Shown here: piece after piece, positions 1 to 64,000 of the stretch
How positions within the stretch are numbered: the stretch's first letter is position 1
How the letters are laid out: every line of letters starts with the position of its first letter
Source: Mesostigma viride
Taxonomy: Eukaryota > Streptophyta > Mesostigmatophyceae > Mesostigmatales > Mesostigmataceae
Length of the DNA stretch: 64,000 nucleotides
Reading direction: 5' to 3'
NCBI GenBank assembly: GCA_009746045.1
Contig: RPFO01000076.1
Span: 3,420,420-3,484,419, forward strand
Program-made: the position numbers and the translations under genes
Notes under the pieces: model-generated
Database searches by the model: none
The model's input: the letters and a program-made list of their open reading frames with translations, nothing else
Told to the model about the DNA's origin: nothing

Positions 1-1
1 T

Positions 2-784
2 TTAGAGGGATTGACGCTTATACCTTTAGGGGAGCGAGCGCCCAAGCAGGATGCTTTAGTCCTTCCCGGGAGTGTATGTTCAGTTGGTTTTGTAGTTGAT
101 CCAGAGTATGCACCTGAGATAGCCATCGTGCACTGTAAATTGCCGTGGCAAATGGTGAAGGAAACGTGTAGTGCAGCCCAGCATGTATTATCCCGTGCTG
201 CAGGTGCTCAGCTGAGAACCACAGACGTGTATGCTGATATGAACCTGCAGCGCAAGGTGACACTGTGTGTTAAGCGAAGAGACATGACAACACGAGGTCG
301 TTCACAAGGTAATCGCACTGCACCCATAGATCCACAAGCAACCACTGCACGCATGGCTGCGGAGCCACAAGCAACCACTGCACCTAATCGCTCACGTGGC
401 AAGCGCACTGTTGGCACATTGGTAGAGCCACAAGCAACCACTGCACCAAGGCGCTCACGTGGCAAGCGCACTGTTGGCACATTGGTAGAACCACAAGCAA
501 CCACTGCACCAAGCCGCTCGCGTGGCAAGCGCACTGCGGACACATTGGTAGAAACACACACAGCCGCTGCACCAAACCGCTCGCGTGGCAAGAGCATTGC
601 TGGCAAGTCCATGGCAGCGGCTAGTGGCAGCGCATCAAGCCCTGATGACATTGCTAGTGATTTGTCGCTGAGCAGCGACGGTGAGGCATGCATTCCCACA
701 CAAAGGAGAAGTGAGAGGCAACGTGTGGTAGTAAATTATGCGGACTCTGACAGTGCTGCATACACTGATGAGGAGTGGGATTGA
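2..784 (+). CDS. Partial repeat-containing protein, C-terminal part
   Basis: The frame is open from the first bases of the window to a TGA at 782-784, so the N-terminus lies outside. About 90 non-repetitive residues come first. Four imperfect 21-residue repeats follow, rich in Thr, Ala, Arg and Lys, with the core PQATTAP-RSRGKRT. The C-terminal tail is Ser- and Asp-rich and ends DSDSAAYTDEEWD. Alternating basic repeats and an acidic tail suggest a nuclear or nucleic-acid-associated protein, but no family is recognised. The setting is all transposons, so it may be transposon-encoded. The repeats are in frame (63 bp each), which favours real coding. No start codon can be assigned. Confidence 0.5.
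   Translation, partial: LEGLTLIPLGERAPKQDALVLPGSVCSVGFVVDPEYAPEIAIVHCKLPWQMVKETCSAAQHVLSRAAGAQLRTTDVYADMNLQRKVTLCVKRRDMTTRGRSQGNRTAPIDPQATTARMAAEPQATTAPNRSRGKRTVGTLVEPQATTAPRRSRGKRTVGTLVEPQATTAPSRSRGKRTADTLVETHTAAAPNRSRGKSIAGKSMAAASGSASSPDDIASDLSLSSDGEACIPTQRRSERQRVVVNYADSDSAAYTDEEWD
362..613 (+). repeat. 63-bp in-frame tandem repeat, 4 copies
   Basis: Units begin near 362, 425, 488 and 551. Each encodes 21 residues with a conserved RSRGK core. The fourth unit is the most diverged. The period is a multiple of three, so the repeat lengthens the protein without breaking the frame. Confidence 0.85.
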
Positions 785-957
785 TTATATTCCTAATATA
801 ATGTAATGATGGATTGATGTAACTTGTTGTGTGCTTGTCACACTTATATTTATTTATTTCCAATGAACATGTGTGTCAACTGCATCATTTCTGCATCCAC
901 ATATATTGCATAAGTGTCCTGTCTTCATGCACTTGAGAGTTCTCAAGTGTCATGCTC

Positions 958-1055
958 AGTGTCCTGATTTTCCTGATTTTTTGTGCCATGCTAAGTGTCC
1001 TGATTTTCCTGATTTTTTGTGCTGTTAAGTGTCCTGATTTTCCTGATTTTTTCTG
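958..1055. repeat. Short tandem repeat, about 35-bp unit, 3 copies
   Basis: Three units each contain TCCTGATTTTCCTGATTT, spaced 34-36 bp apart. The stretch 785-957 before them is AT-rich with nothing recognisable. Confidence 0.8.
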
Positions 1056-1059
1056 ATTC

Positions 1060-1340
1060 AGCGGGTTTTCTCAGGATCTCAGGATTTCTCAGGATTTTTT
1101 TACGAATCTCAGTGTTTCTCAGTGTTTCGCGAGACGCATCTCAGGCACTTCTCAAGATTCTCAAGAGAAGTCCTGATATAATATCAGGAATCCTGAGAAA
1201 AGTCTCAGGGTTTCTCAGGATTTCTCCTCATATCCTGAGAAAAAATCAGGAAATCTCAGGAAATCCTGAGAAAATCTCAGGAATCCTGAGAAAAATCTCA
1301 GGAAATCTCAGGATCCTGAGAAAAATCTCAGAACCCGACT
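1060..1340. repeat. Palindromic CTCAGGA / TCCTGAG array
   Basis: The heptamer CTCAGGA and its complement TCCTGAG recur more than twenty times in about 280 bp, separated by short A or T runs. The left half is mostly in one orientation (TTTCTCAGGA) and the right half mostly in the other (TCCTGAGAAAA). The array ends exactly where the gypsy protease frame becomes recognisable, so it marks a junction. Confidence 0.85.
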
Positions 1341-2679
1341 TCCTAGTGTGTCTGGGCACCAGAAGGAACCATCCGGAAACCAAACCACCCGCCGGCGCAC
1401 ACTGATGTCCACATCCTGCTTGTCCAGCCAGTCCACTCCAATGATGATGTCGGCAGCGCCTAACGGCGCAATAGTCGCCACCAGGTCCACCGGCGTGCCC
1501 TGCAGTACACCCTTGATGTCTGCTAGGCCCGGCGATTGGTGTCGCCGACCGTCGGAATAGGTGACATATACTGCCGTGGTGTGAGGTCGGGGTACCAGGC
1601 CCAGCCGACGCACCAGGGCCTCATTGATGAAGGACGTGGAGGCGCCGGTGTCGACCAGGAACTTCACATCCATGATCGTTTTCTCCTTCAAATACGGATC
1701 AAGGACGGTGGGAGGGACCAGTAACCCTCCGCTGAAAAGAAACAGATGCCGCGAATCTCCTTGAGATGCACGCGCCGCCGGTTGGGTGGACGCGTCTGCG
1801 GCCACGTTATTGACGTCTACCTCTACTCTAATTGACTCCGCGTCTGGGCTACCATCTGATTTTTCTACCCTATCCCCTACCCCGGGACCCAAGCCCATGG
1901 GCAGGGCTACTACTCCCGAGGAGCGGTGGGACGGGAGGCCGCCTCGCCCGACCACCCGCCCTCTTCCCCCCCTCCTCCTCCTCGTCAGCCCCCTCCTCGT
2001 CGTCATACTCGTAGCCAGCCACCGCCTGCGTTTGGCCGGAAGAGGAGGACTGTCGCCGCGCCTCAATCTCGTTGACCGCGCGCAACACACCCTTGGTAGA
2101 GCTGATCGCGGGGGTCGCGGCTGCTGGTACTGCGTCGGGACCTGTCTGGCGTGCTGCAGGCGAGCCGCACGCTCACCCGCGTTGCGGGGTCGGTCCCGAG
2201 GGCCGGAGGAGTCGGGGCGGCTGCCGAAGGCCGGGCCGGAGAAACGAACGCTGGGTGTCCCTTCTCCTGCCCCGCGACCGGCGTTCTTGCCCCGAAGCTT
2301 GGGGCAGTCGCGCTTGAGGTGCCCCACCTCACTGCACATGAAGCAGCGCGCCTTGCTAGCATCGATCGCGTTAACGCCAAGGTCAGTGTAGCCATCATCA
2401 GGGTCGTCGGGGTACTCCTCCTCCTCCTCGCCGGTGAGCTCCGTAGAGTACATCTGGTTCACCCGTCGCGGACCTGCAGTGGCTGACCTGAAGAAACGGC
2501 GCACCGAGGGCCGGTGCGCGCCCGCGAGACACCACGTCGGCCACCTGCAGAAGGTATCTCTGGATATTCAGGATGTCCCACTCCTTCCAGGGGACCTCAG
2601 CGTAGTGTTTGAATACCTCGTCCTGCAGCTCGGGGCTGAGCGCCTCGATGAATCTGATCTTGTACTCGTACCAGGTCAT
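1308..2679 (-). pseudogene. Gypsy gag C-terminus, zinc knuckle and aspartic protease
   Basis: The frame starting at 2679 continues gag (TWYEYKIRFIEALSPEL). It shifts near 2480-2500 into the frame that carries a CCHC zinc knuckle, CFMCSEVGHLKRDC. A low-complexity basic and acidic stretch follows. Then comes a retropepsin-like domain with the catalytic motif LVDTGAS, and later DIIIGVDWLDKQ. These are the two landmark segments of an LTR-retrotransposon protease, which would cut the Gag-Pol polyprotein in the virus-like particle. The stop codon at 1308 lies inside the CTCAGGA array, so the C-terminal residues are foreign. No RT follows. Confidence 0.85.
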
Positions 2680-2684
2680 GTCGG

Positions 2685-3826
2685 TTAGATAAGCGGCGCT
2701 GGACTCAAACTTGGACAGAAACTCGCGATATATGGGGTGGTCCCCTGGCGCAGCTTGCCGAAAGCGATCCGCTCGTGGAGCTCCGCGTCTGGGGGTATCA
2801 GCTTGCGGCGCACCCGGTCCATCAGCTCCTCCACGGTTTGCGGGTATGACTGGGATGCGATGCTCTCACAGTTCAGGATGCTCACCACCGAGGGGTCCAT
2901 GCAGGTGTTAACCACATGTGGGATCAAATCGCAGGTGGCCAGTTCCCAGCTGTTGTGATTGCACCAAACGGTATACTGCTGTTGCCACATGCGTCCCCAT
3001 TCGTCGACCTCTCGCGGTTTCATATCCGCGTGCAGCTTGGGTACATTCTTGAAGGTAGGCATCGGTGGGGCCTTTACCGTGTTAAGCTTAGGCCCCCCGA
3101 CCTCTCTGTAGGAGATGGAGCCGAATGTTGGAGGCTGCGACCGCGGGAGAGATCCGGATCTGTCCGGTGTGCCGTGTGTCCGGCGCACCTGTACCGACGA
3201 GGGGTGTTCGTACCCCGGGTCATCCAGTGCCACCCTGCTGAAACTGAGGTTGCCAGCAGGCGCAGGCGAGGGGACCACGCTTCGGTCAAGCACCCGTGGG
3301 CGCTGCGGTTGAGGTGCCGGGCGCTGGGCTGGCGTGTGAGCCTCCTCGTCGCGGGTGGTGACACTGCTCCGGGTCTCCTCTGGGCTGGTCCGTGGTCTAT
3401 GAGTACCAACGGGCGGGCCCTGCGTGACAGATCCCTCGTCCGCCTCGTTAGTCCCTCCCAGGTCATCGAACTCGCCATCTGCCCCTGGGACCTCCCCTTC
3501 CTCGTCCGAATACCATAGCGCCGTGGGTAACAGGGACGTGCTGCCGAAGGACACTCTGCGTCTGCCCCGGTGTGGGGGACCCGGTGGATGTCCCTGGGGC
3601 CGCCCCCGACCTGCCCAAGGATGCGTTGGCCGCCCGGTGCCTGGCTGCTGCTGGCGGTAGTGCAGGGTATCTCCATTCTCGTCTCCCTGCTGCTCTGGAT
3701 CCGGTGGTAGCCATTGTGGTCTCGTCTGGGGTTGGTGCTGCTGCATCCGGGGTTGCTGCTGTTGCCATTGCTGTTGTGGTGACCGTTGCTGCTGCTGATG
3801 CTGCCTCTGCTGTTGCTGCTGCTGCG

Positions 3827-3869
<43 letters not shown>

Positions 3870-3882
3870 TTGCTGTTGCTGT

Positions 3883-3935
<53 letters not shown>

Positions 3936-4235
3936 CGGTTGCTGCTGCTGCTGGTACTCTGGGAGCCTCTCTCGGTCGTTCCTGTCATCTCCCTGCCTGG
4001 TTAAGGCGTCTATATTGTCCCCATCCGCTGGGGAGCTAGGTCTGGATCGTAGGGAGCCTTCCACAGGTCTCTCCATGACCTCACCTGTACCTGTCTCTAC
4101 TTGTGGTGGTACCTCTAGCCCTTCTGTACCGTGCTCGTGGTTGTCTACCGGTTCTATCTCTCTATTATCTGGGTCTCTCTCCCTAAGCTCGTCTTCTGTC
4201 TCTCTGGCGTTCCTTGTTTGGTACCGTGTTGGCAT
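2685..4235 (-). pseudogene. Gypsy gag, N-terminal and central part, polyglutamine-rich
   Basis: This is a 516-residue frame beginning MPTRYQTRNARETEDELRER. Residues about 95-145 are a long polyglutamine and Gln-rich tract. A Pro- and Arg-rich linker follows, then a retrotransposon capsid-like domain (KNVPKLHADMKPREVDEWGR, then VEELMDRVRRKLIPPD). The frame goes wrong after FGKLRQG. One base missing from a G run there would restore a typical continuation in the adjacent frame, which resumes at 2679. It would form the particle shell of the element. Either the copy is dead or the homopolymer was mis-sequenced. Confidence 0.8.
3790..3955. repeat. CAG/CTG trinucleotide tract coding polyGln
   Basis: A nearly uninterrupted run of CTG and TTG triplets on the plus strand reads as Gln codons in gag on the minus strand. 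Other frames give poly-Leu, poly-Ala and poly-Ser shadows that are not genes. Confidence 0.95.
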
Positions 4236-4362
4236 GGTGCTCGTACCGGGACCTTACACAGCAGGCATCACCTCCCCAGGAAGAAGAGAGAGAGAAAGAG
4301 CAACCACGTGCTATGGATCTATAGATATAGAATCTAGTATCACTTCCTAGTAATAGTATCCT

Positions 4363-4701
4363 CTACTGTTTGCTAGGGCCAATGGTCAGCTGAGAGAAGG
4401 TAACTGTAACTGCTGTCCCCTCCCCCTGGCTGCTGAGCGTGGGTGGCTTGGAGCATTCACGAGTGATGTGCATCCCCTCAGGCAATGGCATATGTTCCCT
4501 AACAAACCTATCTGCATCTGCAATGTTATCAAACCCTTTCCACTTAGCACTAGAGCCTTGGGACAATATCTTATCTTTTATGTGTTCCTCACAAGTCTTC
4601 CAGCTGTAGAATATAGCAGGTCTACCCTTATCCCCGTCGTGAGCTACTGCATAGTAAGGATATCCAGACTGTCCACCCTTGTTTATTTTACGTCGGGGCA
4701 T
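4363..4701 (-). CDS. Stand-alone RNase H1 N-terminal (viroplasmin-like) domain protein
   Basis: This 112-residue ORF starts MPRRKINKGG. Residues about 14-66 match the pattern of the hybrid-binding domain found at the N-terminus of eukaryotic RNase H1 and in the caulimovirus viroplasmin family: YYAVAHDG, then AIFYSWKTCEEHI, a KWKGF block, and ADADRFV. This fold binds RNA-DNA hybrids or dsRNA. No catalytic RNase H domain follows. The ORF sits between the LTR and gag on the same strand, so it is probably an accessory protein of the gypsy element. A role in protecting or handling the reverse-transcription hybrid is inference. The frame is intact. Confidence 0.75.
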   Translation of the reverse strand: MPRRKINKGGQSGYPYYAVAHDGDKGRPAIFYSWKTCEEHIKDKILSQGSSAKWKGFDNIADADRFVREHMPLPEGMHITRECSKPPTLSSQGEGTAVTVTFSQLTIGPSKQ

Positions 4702-5434
4702 GTTACATCATAGTCTGGCAGCGGCTTGCAAGCAGGAGAGAAAGGGGAAACCCAGGCTACCTCTAATGCAGTGACCTTAAACAAACGAGGAGAGAGCACG
4801 GAGTGTAGTACAGCACACGCCCCCAGCCATCCGCGGCAAAGAGGCTATACAACGATTACACGGAGGTAAACACCGTCAACACAGTCGGCAACAGCCAGAC
4901 GGTATTCACCCCCACAACATGTAAAACAACGAATGGTTGTCGTCCGCAACTTCCATTCGAACCAACGACATTCACACCCTATAGAGGCACAACGTATAAC
5001 GAGAACCCCTACGCGTGCGAACCCGGAGAGGAAGCGAGCATGCCAGCTAGCCTTCCACAGGCATAGCTTGTATCCTATCTAGGGGACGCACCATAATCGA
5101 TGACGTTAAATCCTCCTGAGCTGGCCGCCACCCGGTGTCGTTGAAGGCAAGCCCTGGCCGCCACTAGGTGTCGTTGAAAGCAGGAGAGCTGAACGCTATC
5201 GTTTACAGCACCTCACCACAGGACTATTGCTAGCCCCGCCGAGTATCCCAGACTGGCCGCTTGCTGGCTAGGTCGTCGTTGAATCCCTTTACGGGCTGGC
5301 CGCCGACCAGTCAGCAGTCGTTGAATTCCGGAACCTCTACCTACGTCAAACTCAGCCTTGGTATCCTAATTGGCTCACTAACCCTCTCCGCGAGAGTTAG
5401 CTAACCTTTCCAGCACATTTCCTCCGATAACCAG
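4702..5434. other. Gypsy leader region; short recurrent motif
   Basis: No gene is seen between the LTR and the viroplasmin-like ORF. Between 5120 and 5325 a motif of the form TGGCCGCC, then about ten bases, then GTCGTTGAA recurs four times at uneven spacing. Immediately inside the LTR the minus strand reads CTGGTTATCGGAGG, where a primer-binding site would be expected. It starts TGG after one base, but the matching tRNA cannot be named. Confidence 0.45.
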
Positions 5435-6016
5435 TGTTACGTCCCGGCCCAGACTCACCTAGCCTGAGCTACGTAGCGAAAGACCCTTCTTGCCGGAATT
5501 AGGAATAATCCAAGATAGCCTAAAGTAGGTTGCGCTTCACGACGTGAGTCGTGAGATATCTGGCATCACGGCTTAATGCCAAGCTAATTAGTTCACACTT
5601 ATAATGGCTAGCAATACCAATTACAAATGGATAATGCCCCGGGCTCAATGTGTAGGCGTATTCGCACTTATCAATCATTAAACCAAGAGGACGAGACTCT
5701 CGTCCTCGGACCAATTTAACCTAGGTTGATTGCGGCGCAGATACATGCCAATTTCCCTGGACCAATCCAAGCCAAACATTCCACGTAGGATCCGGGCCGA
5801 CATCGACCCTCAACTACAGGATCCACGCCTAGTACTACGAATGGACTCAGAACTGACGCGGCGCCACCGCACCGGTTCCTAAAAGGGCAACCTAGGACCA
5901 AAATAACTAGTCCAATTCACACAAGAGTCAATGTCCATAAAACTTAGTACAACGGCCACAAGGCCTTAGTAATTTATTCCATTGTTACGTCCGACCTAAA
6001 GGGCCGGGACGTAACA
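5435..6016 (-). repeat. LTR of the gypsy-like element
   Basis: This 582-bp segment starts TGTTACGTCCCGGCCC and ends with its perfect reverse complement, GGGCCGGGACGTAACA. TG...CA ends with long inverted termini are typical of LTRs. Because the ends are palindromic, the orientation is taken from the adjacent gag. No second copy is present in the window. A local inverted repeat of the end motif also occurs at 5983-6016. Confidence 0.75.
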
Positions 6017-6020
6017 AAAC

Positions 6021-6247
6021 CCTATCCGGTTAGCCGTAACCGTGGGACAAGCTAGCTGTCCGTACCGACCCGGATAAGGCCCCGGACTGGGGCCTAGGTG
6101 GCGCCGGCCCTAGGCGCCGCCCTTAGACCGGTCGACCGCATCGGACCGCCGGATTATAGCCGGCGGCTTAGCGGACGCTAGCGGAAGGCGTGCGGACGGA
6201 CATGGGTAACTTAGAGCCAGATCCTAGGGCTCTAGAGTTACTCAACT
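6021..6247 (-). repeat. Truncated LTR of the element B family
   Basis: These 227 bp match the last 227 bp of the two element B LTRs (26805-27031 and 32612-32840), with one visible substitution relative to the first. The first 120 bp of the LTR are missing. The cut falls four bases from the gypsy LTR end, which suggests that the gypsy element inserted into an older element B LTR. Confidence 0.9.
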
Positions 6248-6253
6248 ACTCCC

Positions 6254-8082
<1,829 letters not shown>

Positions 8083-8104
<22 letters not shown>

Positions 8105-9552
8105 GGTACCACCTGCGGCCTACCTGCCACAAGAACGAGGACGAGCTGGGGCATTTGGACGTCCTGTGCCACAAGTGCCACGGGCCGCCCCACGGTGACC
8201 CCAAGGACTGCAAGCGGCCTCCTTACGGCAAGAAGTGTGAGTCTCCCTCTCATGCTGGCTTGAGTGTGCCTGCTTCACCCCTTTCATCTGCATGCCCCAC
8301 TGTCAGAGCAGTGAGCAGTTCTGGAAAGGTGCTACAGCTGGTTTCAGAAGATTATGTCTCTAAACCAACCTTCACATCTATGGTTCCCAAGGTGTGCAGA
8401 GTGTCCCCCTCAGAGGATGCTCATATCAGTATACAGGAGCTTGCTTTGCAGTTGCACTTCCTTTATGGGCATGAAGTGAGTGCAGAGGTGGTGGCAGCAG
8501 CAATAGGGGGGGCAGCACTCAGACGTGCTTGCCAGGTGGTCAGATCCCACTGCCAGCATTGTCAGTTCAATGCACCCAACCCCCCTAAGGGGCATGTAGC
8601 TACCCCACCTAAGTGCAAGGGCAGGGTGGTAGGAGATGTCTTTCATATAAAAGGACAATCTTACTTGGCATGGTCAAGGTACACAACCATTGAACCATTA
8701 CCTGGAATGGACAAGACACAGTTGCTCAGGGCTCTCTTGATTGCTCAGGCCAGGTACTACCCTGTGGAGGCATTGTTACTGGATCAACAGTTCACGTGTC
8801 TTGCCAATGAACCAGGGTGTGAGGCTATTGATCTGGCAGGGCTAGAAGATCATGAGAGGCAAGGCATCATTGAAAGGGCCATCAGGTCCATTAAAACCCT
8901 TGTAGCCAAGGAGGATGGCAATCTGCTGGCTGACAGTGGGTCATATGCTGACAGAGCTCTGTGGTCCACCAGGCTGTGCCAAGTCCTCAACAGGAGGCCA
9001 CTCATGAAAACCCCACAAGGGGTGATCATTACACCAGATGGATTGCATGCAGGCATTTATCCACCTGAGGTACTAGCCCTCTACGATGCACAGCGAGCAC
9101 ATACAGCTAGCAGGTTAGCTGTCAAGGATGCAAAGCATCCACATCCCACCTTCAGAGAAGGGGATCAGGTCCTATTCTACAAGGAGTTGGGACTAGGCAA
9201 GGTGGGTACCTGGCATGGGCCAGCCACCATCCTAAAGTTTAACACCACTGGCAGGATAGTGTTGGTTAAACACAATGACACGGGTAAGATTCACAGGTGT
9301 TCACCTCACAGGATGAAATTGTATTTTCCAACTGTGTCAGACGTGGCAGAGGAGGAAGAGCTGTTGGCCGACAGCCCTGTACAGTTACCTGGCATCCCAG
9401 CGTTGCCCAGTGAGTGGTTGTTTGGAACACCCACTGGTGAGTGTGAGAGCCACAACCACTGTGACACCCAGGTCACCCTTGATGATTGCAGGCAGTCACT
9501 GCAGGCCTGGCCCCCTGCAGCAGAGGGTCAAATTGGCAAAACTGTCAGGTGA
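8083..9552 (+). pseudogene. Element A zinc finger, integrase and GPY/F-like domain
   Basis: The second zinc finger CHKCHGPPHGDPKDC lies near residues 29-43. An integrase HHCC zinc domain follows (H125 and H130 in LHFLYGH; C157 and C160 in CQHC). The catalytic core then shows D185 (VVGDVFHIKG), D234 (LLLDQQF) and E264 (GIIERAIR), the expected D-D-E set in divergent contexts. Near residues 375-410 an SH3-like segment, GTWHGPATILKF, resembles the GPY/F domain that normally ends Ty3/gypsy integrases. The protein would insert the cDNA into the genome. The protease-like domain lies downstream of it, in the +1 frame. Confidence 0.85.
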
Positions 9553-10072
9553 TCAGCAACCTCTCACCTCTTCAATTGTGAACATAGCTCAGCCACTAGC
9601 TGCACCTTCCAAACGCAGCCTAGCAGAAGCTGTTCGCATTTTACAATCAGCTCATAGAGCTAAAGCTCAAACTGCTGCTGCAGGATCAGCTAAGGTGGGA
9701 AAGGTTGGGCAGAATGACAATAGCCCATTTATGGTTGCAGTGGACACACAAGCCCAGGTCAGCATTATCAGTGCCCTGGCTGTGCCCCATTTGCCTTTGG
9801 AACCTTCACCCTGGCACCATGTGGCTGATTTCTCAGGGCAGTCATCCCTCAAGGTACAAGGTCAGGTCATGTTGACTATAGTTGGTATCCCAACTCCTTT
9901 TCAGGTATTGGAAGGTTATAAAGGGAATGCCTTGTTGGGTGATCCTTTTCTCTCTTACCCTGGTGTCATTATCTCCAGTGATAGACTAGCCATCCAGGAC
10001 CTGGGTGGTGTTGATCTGAATCATTTCAAAATTTCTCTTCAAAACTTCTTAACACCAACATTGCTTCTGTAA
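9410..10072 (+). pseudogene. Element A retropepsin-like domain with DTQ motif
   Basis: The frame overlaps the end of the integrase frame. Recognisable protein starts about 9560 and contains VAVDTQAQVSII (D112-T113-Q114) where aspartic proteases have DTG or DSG. LLGDPFL follows, resembling the second conserved segment of retropepsins. The matching regions of elements B and C have the same spacing. It lies between integrase and reverse transcriptase, not before integrase. Whether it is an active protease is unknown. The frame stops at 10072 and RT resumes in another frame. Confidence 0.75.
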
Positions 10073-10112
10073 AATTTGCTACCCCAAGTATGCCCCAGGG
10101 CAAGAACCCTGT

Positions 10113-11180
10113 GTGGCAGACTTGGTTCATAACCAAAAACTTCACCCCACCTCCTTTGGATTGGGCAAGCATGATGTGGCTAAAATGTCTCCTCTTTCTT
10201 ATGAACAGATAGAGCAAGATTGTCGCACACACATAGGTTTCCTAAAATGGGTGGAGGCCTTCAACAAGGCCAGGGAAGAATGGGTAGTGCCAGATCCTCT
10301 TAGCCCCTCTCACACTCCACCTGTCACACCTATTGACAAAAAGCCTGCAGGGTGCAAGCACTTGCGCCTGAAGTTTGTGTGCAAACATAAGCCAGCAGCA
10401 GATGGGTCAGTCATTTTCCATGCTAGACCTTGTGTGACAGAGTTCAAGGGCACCACTGATCTGACAGAGGCAGAGTTGTACACGCCAGGCATTCAGCAAA
10501 CCTCTCTCAAAATATTGCTGTCTGTCTTTGTGGGTCATCTCAATGACGGGGATGACTATGTATGTAAGGCTACAGACATTAAAAGGGCTTTCTTGAAAGG
10601 CTCACCTGAGATAGCACAACAAGTGTGGCATGGTCAGGTGTATGTAGTCTCCACTCCCAGAGTTTGGGCAAAACACATCCCTCAGCAGTACCTGAAAGCT
10701 AACATAGGTGTTGAAGGGCTGCAATCAGCTCCTCGCATTTTCAGGATGTCAGCTCAGGCTGTGTTTGAAAAGCTAGGGGCTACATATGATGACATAGACC
10801 CTTGCTTCTTTGTGGTCCCACACCCTCATGGCATACTCACCTTTGTGCGGCATGGGGATGATCAGCTGATTGCTGGGCCAAGGCGTGCTGTAGATGATTT
10901 TATTCAACAAGTGTCACAGCATTTTGAGATTGGCAAGCAAGTAGAGCTGGGCACCACTGCCATAAAATTTTGTGGCACAATGTTACAACTCCAGCAGCAT
11001 CAAAACCAGTGGGTGTGTGCACTTTACTCTCCCAATGATTACATGCACAGCTGCTTGGAGGTTTTGCAAACAAAAATCAAACCTGGAGCCTGCCCACCAT
11101 TAGAGGCAAGCTGGGGTGGTTGTGCTCAACGTGTGCACCTCACCTGGCTGTGGTTAGCAGAGTTGATGATGATGTCTTGA
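10113..11180 (+). pseudogene. Element A reverse transcriptase
   Basis: RT fingers are seen at LRLKFVCKHKP (residues about 84-94). The first catalytic Asp is D155 in ATDIKRAFLKG, and the active-site box is FVRHGDDQLIAG (HGDD, residues 247-250). GVEGLQSAPRIF is the palm segment before the box. Copia elements usually have YVDD here. The frame is lost near 11130, where the RNase H frame takes over. Confidence 0.85.
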
Positions 11181-11788
11181 TGCAAGTAGGTCACAAAGCC
11201 ATCACCAAAACTCTCCAGGAAGGCCCTCCCCTTATCTTGCATTCCTTGGATCTCCACAAAACCATTCACATCCAAGCTATGATGGATAGTTCCATGGAGT
11301 CCAGGCAGATTACCAAGTTGCAGGCAAGGGAGTCAGGCTTGTATTTTGTGCAGAATGATGATGCACCCTTGTCTCTCATTTCATGGTACAGCCGGTTGCA
11401 TAGACGCAAGGCTGTCAGCAGCAATGCTGCTGAGTGCAGGGCAGTGGTGTCAGCAGTGCTTCATGCCAGGTACTTGAATCATGTGCTGGTCTGGTTGCAG
11501 ATGCAAGCAGGCAGCAATGCTGGGGTGGTGGCACACTTGCTCACTGACAGTCAGTCAGTCCTCAGTTTCCTTGCTAACCCCTATGCTGTGCACACTGATC
11601 TTGACTGGGTGGTCCTTAAACAGGAGTCCACCTACTGGGAGTCCACCCGTCACGTGGAGGACAAACACAACGCTGCTGATGCACTCACTAAAGTGCCTCA
11701 GCAGGCAGCTGATCAATATCAGCTGTTGTACCACTTGATGAACCCGTATGGCAAGCAGGCAACCCTGCTCCATCGGGGGGACGCCTAG
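11120..11788 (+). pseudogene. Element A RNase H, C-terminal end of pol
   Basis: Copia-type RNase H landmarks are present: an AMMDSSMESR segment (first acidic residue), SWYSRLHRRKAVSSNAAECR (Glu), LTDSQSVLSFLANP (Asp) and NAADALTK near the end. It would degrade RNA in the RNA-DNA hybrid. The stop is at 11788, followed by a GC-rich 3' region. Confidence 0.85.
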
Positions 11789-12480
11789 CAGGGTCCTGTT
11801 AACCAGGGCCGCCTAGGTAACCCAGTACCCCTTGGGCAGGTCCAAGGGGCAGGTTGTGCTTCCAGCAAGGGGGGTTGGTTGGAGTCTGTTTTATGCACCT
11901 GCGTGCCCTATGCCAATAAAATCTGTTTTGATTTTTTCACACCATGGAATTTCGTGATGCCCACCTTCATAGGTGGGCAGGGGATGTATCTCACATTCTT
12001 TCCACTAGGGTTGTATGCCTTGGTGGATTGGCCTTGAGCTCAGTGGCTCAGGTGCCTCCCATTCAAGTGGAGGGTCAAAGCTCCCTTGACAGGTGGTTAC
12101 CCAGGACCCCAGTTCACTGTGGATCTCTGGGCCACCTGGCCTCACTGTTCAGTGGCAGTAAAGGCATGGGTGCTGTCATGTTGTCTAGTACAACGTGTTC
12201 AGCCCAGGTGCAGGATGCAATATTCCTGTCACCTGTCACCAGGACTTCAGCCACCACTGTGCAGGGCAGGGGTGGCTGGTCCACACACGTTGTGCAGGTG
12301 CAACGTGGCCAGGTCCAGGATGTCATAATCCTGTCACCTGTCACTAGGACTTCAGCCACCACTGTGCAGGGCAGGGGTGGCTGGTCCTCACATGTTGTGC
12401 AGGTGCAACATGGACAGTGCAGGGCGCAATAAACCTGCCTACTGTCACTTCTCAGGTTGCAGGTGACCTGAGCTCAGTTG
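11789..12480 (+). repeat. Element A 3' region or putative 3' LTR
   Basis: A purine-rich tract near 11865-11880 could be the polypurine tract. AATAAA signals occur at about 11914 and 12429. Inside, a 105-bp unit is repeated about twice (12211-12420). With no second copy in the window, its LTR status is inferred from position only. Confidence 0.5.
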
Positions 12481-13249
12481 ACTCAGCCTGGCTGGGTGTT
12501 TTTTTTTTTCTGAGCGGGCGATGATGATGGAACAACATGGAAACCTCTTAAACGGTTTACCTTGGCATTTTTTTTACAGTGGCTCTCTTGGCTGGTGATG
12601 CACTCCCTGGATAGGCAGACAGGCATAGCTATCTCCCTTGTGAGCTCGCGAGGAGGAGGAACTCCCCGGGCATGTTGAGCTAAACTTGATGCCACCAGAA
12701 GTATTGCACGAGTTCTGGGGCCCATCTTTTTCAGTCCAGATGTTGCAGTATGGGTGTCAGTTGCTCAGCACCTCAGTCAGCTTGGAGTCAGTCTCCTAGC
12801 TGGGCAGGATCAGGCTTGAAGTCGCTAGCCTTCAACCTGAAAGGAAAACATAATGGGAGTTAGATGAGATGCTTAGGCTGACACACGGATTTCCGGCCTG
12901 CGCGCCGCGTATTGCCTACCGCGGCTGAGCGGGACACCTTAGTACTGTACGGCAGGGCGTACGGTCCTGCGGTGTCATGTGGACTGACGTGTAGTGCGTG
13001 CCAGACTGTTCCTAGGCTCTAGCTTGACCCGCCAGATCCGGTGTAGCCGGGTCTGACGGGCGGAGTGTTAGCTGGATGCTAGTGACGTGGTCGCATGGCA
13101 TTGCAGTGTACAGTTGTCCACTGGTAGGCGCTGCAGGTAGCGCTGCCATAGGCATATAGGCGTAGCACTGGGGAAGTGCAGCACCCGAGTTTGCCCAGTT
13201 TCCATCCTGAGCCCTCAAGCTTTCACTACATTCCTTGTATTATTGCTAA
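12481..13249. other. Intervening DNA without a recognised gene
   Basis: A T run occurs at 12500. No coding segment with support on either strand and no repeat shared with the rest of the window was seen. Confidence 0.4.
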
Positions 13250-13477
13250 TACAATCGTCATTCTCATTTCCAGCTTTCGTCAGTTGTCCTACGTCTCACG
13301 ACGCATTCCAACTTCCACCTCCTTCATCTTGATTACAAACTTGAGCTTGAGTAGACGCCGTGCAGGAGGCAGGTCATTTACAGGTTCCACGCACTTCTTG
13401 GAGATCCAGGCCTCCCCAGATTTAATCAGACCCAGTGTGACCTGGGGACACATAATGGGAGAGGACATAAGCTTCAC
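13250..13477 (-). pseudogene. Element C RT N-terminal remnant
   Basis: A short frame contains LLKLKFVIKMKEVEVG, aligning with the RT fingers segment of element B (RLRLKFVLTYKP). Similarity ends near 13250 before any catalytic residue, so the element is truncated there. Confidence 0.65.
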
Positions 13478-14526
13478 CAGGCCTGGTAGTTGATAGGGCT
13501 GTGTCCAGCAAGTGAGTGAGGACCAATGCCCAAACTGCTTGGATGACTAGCAGCTGGCAGTATGAGGTCATCAACCAAGGGCTCCTGCCCCTGGCACACT
13601 TGCACACGCTTAACCGACCTGGTTACTGCAAGTGATAGGTGAGTGGTCCTGAAATTAATCAGTGGGACCTGACCAGCCCCTTCCTTAGTCAGGAGAGAGG
13701 ACGTGATCACTACCCCATCCTGGCATAGGAAATTCTGCCCCAGCAGAAGAGCAGGTCCCTGATAGCCCTCCAAGACACAAAAAGCAGTGTCCTGTCCAAG
13801 GATGGGAATAGATACCTCACCCAGTACCTTCACGTGTACCCCGCCACTGAAGTCAGACACAAACTGATAGCTGGGTTCAGTCATGCTGTACCCTGCTGCA
13901 GCTCTGGTCCCAATGATGGAAACCTGAGAATTAGTGTCTACCTCTAAGGCGGTGTCCAGCCCCAGATTGCCATGCCACCTGAGCTTGGCTACCTTGGGCT
14001 GCTTCTTGGCCCTTTGCAGAGCTCCAATCAATCCAGCCAAACTAGTCCCCCTGGGCTTGGTTAGAGCCTTGGGCTTGACAGTTGACTCCCCAGCTGTTGA
14101 CCTTGCAGCCTGTTCAACAAGTACCTCTGCAACCTGGCCAGGGCTGACAGATTCCCCTGCAACAGATGTGGTCGTTGCGTCAGTGATGCCACCTGGGACC
14201 TGAAAATCCTGCAGATCCTGTGAGCCTTGTGCCTGACTGCCCTCATTCATCAGGTTAGGCTTGACATATGACCAACTCAGCCGGTGTACATGCTTTGGTT
14301 CGTCCTCCATGCTGACCAAGCATGCGTGGCTAGCTTCATCAACCTGGGTTACCACCCCAGGACTCCAGCTACCACGTTTGCCATACAGGCTCGGTTCCTT
14401 CCAAGCTAATACTCTCTGACCCACTGTTGGCTCCAGCATCTTCCAACCCCGGTCCTTCTCCCTCAGCTTGGCAAAGGTGACATGTGCAGCATGTTTCCAG
14501 CCCTCCAGCCGACATGTGGGGGGCAC
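13474..14526 (-). pseudogene. Element C integrase C-terminal domain fused to DTN protease-like domain
   Basis: Residues about 35-90 form the SH3/GPY-F-like segment (LYGKRGSWSPGVVTQVD). After a Ser/Thr/Val-rich linker comes LEVDTNSQVSIIG (D197-T198-N199), then VLEGYQGPALLLGQNFL, the counterpart of the retropepsin second segment. The start of the RT connection (SLGIGPHSLAGHSPINY) matches element B. All of this is in one frame, so integrase directly precedes the protease-like domain in the polyprotein. Confidence 0.8.
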
Positions 14527-15374
14527 AGGCCATGATATAGACCCATTGGGCTGACAGCAACTCCATCATAGTAGAAATTGACCCTGCTGTTCAGCTGCTG
14601 CTCCACGTTCCTCAACCATGCACTCCTGACAAGTGCAGGTGCAGACAAGGGTACCCAGTCTTCAGAGATGATCAATTTCTTGACCTCCTGGATTGCCCTC
14701 TCTATAGCACCCTGCTGCCCATGAGCCTCCCTAGGTGTAACCAGCAACTCAGGAAGGGTGGGATCACCCTTGAGATGCTGAAACTGCATGTCCACCTGGA
14801 TCCTTGTGGTAGGAAACTTGGCTCTTACATTCTGCAGGGCAGCCAGCAAGTACCTGTTCTTCATATAAGGTAAATGCTCTAGCACCTTGTACTTTGTGTA
14901 CCTGTCCACGCACACCAACAGTTGCATGCCCCTGATGTGTTGGATATCACACTGCAGATCACCAATGCTCTGAGGTAGAGCTTTGGCATGTGATTTCCTG
15001 GGCTTGTTGGAGGACAACTGGCACTTACACCGTGAGGCAGCTTGCTGGCACGGCTTGAGAAGGGGTGCCCTGCCCATACGGAAGGCAAAGTTGTTTGACA
15101 GAGAAGTGGCATGCCCAAACATGTTGTGGATCTGGGCACCCAACTCCTGGTACACGGAGGAAGCAGTCCCTGGCACAGTCAGGACTGTGCTGTCAGGTTG
15201 TCCAGCATCACCATGCTGACTTCCATCCTGTTCTGACTCAGAGCCTGAGTCACCCTGCTCATGCCCAACACCTGGACCGCCAGCAGGGACCACATGCATA
15301 CCACCAGAGGCCTTCACACCCCTCTGTGGTTGTACATTGGTTTCTCTCAAACTGAGAGGTCCACCCTCCAGCAC
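14463..15374 (-). pseudogene. Element C integrase
   Basis: An HHCC-like zinc segment is present (HNMFGH at 83-88, then closely spaced cysteines at 109-118). The catalytic D-D-E set is D143 (LQCDIQHIRG), D195 (IQVDMQF) and E225 (GAIERAIQ). The frame is lost after MGLYHGLCPPHV. The integrase C-terminal part continues in the frame starting at 14526. Confidence 0.8.
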
Positions 15375-15573
15375 GAGGATGCATGGAGTCAGACATTCTT
15401 ACAGCTGCACCAGCTGTCAAGGACGTCTTCATAGGAACCTGTACCTCTCCAGGTGACCTGGGGCCATCCTGAACCTGGAGATCACCCTCTTGTTGCCCAG
15501 ATATAAAATCTGCATTGGAGCACCTGGCCTCCCCTTTGGGTGAATTAAGGTGTGCAGGGGTTGCCTCAGACAG

Positions 15574-16695
15574 TCACTGCTCCTTGCTGTCTTCTTGTTG
15601 ACTGCCCTTTGAAGGCTGGCCTGCCTGGGACTTGTTGTTGTTCTTGTTGTTGTTTTTGTTGTTGTTATTCTTGTTGCTGCCCTGGCCCTGGGTCTTCTTG
15701 AAGCTGGGACACTCCTTCTTGATGTGCCCCCACCCCTTGCACAGGTAGCACTGGATCTTTGACTTGCCCTGGCCACCGCCCCCGTTGTCAGATGCGTTGC
15801 CCTGCTTGGGCTGACCACCCACCCGCCTGAACACCGACTTGGAGTGTGACCTCCCGTCAGGGTCGGGTGAATGATTGGCCTTCCGCTTGTTGTGGTTGCC
15901 CCTACGCCCTCCTTGGCTTCTGCCAGCCTCAGACGATTTGGAGCCCCCCTGGGTACGCCCACCTGCCTGTGTTGCCTTCACTGCTGGCACCCCACCCTCA
16001 AACAGCTCCTCCGCTTCAAGGGCCTGCTTGATGATGACCTTGTAGGCCTTCATGGTGGAGTGAGGAGCACACATGACCTTGAGAGATCCACGTGTGGCCT
16101 TATCCAGCCCAGAGACCTTCAACCAGTTGGTCAGGGCTATACTGTCTGCCACGTTGAAACCGTGGGCCCTGCCTTCCTCAACCATTTTGCAATAGTTAAG
16201 GAAATTCTGGATGAGATCCCCCTTGACCTCCCACCCTTGATACTTGTCTTGCCAATGGATGCCGACCTTCTTGCGTTGGTCTTCAAGCAGCTCCTTCAGC
16301 TCAGCTACATAGACTGCCCAGGCCTTGTTGGCCTTCTTGCATTCCCTGGTTAGGTCCTTGATCTGATCAGTGCACTTGCCAAACGTGCTGCTGCCTATCC
16401 AGATCTGATAGTAGTTGGTACCCCCGTACAAACTAGGAAACCCTTCCAGCCCTTCTACAAACTTTTCAGCCTGCTTAGGCTTGGAGTCAGATGTCACAGG
16501 TTGTAGCTGATTTACAATTGATAAGCCCTGAGTGGTAAGGTCAAATCCATGTACAGCTTGTGTATTATTAGGGGTGTGATGTACATTGGTAATTTCCCCG
16601 GTGACACCCACGTCATCTACGTGAGCTGTCCCACTACCAGCACCACCATTATTCCCGCTGGCTGGGGCACCCTTGCTACGGCGCCCGTCTGCCAT
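15574..16695 (-). CDS. Element C gag
   Basis: An intact 373-residue frame starts MADGRRSKGAPASG. The capsid-like region (residues about 90-240) aligns by eye with element A gag. A basic linker follows, then one CCHC knuckle, CYLCKGWGHIKKEC, near residue 310. The C-terminus has an NNNK-repeat tail, an echo of the polyAsn tract in element A. It would package the element RNA. Integrase continues in a different frame after an in-frame stop. Confidence 0.8.
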   Translation of the reverse strand: MADGRRSKGAPASGNNGGAGSGTAHVDDVGVTGEITNVHHTPNNTQAVHGFDLTTQGLSIVNQLQPVTSDSKPKQAEKFVEGLEGFPSLYGGTNYYQIWIGSSTFGKCTDQIKDLTRECKKANKAWAVYVAELKELLEDQRKKVGIHWQDKYQGWEVKGDLIQNFLNYCKMVEEGRAHGFNVADSIALTNWLKVSGLDKATRGSLKVMCAPHSTMKAYKVIIKQALEAEELFEGGVPAVKATQAGGRTQGGSKSSEAGRSQGGRRGNHNKRKANHSPDPDGRSHSKSVFRRVGGQPKQGNASDNGGGGQGKSKIQCYLCKGWGHIKKECPSFKKTQGQGSNKNNNNKNNNKNNNKSQAGQPSKGSQQEDSKEQ

Positions 16696-16863
16696 GATGC
16701 ACTACAAGCTGTCCTAGAAAAACTTGAGCAAAGCTAGCAGCAAAAGAAAGTATGTACAAAACTGTCGACTATTGCCGCCTGCACCGGTGTCGCCGCCGCC
16801 CCCGCGAAATGCCGTTGAAGTGTCGACTAAATGCCGACGAGCACTGGAGAAATGGCCGACGTT

Positions 16864-17616
16864 TTAATAGTCAAGGCCACGAAAGTCACAGTACTCATAT
16901 GCAAACCGATCGGCGTCCTCCATGTCGGGCGTGATAGCCGGACCCGCACCGGTGTGGATCAACACCGGCGTATTCGCCGGGTTTTGCGTCGGAATGAAAA
17001 TCGCAACGCGCCGACGCGCGACAAGGCGAAGAGGATGCGTAAAGATGGAAAGAAGCTCCCAGCCCGCTGGGATCCACTCACGCAAAGCCGAGAGAAATGC
17101 CACCAGGTTTATGAGGACCTGGCGCTCGCGAGTGCGGACGCCGCGAGTGAGCAGCGAGAGCAACGCGATGTCTTGAAACAAATTTGTAGAGACCACAGGC
17201 GCGCCCCCCGTGCGCGTCGAGGCCCAGTTTTGTAAATTGCGCTGATACCCGGTGAGCGACGAAATGGCGTTATCCACCTCCTCAATGGCGGTGGTGACCT
17301 CGTTCACCGAACGCAGGCCTCCGCGGACCTGGACCGTAAAAGCCGAAAGAATATTTCGGATTTGGTCTAATGGACCACGAATCGCCGGCACCAGCGGCGG
17401 CAAGCGGGGGTCTGCTGGAAAATCTCCCAGCAACGGGAGCGCTGCTCGCTGTCGACGATGCAATTCGTCGAGTGAAATCGTGACCTCGTCAAGGAGAGCT
17501 TGCCACGATGCAGCAACCGGCTGCGGCTCACGCGGACGTGGAGCCGGTAATGGATCTGCCGGCGGAGCAGCTACTTCCTCATCGGTAGGAATGCGGAAGT
17601 CTTCGGAATTCGGCAT
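16864..17616 (-). CDS. Unrecognised 250-residue protein
   Basis: The ATG at 17616 (MPNSEDFRIPTDEE) is preferred over an upstream in-frame ATG at 17715, because the added residues look non-coding. The protein has a Pro-rich N-terminus. A helical stretch rich in Leu, Arg and Asn follows, with heptad-like spacing (LDEVTISLDELHRRQRAALP, then SVNEVTTAIEEVDNAISSL). The tail ends FAYEYCDFRGLDY. It looks like a structural or gag-like protein with a coiled coil, but no family is recognised. It lies on the same strand as the viroplasmin-like ORF upstream and element C gag downstream. Confidence 0.45.
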   Translation of the reverse strand: MPNSEDFRIPTDEEVAAPPADPLPAPRPREPQPVAASWQALLDEVTISLDELHRRQRAALPLLGDFPADPRLPPLVPAIRGPLDQIRNILSAFTVQVRGGLRSVNEVTTAIEEVDNAISSLTGYQRNLQNWASTRTGGAPVVSTNLFQDIALLSLLTRGVRTRERQVLINLVAFLSALREWIPAGWELLSIFTHPLRLVARRRVAIFIPTQNPANTPVLIHTGAGPAITPDMEDADRFAYEYCDFRGLDY

Positions 17617-17716
17617 GATCGTGAAAAGGCGAGTAATACGAGTTTTGAGAGGGTTGTGCAGAATTCCGCCATGGTTCTTGCAGGAAATGTTGCCTTTATT
17701 ATGAATAAGGAACACA

Positions 17717-18364
17717 GACGTAAGTCACGTCACTTCCAAGACTGCACAAAGCACAGGCGACAGGGTCGCAGTGCCAAGAGAGCGTGCACGCAAGAACTAG
17801 CGTCCCGGTGCTACCAAGTCACACATATATAGGTTGCTAGGGACGCGTCCAAGTATTCAGCTGCACTGTCACAGCTGAACTGTCAATCAATTGATTACAC
17901 AGACTCTGGCACGCCTTTGGCGCGCAGATCTATCAATTGTCCATACGGCTAGTCCTGTGGACCTATCCGTACGCTGCTCAGCATCAATTGTCTCATAGGT
18001 CCTGGCGCGCTATAGCACGCCTACCTATCAATTGACCATCAAGTCCTGTACAAGTCCTGTCAACGTCCTGCGGACTGTCAAAGTGACACTTGTACATCCT
18101 GTGTCCGTACGCGCCCACAGTGGCGCGCCGGGTACTGTCGGCACAGCCTAGGAAACGTCATAACTTTTACGTTCCTTAACCAAATGAGGCGTTCAAGGTG
18201 CCGTTGGAAAGAGCGTAACAATCTCTATCCATCTAACGTAAATCCTTTACGTTAACTGGATCCATGTTTAATTAATTAAAAAGAAAAACAATGTAAGTTG
18301 CCTTAAGAAAAGGATAGGAATCTAAATTGAAGCAATGAAGGCAAAAGGAAAAACCTTGAATGTC
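17717..18364. other. Non-coding stretch with recurrent ATCAATTG motif
   Basis: The octamer ATCAATTG occurs four times between 17880 and 18035 at intervals of about 45-50 bp, interleaved with GTCCTG repeats. It may be part of an LTR or promoter of the flanking unassigned element. No gene is seen. Confidence 0.4.
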
Positions 18365-18778
18365 TTAAGCAAAGAAAACAATTAAAATCAATCCTTTAAC
18401 CACAGTAATGGATAGGGAACCAAACTCTAAGGTGGGAGGAGTATCTGAGCTAGATGAGGGTGCAGCCCGTCTAGGGGGAGAAGAAGGAGGGGTAGCAAAG
18501 CCTAGAGATTCCACGGGAGGACGACCATGAGGAATAGAACGTACATGTAGGCCTAAATCTGATTCACTATGGTCTATAAGGAACTGCTGAGCTTCTTCAA
18601 AGGTCACAAATTTCTTATACCTAACTACGTTATATATACGGTTCTGAACTATCTTCCTAGCGTCGGACCAAGAAAGGAAAATGGCGGACCATTGAGGCGT
18701 AATCACTACGTAATATTTGGCTAAGCTATTATCGCTGGAAGAATGGGAAGGAGCAGTAAAAGCACGCCGCTGGCTCAT
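18365..18778 (-). CDS. Second RNase H1-N (viroplasmin-like) domain protein
   Basis: This 137-residue protein carries, at residues about 21-70, the pattern KYYVVITPQWSAIFLSWSDA, then RYKKFVTFEEAQQFLIDH. This is the conserved core of the RNase H1 N-terminal hybrid-binding domain. A Ser/Pro-rich tail follows and no catalytic domain is present. The protein differs strongly in sequence from the one at 4363-4701, so the two are separate members of a family. Its ATG overlaps the TGA of an upstream open frame (ATGA), which suggests coupled translation. The neighbouring RG-rich ORF is on the same strand. Confidence 0.72.
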   Translation of the reverse strand: MSQRRAFTAPSHSSSDNSLAKYYVVITPQWSAIFLSWSDARKIVQNRIYNVVRYKKFVTFEEAQQFLIDHSESDLGLHVRSIPHGRPPVESLGFATPPSSPPRRAAPSSSSDTPPTLEFGSLSITVVKGLILIVFFA

Positions 18779-18993
18779 GGTAACGCACCTGGTAGGTCTT
18801 GTGACGTCACGCTAGAAGGAGAAGGAGTAGGCGACTTAGCTGGGTTATCTGGAGCACCGAAAGCAGCACGAGGGCGGCAATAGTCCAGCGCTCGTCCTAA
18901 AATCAGCGACCCAGTATCTCTGCGGGTGCGGCCGTCCAATAAACAGCAGCACGAAGGAAAAAGGTGTAGTCTACCACGACGCTAATCGTCCCA
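18775..18993 (-). other. Open frame ending in an ATGA overlap with the viroplasmin-like ORF
   Basis: A 72-codon stretch without its own ATG reads through RRDTGSLILGRALDYCRPRA and ends ...LPGALP-stop. The stop TGA shares four bases with the start of the next ORF. It is in the same frame as the RG-rich ORF at 19162-19479 but separated from it by stops. It may be an exon or the C-terminal part of a gag-like protein. Confidence 0.4.
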
Positions 18994-19161
18994 CTATGGC
19001 CGAACCGAACAATTATCCTCTATCTACGACAGGAAGCAACCATACGCAGGAAAACAAAGCGAAGGAGCTATCTAACAAAGCGAAGGAGCTATCTATAAAA
19101 GGATTTTTCCGCTACGAGCAGGTCTAGCATCTAGGCAGAGCGTGTCCCGAACCGTGCAGCA

Positions 19162-19479
19162 CTACTCTCCCAGCTTGAAGGCGACCCGCCCATTACCTGT
19201 CAAGTAGGTGTCGTCTTCGTTTCCCTGGACGCGGAAGGGTTGTTGCAAAGGCGTATGTGACAAGGGATCGTCGTCTCGCTCTCTACCTACGAAAGTTCCT
19301 CCGGAACCATTGTTACGTCCTAAACTTCTACCACCACCTCTACCTCTACCTGGCCTAACGCTACCTAAACTAGTCAGGCCACCTCTACTCAATCCCCTAG
19401 CGAAAGACGAACGAGACGATCCAGATCTCAATGCATTCACGTTTGTATTACTATAATACGCCATAAGCCATTTACACAA
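19162..19479 (-). CDS. RG-rich small protein, left inverted-repeat copy
   Basis: A 105-residue frame starts MCKWLMAYYSN, has a Ser/Arg/Gly-rich middle (RPGRGRGGGRSLG) and an acidic C-terminus. The first 56 residues have a paralogue at 23125-23373. The two nucleotide copies differ largely at third codon positions (for example TAT/TAC, GGA/GGT, TTG/CTG), which indicates selection on the protein. RGG-type tracts usually bind RNA. A gag-like nucleocapsid role is inference. Confidence 0.6.
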   Translation of the reverse strand: MCKWLMAYYSNTNVNALRSGSSRSSFARGLSRGGLTSLGSVRPGRGRGGGRSLGRNNGSGGTFVGRERDDDPLSHTPLQQPFRVQGNEDDTYLTGNGRVAFKLGE

Positions 19480-19866
19480 ACCCGTTTACTCTAGGAATAG
19501 AGGAAGGAAACACAACTACACTGCCGTGACCCAAGCTAATATGTGTTAATTCATTTAACACACGCCGAGTGCCAACACGAGGGGTAGAACGTGCATAAAT
19601 GGTCACTAACGGTCCAGCATGCTCGGGCCGACATGGCCCTCGCCTACAGATGCACAGATGCACGCTGGTCCACTACATTCTACCCAAAGGATAAGGACCA
19701 CTACTAAAGTACGCGGCGCGACGCCCAAAAGCATCCAATGCACCACAGTACTGTTACGAGGACAACAGTGTCCCAGTACGAACTACACGTACTGACCTAG
19801 GAACGACCGAGGCAAAAGACCTAATTTACGTCCGTAACTACAACGAATTGTTACGCGACGTAACAC
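19311..19866 (-). repeat. Left arm of a 557-bp inverted repeat
   Basis: It is the reverse complement of 22735-23292, with many substitutions and small indels. It includes the start of the RG-rich ORF and about 390 bp of upstream sequence. The inner end of both arms reads GTGTTACGTCGCGTAACA. The arms point outward and are separated by about 2.87 kb. Confidence 0.85.
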
Positions 19867-21331
19867 TGGCCAGGGAGATATGCTTGAGCAAAGTTAGGGG
19901 GGTACCATGGTCCAACGGGACCGACGTGCAGGAAAAATATTGACGCGCACGGCTATGGCGGTGCAAAAACTGACTGGTACGAGAGAATGGCTTGACGTAT
20001 TGGACTCAGATTTTGTAGGCATGATCCTTAGATCCTAATTTAATATACCTAGCCATGGAAGGTTCGGAGATGCGTAGATGGGTCTCGGGGTGCTGGTCGG
20101 CGCAGCAAATGATGTTAGCGGCCAGGCAGTGATGGTGCGAGTGCTGCATGTTGCTAGGCCGAATTTTCCCAGACATCTGCGCATCGATCAATTTAGTACG
20201 TTGTTCCCAACAAGATTTATTAGCATTGGCAGCCAGTAAAGGCTCGAGGCTACGTCCATTACTCTGGCGTGCTGGCTCGCGCAAGAAAGGTAATCTGCTG
20301 TACGTACCGACCCGGTACGTTCTAGCCTCCAAGCGTGTTCTATTAGCCGTATATAGTTGTATTATCGTTTAAAGCTAATATCAGAGTTATTACCGAGGGG
20401 TTGTGATAGCCTTTTTGTTGTTTTGCTGCCTCTACGCATCGGCTTGTCATGGTTGGGGAATACCATCAGGTCAAGCAGATTTTGGACCATGTTTGGTCAC
20501 CGTTAGCTGATGCTGCGACGGAAATAGCGAGGTAACGATTGTTATCGGTCACTAATATGGTAACGTTGATTACCCAATGCTTTTCCTTGGTCAAGCACCC
20601 CGAGACAAGTTCTTTTCTGACCAGTGTTAGGCGTGGCTTCTTGTTTTGCTGGCCAACGCCCACCTTCTTGTTTTGCATCCATTGCATGTGAAAATTGTGG
20701 AGATACCCATAACCGGTTTGCATGGGAGCATTATACCAACTTATTCCTATTGGTTTATTCATTGTTTCCAAGAACATAGAGGTGTTTTGTCGTTCATTGG
20801 GTGTGTTAGTGATGTAGCTCCTTGCCACCCTTTGTACGCGCGCTTTAGGCCTTGATATGAGCCTTACACCTATTGTATAGCATGAGCTTGTGTCTTATTA
20901 TATGCTGGATATGGTGTTGGCATTGCTTTTGTGGCCATCTAGTTGTTGTTTTGTGCCACTTTGGGATAGGAAACCTATACGGCAGTTCTAGCAACCGTCC
21001 CAAAATAGCTTGCACCGTTAGAACGGTCTGAGCTATTTTGGGCTGTTTGCTACCTAGCATGTGCAGTTCTGTGACATTTCATGCTGTGAATGCATTGATG
21101 GCATGCCTGTGATCCTAATAAACTGCCTTTAAAAGGCCAGGGCCACCTGATTTGTGTAAATGGTCTATAATGCATTATATATGTCTCCAACCCCATGTGC
21201 ACCGTACCCCTCTGGGGGGGTGCTATTTATAGTATGCATGGGGCATGGATATGTGACCAACCACATTACCCCAACTTTATTCAACATAAAAGCATGCTTG
21301 GTTCCAAGGGTGGGCCAGAAAATGTTATTAG
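19867..21331. other. Inverted-repeat spacer, left part
   Basis: AT-richer DNA without a convincing gene. A 120-residue open frame at 20466-20828 on the minus strand has no recognisable motif. It contains the hairpin listed separately. Confidence 0.4.
20989..21052. other. 64-nt imperfect hairpin
   Basis: Nested complementary blocks occur in order: TAGCAA with TTGCTA, CCCAAAATAGCT with AGCTATTTTGGG, and ACCGTT with AACGGT, closed by a two-base loop (AG). Unpaired internal loops are only 3-4 bases. It resembles a small-RNA precursor or a transposon palindrome. Confidence 0.6.
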
Positions 21332-22357
21332 GCTAGATACTCTCAGGCGCACAACGATACCCAAACTCAGTCCGTTCTGGTGGTTCCAGTCCAGACGGTT
21401 GAAGAGTTAAGGGAGTTGTCCCAGGGCGACCGGGAACGTGCCCCCTCTGTGGTGCATGCTACGCCGGAGTCGCGAGATTCGCCCGTTCCTGGGTATGGGA
21501 TGTCTGCGCTCGCGTGCCGACAGTGTGACCTCCCGCGCGTCGCTCCGGAGCTTTCCATTTCACCCATGTCCTATGGGTTTTCCCAGGTGTGTCGGGCGCC
21601 GCGGGACCGTAACCTACCCATTGATACTGATCGGCCTCCTTTTGACATGGTTATTGTAGCAGATCCTGTGTTCCAAAGTGAGATCCTGGTTCGTCGAGTC
21701 CTGTATCGCTGGGCGAGGCGTCATAACGACTTGGACACCTACGGTGGTTACCAGTGGGCTTACCCTCCGCCTCTGGGCATTATGGCCTCAGATGCCCTTA
21801 CGGTCGAGTACCCTGCCGCGCCTGGTGCTACGTATGGTGCGGTGCACCTGCAGCCCCTCCTGGAGTGGGATGCCCGTCGCCCAGTGCCACTTCCGGGCCA
21901 GGGCCTGGATTCCCGTGGCCATCCTCCCCCTCGGGCTAGCGACTATCTAGAGACGTTTGGGTCGCGACAGTGCGCTCGTCGGTGGCGCACACGTGAGATT
22001 CGGCATATCAGGTTGTGGCCGGCTAATGTGGAGCCTCTGCTAGATCTGTTCTTCCCGACGGGTCTGCGTCATCGGATCCGGTACCATCGCCTACTCCTTC
22101 GGGCTCTCTGTTTGATCGCGGTAGAGCCTTTTCTACGCCTCTTTGCCTGTGGCTTCTTAGACTGGGCCCGGGGCCAGGTGGTCCTAACGCAGCATAGGTA
22201 TTACTGGGCCTTTCTGGGCCTTTTTCCTGATGGCGTGTGGGCCGATGTTTTCCTCACTGTAGATAGGCATGATAACGCGGACAACGTGGCCCACTACCAT
22301 GCGTATCTGGATGTCCTGCTGGCCTCGCGTGGTACCTACCAGACTGAGGGCAACTAG
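21332..22357 (+). CDS. Unrecognised ORF in the inverted-repeat spacer
   Basis: The frame is open from 21332. The first ATG is at 21500 (MSALACRQCDLPR), giving 285 residues; a GTG start at 21380 would give 325. The sequence is rich in Arg, Trp, Tyr and Pro with a mixed hydrophobic pattern (LVRRVLYRWARRHNDLDTYG, then HRYYWAFLGLFPDGVWADVF), which looks like a folded globular protein. No family is recognised. Its location between inverted arms suggests it belongs to the same mobile unit. Confidence 0.5.
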   Translation, partial: ARYSQAHNDTQTQSVLVVPVQTVEELRELSQGDRERAPSVVHATPESRDSPVPGYGMSALACRQCDLPRVAPELSISPMSYGFSQVCRAPRDRNLPIDTDRPPFDMVIVADPVFQSEILVRRVLYRWARRHNDLDTYGGYQWAYPPPLGIMASDALTVEYPAAPGATYGAVHLQPLLEWDARRPVPLPGQGLDSRGHPPPRASDYLETFGSRQCARRWRTREIRHIRLWPANVEPLLDLFFPTGLRHRIRYHRLLLRALCLIAVEPFLRLFACGFLDWARGQVVLTQHRYYWAFLGLFPDGVWADVFLTVDRHDNADNVAHYHAYLDVLLASRGTYQTEGN

Positions 22358-22734
22358 ATAGAGGGTCTTAGGCCCGACCTGAGGGTGTTGTCCCTCCGGT
22401 ATATAGAGTCACCCTCATATTCTGGCCAGTTGATTGGTCGTTCTTGGTCCTTGGTGCTGACTTCGTTCACTCTGTGTGTCCTGCCCAGTGCCGTCCCTCC
22501 CGGCAAGGCCTCCGTGCCAGGCAGTTAGGGGATCCTCCCACCGGCCACCAGGCTTGGTGCTGGTTAACCCTACACCACTCAGGGTGGAACCGAGTTAACT
22601 TGTTGGTGCTTTGTATCTTGGATGGCCTGTCGATTGTGTTGGAGTTGTGTTGGGTGCGTTAGGCTATTCCTACCCCATTGGTTTACTCCGTGTGCGTACG
22701 GAGAGGGCTCCCTACTACCTTTGTGGGGGGGGAG
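22358..22734. other. Inverted-repeat spacer, right part
   Basis: No gene or repeat is recognised between the ORF and the right arm. Confidence 0.4.
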
Positions 22735-23292
22735 GTGTTACGTCGCGTAACAAGCCGTTGTAGTTATGGACGTAAATTAGGTCCTTTGCCTCGGTCGTCC
22801 CTAGGTTTACGTGTAGTTTGTACTGGTGGACACTGTTGTCCTCGTAACAGTACCGTGGTGCATTGGATGCTTTTGGCGTCGCGCCGCGTACTTTAGTAGT
22901 GGTCCTTATCCTTTGGGTAGAATGTAGTGGACCAGCGTGCATCTGTGCATTTGTAGGCGAGGGCCATGTCGGCCCGAGCATGCTGGACCGTTGGTGATCA
23001 TTTATGCACGTTCTACCCCTTGTGTTGGCACTCGGCGTGTGTTAAATGAATTAATTAACACATATTAGCTTGGGTCATGGCAGTGTAGTTGTGTTTCCTT
23101 CCTCTATTCCTGGAGTAAACGGGTTTGTGTAAATGGCTTATGGCGTATTACAGTAGTACTTACGTAAGTGCACTGAGATCTGGATCGTCTCGTTCGTCTT
23201 TCGCTAGGGGTTTAACTAGAGGCGGCCTTACTAGTTTAGGTAGCATTAGGCCGGTTAGAGGTAGAGGTGGCGGTACAGGTTTGAGTCGTAAC
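22735..23292 (+). repeat. Right arm of the inverted repeat
   Basis: Counterpart of 19311-19866. On the complementary strand a short frame ending DLIYVHNYNGLLRDVT has a frameshifted counterpart in the left arm, so a second protein may overlap the upstream region. Confidence 0.85.
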
Positions 23293-23373
23293 ACGCGTGC
23301 TCGCTTTGCTAGCATTGCAGGCCGTGCCCCTGGCCTAGTGATCAAGAACGAGCGTGGAAGGAGGGCCGACTAA
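23125..23373 (+). CDS. RG-rich small protein, right inverted-repeat copy
   Basis: 82 residues starting MCKWLMAYYSSTYVSALRSG, then RPVRGRGGG. It is parallel to the left copy for about 56 residues, then runs into unrelated sequence at the start of the LINE fragment, so its C-terminus is probably not original. Confidence 0.55.
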   Translation: MCKWLMAYYSSTYVSALRSGSSRSSFARGLTRGGLTSLGSIRPVRGRGGGTGLSRNTRARFASIAGRAPGLVIKNERGRRAD

Positions 23374-24392
23374 CAAGCAGAATTTACTAGCCGACGACAT
23401 CACGCTCATCGAGAAGCCGGAGTCTGCCCAACTTAAGCTGGACTGCCTGGCGCTCGAGGCTCGGCCGGGCGGTTGGTCTAGAAATCAGCCCCAAAACGGA
23501 GGCCGTGGCCCTCTGCATGGCTGGCCCCCCGTCCACACTCCGCCTCTTAGACGACACCGAGGTCAGTCAACTACCCTACTTCAGGCCGCTTCAAGCTGCT
23601 CGGCAGTTGGCTTCCCTACTGCGAGAACGACCTAACGACACGGATCGGCATGGCGTGGGCGCAACTCCATGACCACTGCCGCTGGTGGAGCAACCCCGCC
23701 CTACCCCGGATCATCAAGCGTGACCTCTGCAAGGTCGTCATTCTGACGATCCTGACCTACGGCGCCGAGGCCTGGACACTGACGCAGGAGCTGGAGCAAC
23801 CACTCGACGGCAACGTCACCAAGATGCTGCGCAAGGCCCTCAGTACCATCCCCTTTGGTTTGCACATTAGTAATGAGGATTTGTACGCTGATTTGCCCTA
23901 TGTTTCCGAAATTCTTAGGGACAGGCGCCTGGGCCTAGCCGGGCACCTCAGGCCCGCACAGATCAGGTAGACACATCAGATAGACTAGCTGGCACCAAGC
24001 CCGCCCAGCCTGGGCGATATGTCCTCACCTGGCGTGCCCCAGGCCGCGCGCGGTAGCAGGCCGCCACCCGTGGACTTTTCGTGATAGACTCGGCATGGAC
24101 ATGTGCTATACACTAGACGTGACGGGCTCACACCCGGGCAGCCTCCTGGTTTGTCTGTAATATGGAGGCAGATGGTACGCAAGGATAGATGGCACGTAGT
24201 GATGAAGGAGACCACCCCCAAGCCTGTGGGGGCTCCGCGTGTGACCAAGTATGGCATTCATAGCGATTCGGGCCGCGGTGCCCACACCCCTGTAACTAGG
24301 ACCTAGATAGCTTACACCATCCATCCCATCCCATGTATGTTCCCCTCCCACTGAGGACTTATGCTCACGTGACGCAGTCACGTGTCTATTAA
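23360..24392 (+). pseudogene. LINE reverse-transcriptase 3' fragment with 3' hairpin
   Basis: Pieces in several frames match the C-terminal half of the LINE RT at 33778-35014: LLADDITLIE (the ADD box), LDCLALEARPGGW, VILTILTYGAEAWTL, then RDRRLGLAGHL and RYVLTWRAPG. IWRQMVRKDRWHVVMKETTP matches the last conserved part of the LINE protein. The 3' end carries the perfect stem CACGTGAC / GTCACGTG with loop GCA (24366-24384), followed by TTAA. It is 5'-truncated and frameshifted, as dead LINE copies usually are. Confidence 0.85.
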
Positions 24393-26111
24393 CACGTCGT
24401 CTGTAGCCACACCTATTTTTAGGACTGAGTTCAACTCAGTCCTAAATTTAGGACTGAGATTTGGGGTTTCGTAGAAAATTTGCCCCGATCGGAAGGTTTG
24501 TCAAAAAAATTCCCTCAAAATTTATTCAAATACTACGTGAAAAGATCTTTCTTGGACATATTTTTGCGATTTTTTTGGATTTGGTATGAGCGGCTAAATG
24601 TACGGTCAAAGAACAGGTGGTAAGGGTACTTTTCCACGTGAAACGTGAGTTCCGGAAATGCACGACCTAGCCATGGCGGCTTGCGCCCATGCATGCAGTT
24701 TACGTTTTCCGAAGATATAGCTTGCCAAACTCAGGAAATAGATTTTATATATCCTAGAGATGATACAAGTCAATTTTCAGCTCGCGGGGATGCGATTTAC
24801 TAGGTGTCGGCACCGTTCTTGTTGGAAAAAGCTGCGATCAGGCAGGCCGACGGAATTGATTACTACAACTGCTTTCCGGCGAAATTCGAAGGATTTATAG
24901 GTATCTTTCTACCTTTTATCATGCATTGTCATAGAATTGACTTAGTGGCAGTATAGATTTGATGATTTCGACCACTCTGTCACGTGATGGTGTGTGTGCC
25001 TCAAAGTGCCACTTTTGCGGGCACCGCCTGGGCCAAGGTAACGCCAGCCATGCAAGGTAAAGCCGGAATATCGTTGTCTCATCATTTCTTGATGTTCTTA
25101 CATGAGTTTAAGCTTGCGAGGTGTTACCTGTTTCGAGTCTTGATGCTCTTTCTTGACCGTTGCCTGCCCCTCTCCAAAACCCCCTTTTTAGATGATGTTG
25201 CCAGGCATTTGCCTTGCCCTGGTGTAGTTGTGCAGGTTTTTAGGCGCTGTGTGGGTTTAAACACCTTCATAGATGTTAGTTGTTCTTTTGCTGCGTTCAT
25301 ACTGCATAATTGTGTGGCCATGGGCCTCGTCAAGGGTGCTTTCAAGCTTATATGGGTGAGTGAAAGATCTTGGTGGTAAACCACTGTCATCATGTGCCAG
25401 CAAGTATGTTGGCCATGCCATGGCAAGGCAAAACAGTTTTATCCATGTCCATTCTTGTTAGAGACACTTGAAATATGCTTAACCTGCCCAATACATTGGT
25501 GGTTAACACACAAAAAAAAACCTTTCGTGGGTAGGTATCCAAACCCATTCCCTACGTGCTTGCATAGGCTCTCACACATTATAAGGTATAATATAACTGC
25601 AATATGATAATGCAAGCATGTTGTCCTATTATGCTGGAAGGGAAATGAGTTGATTGGCATGGTTGGTGGCCACGGTGGTGTGTAGTACGACCGCACTCCC
25701 ATGCTAGCATTTTGTTACCAAGGCCCAGTCCTATTTATAGGACTGGCAGTGTTTTGCATGTTTCAGGCAGTGCCAGTGGCCGAATTGAGTCCAGTTTTTT
25801 GCCACAGTTCAAGAACTCTAATATCTACATGCCTATGATTTTTAATAGTGAATATGGATTTTATTGGATTTTACACACTCATGCTTCCACAAAAAATTCC
25901 AAAATCGCGAGTAAGGGTTGAGAGTCATGTATAATTTTACATGATTTGGTCAACATATGATTTTTTAAGCACATGCCCAAGCATTAGCATGATATTGAGT
26001 GCTATGATGCATATCAAACATATGGGGTACCCCCCTACCCTTACCGCCACATGATCTCAAAGATGGTATACTCAGTCCTATTTTTAGGACTGAGTTTCTA
26101 CAGGGGACGTG
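24393..26111. mobile_element. TTAA-target DNA transposon, non-autonomous
   Basis: TTAA flanks both sides (24389-24392 and 26112-26115). The ends are CACGTCGTCTGTAG on the left and, reverse-complemented, CACGTCCCCTGTAG on the right (12 of 14 identical). Just inside, ACTCAGTCCTA palindromes occur at both ends (24413-24447 and 26069-26096). TTAA duplication is the rule for piggyBac and Kolobok elements; the superfamily cannot be fixed without a transposase. No convincing ORF is seen in the 1.72 kb. It sits in the TTAA tail of the LINE fragment. Confidence 0.75.
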
Positions 26112-26115
26112 TTAA

Positions 26116-26679
26116 TTAATTAATTAAGGGGACGCGGCGCGCCGAATTTTTTCCGCGCCAAAAAATTCGCGGTACCAGTCGTTGAAATTCTGCTATTTTG
26201 CTGAAATTTTCACGTTTTCTGGGATTCCCGCCAATTTTCGACTGTGTGTGCATGAAACGCTGCTGGACTGATAACTCTGGCATTTCAGCAACCGTAGCTC
26301 GAGTTACGGTCCTAGGACGTTTAGCTGTACGAGTACCTATTTCAAGTCTGCTTCGTAAGACTAGGGTTAGTTCAAAGTGCGTGTCCTTTGGTCGATCCAA
26401 AGGCGACAGCGAATGCGCGTCGCGTCTATAATGTAATCATGTTGGACGAAGGCAAGCCGGCGCGAGCACAGGCACCACAAAAAAAGCCACTGGCGGTGGT
26501 TTGCAGGTTCGGGAGTGCGGCGATGGCGACAGGGCCACAGAGGCGTTCAGGGATTCTAACACGTCTTCAGTTCGCAAAGTTTCCCACTGTCCTGGTTGAA
26601 TATATAAGCACAAATTCTGTCGAGCGGGTGAATCTGTCCGACGTGATCAAAAAGAGCGCGATGACATGAAAGAAAGCTG
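26116..26679 (+). other. Flank of element B with a small ORF
   Basis: Nothing certain. A 76-residue ORF (26439-26669, MLDEGKPARAQAPQKKP) has no family assignment. The first 60 bp (CGAATTTTTT ... AAAAAATTCGCGGTACC) resemble the beginning of the dispersed repeat near 58350. Confidence 0.35.
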
Positions 26680-26684
26680 AGGGC

Positions 26685-27031
26685 AGTTAAAGCCCCCGAC
26701 CGGCTGAGCTATGGCGATCGGTCACGTTGAGCTTGGGATAAGGTGAACACAGAGAACTGCTGTCGGAGCTGGCCAACCACTGGTTTATGTCTTAGCCAGC
26801 AAAGCCTATCCGGTTAGCCGTAACCGTGGGACAAGCTAGCTGTCCGTACCGACCCGGATAAGGCCCCGGACTGGGGCCTAGGTGGCGCCGGCCCTAGGCG
26901 CCGCCCTTAGACCGGTCGACCGCATCGGACCGCCGGATTATAGCCGGCGGCTTAGCGGACGCTAGCGGAAGGCGTGCGGACGGACATGGGGAACTTAGAG
27001 CCAGATCCTAGGGCTCTAGAGTTACTCAACT
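26685..27031 (-). repeat. Element B 3' LTR
   Basis: Ends AGTT...AACT rather than TG...CA. Near its AGTTAAAGCC end it contains a GACCGG / GATCGGTC stem. Confidence 0.95.
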
Positions 27032-27409
27032 CCGACATACTCTTTTGTTCTTTGATTAATTATCAAAATAATTACATCAAATGCAGACCATACAAAACCC
27101 TCTAAGGTAGGGAACTCAAGGGGGCCTCAAGGCCGTCAAAATCACCACGGTATCGACCCGCGCCCTTGTGATCACACATGAATAGTGATGTAATAAGTAT
27201 CGAGAAAAAAACAACTATGCCACCAGACAAAAGGTGACCCATTTATTAGGACCAGTGACCCGCCGACGGGCCCAAGGCACCGTCCAACGTGGCTAGGGTA
27301 TGGTCAGGACAAGCAAAAAAAACTACCACCATGATATTCGTGAATGCTAGCAACACAGGGTGAGTTATGGCTGTATTCATAAAGCGCCCGAGCCGTAACC
27401 CTGTGTGGC
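27032..27409 (-). other. Element B 3' untranslated region
   Basis: Between the RNase H stop and the 3' LTR. No gene. No clear polypurine tract was identified next to the LTR. Confidence 0.5.
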
Positions 27410-29728
27410 TCACGGGTGTTGCATCGTCATGCGCTTGCGCAACACTGCGTACTGCGGGGCAGCCTCCCGCGCCTCCTTGGTGAGTGCATCCGCGGGATTG
27501 AGTTCATCCGCGATGTGCTGGAGACGCGTGACGCAGGAGGCCGCCTCAGCGAGTACGAGGTAATCAACGTCCTGTGACCGCGCATAGGGATTGTCAAGGA
27601 AGGCCAAACAACTTTGTGAGTCAGTGTGCACCGTGCTAGTCCAGTGAAGAGTGAACCCACACGAGCCAAATACCCAACCCAGCAAGTACCGCAGCCACAT
27701 GCCATGTGAGATAGCTGAAACAATGCCCCGGCATTCAGCCGTGTTGGGGCTAGTGGCAATGCGGCTGTGCAAGCGCGAGTACCAATCTAACAACATGCCA
27801 GGCTGGCCCTCATTGCTGATAAAGAACAGTGCCCCCATGCGGGCCCGCACTTGGCTGACTGTGCGCGTCTCTAGATTAGCATCCGTCACTATCTCGAGGT
27901 GCACCGGCTGTGAGCAATCGAGCCCACGAAGCACAATGCCGGGCGTCATGGCCAGCTGCCGCCGAACATGAATGGACCCTAGTCCTTCCAGCACATCATC
28001 GGGCAGGCGAGCGAGCACTGCCAAATCAGGTGCCACCGTGTCCGCCAACCACCCGAGCTTGCCCTTAACCGAGGGCCCATGGGTTGCCAACAGCGGGGAC
28101 GGGAGGTCGGCCAGCAGGTCAACCACATAGTTGCGGCTATCCTGCATGTGCATGACCCATTCGCCAGAACGCGAATCCCGCTGCAACGTAGACTGCACGC
28201 CGCAAAACACCACGGGTTTACCCTCCTCATGATCCACCGCCCTGCCCAGGGGAAACTTAGCCGCCACTGCAGCAAGAAACTGGGTAGCAAAGGTGCGAGG
28301 TGCCACCAGCTTGAAGTCATCGCCATGCCACACGAAGAGGGCTGGCTCGCCAGGGACGCCGGTGGGGACCACAAAGAAGTTAGGATCCGCGCGATGGTAC
28401 GTGGCCCCTAAGCTCTGCAAGACCTCCTCCGCGGAAATGCGGAAGATGATGGGAGAGCTCTGCAGCCCCTCCACCCCTGTCAACAGCTCGATATACTCGC
28501 TGCCAATGGTGCCATCCTGCCAGACCACCGGGACCTTCACCACGTAGCGGGTGCCTTGCCATGTTTGCTGCGCGACCCCAGCGTCGCTGTGGAGGAATGC
28601 CCGCTGAAAGTCACCGCACCACATCCCGTAGTCCTTGCCCGCGTTCCGCTTGCCCAAGTAGATGACCGTCAGTAGCCGATGCGAAACATGGTTGAGCCCA
28701 GGGGTATAAAGATCCTTGGCGTCCAGCGGGGAGGACCCCTTCGTCTCCGTGACCACGGGCCTTACCCGGAACACCACCGAAGAGTTGGTCTCGTCCGGCT
28801 TGTAGGTGAGCACGAACTTCAACCGCAACCGCGTGGCCCCGGCTGGCACACTCTCCAATCCTCGGTAGACCTCGCGCTCTCGCCACTGCTCCTTGGCTCG
28901 AATGAACGCGTCGCGCCACAAAGCAAACTTGAGAGGATCTTGACAGTCCAGGACAAGTTGCTCCCACGTCACAGGGCTATCCGCCGCCAGTGAGTGTGAG
29001 TGGAGGCCGAAGCTGCGCGGGTGCCAATCCTGAGGCTGAATGATGGACTGGACGAGCGGCGGTGTGGAAAACGCCGCCATCGGTAAGCGCCGCACGACGC
29101 CGGGCTGCCCGACCACCACCCCCAATGGAGCGTGGTACTCGCGAAGCGGGATGCTGCCCACCCCCGCGACTGACAGCAAGTCAGCGGACACTGAGAACCC
29201 CGGGTATGATACGAAAGGTTCGCCCAGCAAGGCCACATCCTCGTAGCCATCCACGACGTGAAACGGCGTGTCAATGCCCAACACCGGCAGCACCACCATC
29301 CCGGTAACTTGATATGCCGAAGTGCCTGCAAAGTCGGTCACCGATTTGTACGGCGACTCTAGCACTGGATACAGGGTGGCTGCCCGACGAGAGATAATAG
29401 ACACGGATGCTTGCGTGTCCACAGCCACCAGCTGCCACGGTCTACACGTAGGAAACAAGGCTGACTTAACCGGCCTGACCCCCTGTGAGAGAGTTTTGAC
29501 CTGAGCCACCCCTGATGCAGCTTTCGCTTTAAGCGCCTGAGCACGCCACAAGGCCGTGACCGTTGAAGCCAGGTCCCTAGGTGGGCGAGGCGCATGGGCA
29601 GGACCCTGACCCTCCGGCGAGGCCACGCTAGGCGGGCCTCCCACATTATCCGTGGCTAGCACAGGAGGTGAGTCACTACGTGCACTAGGTCCCGTCAAAC
29701 CCACCCCATCCTCATCCCACCCATCCAC
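27410..29728 (-). CDS. Element B protease-like, reverse transcriptase and RNase H polyprotein
   Basis: An open 772-residue frame. Retropepsin-like domain: D104-T105-Q106 in VAVDTQASVSII, then LLGEPFV at 167-173. RT: RLRLKFVLTYKP (300-311), the first Asp D373 in MWCGDFQRAFLHSD, GVEGLQSSPIIF, and the box WHGDDFKLVA (HGDD at 468-471). RNase H: D616 (IVTDANLE), E665 (NTAECR), D703 (VHTDSQS) and NPADALTK (744-751). It would copy element RNA into cDNA. The frame overlaps the upstream integrase frame by 34 bases in a different register, next to a C-run. The protease-like domain lies after integrase. Confidence 0.92.
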   Translation of the reverse strand: MDGWDEDGVGLTGPSARSDSPPVLATDNVGGPPSVASPEGQGPAHAPRPPRDLASTVTALWRAQALKAKAASGVAQVKTLSQGVRPVKSALFPTCRPWQLVAVDTQASVSIISRRAATLYPVLESPYKSVTDFAGTSAYQVTGMVVLPVLGIDTPFHVVDGYEDVALLGEPFVSYPGFSVSADLLSVAGVGSIPLREYHAPLGVVVGQPGVVRRLPMAAFSTPPLVQSIIQPQDWHPRSFGLHSHSLAADSPVTWEQLVLDCQDPLKFALWRDAFIRAKEQWREREVYRGLESVPAGATRLRLKFVLTYKPDETNSSVVFRVRPVVTETKGSSPLDAKDLYTPGLNHVSHRLLTVIYLGKRNAGKDYGMWCGDFQRAFLHSDAGVAQQTWQGTRYVVKVPVVWQDGTIGSEYIELLTGVEGLQSSPIIFRISAEEVLQSLGATYHRADPNFFVVPTGVPGEPALFVWHGDDFKLVAPRTFATQFLAAVAAKFPLGRAVDHEEGKPVVFCGVQSTLQRDSRSGEWVMHMQDSRNYVVDLLADLPSPLLATHGPSVKGKLGWLADTVAPDLAVLARLPDDVLEGLGSIHVRRQLAMTPGIVLRGLDCSQPVHLEIVTDANLETRTVSQVRARMGALFFISNEGQPGMLLDWYSRLHSRIATSPNTAECRGIVSAISHGMWLRYLLGWVFGSCGFTLHWTSTVHTDSQSCLAFLDNPYARSQDVDYLVLAEAASCVTRLQHIADELNPADALTKEAREAAPQYAVLRKRMTMQHP

Positions 29729-31758
29729 GGGGTCATATTGGGGCCCAGGGGAGGGGGGGGTGTAGCTGTGTCTGCCCCTGGGAGCGACCCGTGGGGTACC
29801 ACCTCAGATGCTACGACAGGCGCATTATCCTTCACTACCCACCCCAGTGCCCTGTTGGCTGCCAGCTCACTCTCCATGCTATCCCCTTGCTTATAGCCTG
29901 CCACCGATGCCCATGGTACCCTATACACCCGATCATTCCACTCTATGTCTATGACCCGCAGCGGCCAGTCTAACTTTGTGATGGCCCCAGGCCCCTGCAT
30001 GGTGCCCCGTTTGCCGCTGGGCGAGCTCTCCTTGTGGAACATGACCAACTGCCCGACCTCAAAAGCGCTAGACAAATCAGGCAGCGTGGCATCCTTGAGC
30101 CGCAGCTTGGCGGCGGTATCCTGTAGATGCTGTTGGTATGCCTCTACTACCTCGGGTGAGTAGGTGCCCGCTGACAGCCCCCGAGGCGTGACTAGCCCAA
30201 AGCCCTTGACATCAAGCACGTGCCTATGGTTGCACACATGCATGAGCTCCTTGCACCACGCCGTCTTGACCGCGTAGGATTTGCCATGTGGGTTATCCTG
30301 TCGCTTGGCTGCCACAGTCTTGACATAGCTTACAGTGCGATCTATCATGCCCATATTGCCGTGATCCTCACGCCCCACGATGACCACGGCCTCCATCCCC
30401 GGCAAACCTTGCACACAGCGGAACTGCTGGTCTAGCATGAGCTCCACTACGGGATGAAAGAAAGCCAGGCTGATCTTGATAGCCCTGTGCAGGTCAGCCT
30501 CAAACATGTGAGGCAGCGGCTCAATGTAGGTGACCTTGCTGAACCTATCCTTGACTATGAAATAGGTGTCCCCCCCTTCCATGTGCATGACATCCCCCAC
30601 AAGGTACCCTCGCTCCAAGGGTGGAGTCTTGGCATGCCGCCTACGCGACTTCTTCCTGATCTTGATGCAGGCAGGACACTGAGCACGCACATTCTTCAGC
30701 TCGTTGTATAAAGGTGCCCCTAACATGTGTGCCCCCTCTACCTCGGCTTGGGCCTCATGCCCGTATGCACGGTGCATCTGGTATGCTAACAGTTTCAGGG
30801 TGACAGCCTGAGGTGCAGTGGCATTGTCAGGATTCTCAACAGGTGGGGTGACTACTGGGGTAGTGACATTGGCTAACTGGGCAGCTTCAGAGGCTGCACG
30901 AAAGGCCGCCCGTGTGAGCACCTTGCCAATGTGAAGATCCACACTAGGGTGGTGTGTACCGAGAACATCTGCCCGCCCAGCATTCTCTTGCACTGTCACA
31001 ACATTCCTCATAGGCCCAACCGCCCCAGTATCTAGCTGGGGTGCTGCAGTAGTGCTTGGTCGCTCGGCGTTGTACACACCCGACCTAGAAGACACCACAT
31101 TGCTTAGGTCACGCATTGTAGACCCGTGCTCAGGAAGCACGTGATCCTGGCGCGACAGAGCCAGAGCAGCATCAACGGATTGCGTGAGCACATCACGGAA
31201 TGAGACAGAGGATGCAGTCACGTTGCTTTTAGGAACGACGTCAGGCTCTACGACGGCCCGGTTCAGCGTGACGCATTGAGCAAAAGAAGGGGTATCGAGC
31301 GTGCTCTCACCTGACTTTCGTGCTGCCCGTCGCTCTGCCCACTCCTCGCGTGTGCCGTGGACGACGATGCGCTTGGCCTTGCACGCCTCCACGCTGTGAC
31401 CACGCAGAACGTCGTGGCACTTGCGGCAAAGGTTGTCCTCGAGCTCCAGGTCCGGGCGAACTCGGCAGTCATCCCGGACATGGCGACGTCCGAAGCAGCG
31501 CTCACAGCGTTGCTTGCGGTCAGTAGACGCCCCCTGCTGCCGCTTGGCCGGGGGATTATCACCCTGCTTGGCGTCGCCACCATGCCCGCGCTTGCGCCCT
31601 CGCTGGCCCCCGTTGTTGCCGTGGCCGACGACCTTTTTCAGGATGGCCGTAAGCTCCGACCGCGTAATTGGAGCCTCTGCGCCTGAAGAAGAAGACGCGC
31701 CGGTCCACCTTGCGCAGGGATGGCAGAGCAGCCGAGGCAGCCGGCTTGGACTGCGCAC
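29695..31758 (-). CDS. Element B zinc fingers and integrase
   Basis: 687 residues. CCHC fingers at 84-98 (CERCFGRRHVRDDC) and 111-126 (CRKCHDVLRGHSVEAC). Integrase HHCC: H329 and H334 (MHRAYGH), C361 and C364. Catalytic core: D389 (VGDVMHMEGG), D443 (LMLDQQF) and, at the Glu position, D473 (GMIDRTVSYVK). Around 590-620 is the GPY/F-like segment GKRGTMQGPGAITKL. The Asp instead of Glu may cripple strand transfer; elements A and C keep Glu. The first residues belong to the gag C-terminus. Confidence 0.9.
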   Translation of the reverse strand: MRSPSRLPRLLCHPCARWTGASSSSGAEAPITRSELTAILKKVVGHGNNGGQRGRKRGHGGDAKQGDNPPAKRQQGASTDRKQRCERCFGRRHVRDDCRVRPDLELEDNLCRKCHDVLRGHSVEACKAKRIVVHGTREEWAERRAARKSGESTLDTPSFAQCVTLNRAVVEPDVVPKSNVTASSVSFRDVLTQSVDAALALSRQDHVLPEHGSTMRDLSNVVSSRSGVYNAERPSTTAAPQLDTGAVGPMRNVVTVQENAGRADVLGTHHPSVDLHIGKVLTRAAFRAASEAAQLANVTTPVVTPPVENPDNATAPQAVTLKLLAYQMHRAYGHEAQAEVEGAHMLGAPLYNELKNVRAQCPACIKIRKKSRRRHAKTPPLERGYLVGDVMHMEGGDTYFIVKDRFSKVTYIEPLPHMFEADLHRAIKISLAFFHPVVELMLDQQFRCVQGLPGMEAVVIVGREDHGNMGMIDRTVSYVKTVAAKRQDNPHGKSYAVKTAWCKELMHVCNHRHVLDVKGFGLVTPRGLSAGTYSPEVVEAYQQHLQDTAAKLRLKDATLPDLSSAFEVGQLVMFHKESSPSGKRGTMQGPGAITKLDWPLRVIDIEWNDRVYRVPWASVAGYKQGDSMESELAANRALGWVVKDNAPVVASEVVPHGSLPGADTATPPPPLGPNMTPWMGGMRMGWV

Positions 31759-32474
31759 TCTTGAAGCATGAGATCAAATACAGCATGCCCTCGTCGAAAC
31801 TGACGCACTCTTCTTTTTGAGTTCCGTCGCTATGGTCAGATGCACATCCGACGACAGGTCGCATTTCTTGAGAAATCGATTGCACAGGAAAATGGGCTTG
31901 AGAGTATCTAGCAGCTTGTGCTTGTGCACGAAGACCTGGAAATCACGTGCAGCCCCGGGCAAATTTGCCTTATTAACTGCATAGCCCTCGAAGTCGTTGA
32001 AGGCTTGCTCGTCGGCCTCTTCCTTAGACCGCGACAAGTGGGCATCTAGACCGTTGTAAAAAACTTCCCAGGTTTGTTTGTTGTCGTCCGCAATGCGAAC
32101 TAGATTGGCAATGTTTGGGTGCTTTGTTGTACTGCAGAATACTGCACGGAACTTGCCAATCAGCTCCGAATCTTTGTCTGCGCGTCCATCGCGCAGACGC
32201 TTGAGAGCAGCTAGAAAATCTGCTGCGTCGTCCGCCGTATAGTCGGCAGGTAGATCGCGGGCACCTCCGTTTGCTTGAGAGGGCCGCGATTCAGTGCATC
32301 GTCAGCAGCAAGCATCAGATGCTTGAACTGCTTGGCCAGTTCAGGTTGCGCCACGAGGGTTTGCATCAACCTCGTGGCCTCGTCCGCACTAAAGCGTGGC
32401 AGGACGGTCCCTGCGGCCTCGCCACTTGGCGTATCTGTGTGTTCGCCCGTGCGGCTCCGTGTACCGGAAGCCAT
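31559..32474 (-). pseudogene. Element B gag remnants in three frames
   Basis: The start is MASGTRSRTGEHTDTPSGEA at 32474, 20 bases from the 5' LTR. The frame ends at 32211, resumes in another frame from about 32037 (EADEQAFNDFEGYAVNKA), and again near 31830 (EECVSFDEGMLYLISCFKSA) before the zinc-finger frame. At least three frame changes make this gag non-functional as it stands, so the copy would depend on gag from elsewhere unless introns are involved. Confidence 0.7.
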
Positions 32475-32493
32475 CGGGATTTTTATGAATACA

Positions 32494-32840
32494 AGTTAAA
32501 GCCCGACCGGCTCAGCTATGGCGGTCGGTCACGTTGAGCTTGGGATAAGGTGAACACAGAGAACTGCTGTCGGAGCTGGCCAACCACTGGTTTATGTCTT
32601 AGCCAGCAAAGCCTATCCGGTTAGCCGTAACCGTGGGACAAGCTAGCTGTCCGTACCGACCCGGATAAGGCCCCGGACTGGGGCCTAGGTGGCGCCGGCC
32701 CTAGGCGCCGCCCTTAGACCGGTCGACCGCATCGGACCGCCGGATTATAGCCGGCGGCTTAGCGGACGCTATAGCGGAAGGCGTGCGGACGGACATGGGG
32801 AACTCAGAGCCAGATCCTAGGGCTCTAGAGTTACTCAACT
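32494..32840 (-). repeat. Element B 5' LTR
   Basis: 347 bp, near-identical to the copy at 26685-27031. Only about 19 bases separate it from the gag start codon, which leaves little room for a primer-binding site. Confidence 0.95.
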
Positions 32841-32845
32841 AGGGC

Positions 32846-33636
32846 AGGGTCAACCGTTGAATTCATAAGGATAGTGGTGGACTATGCAGGGAAGCCTATG
32901 CAAGGAACGCCCATGGTGGTCACCACATTGGTTTATAATCTGAAACGCGACATTGGTTTATAATCTGCCATGTTTTAGGAATCTGCCACGGTTTTACTGT
33001 CCGTCATTTTCATCCAGAAATGTAGTTCAGCCGACCGTCTAATTAGAAGTTGGATCGTCTATGGCCTTGATTTCCTTGTTTCAGCGTCGCCTATGCATCT
33101 TGTGTGCAGGCCGAAGGCCATGCAAGGCGAGGTGGACGTGGACGAGGCTCATGCAAGTGGAAGACGAGGCGGTCGATGACGTCGGGGAGACTTTGTACCA
33201 TTCTAGTCGGCATTTAGCAAGACACCGAGCATTAAAACTACGGAGGGTACAAAGCGCCACAAGACCAAGTTTTCTGGCATGTTTGGGTACCCCTGAAATC
33301 GGAAAATAAAGCTGGGTTCGACATTCTGTATGAACATTGTATTGACGAAGAAGATAAAGGAAAAAGTAGGAGATAGATCGAGTATGTTGCATGAATCTGA
33401 CACATTGTGTCTCAATGCGTACAACTTACCAGAAGTGCAGCCGTGTGCTGGTTCAACGTTCATGCAAGGATTAGTCGCGAGCCAAACCTTGTTAGGACGC
33501 TATCACATATGATGAAGACTGGCAACTTGTCTGCATGGTTGGCAGGAGGAAACCAAATTCCTGCATGGTTAGCTGGAGAGTGTACTATGGAAGGGGTCTG
33601 GACTATCCCCGTGCGCAATCTGCTTTTGAGATCATT
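32846..33636. other. Region without a recognised gene
   Basis: Short direct repeats (ATTGGTTTATAATCTG at 32931-32967) but no supported coding region. It is a spacer between element B and the LINE 3' end. Confidence 0.4.
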
Positions 33637-33658
33637 AAATTAAATTAAATTAAATTAT
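33637..33658. repeat. LINE 3' tail microsatellite (TAAAT)n
   Basis: Four to five AAATT/TAAAT units at the 3' end of the LINE, in place of a poly(A) tail. Confidence 0.8.
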
Positions 33659-33777
33659 AACATGCCTCCGTGGGGAGGTCATGTAGCACATATTCCATGA
33701 TGGATGGGGTGGAGGAAGCCGCGTGATCGAACTATCCTAACTCTAAGCTATCTAGAAAATCCTAACTACACTACTCA

Positions 33778-35693
33778 TCAAAACGCCTCCTCCGCTTGGG
33801 GGGAGGTGGCTTGCCCATTTGCAGGGTCGGGCGTATGCGCCTTGACAATCTTCTTCCACCGCGTCTTGTCCTGCATGGCAGTCCAAAGACGGGAGAGAGA
33901 GTGGATGCGGTGCTCAAACTGGGCTGGGACCACTAGGTCGTCCAGCAACATCTGAACGTAGTTCGTGACAGGTTTCCCTACCCTTTTGGGAATGTCCTCG
34001 GGGCCAGGCCAGGTCAGAATGTGCCGCCCTGGCTGGCCAAGCCGCTGGGGGCCGGCCAGACCGAGGGTGGTGTCGACCTGGCTGGTGCGGGCAAGGTGTC
34101 CTACAAATGCTATCCTACGCTGTCTAATCTCGTCCGAAACACGAGGCATGCCATGATACAAAGACTCTGATGACGGACGCTCGGAAAAACCTACGTTAAG
34201 AACCTGTCGGAGCATCCTGTAAAACGTGCCGTCTAGCCTAGCTGCCAGTTTGGGTGGGAGGGTCCACGCCTCGGCGCCATACGTGAGCACCGTGAGGACG
34301 AGGACCTTGAAGAGCATGCGCTTGCGGTGCCCGCCCAGGCCCTTCGAGCGCCAGTAGGGTGTGAGCGAACGGAGCTTGGCCCAGGCAAGGCCGATGCGGG
34401 TGTCCACATCGTCGGCGGTGTCAGGAAGCCAGCTCCCCAACAGCTTGAAGCGGTCGCGGAACGGGACCTCCGTCCCGTCGAGCAGACGCGGCAGCGGTGG
34501 TTTACTGGAGGCCCCAATCACCATCGCCTCGGTTTTGACACTAATCTCCCAGCCCACCGCCCGCGCCTCCAGGCCCAGGCAGTCCAGCCAGGTCTGAATG
34601 TGCTCGGGGCTCTCGATGAGGGTGGTATGTATCATCCGCATAAATCAGGTCGGCAAGGCGGTAACCAGGTCTAACCCCGCCGTGCTCTTTCACGTTAAGG
34701 ATGTCCAAGCCTGGCTCGAACCCCTTAAGAGCAGTAAAGCGCGCACGTGCCCGGCGCATGACGTGATCCACGACAATAATGAACAGGTATGGGGACAGGA
34801 CACAACCTTGCCACACCCCGTGGTGAAGGGGGAATGGTGGGGTGGTGCCTTCCGCAGTCCGCACTACTGCCTGTGAGCCCTCATCATACAGTCGGCGAAT
34901 GGCAGCAATAAACGCAGGTGGTACCCGATCCAGAGCTAGGATGGCCCAAAGAGCCTCCCAGAGAACCGTGTCAAAGGCCTTGATATAGTCAACAAAAATG
35001 AAGACCAGCGGCAAACTGTCAGGGGGAATTAAGGCGACGCACCTCCTCCATCAACCGGCGCGCGACAAACACAGCCATGACAGTGTTACGACCACGACGG
35101 AAACCCATCTGAGACTCACCCAGGTGTGGGTCCAGCGCGGCGCGGAGCCTGTGCAGCATCATGCGCATGAAGACCTTCAGCGCGGCGCTCTGGAGGCAGA
35201 CACCTCGGTAGTTGCCGGGGTCAGCAGCAGAGCCCTTCTTGTACAGCATGACGCGGATGGCCGTCTGCCACTCAGCAGGCGGAGGCTCGTCAGAGAGCAG
35301 GACACGGTTGCAGAAGATCCCTAACCGCTGGATCAGGGGTCTTCAGCAGCTCAGCAGAAAGGTGGTCGGCACCGACCGCCACATCGTACCGCAGGCGAGC
35401 AAGGGCGCCGTCCAATTCCGTCAAGGTGAAGGGGGGGACGACGTCGTCAGTGGCAAGGCAGCCCTCCCGCAAGGCGGGGACTTGGTAGTCCGCGGCCGAG
35501 GAGGGGGGCGCTGGCGGCGGCGGGGGTCCGGCGACCCCGAGGCGGGCGGCCGTCTCGGGGTGAAGCGGCGGGGGGGGGCGCGAGCCCCACCGGTCAAGGA
35601 AACATTGTGGGCCAACCAGCGGTCAAGGCTGACCGGCGCCGTGCCCTCCCCCGTGTGCTCCACCGGGGTGCGCTGCCGCCGGCCGCCGAGCCG
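33778..35693 (-). pseudogene. LINE reverse transcriptase, in pieces
   Basis: Order on the minus strand: an N-terminal region (FTLTELDGALARLRYDVAVG), RT fingers (NYRGVCLQSAALKVFMRMML, SQMGFRRGRNT), palm (IFVDYIKAFDTVLWEAL; GVWQGCVLSPYLF; YRLADLIYADDT, the catalytic ADD), then thumb and C-terminal region (LVLTVLTYGAEAWTLPPKL; RQRRIAFVGHLART). At least four frame changes occur. It primes cDNA synthesis at the nicked target in intact relatives. Confidence 0.9.
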
Positions 35694-35701
35694 GTCGAGG
35701 T

Positions 35702-37183
35702 CAGAGTTCAATTATACGCAATACGCGGTTATACGCGCGGGGTCCGTATAATGGATAATACGGTATAATACGGTATTATCCAGAAATTATACGCAAATAC
35801 TGGATTTTGTCGTTTTTGGGGTTGTTTCATGCATTTTGATATCATTTCAAGCAGTCCACATGTTTCTGACACTAAATTACACATGATACACGGGTTGCCA
35901 CTGCTCAGCAGTGCTTGGGAACACTGGACGTGTAAACCGGGGTTCCCGAGGAGCTAGATTACCTATGCATTATACCCTAAAAAACAACGCCAAATGAAAT
36001 GGAAAGATGAAAAAAGCAAAAGAAGTAAGATGGCTATGCTTCCATGCAAGCAGTTCCTGGGCATCTCCATGTTTCTTGTATGCATGAGGAGCACACAAGA
36101 AGAAGGCTGACTTCGGCGAGCAAAACAAGAAATAGAGGCTAGATCTGGCCAGAAAACCACTTGTTTCGAGATGCTTTTAGCAAGAAAAAACATCGCGTTA
36201 TAAAGCTTATCATATTTATAAACCATGCCAAGCACTACGTCACTGCTTTCGATGAAGCATAAGCTAATAGCAGACAAATCTGGTCCAAAATCTGCATGTC
36301 GTAGTGGTATATTCCCCAACCATCACAAGCCAACAATGCGTAGAGGCAGTAAAGCAACCAAAAGACAAGCAGAAAACCTCCATTACAGGTCTACGATTAT
36401 TTTACAATCCACCCAACAACTTGATACAGTACAATGAACACGTGAACAGGATAGCACGTACCAGATCAAAACCGCATATTACCTTTCTTGACGGAGCCAG
36501 CATGCCCACCTGATGGACGTAGCTGCGAGCCTTTCCTGGCCGTCGTCGCTTATAAATCATGTAAGGAATAACGTGAAACAGCTATCCGCGTTCAAATGTA
36601 GGGGCATTTCCCGCCTATCAACAGTTAGCACATGCACGGTCGCCACCTGGTTGCTGAAACGAGGTTGCCGCATCGAGCAGAAGGTCGAGACACATCCGCG
36701 CACATCCCAACGCTGCCTCGCCAAGGATATAAGCTTTTCAAGACCTAAGGATCATGCCTAAAATGTAAAGCGACCATGCATGCTCTCGTACCAGTCAGTT
36801 TTCTGTATGACTTCAATATTCGGTGCATGGCTGCCCGAGAGGCAAGGGCAGAGACCTAAACAGCATGGAGGGTTGCCATGCTACAGTGTAGCTTGCTTGT
36901 AAGATCCTTGTGTCTCACGGTCGCCAAATGTCAACCAGTGGATGGTTTCCGTAGTGTTTCTAAGTTCCCTTGCTTTCCCGCCTTGGTTCCCGCACGAAAA
37001 ATTTGGCTGCCGGACCTCGGATGAGCGCGAAAACCATTATACGCGCGCTGATACGTGTTATTCGCGGTATTATACGTAAAAATACGCAAATCGTATAAAA
37101 CGGATAAAAATTATACGCTCGACCTTGTATAATGCGTATTATACCGTATTATACCGTATAATACGCCGTATAATTGAACACTG
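35702..37183. mobile_element. hAT-type non-autonomous DNA transposon 1
   Basis: 1482 bp inside the LINE. An 8-bp target duplication GTCGAGGT lies at 35694-35701 and 37184-37191. The terminal inverted repeats are CAGAGTTCAATTATACG and (reverse-complemented) CAGTGTTCAATTATACG. Eight-base duplications and CARNG ends are hAT hallmarks. Subterminal regions are packed with TATAATACG-type repeats in both orientations. No transposase ORF is seen. Confidence 0.92.
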
Positions 37184-37191
37184 GTCGAGGT

Positions 37192-38235
37192 GGTACCACA
37201 TGTCCTTGCCCTGGTTGCGAGCTTGGCAGGCCTTGGCATCTGCGATGCACTGCATGGGCCGCCTCTGCGTCCTGAGCAAGTGCGTATGTAGGCCTCCACA
37301 AGCGCGGCGTTGAGCACCGGTTTCAGCAGCGGGTCCCGGTTACGCTTGAGGCGGTGCTGGGCGGCCAAGACCTTGGGGTCCTGGCGGTAGAGCGGGCCGT
37401 GGCGGCGGCGGGGCATGACCGGCAGGTGCCGGGCCGCCAGCAACGGGGCACGGGCCGCAAAGCCCGCAAAAATGGCGGCGTTGGGGGCACCCTTGTCCAG
37501 CTCGTCGACGTCCGCCCGGGCGTCCAGGGCCGACAGGTACTCCTGGCGGCACCGGTTCCGCTCGTGCTCGGCGTCCGTCCAGCCCTCAGGATCTCCCCGG
37601 ACCGGGCGTAGAGCAGACCAGTCAGGGCGGACCACTGGGGCGCGGCGCGCGGGGACGTGGAACCGGAGCCGAAGGGTCGCACGCACCAACCGGTGGTCAG
37701 AGCACACCGTTGGCGTGTCAAACACTCGGGTGTCCAGGACCGAGGTGCACCTGGACTGCCGTACCACCACGTAGTCCAAACAGGCCTGACGGCCGTTAGG
37801 GCCACGAAAAGTGACCAAGTCCTGTGAGGGACGTTGGAAGTGGCAGTTGACAGCAACCATCCCGCTATCCCGCAAAAAGGCAGAAAACAGGGGAGTGTTG
37901 TCGTTAGCAGTAGTGTCAGCAGGCGCAAAGCGGCTGCCAGCAGTGCCCACGGGCAGCGTGGCATTGGCGTCGAGCAGCATAACCAAAAAGTGGCGGGCCG
38001 GGGTGACCCCCTCAAGGTTATGCAAGGATTTGAAGAACTCCTCACGGGCCGACTCAGGTAGACCACTATGGGGCGCGTAGCCCACCCCCACCGTGAGGTG
38101 GTGTTTAGACCGCCCCTCGACGGAGGTGAAATGTGCTACCATAAGGCGTGGGGTTAGAAACTTAAGCGTGCTGAGGCTAGCAACTGCCAGCGGCGAACAC
38201 AAAAGACCAACACCACCTTGGCCAGGCGTACCGCT
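37192..38235 (-). pseudogene. LINE AP-endonuclease domain
   Basis: Endonuclease/exonuclease/phosphatase-fold motifs: VGYAPHSGLPESAREEF, LVMLLDANATLP (Asp-Asn catalytic segment), CLDYVVVRQS and the terminal CSDHRLVRATL (Ser-Asp-His). In LINEs it nicks the target DNA. The N-terminal part is absent: the frame meets a stop at about 38249. The C-terminal side is cut by the hAT insertion at 37183. Confidence 0.88.
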
Positions 38236-38249
38236 GCCAGCTTGAGATC

Positions 38250-38861
38250 ATGGTAACGCCATAGTTGGGTGACCACTCACTGCATGTGATTGCATGTGCC
38301 ATAGAGCGAGCGCTGTTATAGTCATGGACGCCATCCTCGCTGAGGTGCGACGCCCTCCGCGTAACAATGACTTGTTGGATGATGACACCCTCATTGAGAA
38401 AGTCTTACAAGACCGCAATAACAAGGCGCGGCAGAAACGCCCTATTAGGGTGGACAGCGATAGCGAGGCTTATGAGTCTGAACTGGAGTAGAAAAACCAG
38501 CACATGTGAATGCAGGAATGCGTGCCATGGGATGATGTGATTTCATGAGGTCCATGTGAAACCAGATATATTGCATGTCTAGATATAGTGTGTTTTGATG
38601 AGACGTACAGCTTCAGCATAAAAACTTTACCTGGGTAAATACTTTTCTGTGTAAATATTTTTTAATAAAAAACCAAGTTTTTTGGCGGGAAATCCTGAAA
38701 CGAGAAACGAGAAAAATGCACCTTGAGCCAAGCGTAGAAAACAGAGTCACGACCAAACAGGAGGAAAAATGGTTTCGACTTAGGACTTGTTTTTTTTGCA
38801 AAACTTAGCCCTGACCGGGAGAAGACAAGTCTGCGGCCTGCGGGGGCTGAGATTAAATAAG
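38250..38861 (+). other. Spacer with a small acidic ORF
   Basis: An ORF of 55 residues at 38324-38491 (MDAILAEVRRPPRNNDLLDD; tail DSDSEAYESELE) recalls the acidic tail of the protein at 2-784, but the match is too short to be conclusive. The rest is AT-rich. Confidence 0.35.
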
Positions 38862-39275
38862 AGGTACCTTGAAATTAAATAAGAGGCGTGCATCTATGAA
38901 TATATAGTTTTGAAGGCGAGTATCTGTTGGCGTTAAGTCGTAGTATTGTACGATTGATAGATTGGTAGTGCATTGGTGGTACTGCACGACGGTATTGGAC
39001 GGAGTTCCCGGAATCCCGGTCTGGCAAGCGGATTTTACATCTCACGGGTACATCTCACGGGTACACGACGCGGCACGACGTTGTACAGCAAAATGGCTCG
39101 CAGAAAAGCTAGGAACCTAGGCGACTATTTGGAGCCGCGTCGGTGGTGACGTTGTTTACTCCGTTGGATCTGCATCTACGGCGTTCGTGGGTTGTTTCGA
39201 AACCCGGTCGATGAGATTTAAAGAATTAGTCGGGTATATAAATGATCCTTTTTGTACCTCTTTGTGAAAATGTAA
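38862..39275 (+). repeat. Dispersed repeat, copy 1 (inverted relative to copy 2)
   Basis: Matches the reverse complement of 45345-45850 with substitutions and indels. Strongest blocks: the GGTACTGCACGACGGTATTG region, and the run from ACGTTGTTTACTCCG through GAAACCCGGTCGATGAGATTT. AAATTAAATAAGAGG ends recur near 38855-38888, 39381-39402 and 48462-48475. Confidence 0.8.
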
Positions 39276-39702
39276 AAGTCGAGATGAATTAAACGGCTTG
39301 ACATGCTGTCGTCCACTACTACAAGGTATCGCCGATCGAAACTCGCGTCCCAAAATATATCTGGATAGAGGTATGTCTCGTATTTAATTTCAAGGTACCT
39401 CTTAGAGCCTTTCCACATATGGTGACGAATTAGTGCGAATTAGGAGGACTCGGATTGGTCCGGACCGCAGTTCCAGGCTCGAGGTCGATCTAATTCGGCG
39501 CGGCGAATAAAATTAATTAGCGGTGAAATTAGTCGGGACGGGGTTTCCACATTCAGTTCCGATCCAACGGCGGCGAACAAGTTCCCGCCTTTTTGTGTGC
39601 ATCATGGCACGTGCTTGACCCTACTTAAAGTGAAAACTGCACCCCGTCGCCCAGCATTACACGCCATAACCATCTGGCATCGCTGTGATTTTAAGCCTTG
39701 CA

Positions 39703-39867
39703 ATGGCTGAGCCGCCGCCTGCGGCGCTGACGTTTAAGACGCAAGAAGATGTTCTTGAGGCCGAGGTGCGCGGCCAGATCACAGCGGCCTATGCCATACA
39801 TTGGATTAGGCGCCTTAACGAACTGAGTCGAGGGAAGCGAGGAGGGGACGCGATGAGCGCCATCTAA
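39703..39867 (+). CDS. Small ORF at the left end of the Harbinger element
   Basis: 54 residues, MAEPPPAALTFKTQEDVLEA, then AYAIHWIRRLNELSRGKRGG. PIF/Harbinger elements often carry a second, Myb-like ORF near one end. This is too short to assign. Confidence 0.3.
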   Translation: MAEPPPAALTFKTQEDVLEAEVRGQITAAYAIHWIRRLNELSRGKRGGDAMSAI

Positions 39868-40586
39868 GCAGTTGCTTGTCATGTCTATACGCCCGGGCAT
39901 CTCATGATCTGTCTACCATGCACGCATTTTCCTTGGATGAATCGAACAGCTTTTGACATTTTAATGGCGACAATGAAGTCCGGCCACGACAATATAGCGC
40001 TGCTCAGAGCTTCGTTGCCGAGAAAGGTTTAAGAGGTGCTTTTTCCGGGCAGATAATGTAACTCTGCCTAGACCCCGGTAGCTTTCAGCACGCGCATATT
40101 GCTTGAGGTAAGCGAGCCACGACGCCTGCAGGTGCTCCTGCCGAGGTGGAGACCTCCGAGAGCACGTGAATTAGGCTCATGCGTCACAGCAGCATCGACC
40201 TTCATTCTCCTGGTGTACGTGGAAGGTCACTTTTCAGGATTAACATATCTGAATGTTGATTGCCTGTTCATTTTCCGTCAATTGAGCAGCGATTGAAACC
40301 ATGAGCCATGCAAGTGTAAGGTGCAGAATTCAGTTGATGAACCCAAGCAGGTAATGTGCAAAATAGATGAACCCAAGTAATATGTGCAGATGTTTCGTCC
40401 CACTGGCTGTGTGCTATTGCATGAACCGTGTAGGCCCTTGGCGTGTACTCACTTGCTGCAACCGTGCCCACAGCTGCTTGTCAATACACGCGGCAGGCAC
40501 AACGACTTTTGCCGCGAGGTGAAACATTTAACTCCCCCACACCTTGCATTTTTCACTCTTTCTTTTCCCTATCCATCCTACCCCCC

Positions 40587-41420
40587 AGCACACACACACA
40601 CGCCCACATACATACACATGCACATAACGCACAACAATGAACGCAAAGGTTTTCACCTTTGCGGAGTGTCTGATCAGAATACACATGCACATAAATGTTC
40701 ACACACACATGCACACACGCACGCATACACACATGCACACATACACACATGCACACACGCACACATGCACACATGCACACACGCACACACGCACACACGC
40801 ACACATACACACATGCACACATACACATGCACACACGCACACATGCACACACGCACACATGCACACATACACACATGCACACACGCACACATGCACACAT
40901 GCACACACGCACGCATACACACATGCACACATACACACATGCACACACGCACGCATACACACATGCACACATACACACATGCACACACGCACACACGCAC
41001 ACACGCACACACGCACACACGCACACACGCACACACGCACACACGCACACACGCACACACGCACACACGCACACACGCACACACGCACACACGCACACAC
41101 GCACACACGCACACACGCACACACGCACACACGCACACACGCACACACGCACACACGCACACACGCACACACGCACACACGCACACACGCACACACGCAC
41201 ACACGCACACACGCACACACGCACACACGCACACACATGCACACTGTGACATACACATGTATGCACACAATATCACACACATGCACACACCCACGTGCGC
41301 ACATGCACGCTAACACATGCACACAAACATGTGCACACACCCACGAGCACACGTGCACATGCATACAAACGCACACAAACACAGGCCGACTTGCACACAT
41401 GCGCCACACATATCAATCCA
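40587..41420. repeat. Compound CA-rich microsatellite
   Basis: Mixed ACACATGC and ACACACGC octamers (40680-40985) become a pure (ACACACGC)n run at 40985-41235, then degenerate CACA sequence. All His/Thr/Cys/Val ORFs over it are artefacts. Confidence 0.97.
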
Positions 41421-42582
41421 TCACCAATAAACGGGTTGCTTGGACCCAACGACCTTCTTACTCGCCTGTCCACCCAATGTTCTGCCCATCCTCCCGCCTG
41501 CCCGCCTGCAAGTCTGCCACCCGCCTATCTGCCCACCCATCTGTCAACCTGCCTGCCTGCCTGCTTGTGTGCATGCCTGCGGGCCTGCATGTGCACCTGC
41601 GCCCATGCACCTATTATGCCCCCATGGCACATACATGCAGCCTAGCTAGTTGAGTGTCTCTAGGCACGCGCACATGGGTGGCTACATGGGCATTTGCCTG
41701 TGTCTTGGGCTGGGGCGTTGGGCTGATTAGTTCAAGAGTGGGCGGGAAGACGGTGGTATAATTGGGTGGGTAGGGACGGAGTGGATGGATGATTGGGGGG
41801 TTGGATGCGGGTGGGACTCAAGTTAGTGTTAAGTCCAATGTTGCCTATAGCATCAACAAAAATAAGCGAGAAAGCAGCCTAAATTCAAGGAGCCTACTTT
41901 TTGTAACATGTGCCAAACTGCAATTAATGGTTGCAGGCTCACAAGCTGCCAGATTCATAACGCACATGGAATGAATTGCATGGTTACAGGACAAGCGTGT
42001 GGTTGGAAATCTTACAATGCCTGGCAACGTCTCTTTCATGTGCCCACTGAGAACCGCTGTTCTTCGACACAAGAAGGCTTTGGCAAGCAACGAGCTTCGG
42101 CCAGGGCCTTCATTTCAAGGAACCGTGTGTAAAGCAAGAACTCAGGATTTACAAACAGAAACTATACCTAACTTTGCGACCTTCATGCAGTATGTCATGT
42201 GCATGGCTATGTAGTATGTGCCAACAATCACAACGAAAACGTGCGAAATTGCAAACATTGCCATGGAAGGGCAGGAGCCACGCACGCAGCAAATTAAAAC
42301 GGTTCGTGAACCAGTCTGTCGGGCATAAAGACAGCAAAGTCTGGCCAGCAATAATGCAGTGCGATGCGAGACAAACTCGGTAAATATGGGCAGGCAGGCG
42401 CAGCTCGTCCTCAGCAGTGCTATCTAACGTGACGGCGCCTTATTTCCGCGTGCACGGTGCCGAACATGGCACTGGCCTGATTCCAGTTGCAGCAACGCCA
42501 GATGCCTTCCCGTCATAGAGCAGAGGCTTCACGTACGTCGCCATCGTTGGCTACCAATCGCTATGCTTCCCGTGATAATGCA

Positions 42583-43062
42583 CTACGCGTCCGAACAAAA
42601 TGTCGAGAAAGCAAACAATCTACACGCGAGAGAACTGGGCTGATAGCTTTTCAGTACTGGTTTTACCGTGCCTTCAAATTCCATTAGCTTACTTAACCAT
42701 GGCTGACTAATTTTAGCTAACGCGATCAACATACACACTACACGATCAAAGGAATCACGGGTCATGTGAAATGTTGCACGGAAGTCCGCGTCCGTCATGA
42801 CACCCCCTCGCTTTGCCGATTCCCAAAATCCACGTCCTGCGGCCCTATCATATGCCCACGGGCGACCGGGCTGCCACCCGCCTCGTCGGTCGTCTGGCTT
42901 GTCGTCCATTGCCATCCCCATCATCACTTGTGTGGCGGTTGCCATGTATTCCGCCTCGCGAGCCGCATTTTCCTGAATAATGCGGATCGCGGCCTGCTTC
43001 CTGCGTAGCTGCAGGTAGCGCACCAGCACGATGAGAAATATAACTATTAGTCTCGCTATCAT
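42583..43062 (-). pseudogene. PIF/Harbinger transposase-like N-terminal fragment
   Basis: 159 residues with a basic N-terminal helix. The segment MTDADFRATFHMTRDSFDRV resembles the FRMSRxTFDxL signature that precedes the DDE domain in HARBI1-type transposases. After MLIALAKISQPW similarity stops and no D-D-E residues are found. Its position inside a TTA-flanked element supports the assignment. Confidence 0.6.
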
Positions 43063-43400
43063 GGCAACGCACTTTCATCCACTAACGCGCGGCAGCGATG
43101 GTGGCCGCACTGTCTTCCCGGCGTGTTCCCCGCCCTTTTCACGTCGTGTTCCCCGCCCTTTTCACGTCGTGTTCCCCGCCCTTTTCGTGCATCGACCAAA
43201 AAAAAAAAATTAATTCTGACTGGAACTGGCCGGAACTGCTTTTTTCGAGTTCCAGGAGTTCCACCCCAGTTCCGGTCGAATTAGCGGTCGTATCGAATTA
43301 AATTTCTATTTGGACGGCCCAATGTGGAAACCTCTAGTTCCGGAACCGACTGAATCAGGACCCTAACTCCCCGGAACTGACGAATGTGGAAAGGGCCTTA

Positions 43401-44836
43401 ATTAATCTCGGGCCCCGCCTCGGGCTATAAGTTTGCAAAAAAAAAAGTCTCTAAGTCCGGGCAAAGGTGAACAGGAGGAAAACTAGTCAATCCAGCCGTA
43501 CCGTGAAAAGTGGGTGCACGGTGCGCGCACCCCTTGCGGAAGTGGCCATGGCGACTGCGTTTAGGCGAAACTAGCAATGTAAGGCTAGAGAAATGCCACA
43601 AAAATGCTCGAATGTTGAAGACGATGATTTAATGATGTTGGTTTGTGGCGGCAAGTAGCTGATTCACAATATCGCTGCTTTCTTTTACTGCCATCGGCAT
43701 GGGGGGTAAACTGCATTTTTTCGTCGCGCGGAATAAAATAGAATTCGTGATAGCGGCAGTAAATTCGCAGTTTTGGGGGGATTTTTGACCGCGAAGGATG
43801 AATTCGTATCGGTAGCATTGAATTCCAAACCGAACTGGTGCTTTTTGCTACATTTTCGGCCGTTCTCGGTAAGTAATTCTTCAGGCCTCCGCAGTGCATC
43901 TCGGAACCTTCCATGGAAGAACGGCCGTTGTTGCGCGCCTGGGCGAGGGATCTGCGAGGGCAAGGTATAGATTTGTCGCGAATGTTCTGTGCTATCAGTT
44001 CTTTCTCCTATTAGCTCATCGTTCGAAGTTTTTTTCGTTCTTTTTGGGAAGTTTCCGCCAGCTAGCTCGCCGTTGCTTGCCGTGGTGTTGTCGAATACCT
44101 GGCAGCTTTAGATTGTTTTCGTTGATGTCGTGGTCAAGGCCGCTTCAGTCGAAGCCTATTGCTTCTCGGGAAGGTTTAAGGTATTTCATGAAACGTGTTC
44201 TGGCAAGGATGTTGTGCGTATGGAAGCTTCTAGTTGTGTGAGAGTGACGCACCCTCTCTTCGCAGCGGCATCACAGCGCTCATGCGCTGGAGGCCCGCCA
44301 ATGGTTTCTTTCCATTTTATCGTGCAGGGGAGGAAGTGTTTTATTGACGATCATGTCGGAGATATTGCATTTGTGTGACTGCATGTAGATAGCTGCCACC
44401 ATTGGTTTATTTGAGCTTTCCCTTGATATGATGATGTGAAAAGACTGCAATGTGCTGAGCCAACCATGGTTGACATGGTTGACTGCATGCAAGCTTTGTA
44501 TGCCATGATCTCCTTGGTTCCTTGCCCTCCATCGTTCCAGTTTGTTGCCCATCTCAGGTAGGGCAGTTAAGGAGTCGCTGCAGTGTTGATTAGCTTGGTT
44601 GGCATAAACCTTAACACTCTAACCTGGGAGAAACATAGAAAATGCTGATTAGGCATTTCAGTGCCATCATCATTATTGCTATTCACATGCTTATAAGTCT
44701 GGCCATGCTCGAGGGACGGTGAAGGGGTATGAGGTGTGTGGCCACCCATTTGTATTTCATAACATATTCAGCATGTATTTGATGCATGTTGGATGGCATG
44801 CAAAGTGTACTTGTGTTTACTTGGTTACTGAGTGGT
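43401..44836 (+). repeat. Dispersed repeat family, copy near 43.5 kb
   Basis: The stretch from about 43497 (CCGTACCGTGAAA, then GGTGCACGGTGCG, GGCCATGGCGA and GCGTTTAGGCGAAACTA) has a diverged counterpart at 58398 onward. Scattered matches continue for about 1.2 kb, including CCTGGCAGCTTT at 44099 and 58996. No gene is recognised. Confidence 0.65.
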
Positions 44837-45104
44837 CCTTAGCGCCTTGTCAGGTGGTCGTCTAGGAAACCCATCAGTGCCACAGTGACCCCCGACCTTG
44901 AGCATGTGTCATCATCAGTGAGCAAGAGTAAGATGTGCTTTTGGTCATAGATTTGCTGAGTTCTTGGCATGAAGTTTACAAGGTAACCTTGGGTTGACTG
45001 GCCTGCGCTGGTTGTCTCCTTGATATTCATCATCCTGAACGACTCGAACACGCGGACAAGATAACGGCAGGCTCGAGCTACCATGGTCCGGATTCTCCCG
45101 ATTT

Positions 45105-45340
45105 CTGGCCTGCGCTGGTTGTCTCCTTGATGGATGGCAAGTAGTGATGCAGGAGACCACCCCCAAGTCTGTGGGGGCTCCGCGTGTGACCGCATATGGC
45201 ATCCATAGCGATTCGGGCCGCGGTGCCCACAACCCTGTAACTAGGACCTAGATCGCATACACCATCCATTCCATCCCATGTTCCCCTCCCACTAAGGACT
45301 TATGCTCACGTGACGCAGTCACGTGTCTATTAATTAATTA
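45105..45340 (+). repeat. LINE 3' end, second copy
   Basis: Matches 24165-24390 (GTGGGGGCTCCGCGTGTGAC; GATTCGGGCCGCGGTGCCCA) and ends with the same stem CACGTGAC / GTCACGTG (45307-45325), then TTAATTAATTAATT. It is a severely 5'-truncated insertion. A preceding GGCCTGCGCTGGTTGTCTCC block occurs twice, 108 bp apart (44999 and 45107). Confidence 0.85.
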
Positions 45341-45344
45341 ATTG

Positions 45345-45850
45345 ATTTTCACGGATCTGTCAAAAAAGGATCAATTATATCCCCGACTTCTCCTTTAAAT
45401 CTCATCGACCGGGTTTCGAAACAACCTACGAACGCCGTAGATGCAGATCCAACGGAGTAAACAACGTCACGATCGACGCGGCGCCAAATTGTCGCCTAGG
45501 TTCCTTTTCTGCGAGCCATTTTTCAACGTCCCGCCGCGTCGTGTACCCGAGCCCTTTTCTGAACGTACGTGAGATGCAAAATCCGCTTGCCAGACCGGGA
45601 ACTCCGTCCAATACCGTCGTGCAGTACCACCAATGCACTACCATTCAAATCACCGATATCGCTGGAGGTAAACCTCTTATTTAATTTCGCCATCTAGAAA
45701 CGTCTCCGCTACACTACCGCGACTTCAGTACTTTCCGTCACCCTTGACATGTCATGTCGTACAATACTACAAATTAACGCCAATAGAAACTCGCCTCCAA
45801 AAATATATCTTTATAGAGGCACGCCTTTTATTTAATTTCAAGATATGACC
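45345..45850 (-). repeat. Dispersed repeat, copy 2 (inverted)
   Basis: Inverted counterpart of 38862-39275, longer by an internal insertion around 45660-45760. A minus-strand frame (GYTTRRDVEKWLAEKEPRRQ) may be a relic of an encoded protein. Confidence 0.8.
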
Positions 45851-45989
45851 CCACGAGGTAGCCATGGCTGACGGCGGAGCTCATAACTTTCACGTTTGAG
45901 CACCGAATTTAGTCGTGAATATCACAATCGCTTCGTCTTTTAAGACGCACATGCTGATATAATTTTCCGACGCTATTACGCAATATACG

Positions 45990-47403
45990 ATGAGCAAACG
46001 CCCATCGACGCAACGCAGCCTGACGGCTGCGCTCGGCAATGAAAATACGTCTGCAGCTCAGGCTGCAGCTTCGCCATCAGGGCCGGACGGCAGTGATGAC
46101 ACTAGTCGCGCACTGGTGGTCGTCCCGCACCCTCCCGGGCTTCCTGCCTCGCCTTCAGCCTCGCCTGAGCCAAAACGCAGCCGCCCAACCGAACCGAGCT
46201 GGTCTGAGCGCGACTTTGACGTTGACGGGTTATTTTCCACCTTCAACGATGCCAGACCCAGCTTTTTCGACATGCCACCCATCAAGATCCTGGAGTTCGT
46301 GTTTTACGGGTCATACGCCTCCATTCTCGACCTGTGCCAGCGCCTCCAACGCCTTTGCCGCCTCCGCACTGGACCTGACGGCCGGTTCACTATGCGACAA
46401 CATGCTGAGAACCTGGCCAGCTGGTCTCGCCCCCGTCTTCAGCTCGCCGCCCTCTTTTCCATCCTTGAGCGCTCTGTCACGGACCTCTGGACCCCCTCCC
46501 CCTTGACCGAATCCACCTTCCCCCTCCACCTCCAAGCAACCATCTCACAGCACGTGACGCCCCTAGCCGCAGATGTGGCGGCAATGGGCGGCACGCTGGC
46601 TGCTGAGCTCCCCACCATCTCCACCGCCACTTCCAGCCTCCTCGCCTCCTCCACCGCCACCACCCCCACCTCCGACGCCATCACCGCCCAGCTCCGCGAC
46701 ATCGACCAGCGTCTTAAGGACAACGCCATTGCTATCGAGGTTCTGCAGAACACCGCAGGCCTCACCGCCCAGGCGGTGAAGGACATTGCCGCCAAGCCAG
46801 CCCCGGCTGGCCTGGCCGGCGATGCTCCTGCCATCACCACCTGGGCAACATACCACCTCCACCACCTCCGCCGTCGCAGCCCAGCTCCAACGGCAGACGC
46901 TTGACCTCCGCGAGGAGGCCGAGCTCGCCAAGCGCAGCCTCAACGTCATTGTCAAGAACTTCACCATGGAGGAAGGTGAGAATTCCGAGAAGCTTATGCG
47001 TGCGTTTGAGAGAGAAATCCTTGGTCGCATGGGCCTTAACGGTGAGATCGAGCTGGCCGCCCACCGCCTTCCCCGCGCGCGGGGTAAGGCAGGACCGCCC
47101 CCGCTCCTTCTCACCTTTAAGACCCCGGCGGACAAGATTTCTTTTCTCAGACGCCGCAAGCGGCTCGAGAAGACTCTCTTCACCCTTGATGACGACTTGA
47201 CCCTGGCGCAGCAGCAACGGCGACGGGAGCTATGGCCGACCTACCTCCAGCTCCGGCAGACCAAGGCGGGGCAGCCGGTGTACTGGAAGGGGGCGGCCAT
47301 CTACGTCGGCCACAAGCCCTGGCAGGCGACCCCCCCCCCCCGCGGCCCCAGCGACTCCAGACGCCCCAGCTTAGGGGAATACAGCAGTAGTAGTGTAGAA
47401 TAG
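45990..47403 (+). pseudogene. LINE ORF1-like nucleic-acid-binding protein, one frameshift
   Basis: The first frame (MSKRPSTQRSLTAALGNENT, 45990-46904) has a Ser/Pro-rich N-terminus, a conserved-looking segment (FFDMPPIKILEFVFYGSYAS) and a Ser/Thr/Ala region. It loses frame near 46850 in an ACCACCTCC run. The next frame (to 47403) has a coiled-coil-like stretch, an RRM-like strand (LNVIVKNF), AFEREILGRMGL, LLLTFKTPADKISFLRRRKR, then FTLDDDLTLAQQQRRRELWP and VYWKGAAIYVG. This is the coiled coil, RRM and C-terminal domain order of L1-type ORF1 proteins, which coat the retroposon RNA. Confidence 0.8.
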
Positions 47404-47475
47404 ATAGACCGTGGCCATGTACGTGTACGCCTCCTAGAGGCACTATCCCAGCTAAGCCACGCGCTTTATTTAATC

Positions 47476-47685
47476 ATGTACATGTGTGCCTATGATGAGC
47501 CACCCGGTCACTCCTGGTCGCTTGACGACGACCTGACGCCAGCCCAGCAGCAGCAACGCCGCGATCAGTGGCCCGACTACATCCGCCACAAGACCAACCC
47601 CGAGAAGCCCCAAGTGTACTGGCGGGGCGGGGACCTCTACGTCAACAAGAAACTGTGGAAGCCCCCCCGGGCTTCCCCGGGATAG
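47476..47685 (+). pseudogene. Second ORF1 C-terminal domain copy
   Basis: 69 residues. SLDDDLTPAQQQQRRDQWPD, then VYWRGGDLYVNKKLW, repeats the C-terminal domain of the ORF just upstream with about 60% identity by eye, including the FTLDDDL-type start. It is a partial duplication or a second truncated element. Confidence 0.8.
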
Positions 47686-48074
47686 AGCACTCCAGCTAGT
47701 TGACTAGATGGGGGCAATCGATGATGGGATAGCTTAGGCATTACAGCACTTGAAACGATATTAGCGCACAGCGTTATAGTACCTTCAATTAGCTCTGGCA
47801 CCTTGTGGCCATCAGCTTGCGCCTTAATTAGCCGACGTCTTGAGCCCACCTCACATTTGTAGCATAAGCTATGCGTCAGCCTACCTATGGTATTGCACTG
47901 GTTGTATTGCACCCACAGTGTTGCGCCCCGGCACCATGCCGTGGAGAGAGCGCTCTGTGGCCTGCCCACCTGCGGCAGTGAGAGAAGCTAGGGCGCCCTC
48001 CCTCCTTCTCACTGTGTATATAGGGTTGAAGGTTCCTTTACTCTGTATTGGCACCCACGTGACGCAGTCACGTG

Positions 48075-48126
48075 CTTATTAATTAATTAATTAATTAATT
48101 AATTAATTATTAATTAATTAATTAAT
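48075..48126. repeat. (TTAA)n tail
   Basis: About twelve TTAA units, one interrupted, right after the 3' hairpin. They serve as the retroposon tail. Confidence 0.9.
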
Positions 48127-49197
48127 GATGAGCCACACTCCAGATGATGCCTAGCTTTATTTAGTTATGTTATGCCCATGCAGGGAGTAACTCTCTGCTG
48201 AGACGCCATGCCCTAGCTTCTTTGTATAGCTATGCTGATCTTCCCCCCCATGACAGGCTCCCCCTTCGCTGGGCATAGCTTGAAGATCATGGGGATGCAA
48301 GTGCCCTGGTGCACCTAGAGCAAGGGTCCTTTACATCCCCACCCTTGCAGGAAGTAGCTTAGGATGTATGATAGGCCATATGCCCCCTCTCAAGGGCTAT
48401 GTGCTACATATACTCCCAACGGAGTTATGTTACAATTCAATTCAATTCAATTCAAGGTACCTCTTATTTAATATCAGCCCCCGCAGTGCCCCCGCCCTGC
48501 GCGAAGTTTTGAAGCTTGAAGCTAAAAGCCAGTTTCACACCGATTGTGCGCGTGAAGAGCACTTCCCATTTCTTCTAAACGCATTAAAAAAATTACACGA
48601 ATGAAATTCCAGTAGTTTCTCATTCGAAGGCATAAAATGTTGGCCTGCCAGCATCAGATCAGGATACACAGTCACTAACAAGCATAGTTTTGATAGTAGT
48701 ATACTAATGGCCACTAAAGCCAAAGCGATTTGCGACTTAACTTGCTTGGAATAATGCTGAGTTCGTGCAGCTGCAATTGTTACCCATATGTCACAGCAAG
48801 AAGCATATAATTGAGGCAACGTGCCAGGTCCTGGTGGCATCAGGGGTAAAACACCCGACTTGTTATGTGGAAAAAAACATCGCACATGACACATCGCCGA
48901 GAATTGCCTCACCAGTTGTGGGAGAGTGCAAGCGCCGACACACTTGATGAGCCACGGTGCCAGAAAAAAAAGACAGAAATGCCGGCCGGCCGAGCAACCG
49001 CCTCACCCCACCCTTAAGAGATGTGATCAAGCGATCGACAGATTGAAATACCTCTTTCCCGTCGCCGAATAGGGTCGCATAGCTCCTTGCAAATTTGCGA
49101 GAACATGCACTGCTAATGACCGCCTGGGCCCAGCCAGCCAGTTTGCCACAAAAGCCGAGATCAAACCCAACCCATGGCCTGTGAGAAAAGCCCTTGC
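48127..49197. other. Region downstream of the host gene
   Basis: No gene recognised. 48459-48510 repeats the AAATAAGAGGTACCT family end. The minus-strand 3'UTR and polyadenylation site of the host gene should lie in 48900-49197, but no clear signal was found. Confidence 0.4.
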
Positions 49198-52100
49198 TCA
49201 TGTTTTCACCAGCACACCAGCGACCTCCTCGTCCGTGAACTGCCACGGGGCAAAGCCCTCCCCGGCCACACCCTCGGATATCGACTCGGGCAGCGGGCTG
49301 TCGCTGCTATCTGTGATGCGCTTGTGGTGCGCGGGCAGCACCTCGAAAAGGTCCAGGGGCACGCTGTCGTCTGAGGGGCCCATGCGGCGGAAGAAGCGCG
49401 GCACCCAGGGTAGCTTGCGCGCCTGCCTCTCTTGCAGCTCGCTTCGTTGCCGCTCTTCCAACCTGCCGGTGTCCATTATGCGGGGGCAGTGGAGGGTGTG
49501 TGCCAGGGGGTTGGGATCGTGAACGCGTGTCAACGTGGAGAGAGAGGGGCGGATGACATGGGAGGCAGATGCTAGACCAAGAAGATGGCAGAAAAAAAAC
49601 ACCAAATATCATACCGAGTAGCCCATAGACCACGAGTATAGAAATATTAGACGATCGAGTCTAGAAGATTGCCCCAAAGACAGGCAGACCATTCCAAAGC
49701 AAAAAAAAAGGTTGACTGTGACGACAACTCAAGTGCAGGGCGGTCCCCATCTCCCTGGTAATAGCTACCCTGGGGTAGCTTCAAGGGTCATGGATAATGC
49801 CAGGAGAAGGAATTCAGGGAAGGAATTTTGCAACAATCATAGTTTCTTCATAGCAAGATGGAGGTATAGCTGCTGCGGTCAGGTTGACAGAGCTCGACGT
49901 GGGGTCATTTTGATGCCACGGACGCCCAAGACGGCGTGTTATGGAAAAACGATACAAATTACAAGGGTATCATACTGCGACTGATTACAATAACATTATA
50001 ATGCGATGACCGAAGTGACAGCGGCTACTCACTTGCTGCGAATGGCGGCCGCTTTCTTCAAGTCCCCCCGCTCAATCGCCAGTCGGTCGGCGCGCCGCCG
50101 CGAATCACTGGCCAGCGGCGGCACCAGCGCGCCATGGGGGCCCCTGCTCGATGTGGCGACCGTGCTGAGCGTGCCAGCAAACTCGGTGAAGCCGTACTTA
50201 TGGCCCTGCGGCAGAGGCTTCTTGCGCCAGAGGAGCACCTCGGGCTCTCCCTCAGCCACGGTGGTGTCCTTGCGGCAGCGCACGTAGGAGAGGTTGTCGT
50301 TGCTCTTGCCGAACACGCGTGCCTTTGGCACGCCGTCCGCGTCCATGACCTTGCCTTCGACCTCATAGCGGTTGGTGCTGTGGGGGTGCGTGGGGTGTAG
50401 GGGGGGACATATGTGTGCGTGCGCGTGCGTGTGCATGCGTGCAGGCATGTGTGTGTGTCAGGGAGGGAGAGAGAGAAAGAGAGAGAGACAGAGCGAGACA
50501 GGGAGGGAGGCAAGCAGGGAGGGAGGGAGGCAAGCAGGGAGGGAGGGAGGGAGGGAGGGAGGGAGGGAGGGAGGGAGGGAGGGAGGGAGGCAAGCAGGGA
50601 GGGAGGGAGGGAGGAAGGGAGGGAGGGAGGGAGGAGGGAGGGAGGGAGGGAGGGAGGGAGGGAGGGAGGGAGGGAGGGAGGGAGGGAGGGAGGGAGGGAG
50701 GGAGGGAGGGAGGGAGGCGGCACACGCGCATGCGCCAACTGTTGAGGTTTCTTGTTTCGTGAGCGCATCACACCCATGTATTCACGAATCCATTTTACCA
50801 GCCACAAGAAGCCAGAAACCATTTGAGCTCACCCTCTCCCCCGTCTCCTCTTCCCACCCCACCCCGCATGGCTCCTTTCTCACATGTGCAAATCGCATGT
50901 AGCCTGCTCCTGATGAGGTGCCTCTTCGTATAAGAAGCACATTTGGTGAGGTGGCCCCTTCCACTAGCACAATATAGCCACTCCTGTGCCGCTCCTGAAC
51001 CATCTACCCGGCTTGAAGGTGAGCACCCACCTAAACCAACCACATGGATTGAAGGCAGTGCTTCTGCTAACGGGACTATTTCGTCAACTGGTTGACGAAT
51101 TTTGAAAATAGTAAAATAGTCAACCATTTTGGGCAATTCGTCAACCACATTCGTCAACCAACTTGGCAATTCGTCAACCAATTGACGAATATGTTCCGCA
51201 GTTCGTCAACCGGTTTGACGAAATGTTTAGGGTATTCGTCAACCACCCAACCACACAAGTCAGGCCAGACCTGAGGTCCAGCGGCGCGGCATCAGGCCGT
51301 CAGCCCGTACCATCTGAATATTCCTAGGAACGATGCAGTTATTAGTGTTGGTTTGGAAAGACAGTACGGTTCAGGACAATGCTCGGGTACCAAAACTGAA
51401 GACGAGCAAGGCAGGACTGAGCCGACCAGGGCATGAAAAAAATATTACCGGTATTAATCATGGTATTAATTACCCTCCGACCTCAGGCCGTCTGGCGACT
51501 ACATGTGCGATAAAATATTGCATGCGAAATTGTTTCGATAATGGCGGCGGGCGATGTTTAGGGCGATATTTAGGTAGTGTTGCATGAGCTAGAGAATGTC
51601 AAAGAAAAACGGTTTGGCAGGTTTCAAGACTAGCACCTTAGATGCTCTGTTTAAGAAGCAAGCTGGAGAAACTGTAGCAACGGAAAATATCGTCGACCTA
51701 GGCCGCAGTTTAGATGAGAAGGAGGGCAGGCAGGGCCGCGACAAACGCAAGAGAGTAGAGCGTGAGGAAGAGGATGAGTCTAATGCGCAGGACGAGGAAG
51801 ATAGCGGCCAGTCAGCATCATCTGACAGCGCCTCAAACTCTGTCGAGGAGGAATCTGGCGAGGAGGGGGCCGAGACAGAAAGGAGCAAGGCCGATGATGA
51901 CGGCAGCTCTGAGCCAGGGAAGAAGAAGGGCAAGAGAAAGCCAGCTCCCAGTACGAAAAGGCAGAGACAGGAGTACAACAAGCAGTACAGCAAGGAGCGG
52001 CCCGAGCGCGAGCAGTGGTGGGAAAACGGACAGTACGAATGGGCCCAAACGACCACGGATCTCAGCGGTACGAAGTCGATTCAGTGCATCCCGTGCTCGT

Positions 52101-55100
52101 GGCACGGGCAACCAGTGGACAGGCGCGCGCAGCGCGCAGGGTGCAGGGCCAAGCTCGGACAAAACTGTGCCAGTAGTGCCTGTTGATAGCAGCGAGGAGG
52201 ATGTGATGGTTGTTTAATGGCCTCGTGCTGTGCACACTTGACTCAGGCCTAGCTGTGAACGATACTAGTTATTCTTCTGTAGTTTATGCAGTTGTCAACA
52301 ACAACTATGTGATATTATGTGTTATCCACATGCATTACATGCGTGTGTGAGGCGTGAGCGACCTTAAGTTAATTATGAAGAAATAAAGCTTCCTCCTCCC
52401 CCCCCCCAGGGTTGACGAGGCGCCAAGGCAAATAGTCAACCAGTTTGACGAATTGCCGAGGCAAATAGTCAACCATTTGACGAAGCGCCGAGGCAAATAG
52501 TGAACAGTTTGACGAATGACAAAAACCCTTAGCAGAAGCACTGATTGAAGGTGAGCACCCACCTGCACCTCCTGCATGGCTTCAAGGTAGCACCCACCTG
52601 AACCACCCGCACGGCTTGAAGGTGAGGACTGACTTCTCTCCCGTCGTCAGGTTCTCCAGCACCATGTCGCCAAAGCTGTCGATCCACGTCCTGAAGATGC
52701 GTTAGGGGCCAAGCCCACCATGAGCTAGTACATGTGAGTTAAAGGAAGGCATCACAGCAGGCGGTAGCTGTCGATTTACGTCCGGAGGGTAGAAGAGATA
52801 CAAGTGGAGGAGGGTTTAGGGTTTAGGGTTTAGGGTTGCAATTGGTATAACGATACCTCAGCTACAGGGTGTGATGTACGGAGGGGAGGAGGTGACCATG
52901 TGTTGTATATATTGGCCGATTTCTCATTGATACATCCCAGCATGCATCCACATCTAAAGCAGCGAGGGCGACTGAGGGGAGGTGATCGTGCATCATTCAT
53001 GGGAAAATGTCTCGGTCATGCACCACAAGACCATGCACATGATTGGGTCATGGGCAAACATTCGTTACATTAACTGTCAATACATGGTCCGGCCGCAGTT
53101 GTTGACCCATGCCCTGGACAGTGGTGTGGCTGCGGAAGGGGAGTTCAGCCCGTCAGCGCCCTGAATGATGGTGTGGCTGGAATGCACGGAGATTCAGCAG
53201 CATGGAGACTCAGCAGCAGGAGTTCACAGCAGAAGTGGAGCCAACGGCTTGGGCGGTGGTATGATGGAAAAGTGTGGAACGGGAGTGGTTAAGGGGTTGG
53301 GAAGCAGTGGGAGGGAGTTGCTGATTATGAGAAACATGTGTGCCTCCCTTCACCTGCCCTTGATAGGCTGGCCTTCCCTGCTCACCTGCCCATGAGGATG
53401 TTGTACGCCTCAACCAGAAAGGATAGCGTTCATGGTAAGATCCCTTGATGGACGTGCCCTTGGTGGTAGGACTTTGTACGCCCTCCTTCACCTGCCCACG
53501 AGGATGTTGTAAGCTCTCCTTGACCTGCCCATGAAAGTATTGCACGCCTTTCTTTACCTGACCTCGTTAAGCTGCACCCCCCTTGCTCACCTGCTCATGA
53601 GGATGTTGTACGCCCTCCTTTACCCGCCCATGAGGATGTTGTACGCCCTCCTATACCTGCCCATGATGATGTTGTACGCCCTCCTTTACCTGCCCTTGAG
53701 GATGTTGCACGCCCTCCTACACCTGCCCATGAGGATGTTGCACGCTCTCCTTTACCTGCCCATGAGGATGTTGTACGCCTTGGATATGGGGGGGACGAGC
53801 GAGATGGAGACGCCCGCCTTCTTGAACAGAATGCACGTGCGGCCGACCGGGTAGACCTCAACAGCGTTGCCGAGAAACTTGGTGCGCGGGCTGGAGGTGA
53901 CAGTGTAGGACCAGTGCTCATTCTCCGCGTGGGCGACCGCGAGGTTGGGCTGGACACCGACCTGGTGGCAGAGGGGCAGGAGGGATGGGTGCAGGGAGGA
54001 GGGGGGAGAGGAGGGGAGGATAAGGGGGTGGCGGACAGGGGGAGGAAGAGGGGGGAGAAGAGGGAGGAGAGGGGGGAGAGGCGGAGAAGTTAAAGGAGAC
54101 GGGGGAGCAGAGGGGGGAGGAGGGGGGGGAGGAGAAGGGGGAGGAGAGGCGGAGAAGAAGGGTAGAAAAGAAGTACAGGGAAAGCCAGGGGGCAGAGTGG
54201 GGAGAAAGCAGAAGAGGAGTCGGAGGAGTTGGAGCCATACTGTGAAGAAGAAAGAGTACACAGTAGGAGGGAACTTGGGACATACACCACAGCCTCCTGC
54301 CACCAGGGCCCAGTATTGGAAGGGAATTTCCACCAAAAGCGGCGGGATAAGCCAAAGAGTGGCGGGAGACATGATCCGAAAGGGGGGGAAATGGGCAGTG
54401 TTTCTAGTAAGGGTGTTCGGCACGCTTCAGTCGGCTGACGCGCCGCCGTTGGCGGCGCGTCGGACGGCCGACACACCACCGTTGGAGGCGCGTCAGCCCA
54501 CATTAGTCAAGGGCAGGTCCCAGCCCCCCCCTAAAGGGAGAATTATCCTCAAGGACCCTTAAGGAGCAAAATTACCAGGGAAGGGGGGGTGGGGCAGTTG
54601 GATTGGGGGCAGGTGCAAGATGGGACTGGGGGCAGTAGCAAGATGAGAAAAGAGGTTCCAAGGGTGCACGCAGGGGCAGGACAGATACTACGACATTGGA
54701 TCTCAAACATGCTCCTTTGTTAAAACTGGCCTTATCAAGTTTATCAACAACATGATGAGAGATAACTTCCATTTCACGATGTTTGAACGTCACAGATTTC
54801 TGAACGGGCATTCCGGTAAAAAGTTACAAGTGGTTACAAAAAAGCTTTATTGGTTGCCCTAAGGGCTTAACAAAATGAGCTTGCGATGTACATGGTAAAT
54901 GACAGGTACTTGATGCATAAAGCTCAAGCAATGGCTAGCATGTCTGGATGTGCATAAAACAAGCCGCTCTAGCTCCTTCACGGCCTGGGTTACATCGACG
55001 AGAGCAGGACTACTTGATCCTGCCCCGTAGGCGGTTAGCCTTTTGAAATATTACGAAATCGCCATCGAATGAAACCTTGTAAGGAATCCCCCTCCGTTTG

Positions 55101-58100
55101 ACACCATGGCCACGCTTTTGGTGTGCCAAAAACCTCGCTGAAGATTCAGGAGTCGGGTACAAGGCAATGTAATGCAGAAAAACGAAAAAGAATTTGCGTA
55201 GACTTTATACGGATCGACCGACGAATTCTATTTCCTACCGCCTCAACATGATACCTAAACCGATGCAGCCCGCAGGTTGCAAGAAAAGTATGAAACCCAC
55301 CTACGAAATAGCAGCTGCTATTATAATGCATCCATCGTGATTTTCTTAGGTACGCTTCGCATACAATCTATTACGTATCCACTATCGCTGCTATGGCCAT
55401 CGCCACCTCGCTGGCAACCTCACCAAGAATGCATACCCCCCCAAGAAAAACATGTCGCACTCCAGTAATTAAAGCAATCAGAGATTTCTTTCCTAATTTC
55501 TATTGATCACTGGAAGGTTGCCTGCGCGCGCCCAAATCTTACTGCCGTTTTCAGCCAGCGCATAAAATCTCGAGTACGGTTCGGTTAGGTGCAGGCGTGG
55601 GTGGGTTTATACTTGATAAATCTGGTACGAACAGGTCCATATCTCTCAGGCGCGGGGTACCTGTGGGAGATGCACATAGTGACTTGCCTGATGCGTGAGC
55701 ACTTGGTGTGCGTCCGACGACTGACGGACACCCAAAATTTACGCGTCCGACGGCTGAGGCGCGGGGTAAAATTCCTGACACGTAAGTGCTGGTGCGTCAG
55801 CCGGCTGACGCATGCGTCACGCTACTAGAAACACTGGAAAGGGGGGTGCTCGAAGGGATAGAAAGGGCGACCCTTGGTAGCTTGGTTTTGTCCCAGAAGA
55901 TTTGATAACGACACCTGTGAATGCAGCGAGTGCCTGCAAGACTTAAGAGCCCAGCCCGCTTCCCCATTCCACACAACCAACCCCAGCAGGGCACCAAACG
56001 CCCCTACCGGGGGCCATGACCTACCAGTATGTATGCGTGGGTGGGCCGTGCAACGCCCGCCAACAACGGTTAGGGGGAGGGTGGGCCGCGCAACGCCCGC
56101 CAACAACGATTAGGGGGAGGGTGGGCCGCGCAACGCCCGCCAACAACGGTCAGGGGGAGGGTGGGCCGCGCAACGCCCGCCAACAACGGTCAGGGGGAGG
56201 GTGGGCCGCGCAACGCCCGCCAACAACGGTCAGGGGGAGGGTGGGCCGCGCAACGCCCGCCAACAACGGTCAGGGGAAGGGTGGGCCGCGCAACGCCCGC
56301 CAACAACGGTCAGGGGGAGGGTGGGCCGCGCAACGCCCGCCAACAACGGTTAGGGGGAGGGTGGGCCGCGCAACGCCCGCCAACAACGGTTAGGGGGAGG
56401 GTGGGCCGCGCAACGCCCGCCAACAACGGTCAGGGGAGGGTGGGCCGCGCAACGCCCGCCAACAACGGTTAGGGGGAGGGTGGGCCGCGCAACGCCCACC
56501 AACAACGGTCAGGGGGAGGGTGGGCCGCGCAACGCCCGCCAACAACGGTCAGGGGGAGGGTGGGCCGCGCAACGCCCGCCAACAACGATTAGGGGGAGGG
56601 TGGGCCGCGCAACGCCCGCCAACAACGGTTAGGGGGAGGGTGGGCCGCGCAACGCCCGCCAACAACGGTCAGGGGGAGGGTGGGCCGCGCAACGCCCGCC
56701 AACAACGGTCAGGGGGAGGGTGGGCCGCGCAACGCCTGCCAACAACGGTTAGGGGGAGGGTGGGCCGCGCAACGCCCGCCAACAACGGTTAGGGGGAGGG
56801 TGGGCCGCGCAACGCCCGCCAACAACGGTCAGGGGGAGGGTGGGCCGCGCAACGCCCGCCAACAACGGTTAGGGGGAGGGTGGGCCGCGCAACGCCCGCC
56901 AACAACGGTCAGGGGGAGGGTGGGCCGCGCAACGCCCGCCAACAACGGTCAGGGGAGGGTGGGCCACGCAACGCCCGCCAACAACGGTCAGGGGGAGGGT
57001 GGGCCGCGCAACGCCCGCCAACAACGGTCAGGGGGAGGGTGGGCTGCGCAACCCCCGCCAACAACGGTCAGGGGGAGGGTGGGCCGCGCAACGCCCGCCA
57101 ACAACGGTTAGGGGGAGGGTGGGCCGCGCAAAGCCTGCCAACAACGGTCAGGGGGAGGGTGGGCCGCGCAACGCCCGCCAACAACGGTTAGGGGGTGGGT
57201 GGGCCGTGCAACGCCCGCCAACAACGATTAGGGGGAGGGTGGGCCGTGCAACGCCCGCCAACAACGGTCAGGGGGAGGGTGGGCCGCGCAACGACCGCCA
57301 ACAACGGTCAGGGGGAGGGTGGGCCGTGCAACGCCCGCCAACAACGGTCAGGGGGAGGGTGGGCCGCGCAACGCCCGCCAACAACGGTCAGGGGGAGGGT
57401 GGGCCGCGCAACGCCCGCCAACAACGGTTAGGGGGAGGGTGGGCCGTGCAACGACCGCCAACAACGGTTAGGGGGAGCGTGGGCCGCGCAACGCCCGCCA
57501 ACAACGGTTAGGGGGAGGGTGGGCCGCGCAACGCCCGCCAACAACGGTTAGGGGGAGGGTGGGCCGCGCAACGCCCGCCAACAACGGTCAGGGGGAGGGT
57601 GGGCCGCGCAACGCCCGCCAACAACGGTTAGGGGGAGGGTGAGCCGCGCAACGACCGCCAAGTACAGCAGGGCACTTGCATTATCAAGGGCCCCTGTGCC
57701 CATAGGGCCGCGAATCCCAGCTTTACAACTTCGAAAATGGCGGCTGTGCCAAGCAGCCCGCTGTAAGCCATTCTCAAACATGCTGCTGCTGTACGTGCTG
57801 CACGGTGCAGCTGCCTCGCCATGTGCCTGCTCCGCGATGCAGTTGACCCCCTACGTGCCTGCTTCAATACCTCATTTGCCCCTTAGCTGCTCCGTGATGT
57901 GGTAGACGCCCTACATACCTGCTGGAATAAGGAGTACACCCCCTAGGTGCCTGCCCCTTCTCTGTACCTGCTCCGCGATGTAGTTGACGCCCGAGGGCGA
58001 GCACAGCTCGTATGTTTCCCCCAGCATTGCGTACAGGGGGGTCCACGTGCGCTCGTTGGCCGCGTAGGGAGACACCGCCCACGCGGCTGTCGGGGGAAAG

Positions 58101-61100
58101 GACGGGTGCCAGCACAGAGTAGGTAGCAGCTCAGAGAAGGTATGCATAGTTTGTGATGTATGCTGACAGAGTAGGTAGGGGGACACCGCCCACCCAGTTG
58201 CAGGGGAAGGGACGACTGTCAGCACAACAAAATGTTGGTATGAAAAGTAGAGTCGCATTTTGGGTGCCAGCACAGAGTAGGTATCAATATTGGTTAGGGA
58301 GCAGTACAGCGTAGGTATGTGCAGGTACAGCCATGCATGCCTTAAGGTGACGGTCCCGGCACGAATTTTTTGTCCCCGAAAAAATTCGCGGTACCCGTCC
58401 ATACCGTGAAAAAGTGGTGCACGGTGCGTGGCCCCCTACTGGAGCTGGCCATGGCGAATGCGTTTAGGCGAAACTACCATGATAGGGCATGCGAAATGCA
58501 AAATAAATATTAAATACGATGAGTTCATGATGTTATTTCTTAGCGGACTTATGTTCGTTTTGCAATGTCGATGATTATTTTTATGAGCATCGCCACGGGG
58601 GTCCATTTCTGGAATTTTCGTCGCAAGGAATAGATTAGAATGCACGCTGGCGGCGGTGATTGTCAGGTTTGATGGGGTTCAAGAAAGCGTCAAGGATGCG
58701 TTTTCTTTGTTATTAGTAAAGCCTTACCGACTTAGCTGGGTTTTGGCAAGATTTCCATCATTAGCTGTAAGACACTCTCCAGGCTCGCGAGATGCACTAG
58801 TCATCTTTACATGGAAGGTTGGTCTTTCTTGTGCTGCTGGGCGAAGGACAATGTCGGTGACGGTACGATGGTGTGCCCATCGTCACCATATAAATGTTTC
58901 GCTCCCTTGTCGGGTTATCAACGCATGTTTTCGCCTTCTTTCCGTGCAGATTGCGCCAGGTAGCATGCCATTCCGTGATAAGCCTCGCCAGATTCCTGGC
59001 AGCTTTCAATGATTTTATCCACGTTGCATGGCTGGGCGTGTCAAAGTGTGAGCCGTGGCATGTTGGGAAGCTGTTTGGGATTTGTTGAGTGATTAATTGG
59101 AAGGAGTTCGCTAAAAGCACTCAGTTTAATGTGAGTATTGACGCAGCGTTTCTTAGCAGCGGTTTCACTGCGCTTAGAGGCTGACAAGCTTGAGGTTGTT
59201 TCTTAGCAAACAAATGCGCTGGAGTGAAAGGCGACAGTGGGCATTCTGAGAGGCACATTGCATGGGTGGAACTGCATGTAGGTAGGGGATACCATTCTTT
59301 TCTTGGCCTCTCTCCCACTGCATTATGGGACAGCCCTGTCATATGCTAGCAAGGCAAAGTAACCATGGTAAGAAGCCCAGGCACGCAGCATGTATGAAAA
59401 GTATGCTTTCCCTGCGGACCGTCTCTTGTCCCCGTTGGTTGGGCAATCCGTAGATGGGGGTTTCTAGGGTGTCTGGGCATTGAACAGCATGGTTTTGGTA
59501 TGATGCTCACACCATAAACCTGGGACATGCTCTTTGGAAGTGTTGGCTAGGCATGTAGAGCTACCTGTCTTGTTGCTGTGCACACACCCGACAGGTTGCG
59601 CATGCCGAGGGAAGGCAAGAGCACATGAGGTGCCCAGCCACCTCCTTGTACGTTGTGGTCAAATTGGGCATGGTCAGGAGCCTTTTGGATGGCATAGGAA
59701 GCCTTTGTGTGCCTTAATACTCACTGTTGTCTTCCTTAGCCTCTGCACAGGTGGCCAACTGCCAAACGTTATAACTTCCACCTTTGAACTCAGAATGCGC
59801 TCAAACTTTGACAGCTGATGTGTGCCCACCTCTAGTATTTGTCTATATCTCCTGAGGGCCAAATAATGTGTTATTGATTTGTTTTATTTTTTCCAGCCTT
59901 GAAAAGTACGTCTTTGGGGGAAAAATCAATTACTCATGAAATACTCATTATTCTGGGGTGCCAATCCGATGGAACTTTTGCAAACTGGGGCAACAAAATG
60001 GGAATATATTGAAACATGCAATATGGTGTCCCCATTGTCCCAGGGAATACGTGCCATATATAGCGCGTCTTTTGCTATTTTTAGCGCAATACTGGTGTAT
60101 AATTGTGCATACCACCCTCAACAAGTGGTGGGATGGACTCCCACACATTCCATTTACATGCCTAATCTTTTGGGTACCCCCAGGTCAGCCTTGCATGTTG
60201 TTCCATGATCTGGTTTCAGGGGGGGCAAGAATGAGAACTCACATTAAGTTGGTTTTGCCGGATCAAGCGGGTCATCACCCAACTAAAGGCGTGAATGGCT
60301 GTACTTAATTGTACTAATTTGAACTTACGATACAAAAACGTACTAATCTGAACAATTTTGAACAAAGTTTTTCTAGAGGATGTCAAATCCCAGGCAACCC
60401 AACTAAAGGCGTGAACCCAACTTCAGCAGACCCACTTCAGGCATGACTGACTGTAGTAATGTATGCAGGTAGGAGTGGTTGGGGGGCACAACCCATGCGG
60501 CTGTGGGGGCATGCGGTAAGACCATTTATGTGACCGGTGGGAGCGTGGGGGCAGGCGATTCGCGCTGCTGCGGGGCCGCGCGGGTATCCATGCACATTAG
60601 ATATCAGCACTAAATAGCAGTAAAGATTTTTAAGAATCAGCACAGATTAGATACGTGCAGGAAGATAAATTTGTTATGTAAGCGGTGTAGCTATGTGCAG
60701 GTAAGCGGGAGGATGAGGCACTTGAGCGGAAGGAAACTGTTTTGCTTATGGGGTAGATCAGGCATGTGTGCAGGCATTGCTAATTACCTGTGCAGACCCT
60801 GCGGCCAGGTGAGGCAACGGAACATGCAGGCGATACGATGACGGCGAATGCCCTCTGGATACGAGTTTCTGATCCGTTTCTGACACCTATCCGGATACAC
60901 AGTGTGGAGTGGATGCCCAGTAATAGTGGATTTCCTTATTGGTTAAATAATTGGGAGTAGACGAACAAACGACAGAGGACAAACGAGTGTCAGTAGTACA
61001 ACGTTCCGATTTACCTCTGACAAACGTTGGTGCCAGCATTCCCTGTTTACAGCAGGCAGGTCTAGTTTTTTAAAAAAGATTTCTGGTCACCAACTCATCG

Positions 61101-62738
61101 TGCCAGAGTTTACCTGACGTGGAGCGCATGCCAAGGTGAGGCTGTCGCAGAGCACACCAAGATTGTTAAACGATTGAAAGAAGTCTGTTATACTTTCCAA
61201 CCTTTGGTGCCAAGGCTCACCTGTATAGAGCATGCGCTCGATCGGGTCCTGGCAGGCGGCCGCTTTATTCAACAGCTCGTCGTATTCCATGATCTGGCAA
61301 ACAGGATACATCACGGGTGGTTTTTGATTATGATTATTCAAGCGCGAAGGGCGCACGTCAAGCACAAAGTTGCAAACAGCACACGCTACGCATGTGCCAT
61401 GCACACCACCATGGCATCATGCCATGTGGGCCCGAATGGTGTGGTGTGGGGCAGCACGCCACAGTCTGGGCCGATGTGTAGCGAATGACATTACGTCATG
61501 ACGTCCAATAGTCCCAGCTCTACGGGGATGCGCTGCGCTACTGCCAAGCTATTTACTTAATATTTCCACTGGAAGTTTTAGGGATCCTTCCCGCGCAATC
61601 TCCATTGTTGTCACCTCAGCACAACTGACGTCCAATACCTGCTAAAATCCAACACAATTCTCACGCCTGCCGATGCGCATCGATTCTTACGCGCACCAAT
61701 GACATCGTCTGCCGGGATTGCCTTGCCTTGCCTGGCTTTGGCCTCACCTCGGCCACCTTCTGCAGCGTGGTCAGCGGCCCAAACAGGAAGGCTGGTCCAC
61801 TACTATTAAATCGTTCATTCACACGCCTCACCTCGGCCATCTTCTGCAGTGTGGTCAGCGGCTCAAACAGGAAGATGGGCAGGCTGATGAGGGAGGTGAC
61901 GTCGAGGCCGATGTACTTGTGGACCGAGGATAGCATGCGCTGGCGCTCCTGCAGGCACAAGGACGGCCGTGTGGTGGAGGTGTAGCATGGGAGCACGGCA
62001 GGATGGGAACCATGCCGCTAGAACAGGACGACAAACACTCTGGACAGTAAAGGGAATGGTTATTTGGGGGCAAGGGGCTGCCGCACCATCGGGGCAAGTA
62101 CGGAGGTGCCAAGCGTGCAAGTGGGGGGCCCAGGGGTGCAGGAGGGCAGTAAGGCAGCGTGAGAGGTTATAAACAATGTGAGATCACTGCAGGGCAATGT
62201 GGCAGTGCGCCAGCATGGCAGGGTGAAAGCTGTCGCGGCGATGGGAAAAAACGCGTTTGGGGCAGGTTTGGGGAAGTAAAAGGGACTGACAGTATCAGCG
62301 GTAGGCACGAAGTCCGCTGATAAAACGTTTACAAAACATGGACTTCCTTGCGAGAGAATGCATGGCCCCCCCCCGCCGCATTCAGTCCCCCCCCCCCTTC
62401 CTGCCATCCCCCCCCGCCCCCCCACACACGTACCTGTCCGCCACCCGGCCGCCCGCCTGCCCGACCATACGCCCGTCCGTCCACCCCGCCCGCCCACCCG
62501 CCCGCCCCCCCCATCCTCATCCCCCCACCCCCCACCTCTTGCACCATGTGCAGTGTGTTACGCAAACACTGCACGCAAGTGACAACATATATATGTGTAG
62601 AGTGACCACGCACCCACCTCTTGCTCCACGGGCAGTATGTCCTGCCGAAGCTCGTCCGCCTTGCCAATGTGCGTGTGGCCCTGGTCGTCCGGGTCATGCA
62701 CCTCCAGCTCGTCATCGATCTGGACCTCACCCACCAGG
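49198..62738 (-). CDS. Oxysterol-binding-protein-related lipid transfer protein, eight exons, 5' end outside window
   Basis: Coding exons on the minus strand: 62738-62618, 61948-61832, 61293-61221, 58086-57968, 53961-53756, 52690-52598, 50377-50033 and 49462-49198. All introns are GT-AG and all phases join without a break, giving about 446 residues. Motifs in order: [119 protein letters not shown] and [13 protein letters not shown]. This is the plant-type ORP sterol/PI4P transfer domain, acting at membrane contact sites. The hallmark EQVSHHPP reads EQVGVQPN. The C-terminus (WVPRFFRRM) ends at 49198. An upstream exon was not found; the region beyond 62738 is satellite. Confidence 0.93.
50033..50377 (-). 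other. Longest exon of the ORP gene (exon 7 of those seen)
   Basis: 345 bp, from [16 protein letters not shown] to [11 protein letters not shown]. It is bounded by an acceptor (CCACAG) and a GTGAGT donor. Unlike most other exons of this gene, no copy of its end is seen in the following intron. Confidence 0.9.
50455..50718. repeat. (GGGA)n microsatellite in intron
   Basis: Nearly pure GGGA units with GGCAAGCA interruptions at three places. It is just upstream of exon 7 on the coding strand, where it reads as a TCCC polypyrimidine run. Confidence 0.97.
51056..52543. mobile_element. hAT-type DNA transposon 2, in an ORP intron
   Basis: 1488 bp with 8-bp target duplication ATTGAAGG (51048-51055 and 52544-52551). 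The ends are CAGTGCTTCTGCTAA and the identical reverse complement. Subterminal regions hold many TTCGTCAACC motifs on the left and GTTGACGAA/AGTCAACC motifs on the right, likely transposase-binding sites. It carries one ORF. It inserted into a tandem copy of the exon 6 donor region. Confidence 0.93.
51596..52186 (+). CDS. Highly charged ORF of hAT-type element 2
   Basis: 196 residues, [20 protein letters not shown], then a long acidic/basic low-complexity region. A conserved-looking end follows ([36 protein letters not shown]) with a C-x2-C pair that could begin a BED- or TTF-type zinc finger as in hAT transposases. No catalytic domain follows within the element, so it may be a truncated transposase N-terminus. 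Confidence 0.5.
   Translation: MSKKNGLAGFKTSTLDALFKKQAGETVATENIVDLGRSLDEKEGRQGRDKRKRVEREEEDESNAQDEEDSGQSASSDSASNSVEEESGEEGAETERSKADDDGSSEPGKKKGKRKPAPSTKRQRQEYNKQYSKERPEREQWWENGQYEWAQTTTDLSGTKSIQCIPCSWHGQPVDRRAQRAGCRAKLGQNCASSAC
52555..52598 (-). repeat. Duplicated exon 6 end plus splice donor
   Basis: The exon end and donor (on the coding strand CTTCAAGCC..., then GGTGGGTGCT) are repeated downstream in the intron at about 35-bp spacing: a copy at 52551-52590, one split by the hAT insertion (51020-51055 and 52544-52560) and a partial one at 51006-51020. Confidence 0.8.
52808..52836 (+). repeat. Interstitial telomere-type repeat TTTAGGG
   Basis: Four tandem AGGGTTT units in an ORP intron. This is the plant-type telomere heptamer, common in the green lineage. 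Confidence 0.9.
53380..53790 (-). repeat. Array of about ten copies of the exon 5 end plus splice donor
   Basis: The last 24 bases of exon 5 (coding AYNILMG) together with the donor and about 10 intron bases recur roughly every 35 bp from the true exon end at 53756 into the intron, down to about 53380. Most copies keep the CAG/GT junction (GGGCAG then GT). Confidence 0.88.
54396..55836. mobile_element. hAT-type DNA transposon 3, in an ORP intron
   Basis: 1441 bp. Ends CAGTGTTTCTAGTA on both sides (inverted). The 8-bp flanks GAAATGGG and GAAAGGGG match at seven of eight positions, as expected for an aged target duplication. Subterminal palindromes of GACGCGCC/GGCGCGTC and GCTGACGC lie at both ends. 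No transposase is recognised. A minus-strand open stretch near 55000-55180 ([18 protein letters not shown]) could be a relic exon. Confidence 0.85.
56034..57655. repeat. 40-bp satellite, about 40 copies
   Basis: Head-to-tail units with cores GGGCCGCGCAACGCCCGCC and AACAACGGT(T/C)AGGGGGA. Copies are 95-100% alike and a few are one base shorter. It lies in the intron between exons 4 and 5. Because 40 is not a multiple of 3, a frame recurs every 120 bp; the long ORFs over it are artefacts. Confidence 0.97.
57823..57992 (-). repeat. Duplicated exon 4 end plus splice donor
   Basis: The exon 4 end (coding VNYIAEQ, true copy 57968-57992) is repeated in the intron at about 57823-57850 and 57883-57910, with weaker partial copies between. 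The true donor reads GT; the 57823 copy has GC and the 57883 copy CT at that position. Confidence 0.8.
58340..59330 (+). repeat. Dispersed repeat family, copy near 58.4 kb
   Basis: Diverged counterpart of the repeat at 43480-44800, starting with a CACGAATTTTTT / AAAAAATTCG inverted pair. It lies in the intron between exons 3 and 4. Confidence 0.65.
59331..61220. other. ORP intron without recognised features
   Basis: AT-rich intron sequence. No supported coding exon, transposon end or array was seen. A short repeated phrase, AACTAAAGGCGTGAA, occurs at 60282 and 60400. Confidence 0.4.
61744..61873 (-). repeat. Duplicated exon 2 end plus splice donor
   Basis: About 50 bp of the exon 2 end (coding [14 protein letters not shown]) and its donor GTGAGG recur at 61744-61795, 82 bp into the intron, with four or five substitutions ([14 protein letters not shown]). 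Confidence 0.9.
62380..62530. repeat. C-rich low-complexity tract
   Basis: Runs of C with CCGCC and CCACC motifs in the first visible intron. On the coding strand it is a G-rich tract with G-quadruplex potential. Confidence 0.8.
62529..62646 (-). repeat. Duplicated exon 1 end plus splice donor
   Basis: The end of the first visible exon and its donor (coding strand GCAAGAG then GTGGG) have a diverged copy about 90 bp into the intron at 62529-62556 (GTGCAAGAG then GTGGG). Confidence 0.7.
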
Positions 62739-62817
62739 CTGGCAACCACCAATGTGCATGCATGGGAAGGGAAGTGCCGATATCTGACACACGCACATAT
62801 AAATATGGGGCACGAGC

Positions 62818-63620
62818 CAGCCAAGCGGGGCCGCACACATGAACATGGGGCACCAGCCAAGCGGGGCCGCGCACACAAACATGGGGCACCAGCCAAGCGG
62901 GGCCGCGCACACAAACATGGGGCACCAGCCAAGCGGGGCAGCGCACATAAACATGGGGCACCAGCCAAGCGGGGCAGCGCACATAAACATGGGGCACCAG
63001 CCAAGCGGGGCCGCGCACATAAACATGGGGCACCAGCCAAGCGGGGCCGCGCACACAAACATGGGGCACCAGCCAAGCGGGGCCGCGCACACAAACATGG
63101 GGCACCAGCCAAGCGGGGCCGCACACATAAACATGGGGCACCAGCCAAGCGGGGCCGCGCACATAAACATGGGGCACCAGCCAAGCGGGGCCGCGCACAC
63201 AAACATGGGGCACCAGCCAAGCGGGGCCGCGCACACAAACATGGGGCACCAGCCAAGCGGGGCCGCGCACACAAACATGGGGCACCAGCCAAGCGGGGCC
63301 GCGCACATAAACATGGGGCACCAGCCAAGCGGGGCCGCGCACACAAACATGGGGCACCAGCCAAGCGGGGCCGCGCACATAAACATGGGGCACCAGCCAA
63401 GCGGGGCAGCGCACACAAACATGGGGCACCAGCCAAGCGGGGCCGCGCACACAAACATGGGGCACCAGCCAAGCGGGGCCGCGCACACAAACATGGGGCA
63501 CCAGCCAAGTGGGGCCGCACACACACAAACATGGGGCACCAGCCAAGCACACAAACATGGGGCACCAGCCAAGCGGGGCCGCGCACACAAACATGGGGCA
63601 CCAGCCAAGCGGGGCCGCAC
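62818..63620. repeat. 36-bp satellite, about 22 copies
   Basis: Units with cores ATGGGGCACCAGCCAAGC and GGGGCCGCGCACA. Variation is mainly GCC/GCA and ACACA/ACATA. The period is divisible by three, so several frames on both strands stay open; there is no evidence that any is translated. It lies upstream of the first visible exon. Confidence 0.95.
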
Positions 63621-63759
63621 ATGCACGGATGGGGGGGGACAAGCCAAGCGCGCATGGGGGGGAAAAGGCAGGCAGTACCGACGGACAAGGAGACTATGCC
63701 AGTGCGGACGGTGCACCACGAGGGGCAGATCTTCAATGCTGATCTTTAGTCAGCTTGTT

Positions 63760-63916
63760 AACTGGTTGCTCCAACTCTAACCATCAACTAGTTACTGATC
63801 GCTAATCAACTGGTTGCTCGAACTCTAACCATCAACTAGTTACTGATCGCTTATGAACTGGTTGCTCCGACGCTAACCATCAACTAGTTACTGATCGCTA
63901 ATCAACTGGTTGCTCT
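63760..63916. repeat. 48-bp tandem repeat, 3.3 copies
   Basis: Units start at 63760, 63808, 63856 and 63904. Each contains AACTGGTTGCTC and ATCAACTAGTTACTGATCGC, so the unit includes an AACTGGTT / AACTAGTT near-palindrome. Confidence 0.92.
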
Positions 63917-64000
63917 AATCGCTACACCATGAGGTGGGGCAGTAGAGCCCCACAGCCAGACGTGGCAGTGTCCACGGGCAGTGAGGTTTAGGCCCATTGT

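Follow-up and report, generated by a model that had tools for sequence, protein, structure and literature searches.

LTR retrotransposons in the window

The window, a 64,000-nucleotide stretch from the genome of the green alga Mesostigma viride, carries three LTR-retrotransposon elements, A, B, and C. Element B (26685–32840, minus strand) spans 6156 bp and has a 5-bp target duplication (AGGGC on the plus strand) on either side. Its 5′ LTR (32494–32840) and 3′ LTR (26685–27031), each 347 bp long, are approximately 98% identical. The gag region (31774–32495) has a changed frame in the window copy and is split there into several frames. A frame at 29695–31773 encodes the two zinc knuckles of the gag end (31369–31506) and an integrase (INT) with the HHCC zinc-binding motif and a D-D-D catalytic core (30304–30774) and an SH3-like C-terminus. 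A second frame of 797 aa (27410–29803) encodes a predicted retropepsin-fold domain (PR; 29144–29425, motif VDTQASVSII, catalytic aspartate codon at 29419), reverse transcriptase (RT; 28034–29038, with HGDD), and RNase H (RH; 27413–28036). The two frames overlap by approximately 108 bases, with PR-RT-RH in the −1 frame, and the first ATG of the second frame falls within the protease. Two heptamers in the INT/PR overlap (29740–29758), CCCCCCT (29758) and GGGCCCC (29746), are both slippery and in-frame and are candidate sites of −1 frameshifting.

Element A (plus strand) consists of gag (6236–8101), an INT frame whose third acidic residue is E (8041–9552), a retropepsin-like domain (9692–10039, VDTQAQVSII), RT (10053–11180), and RNase H (11039–11788). 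A long (AAC)n run at 7714–8112 encodes a long Asn stretch in gag. No LTR belonging to element A was found in the window. The segment 6017–6247, immediately ahead of gag, was rejected as such, because it matches the B LTR at 99% identity and runs opposite to the A genes; it represents a B-family LTR fragment. A piece of another locus (L035:457–663), upstream of a copy of family F2 (see below), is 94% identical to part of the element A gag, which indicates that relatives of family A also exist outside the window.

Element C (minus strand) starts with a 5′ LTR (17661–18257), which shows a 96% match to a stretch downstream of pol in copy L059. An extra ORF of 286 aa (16864–17724) lies between this LTR and gag; it had no Pfam match and was matched in three other C copies (58–80% amino acid identity, in pieces). 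Gag (15574–16701) contains a zinc knuckle and is followed by INT (14463–15398; HHCC and core, weak rve match, E 0.065) and by one frame (13474–14565) that encodes both the INT C-terminus and a retropepsin-like domain (VDTNSQVSII). The element is truncated at about 13314.

Distribution and integrity of the families in the genome

With the PR-RT-RH frame of element B (P0001) as query, a search of the M. viride genome (G000; 439.9 Mb, 2243 contigs) yielded at least 57 matches, including the window copy (797 residues, 100% identical, stop-free). This count is a score-picked lower bound, with 57 scored among 8349 first-look candidates. Fifteen further copies that were retrieved showed nucleotide identities to the window copy of 99.49–99.78% (for L013 over 4326 bases only). 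The stop of the INT frame and its overlap with PR were identical in 16 out of 16 copies, and a gene model from a separate record, P0015, ends where the INT frame of B ends. These results ruled out that the INT/PR frame change reflects damage to the window copy. A 535-codon INT stretch was open in 7 of the 15 copies, with frame breaks or a shorter frame in the other 8. When five other copies were read upstream, gag and INT formed a single frame in three (L017, L019, and L020) and were broken in two (L016 and L018). LTR pairs of four copies were 96.6–99.1% identical, and a 5-bp target duplication was present in three of the five copies examined, the window copy included, and absent in those on contigs C1 and C335.

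When the B frame was used as a protein query, two M. viride EukProt gene models were retrieved, P0012 (99.5–100% identical) and P0013 (46%); two more searches added P0015 and an ordinary Copia polyprotein, P0014. Approximately 8000 candidates were scored in each search. The family of P0013, designated F2, had 71 genome matches, 13 of which showed an open frame of 1249 codons, with INT, protease, RT, and RNase H all within one unbroken frame. No stop interrupted the 500 codons that precede the P0013 start in any of the 12 copies retrieved, and in all four copies read upstream this stretch encoded an INT 44.9% identical to that of B (E about 7e-92). The gag frame of these four copies was closed by a TGA just before pol, and the long gag frame shared the frame of pol in three of them, L036 being different. 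LTRs of two F2 copies were 98–99% identical, and the 12 copies showed at least 99.68% identity in the best aligned piece.

Family C was represented by 112 genome matches, and an uninterrupted INT-PR-RT-RH frame of 1208 codons was found in 12 of these. Motif positions were alike in the three intact copies that were read; in L057, the INT match covered positions 146–438, the PR motif lay at 546, and the RT match started at 662, with RNase H extending to 1203. In all three copies, a TGA lying in the pol frame closed gag, and the gag frames of L057 and L058 were shorter upstream than that of L059. The copy on contig C114, examined for paired LTRs, showed none.

The four families A, B, C, and F2 are, as a rule, 30–51% identical per domain and have the order GAG-INT-PR-RT-RH. 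The preliminary description, made from the window, had proposed this order, had placed the INT C-terminus and protease-like domain of element C in one frame, and had interpreted the elements as a distinct lineage. The first two points were confirmed and the third was supported, and the intact copies that it recommended seeking throughout the genome were found in F2 and C. A local rearrangement or assembly error might be suspected from the broken frames of A, of the B gag, and of C in the window. Its probability is negligible, since a single order recurs in four divergent families and many copies, the pol frames of F2 and C are unbroken, and all 3′ flanks differed from one another, both among 15 of family B (14 copies and the window; a string search gave no 3′ flank for L011) and among 12 of F2. 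Several of the families look young, and B and F2 look recently mobile.

The domain between integrase and reverse transcriptase

The predicted model of the B protease had a pLDDT of 74 (81–88 in the core) and was assigned to the retropepsin fold by both Foldseek and VIA-align 2, with matches to Ddi1 and retroviral types. The earlier reading of this DTQ domain as a retropepsin is therefore in line with its predicted fold. Its active-site motif varies: B and A share DTQA, C has DTNS, and F2 has DTMA. None of the four families thus keeps the glycine of the D-T/S-G loop of retropepsins, for which Q, M, or N is substituted, and each of them retains the D, the T, and the later hydrophobic-Gly motif. 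Pfam protease matches were weak in A and B (E 0.05–0.24), and none was obtained in C or F2.

The replaced glycine and the weak or missing Pfam matches would fit a retropepsin without catalysis, acting as a structural or dimerisation module, with processing by a host protease or no processing at all. This explanation is considered unlikely, albeit with an appreciable residual probability, for the D, the T, and the hydrophobic-Gly motif are kept in domains that are 38–51% identical between the four families. This conservation equals that of the other enzymes: INT was 30–47% identical between families, RT 38–49% and RH 37–44% among A, B, and F2, and the C pol was 33–38% identical to the other families in RT and RH. 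Moreover, families B and F2, which carry the domain, appear to have moved recently. The equal conservation argues for function, and the protease is probably active despite its altered glycine.

An ordinary Copia layout, in which the true protease of B would lie in the linker between gag and INT, was considered because the scanned gag-INT frames contained one DTGA in B (31032, in the INT frame). The predicted model of this linker had no strands and a pLDDT of about 25–35, and no DTG or DSG was found in the corresponding stretch of F2 or of A in the window; the single DSGS of C sits within an acidic, low-complexity run. The DTGA was therefore rejected as a protease, which makes such a layout very improbable. 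With the elements of the window, F2, and the intact C pol scanned, no convincing protease was detected between gag and INT, in agreement with the preliminary description.

Neither of two profile comparisons was informative: PR did not match the protease of P0014, and its alignment to a canonical protease ORF of the window covered 26 columns (E 0.009, probability 4%). The latter ORF (1311–2504, minus strand) carries a CCHC knuckle and matches gag-asp_proteas (E 1.2e-9); its retropepsin is canonical, with the motif VDTGASTSFI, and the ORF is probably a Ty3-like gag-protease remnant.

Relation to known elements and proposed expression

The order of pol domains serves as a superfamily mark and in the classification of elements, and a protease after the integrase is, to our knowledge, absent from the textbook groups of LTR elements. 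Table 1 of PMC8220671 gives Gag-PR-RT-RH-INT for Gypsy and Bel-pao and Gag-PR-INT-RT-RH for Copia. The Mesostigma families resemble Ty1/copia (Pseudoviridae) in their RVT_2-type RT (A and C), INT upstream of RT, terminal RNase H, LTRs (B and F2), and 5-bp duplication (B). They differ in the position of the protease after INT, the replaced active-site glycine, and the lack of a gag_pre-integrs match. Because the defining order PR-INT-RT-RH was not found, F2 and C having INT-PR-RT-RH in one frame, they were not filed as Ty1/copia members.

The designation Copia-like draws on the RVT_2 matches of A and C, on the 5-bp duplication, and on the profile alignments with a single ordinary Copia polyprotein. 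The recommended Pfam searches were borne out in part: RVT_2 was matched by A (E 4.4e-10, above the cut-off) and by C (7.9e-7, below the cut-off), alongside the weak rve match in C and the weak protease matches in A and B, but gag_pre-integrs had no Pfam match. B and F2 by themselves did not match RVT_2 in Pfam, yet their RTs align with that of A at the identities given above; whole B frames yielded nothing informative in Pfam, in which no RVT_1 match was listed for these elements. INT has HHCC and D-D-E/D motifs and a predicted core fold of the retroviral type (rve).

Like Ty3/gypsy and BEL/Pao, the families have a protease immediately before RT, with a Ddi1/retroviral-type predicted fold and a weak gag-asp_proteas match; unlike these groups, they have an RT that matches RVT_2 and an INT that precedes PR and RT instead of following RNase H. 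Gmr1-like Ty3/gypsy elements are an earlier case of moved pol domains (PMC2774666, PMC8220671). As described in these sources, they are gypsy elements with a Copia-like INT order, in which INT is not located before PR. P0014 (found by profile; sources lgn and ena) could be aligned with the Mesostigma elements over 430 columns of RT-RH and 161 of INT. Its order is CCHC, DSGA protease, INT, and RT, and the proteases do not align. All four families share HGDD as their RT catalytic loop, where P0014 has HVDD.

A Copia clade with the INT-PR order might already be catalogued in a database or paper, as LTR elements of Mesostigma have been annotated in bulk (60339 elements, given as 27.9%, in PMC6947507). 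This is quite unlikely, because searches of the titles and abstracts of open-access papers, both on the order and on Mesostigma, turned up no description of it, and no protein from outside Mesostigma with this layout occurred among the approximately 8000 candidates scored per search. Sequence searches of solved structures, viral contigs, and phages gave nothing informative, and the window's own genome may be absent from the viral/phage set.

Judged by their sequences, the families are a Copia-related lineage with a different pol order, outside Ty1/copia proper, in which we read the protease as relocated or newly acquired. A Copia-related M. viride lineage with the order GAG-INT-PR-RT-RH, a presumably working protease, a probably recoded Pol and, in B, a presumed Gag-level INT is regarded as highly probable. 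A stronger version is put forward tentatively, as a possibility somewhat short of probable: a separate lineage of superfamily rank, in which a protease with a non-Gly loop would have been captured afresh after INT and in which, with the B INT at Gag level, PR and RT would be rare frameshift products.

Anatomy, LTRs, and target duplications suggest that transposition would proceed as in other LTR elements, via an RNA template, a Gag particle, and RT/RNase H, with INT performing insertion and leaving the 5-bp duplications. The protease, as a homodimer, would presumably cut Gag-Pol even with Q, M, or N for the glycine of DTG. Pol is probably made by recoding: the two in-frame heptamers of B point to frameshifting, and the single UGA between gag and the in-frame INT-PR-RT-RH of F2 and C is consistent with readthrough. 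Since gag and INT of B share one frame and PR-RT-RH lies in the −1 frame, the B integrase may be made at Gag level. Given the first ATG inside the protease, fusion to INT would be the simplest route to a whole protease.

These families suggest that the pol layout of LTR retrotransposons is less fixed than thought, and that an element can stay mobile when its protease takes up another position with respect to integrase, as in this young multi-family lineage. The protease usually adjoins Gag, and the lineage may offer a natural test of why it does so. A retropepsin that apparently works with its active-site glycine replaced would also bear on the strictness of that motif.

Other repeats were observed in the window. 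Long inverted repeats (19311–19729 and 22871–23293; 90–97% complementary, approximately 3.1 kb apart) flank a 341-codon ORF with no Pfam match. A repeat pair at 24184–24392 and 45129–45333, 20.9 kb apart, is about 89–92% identical. Tandem arrays start at 40601 (period approximately 8) and 55919 (period approximately 40), and a third occupies 62673–63656 (period approximately 36).
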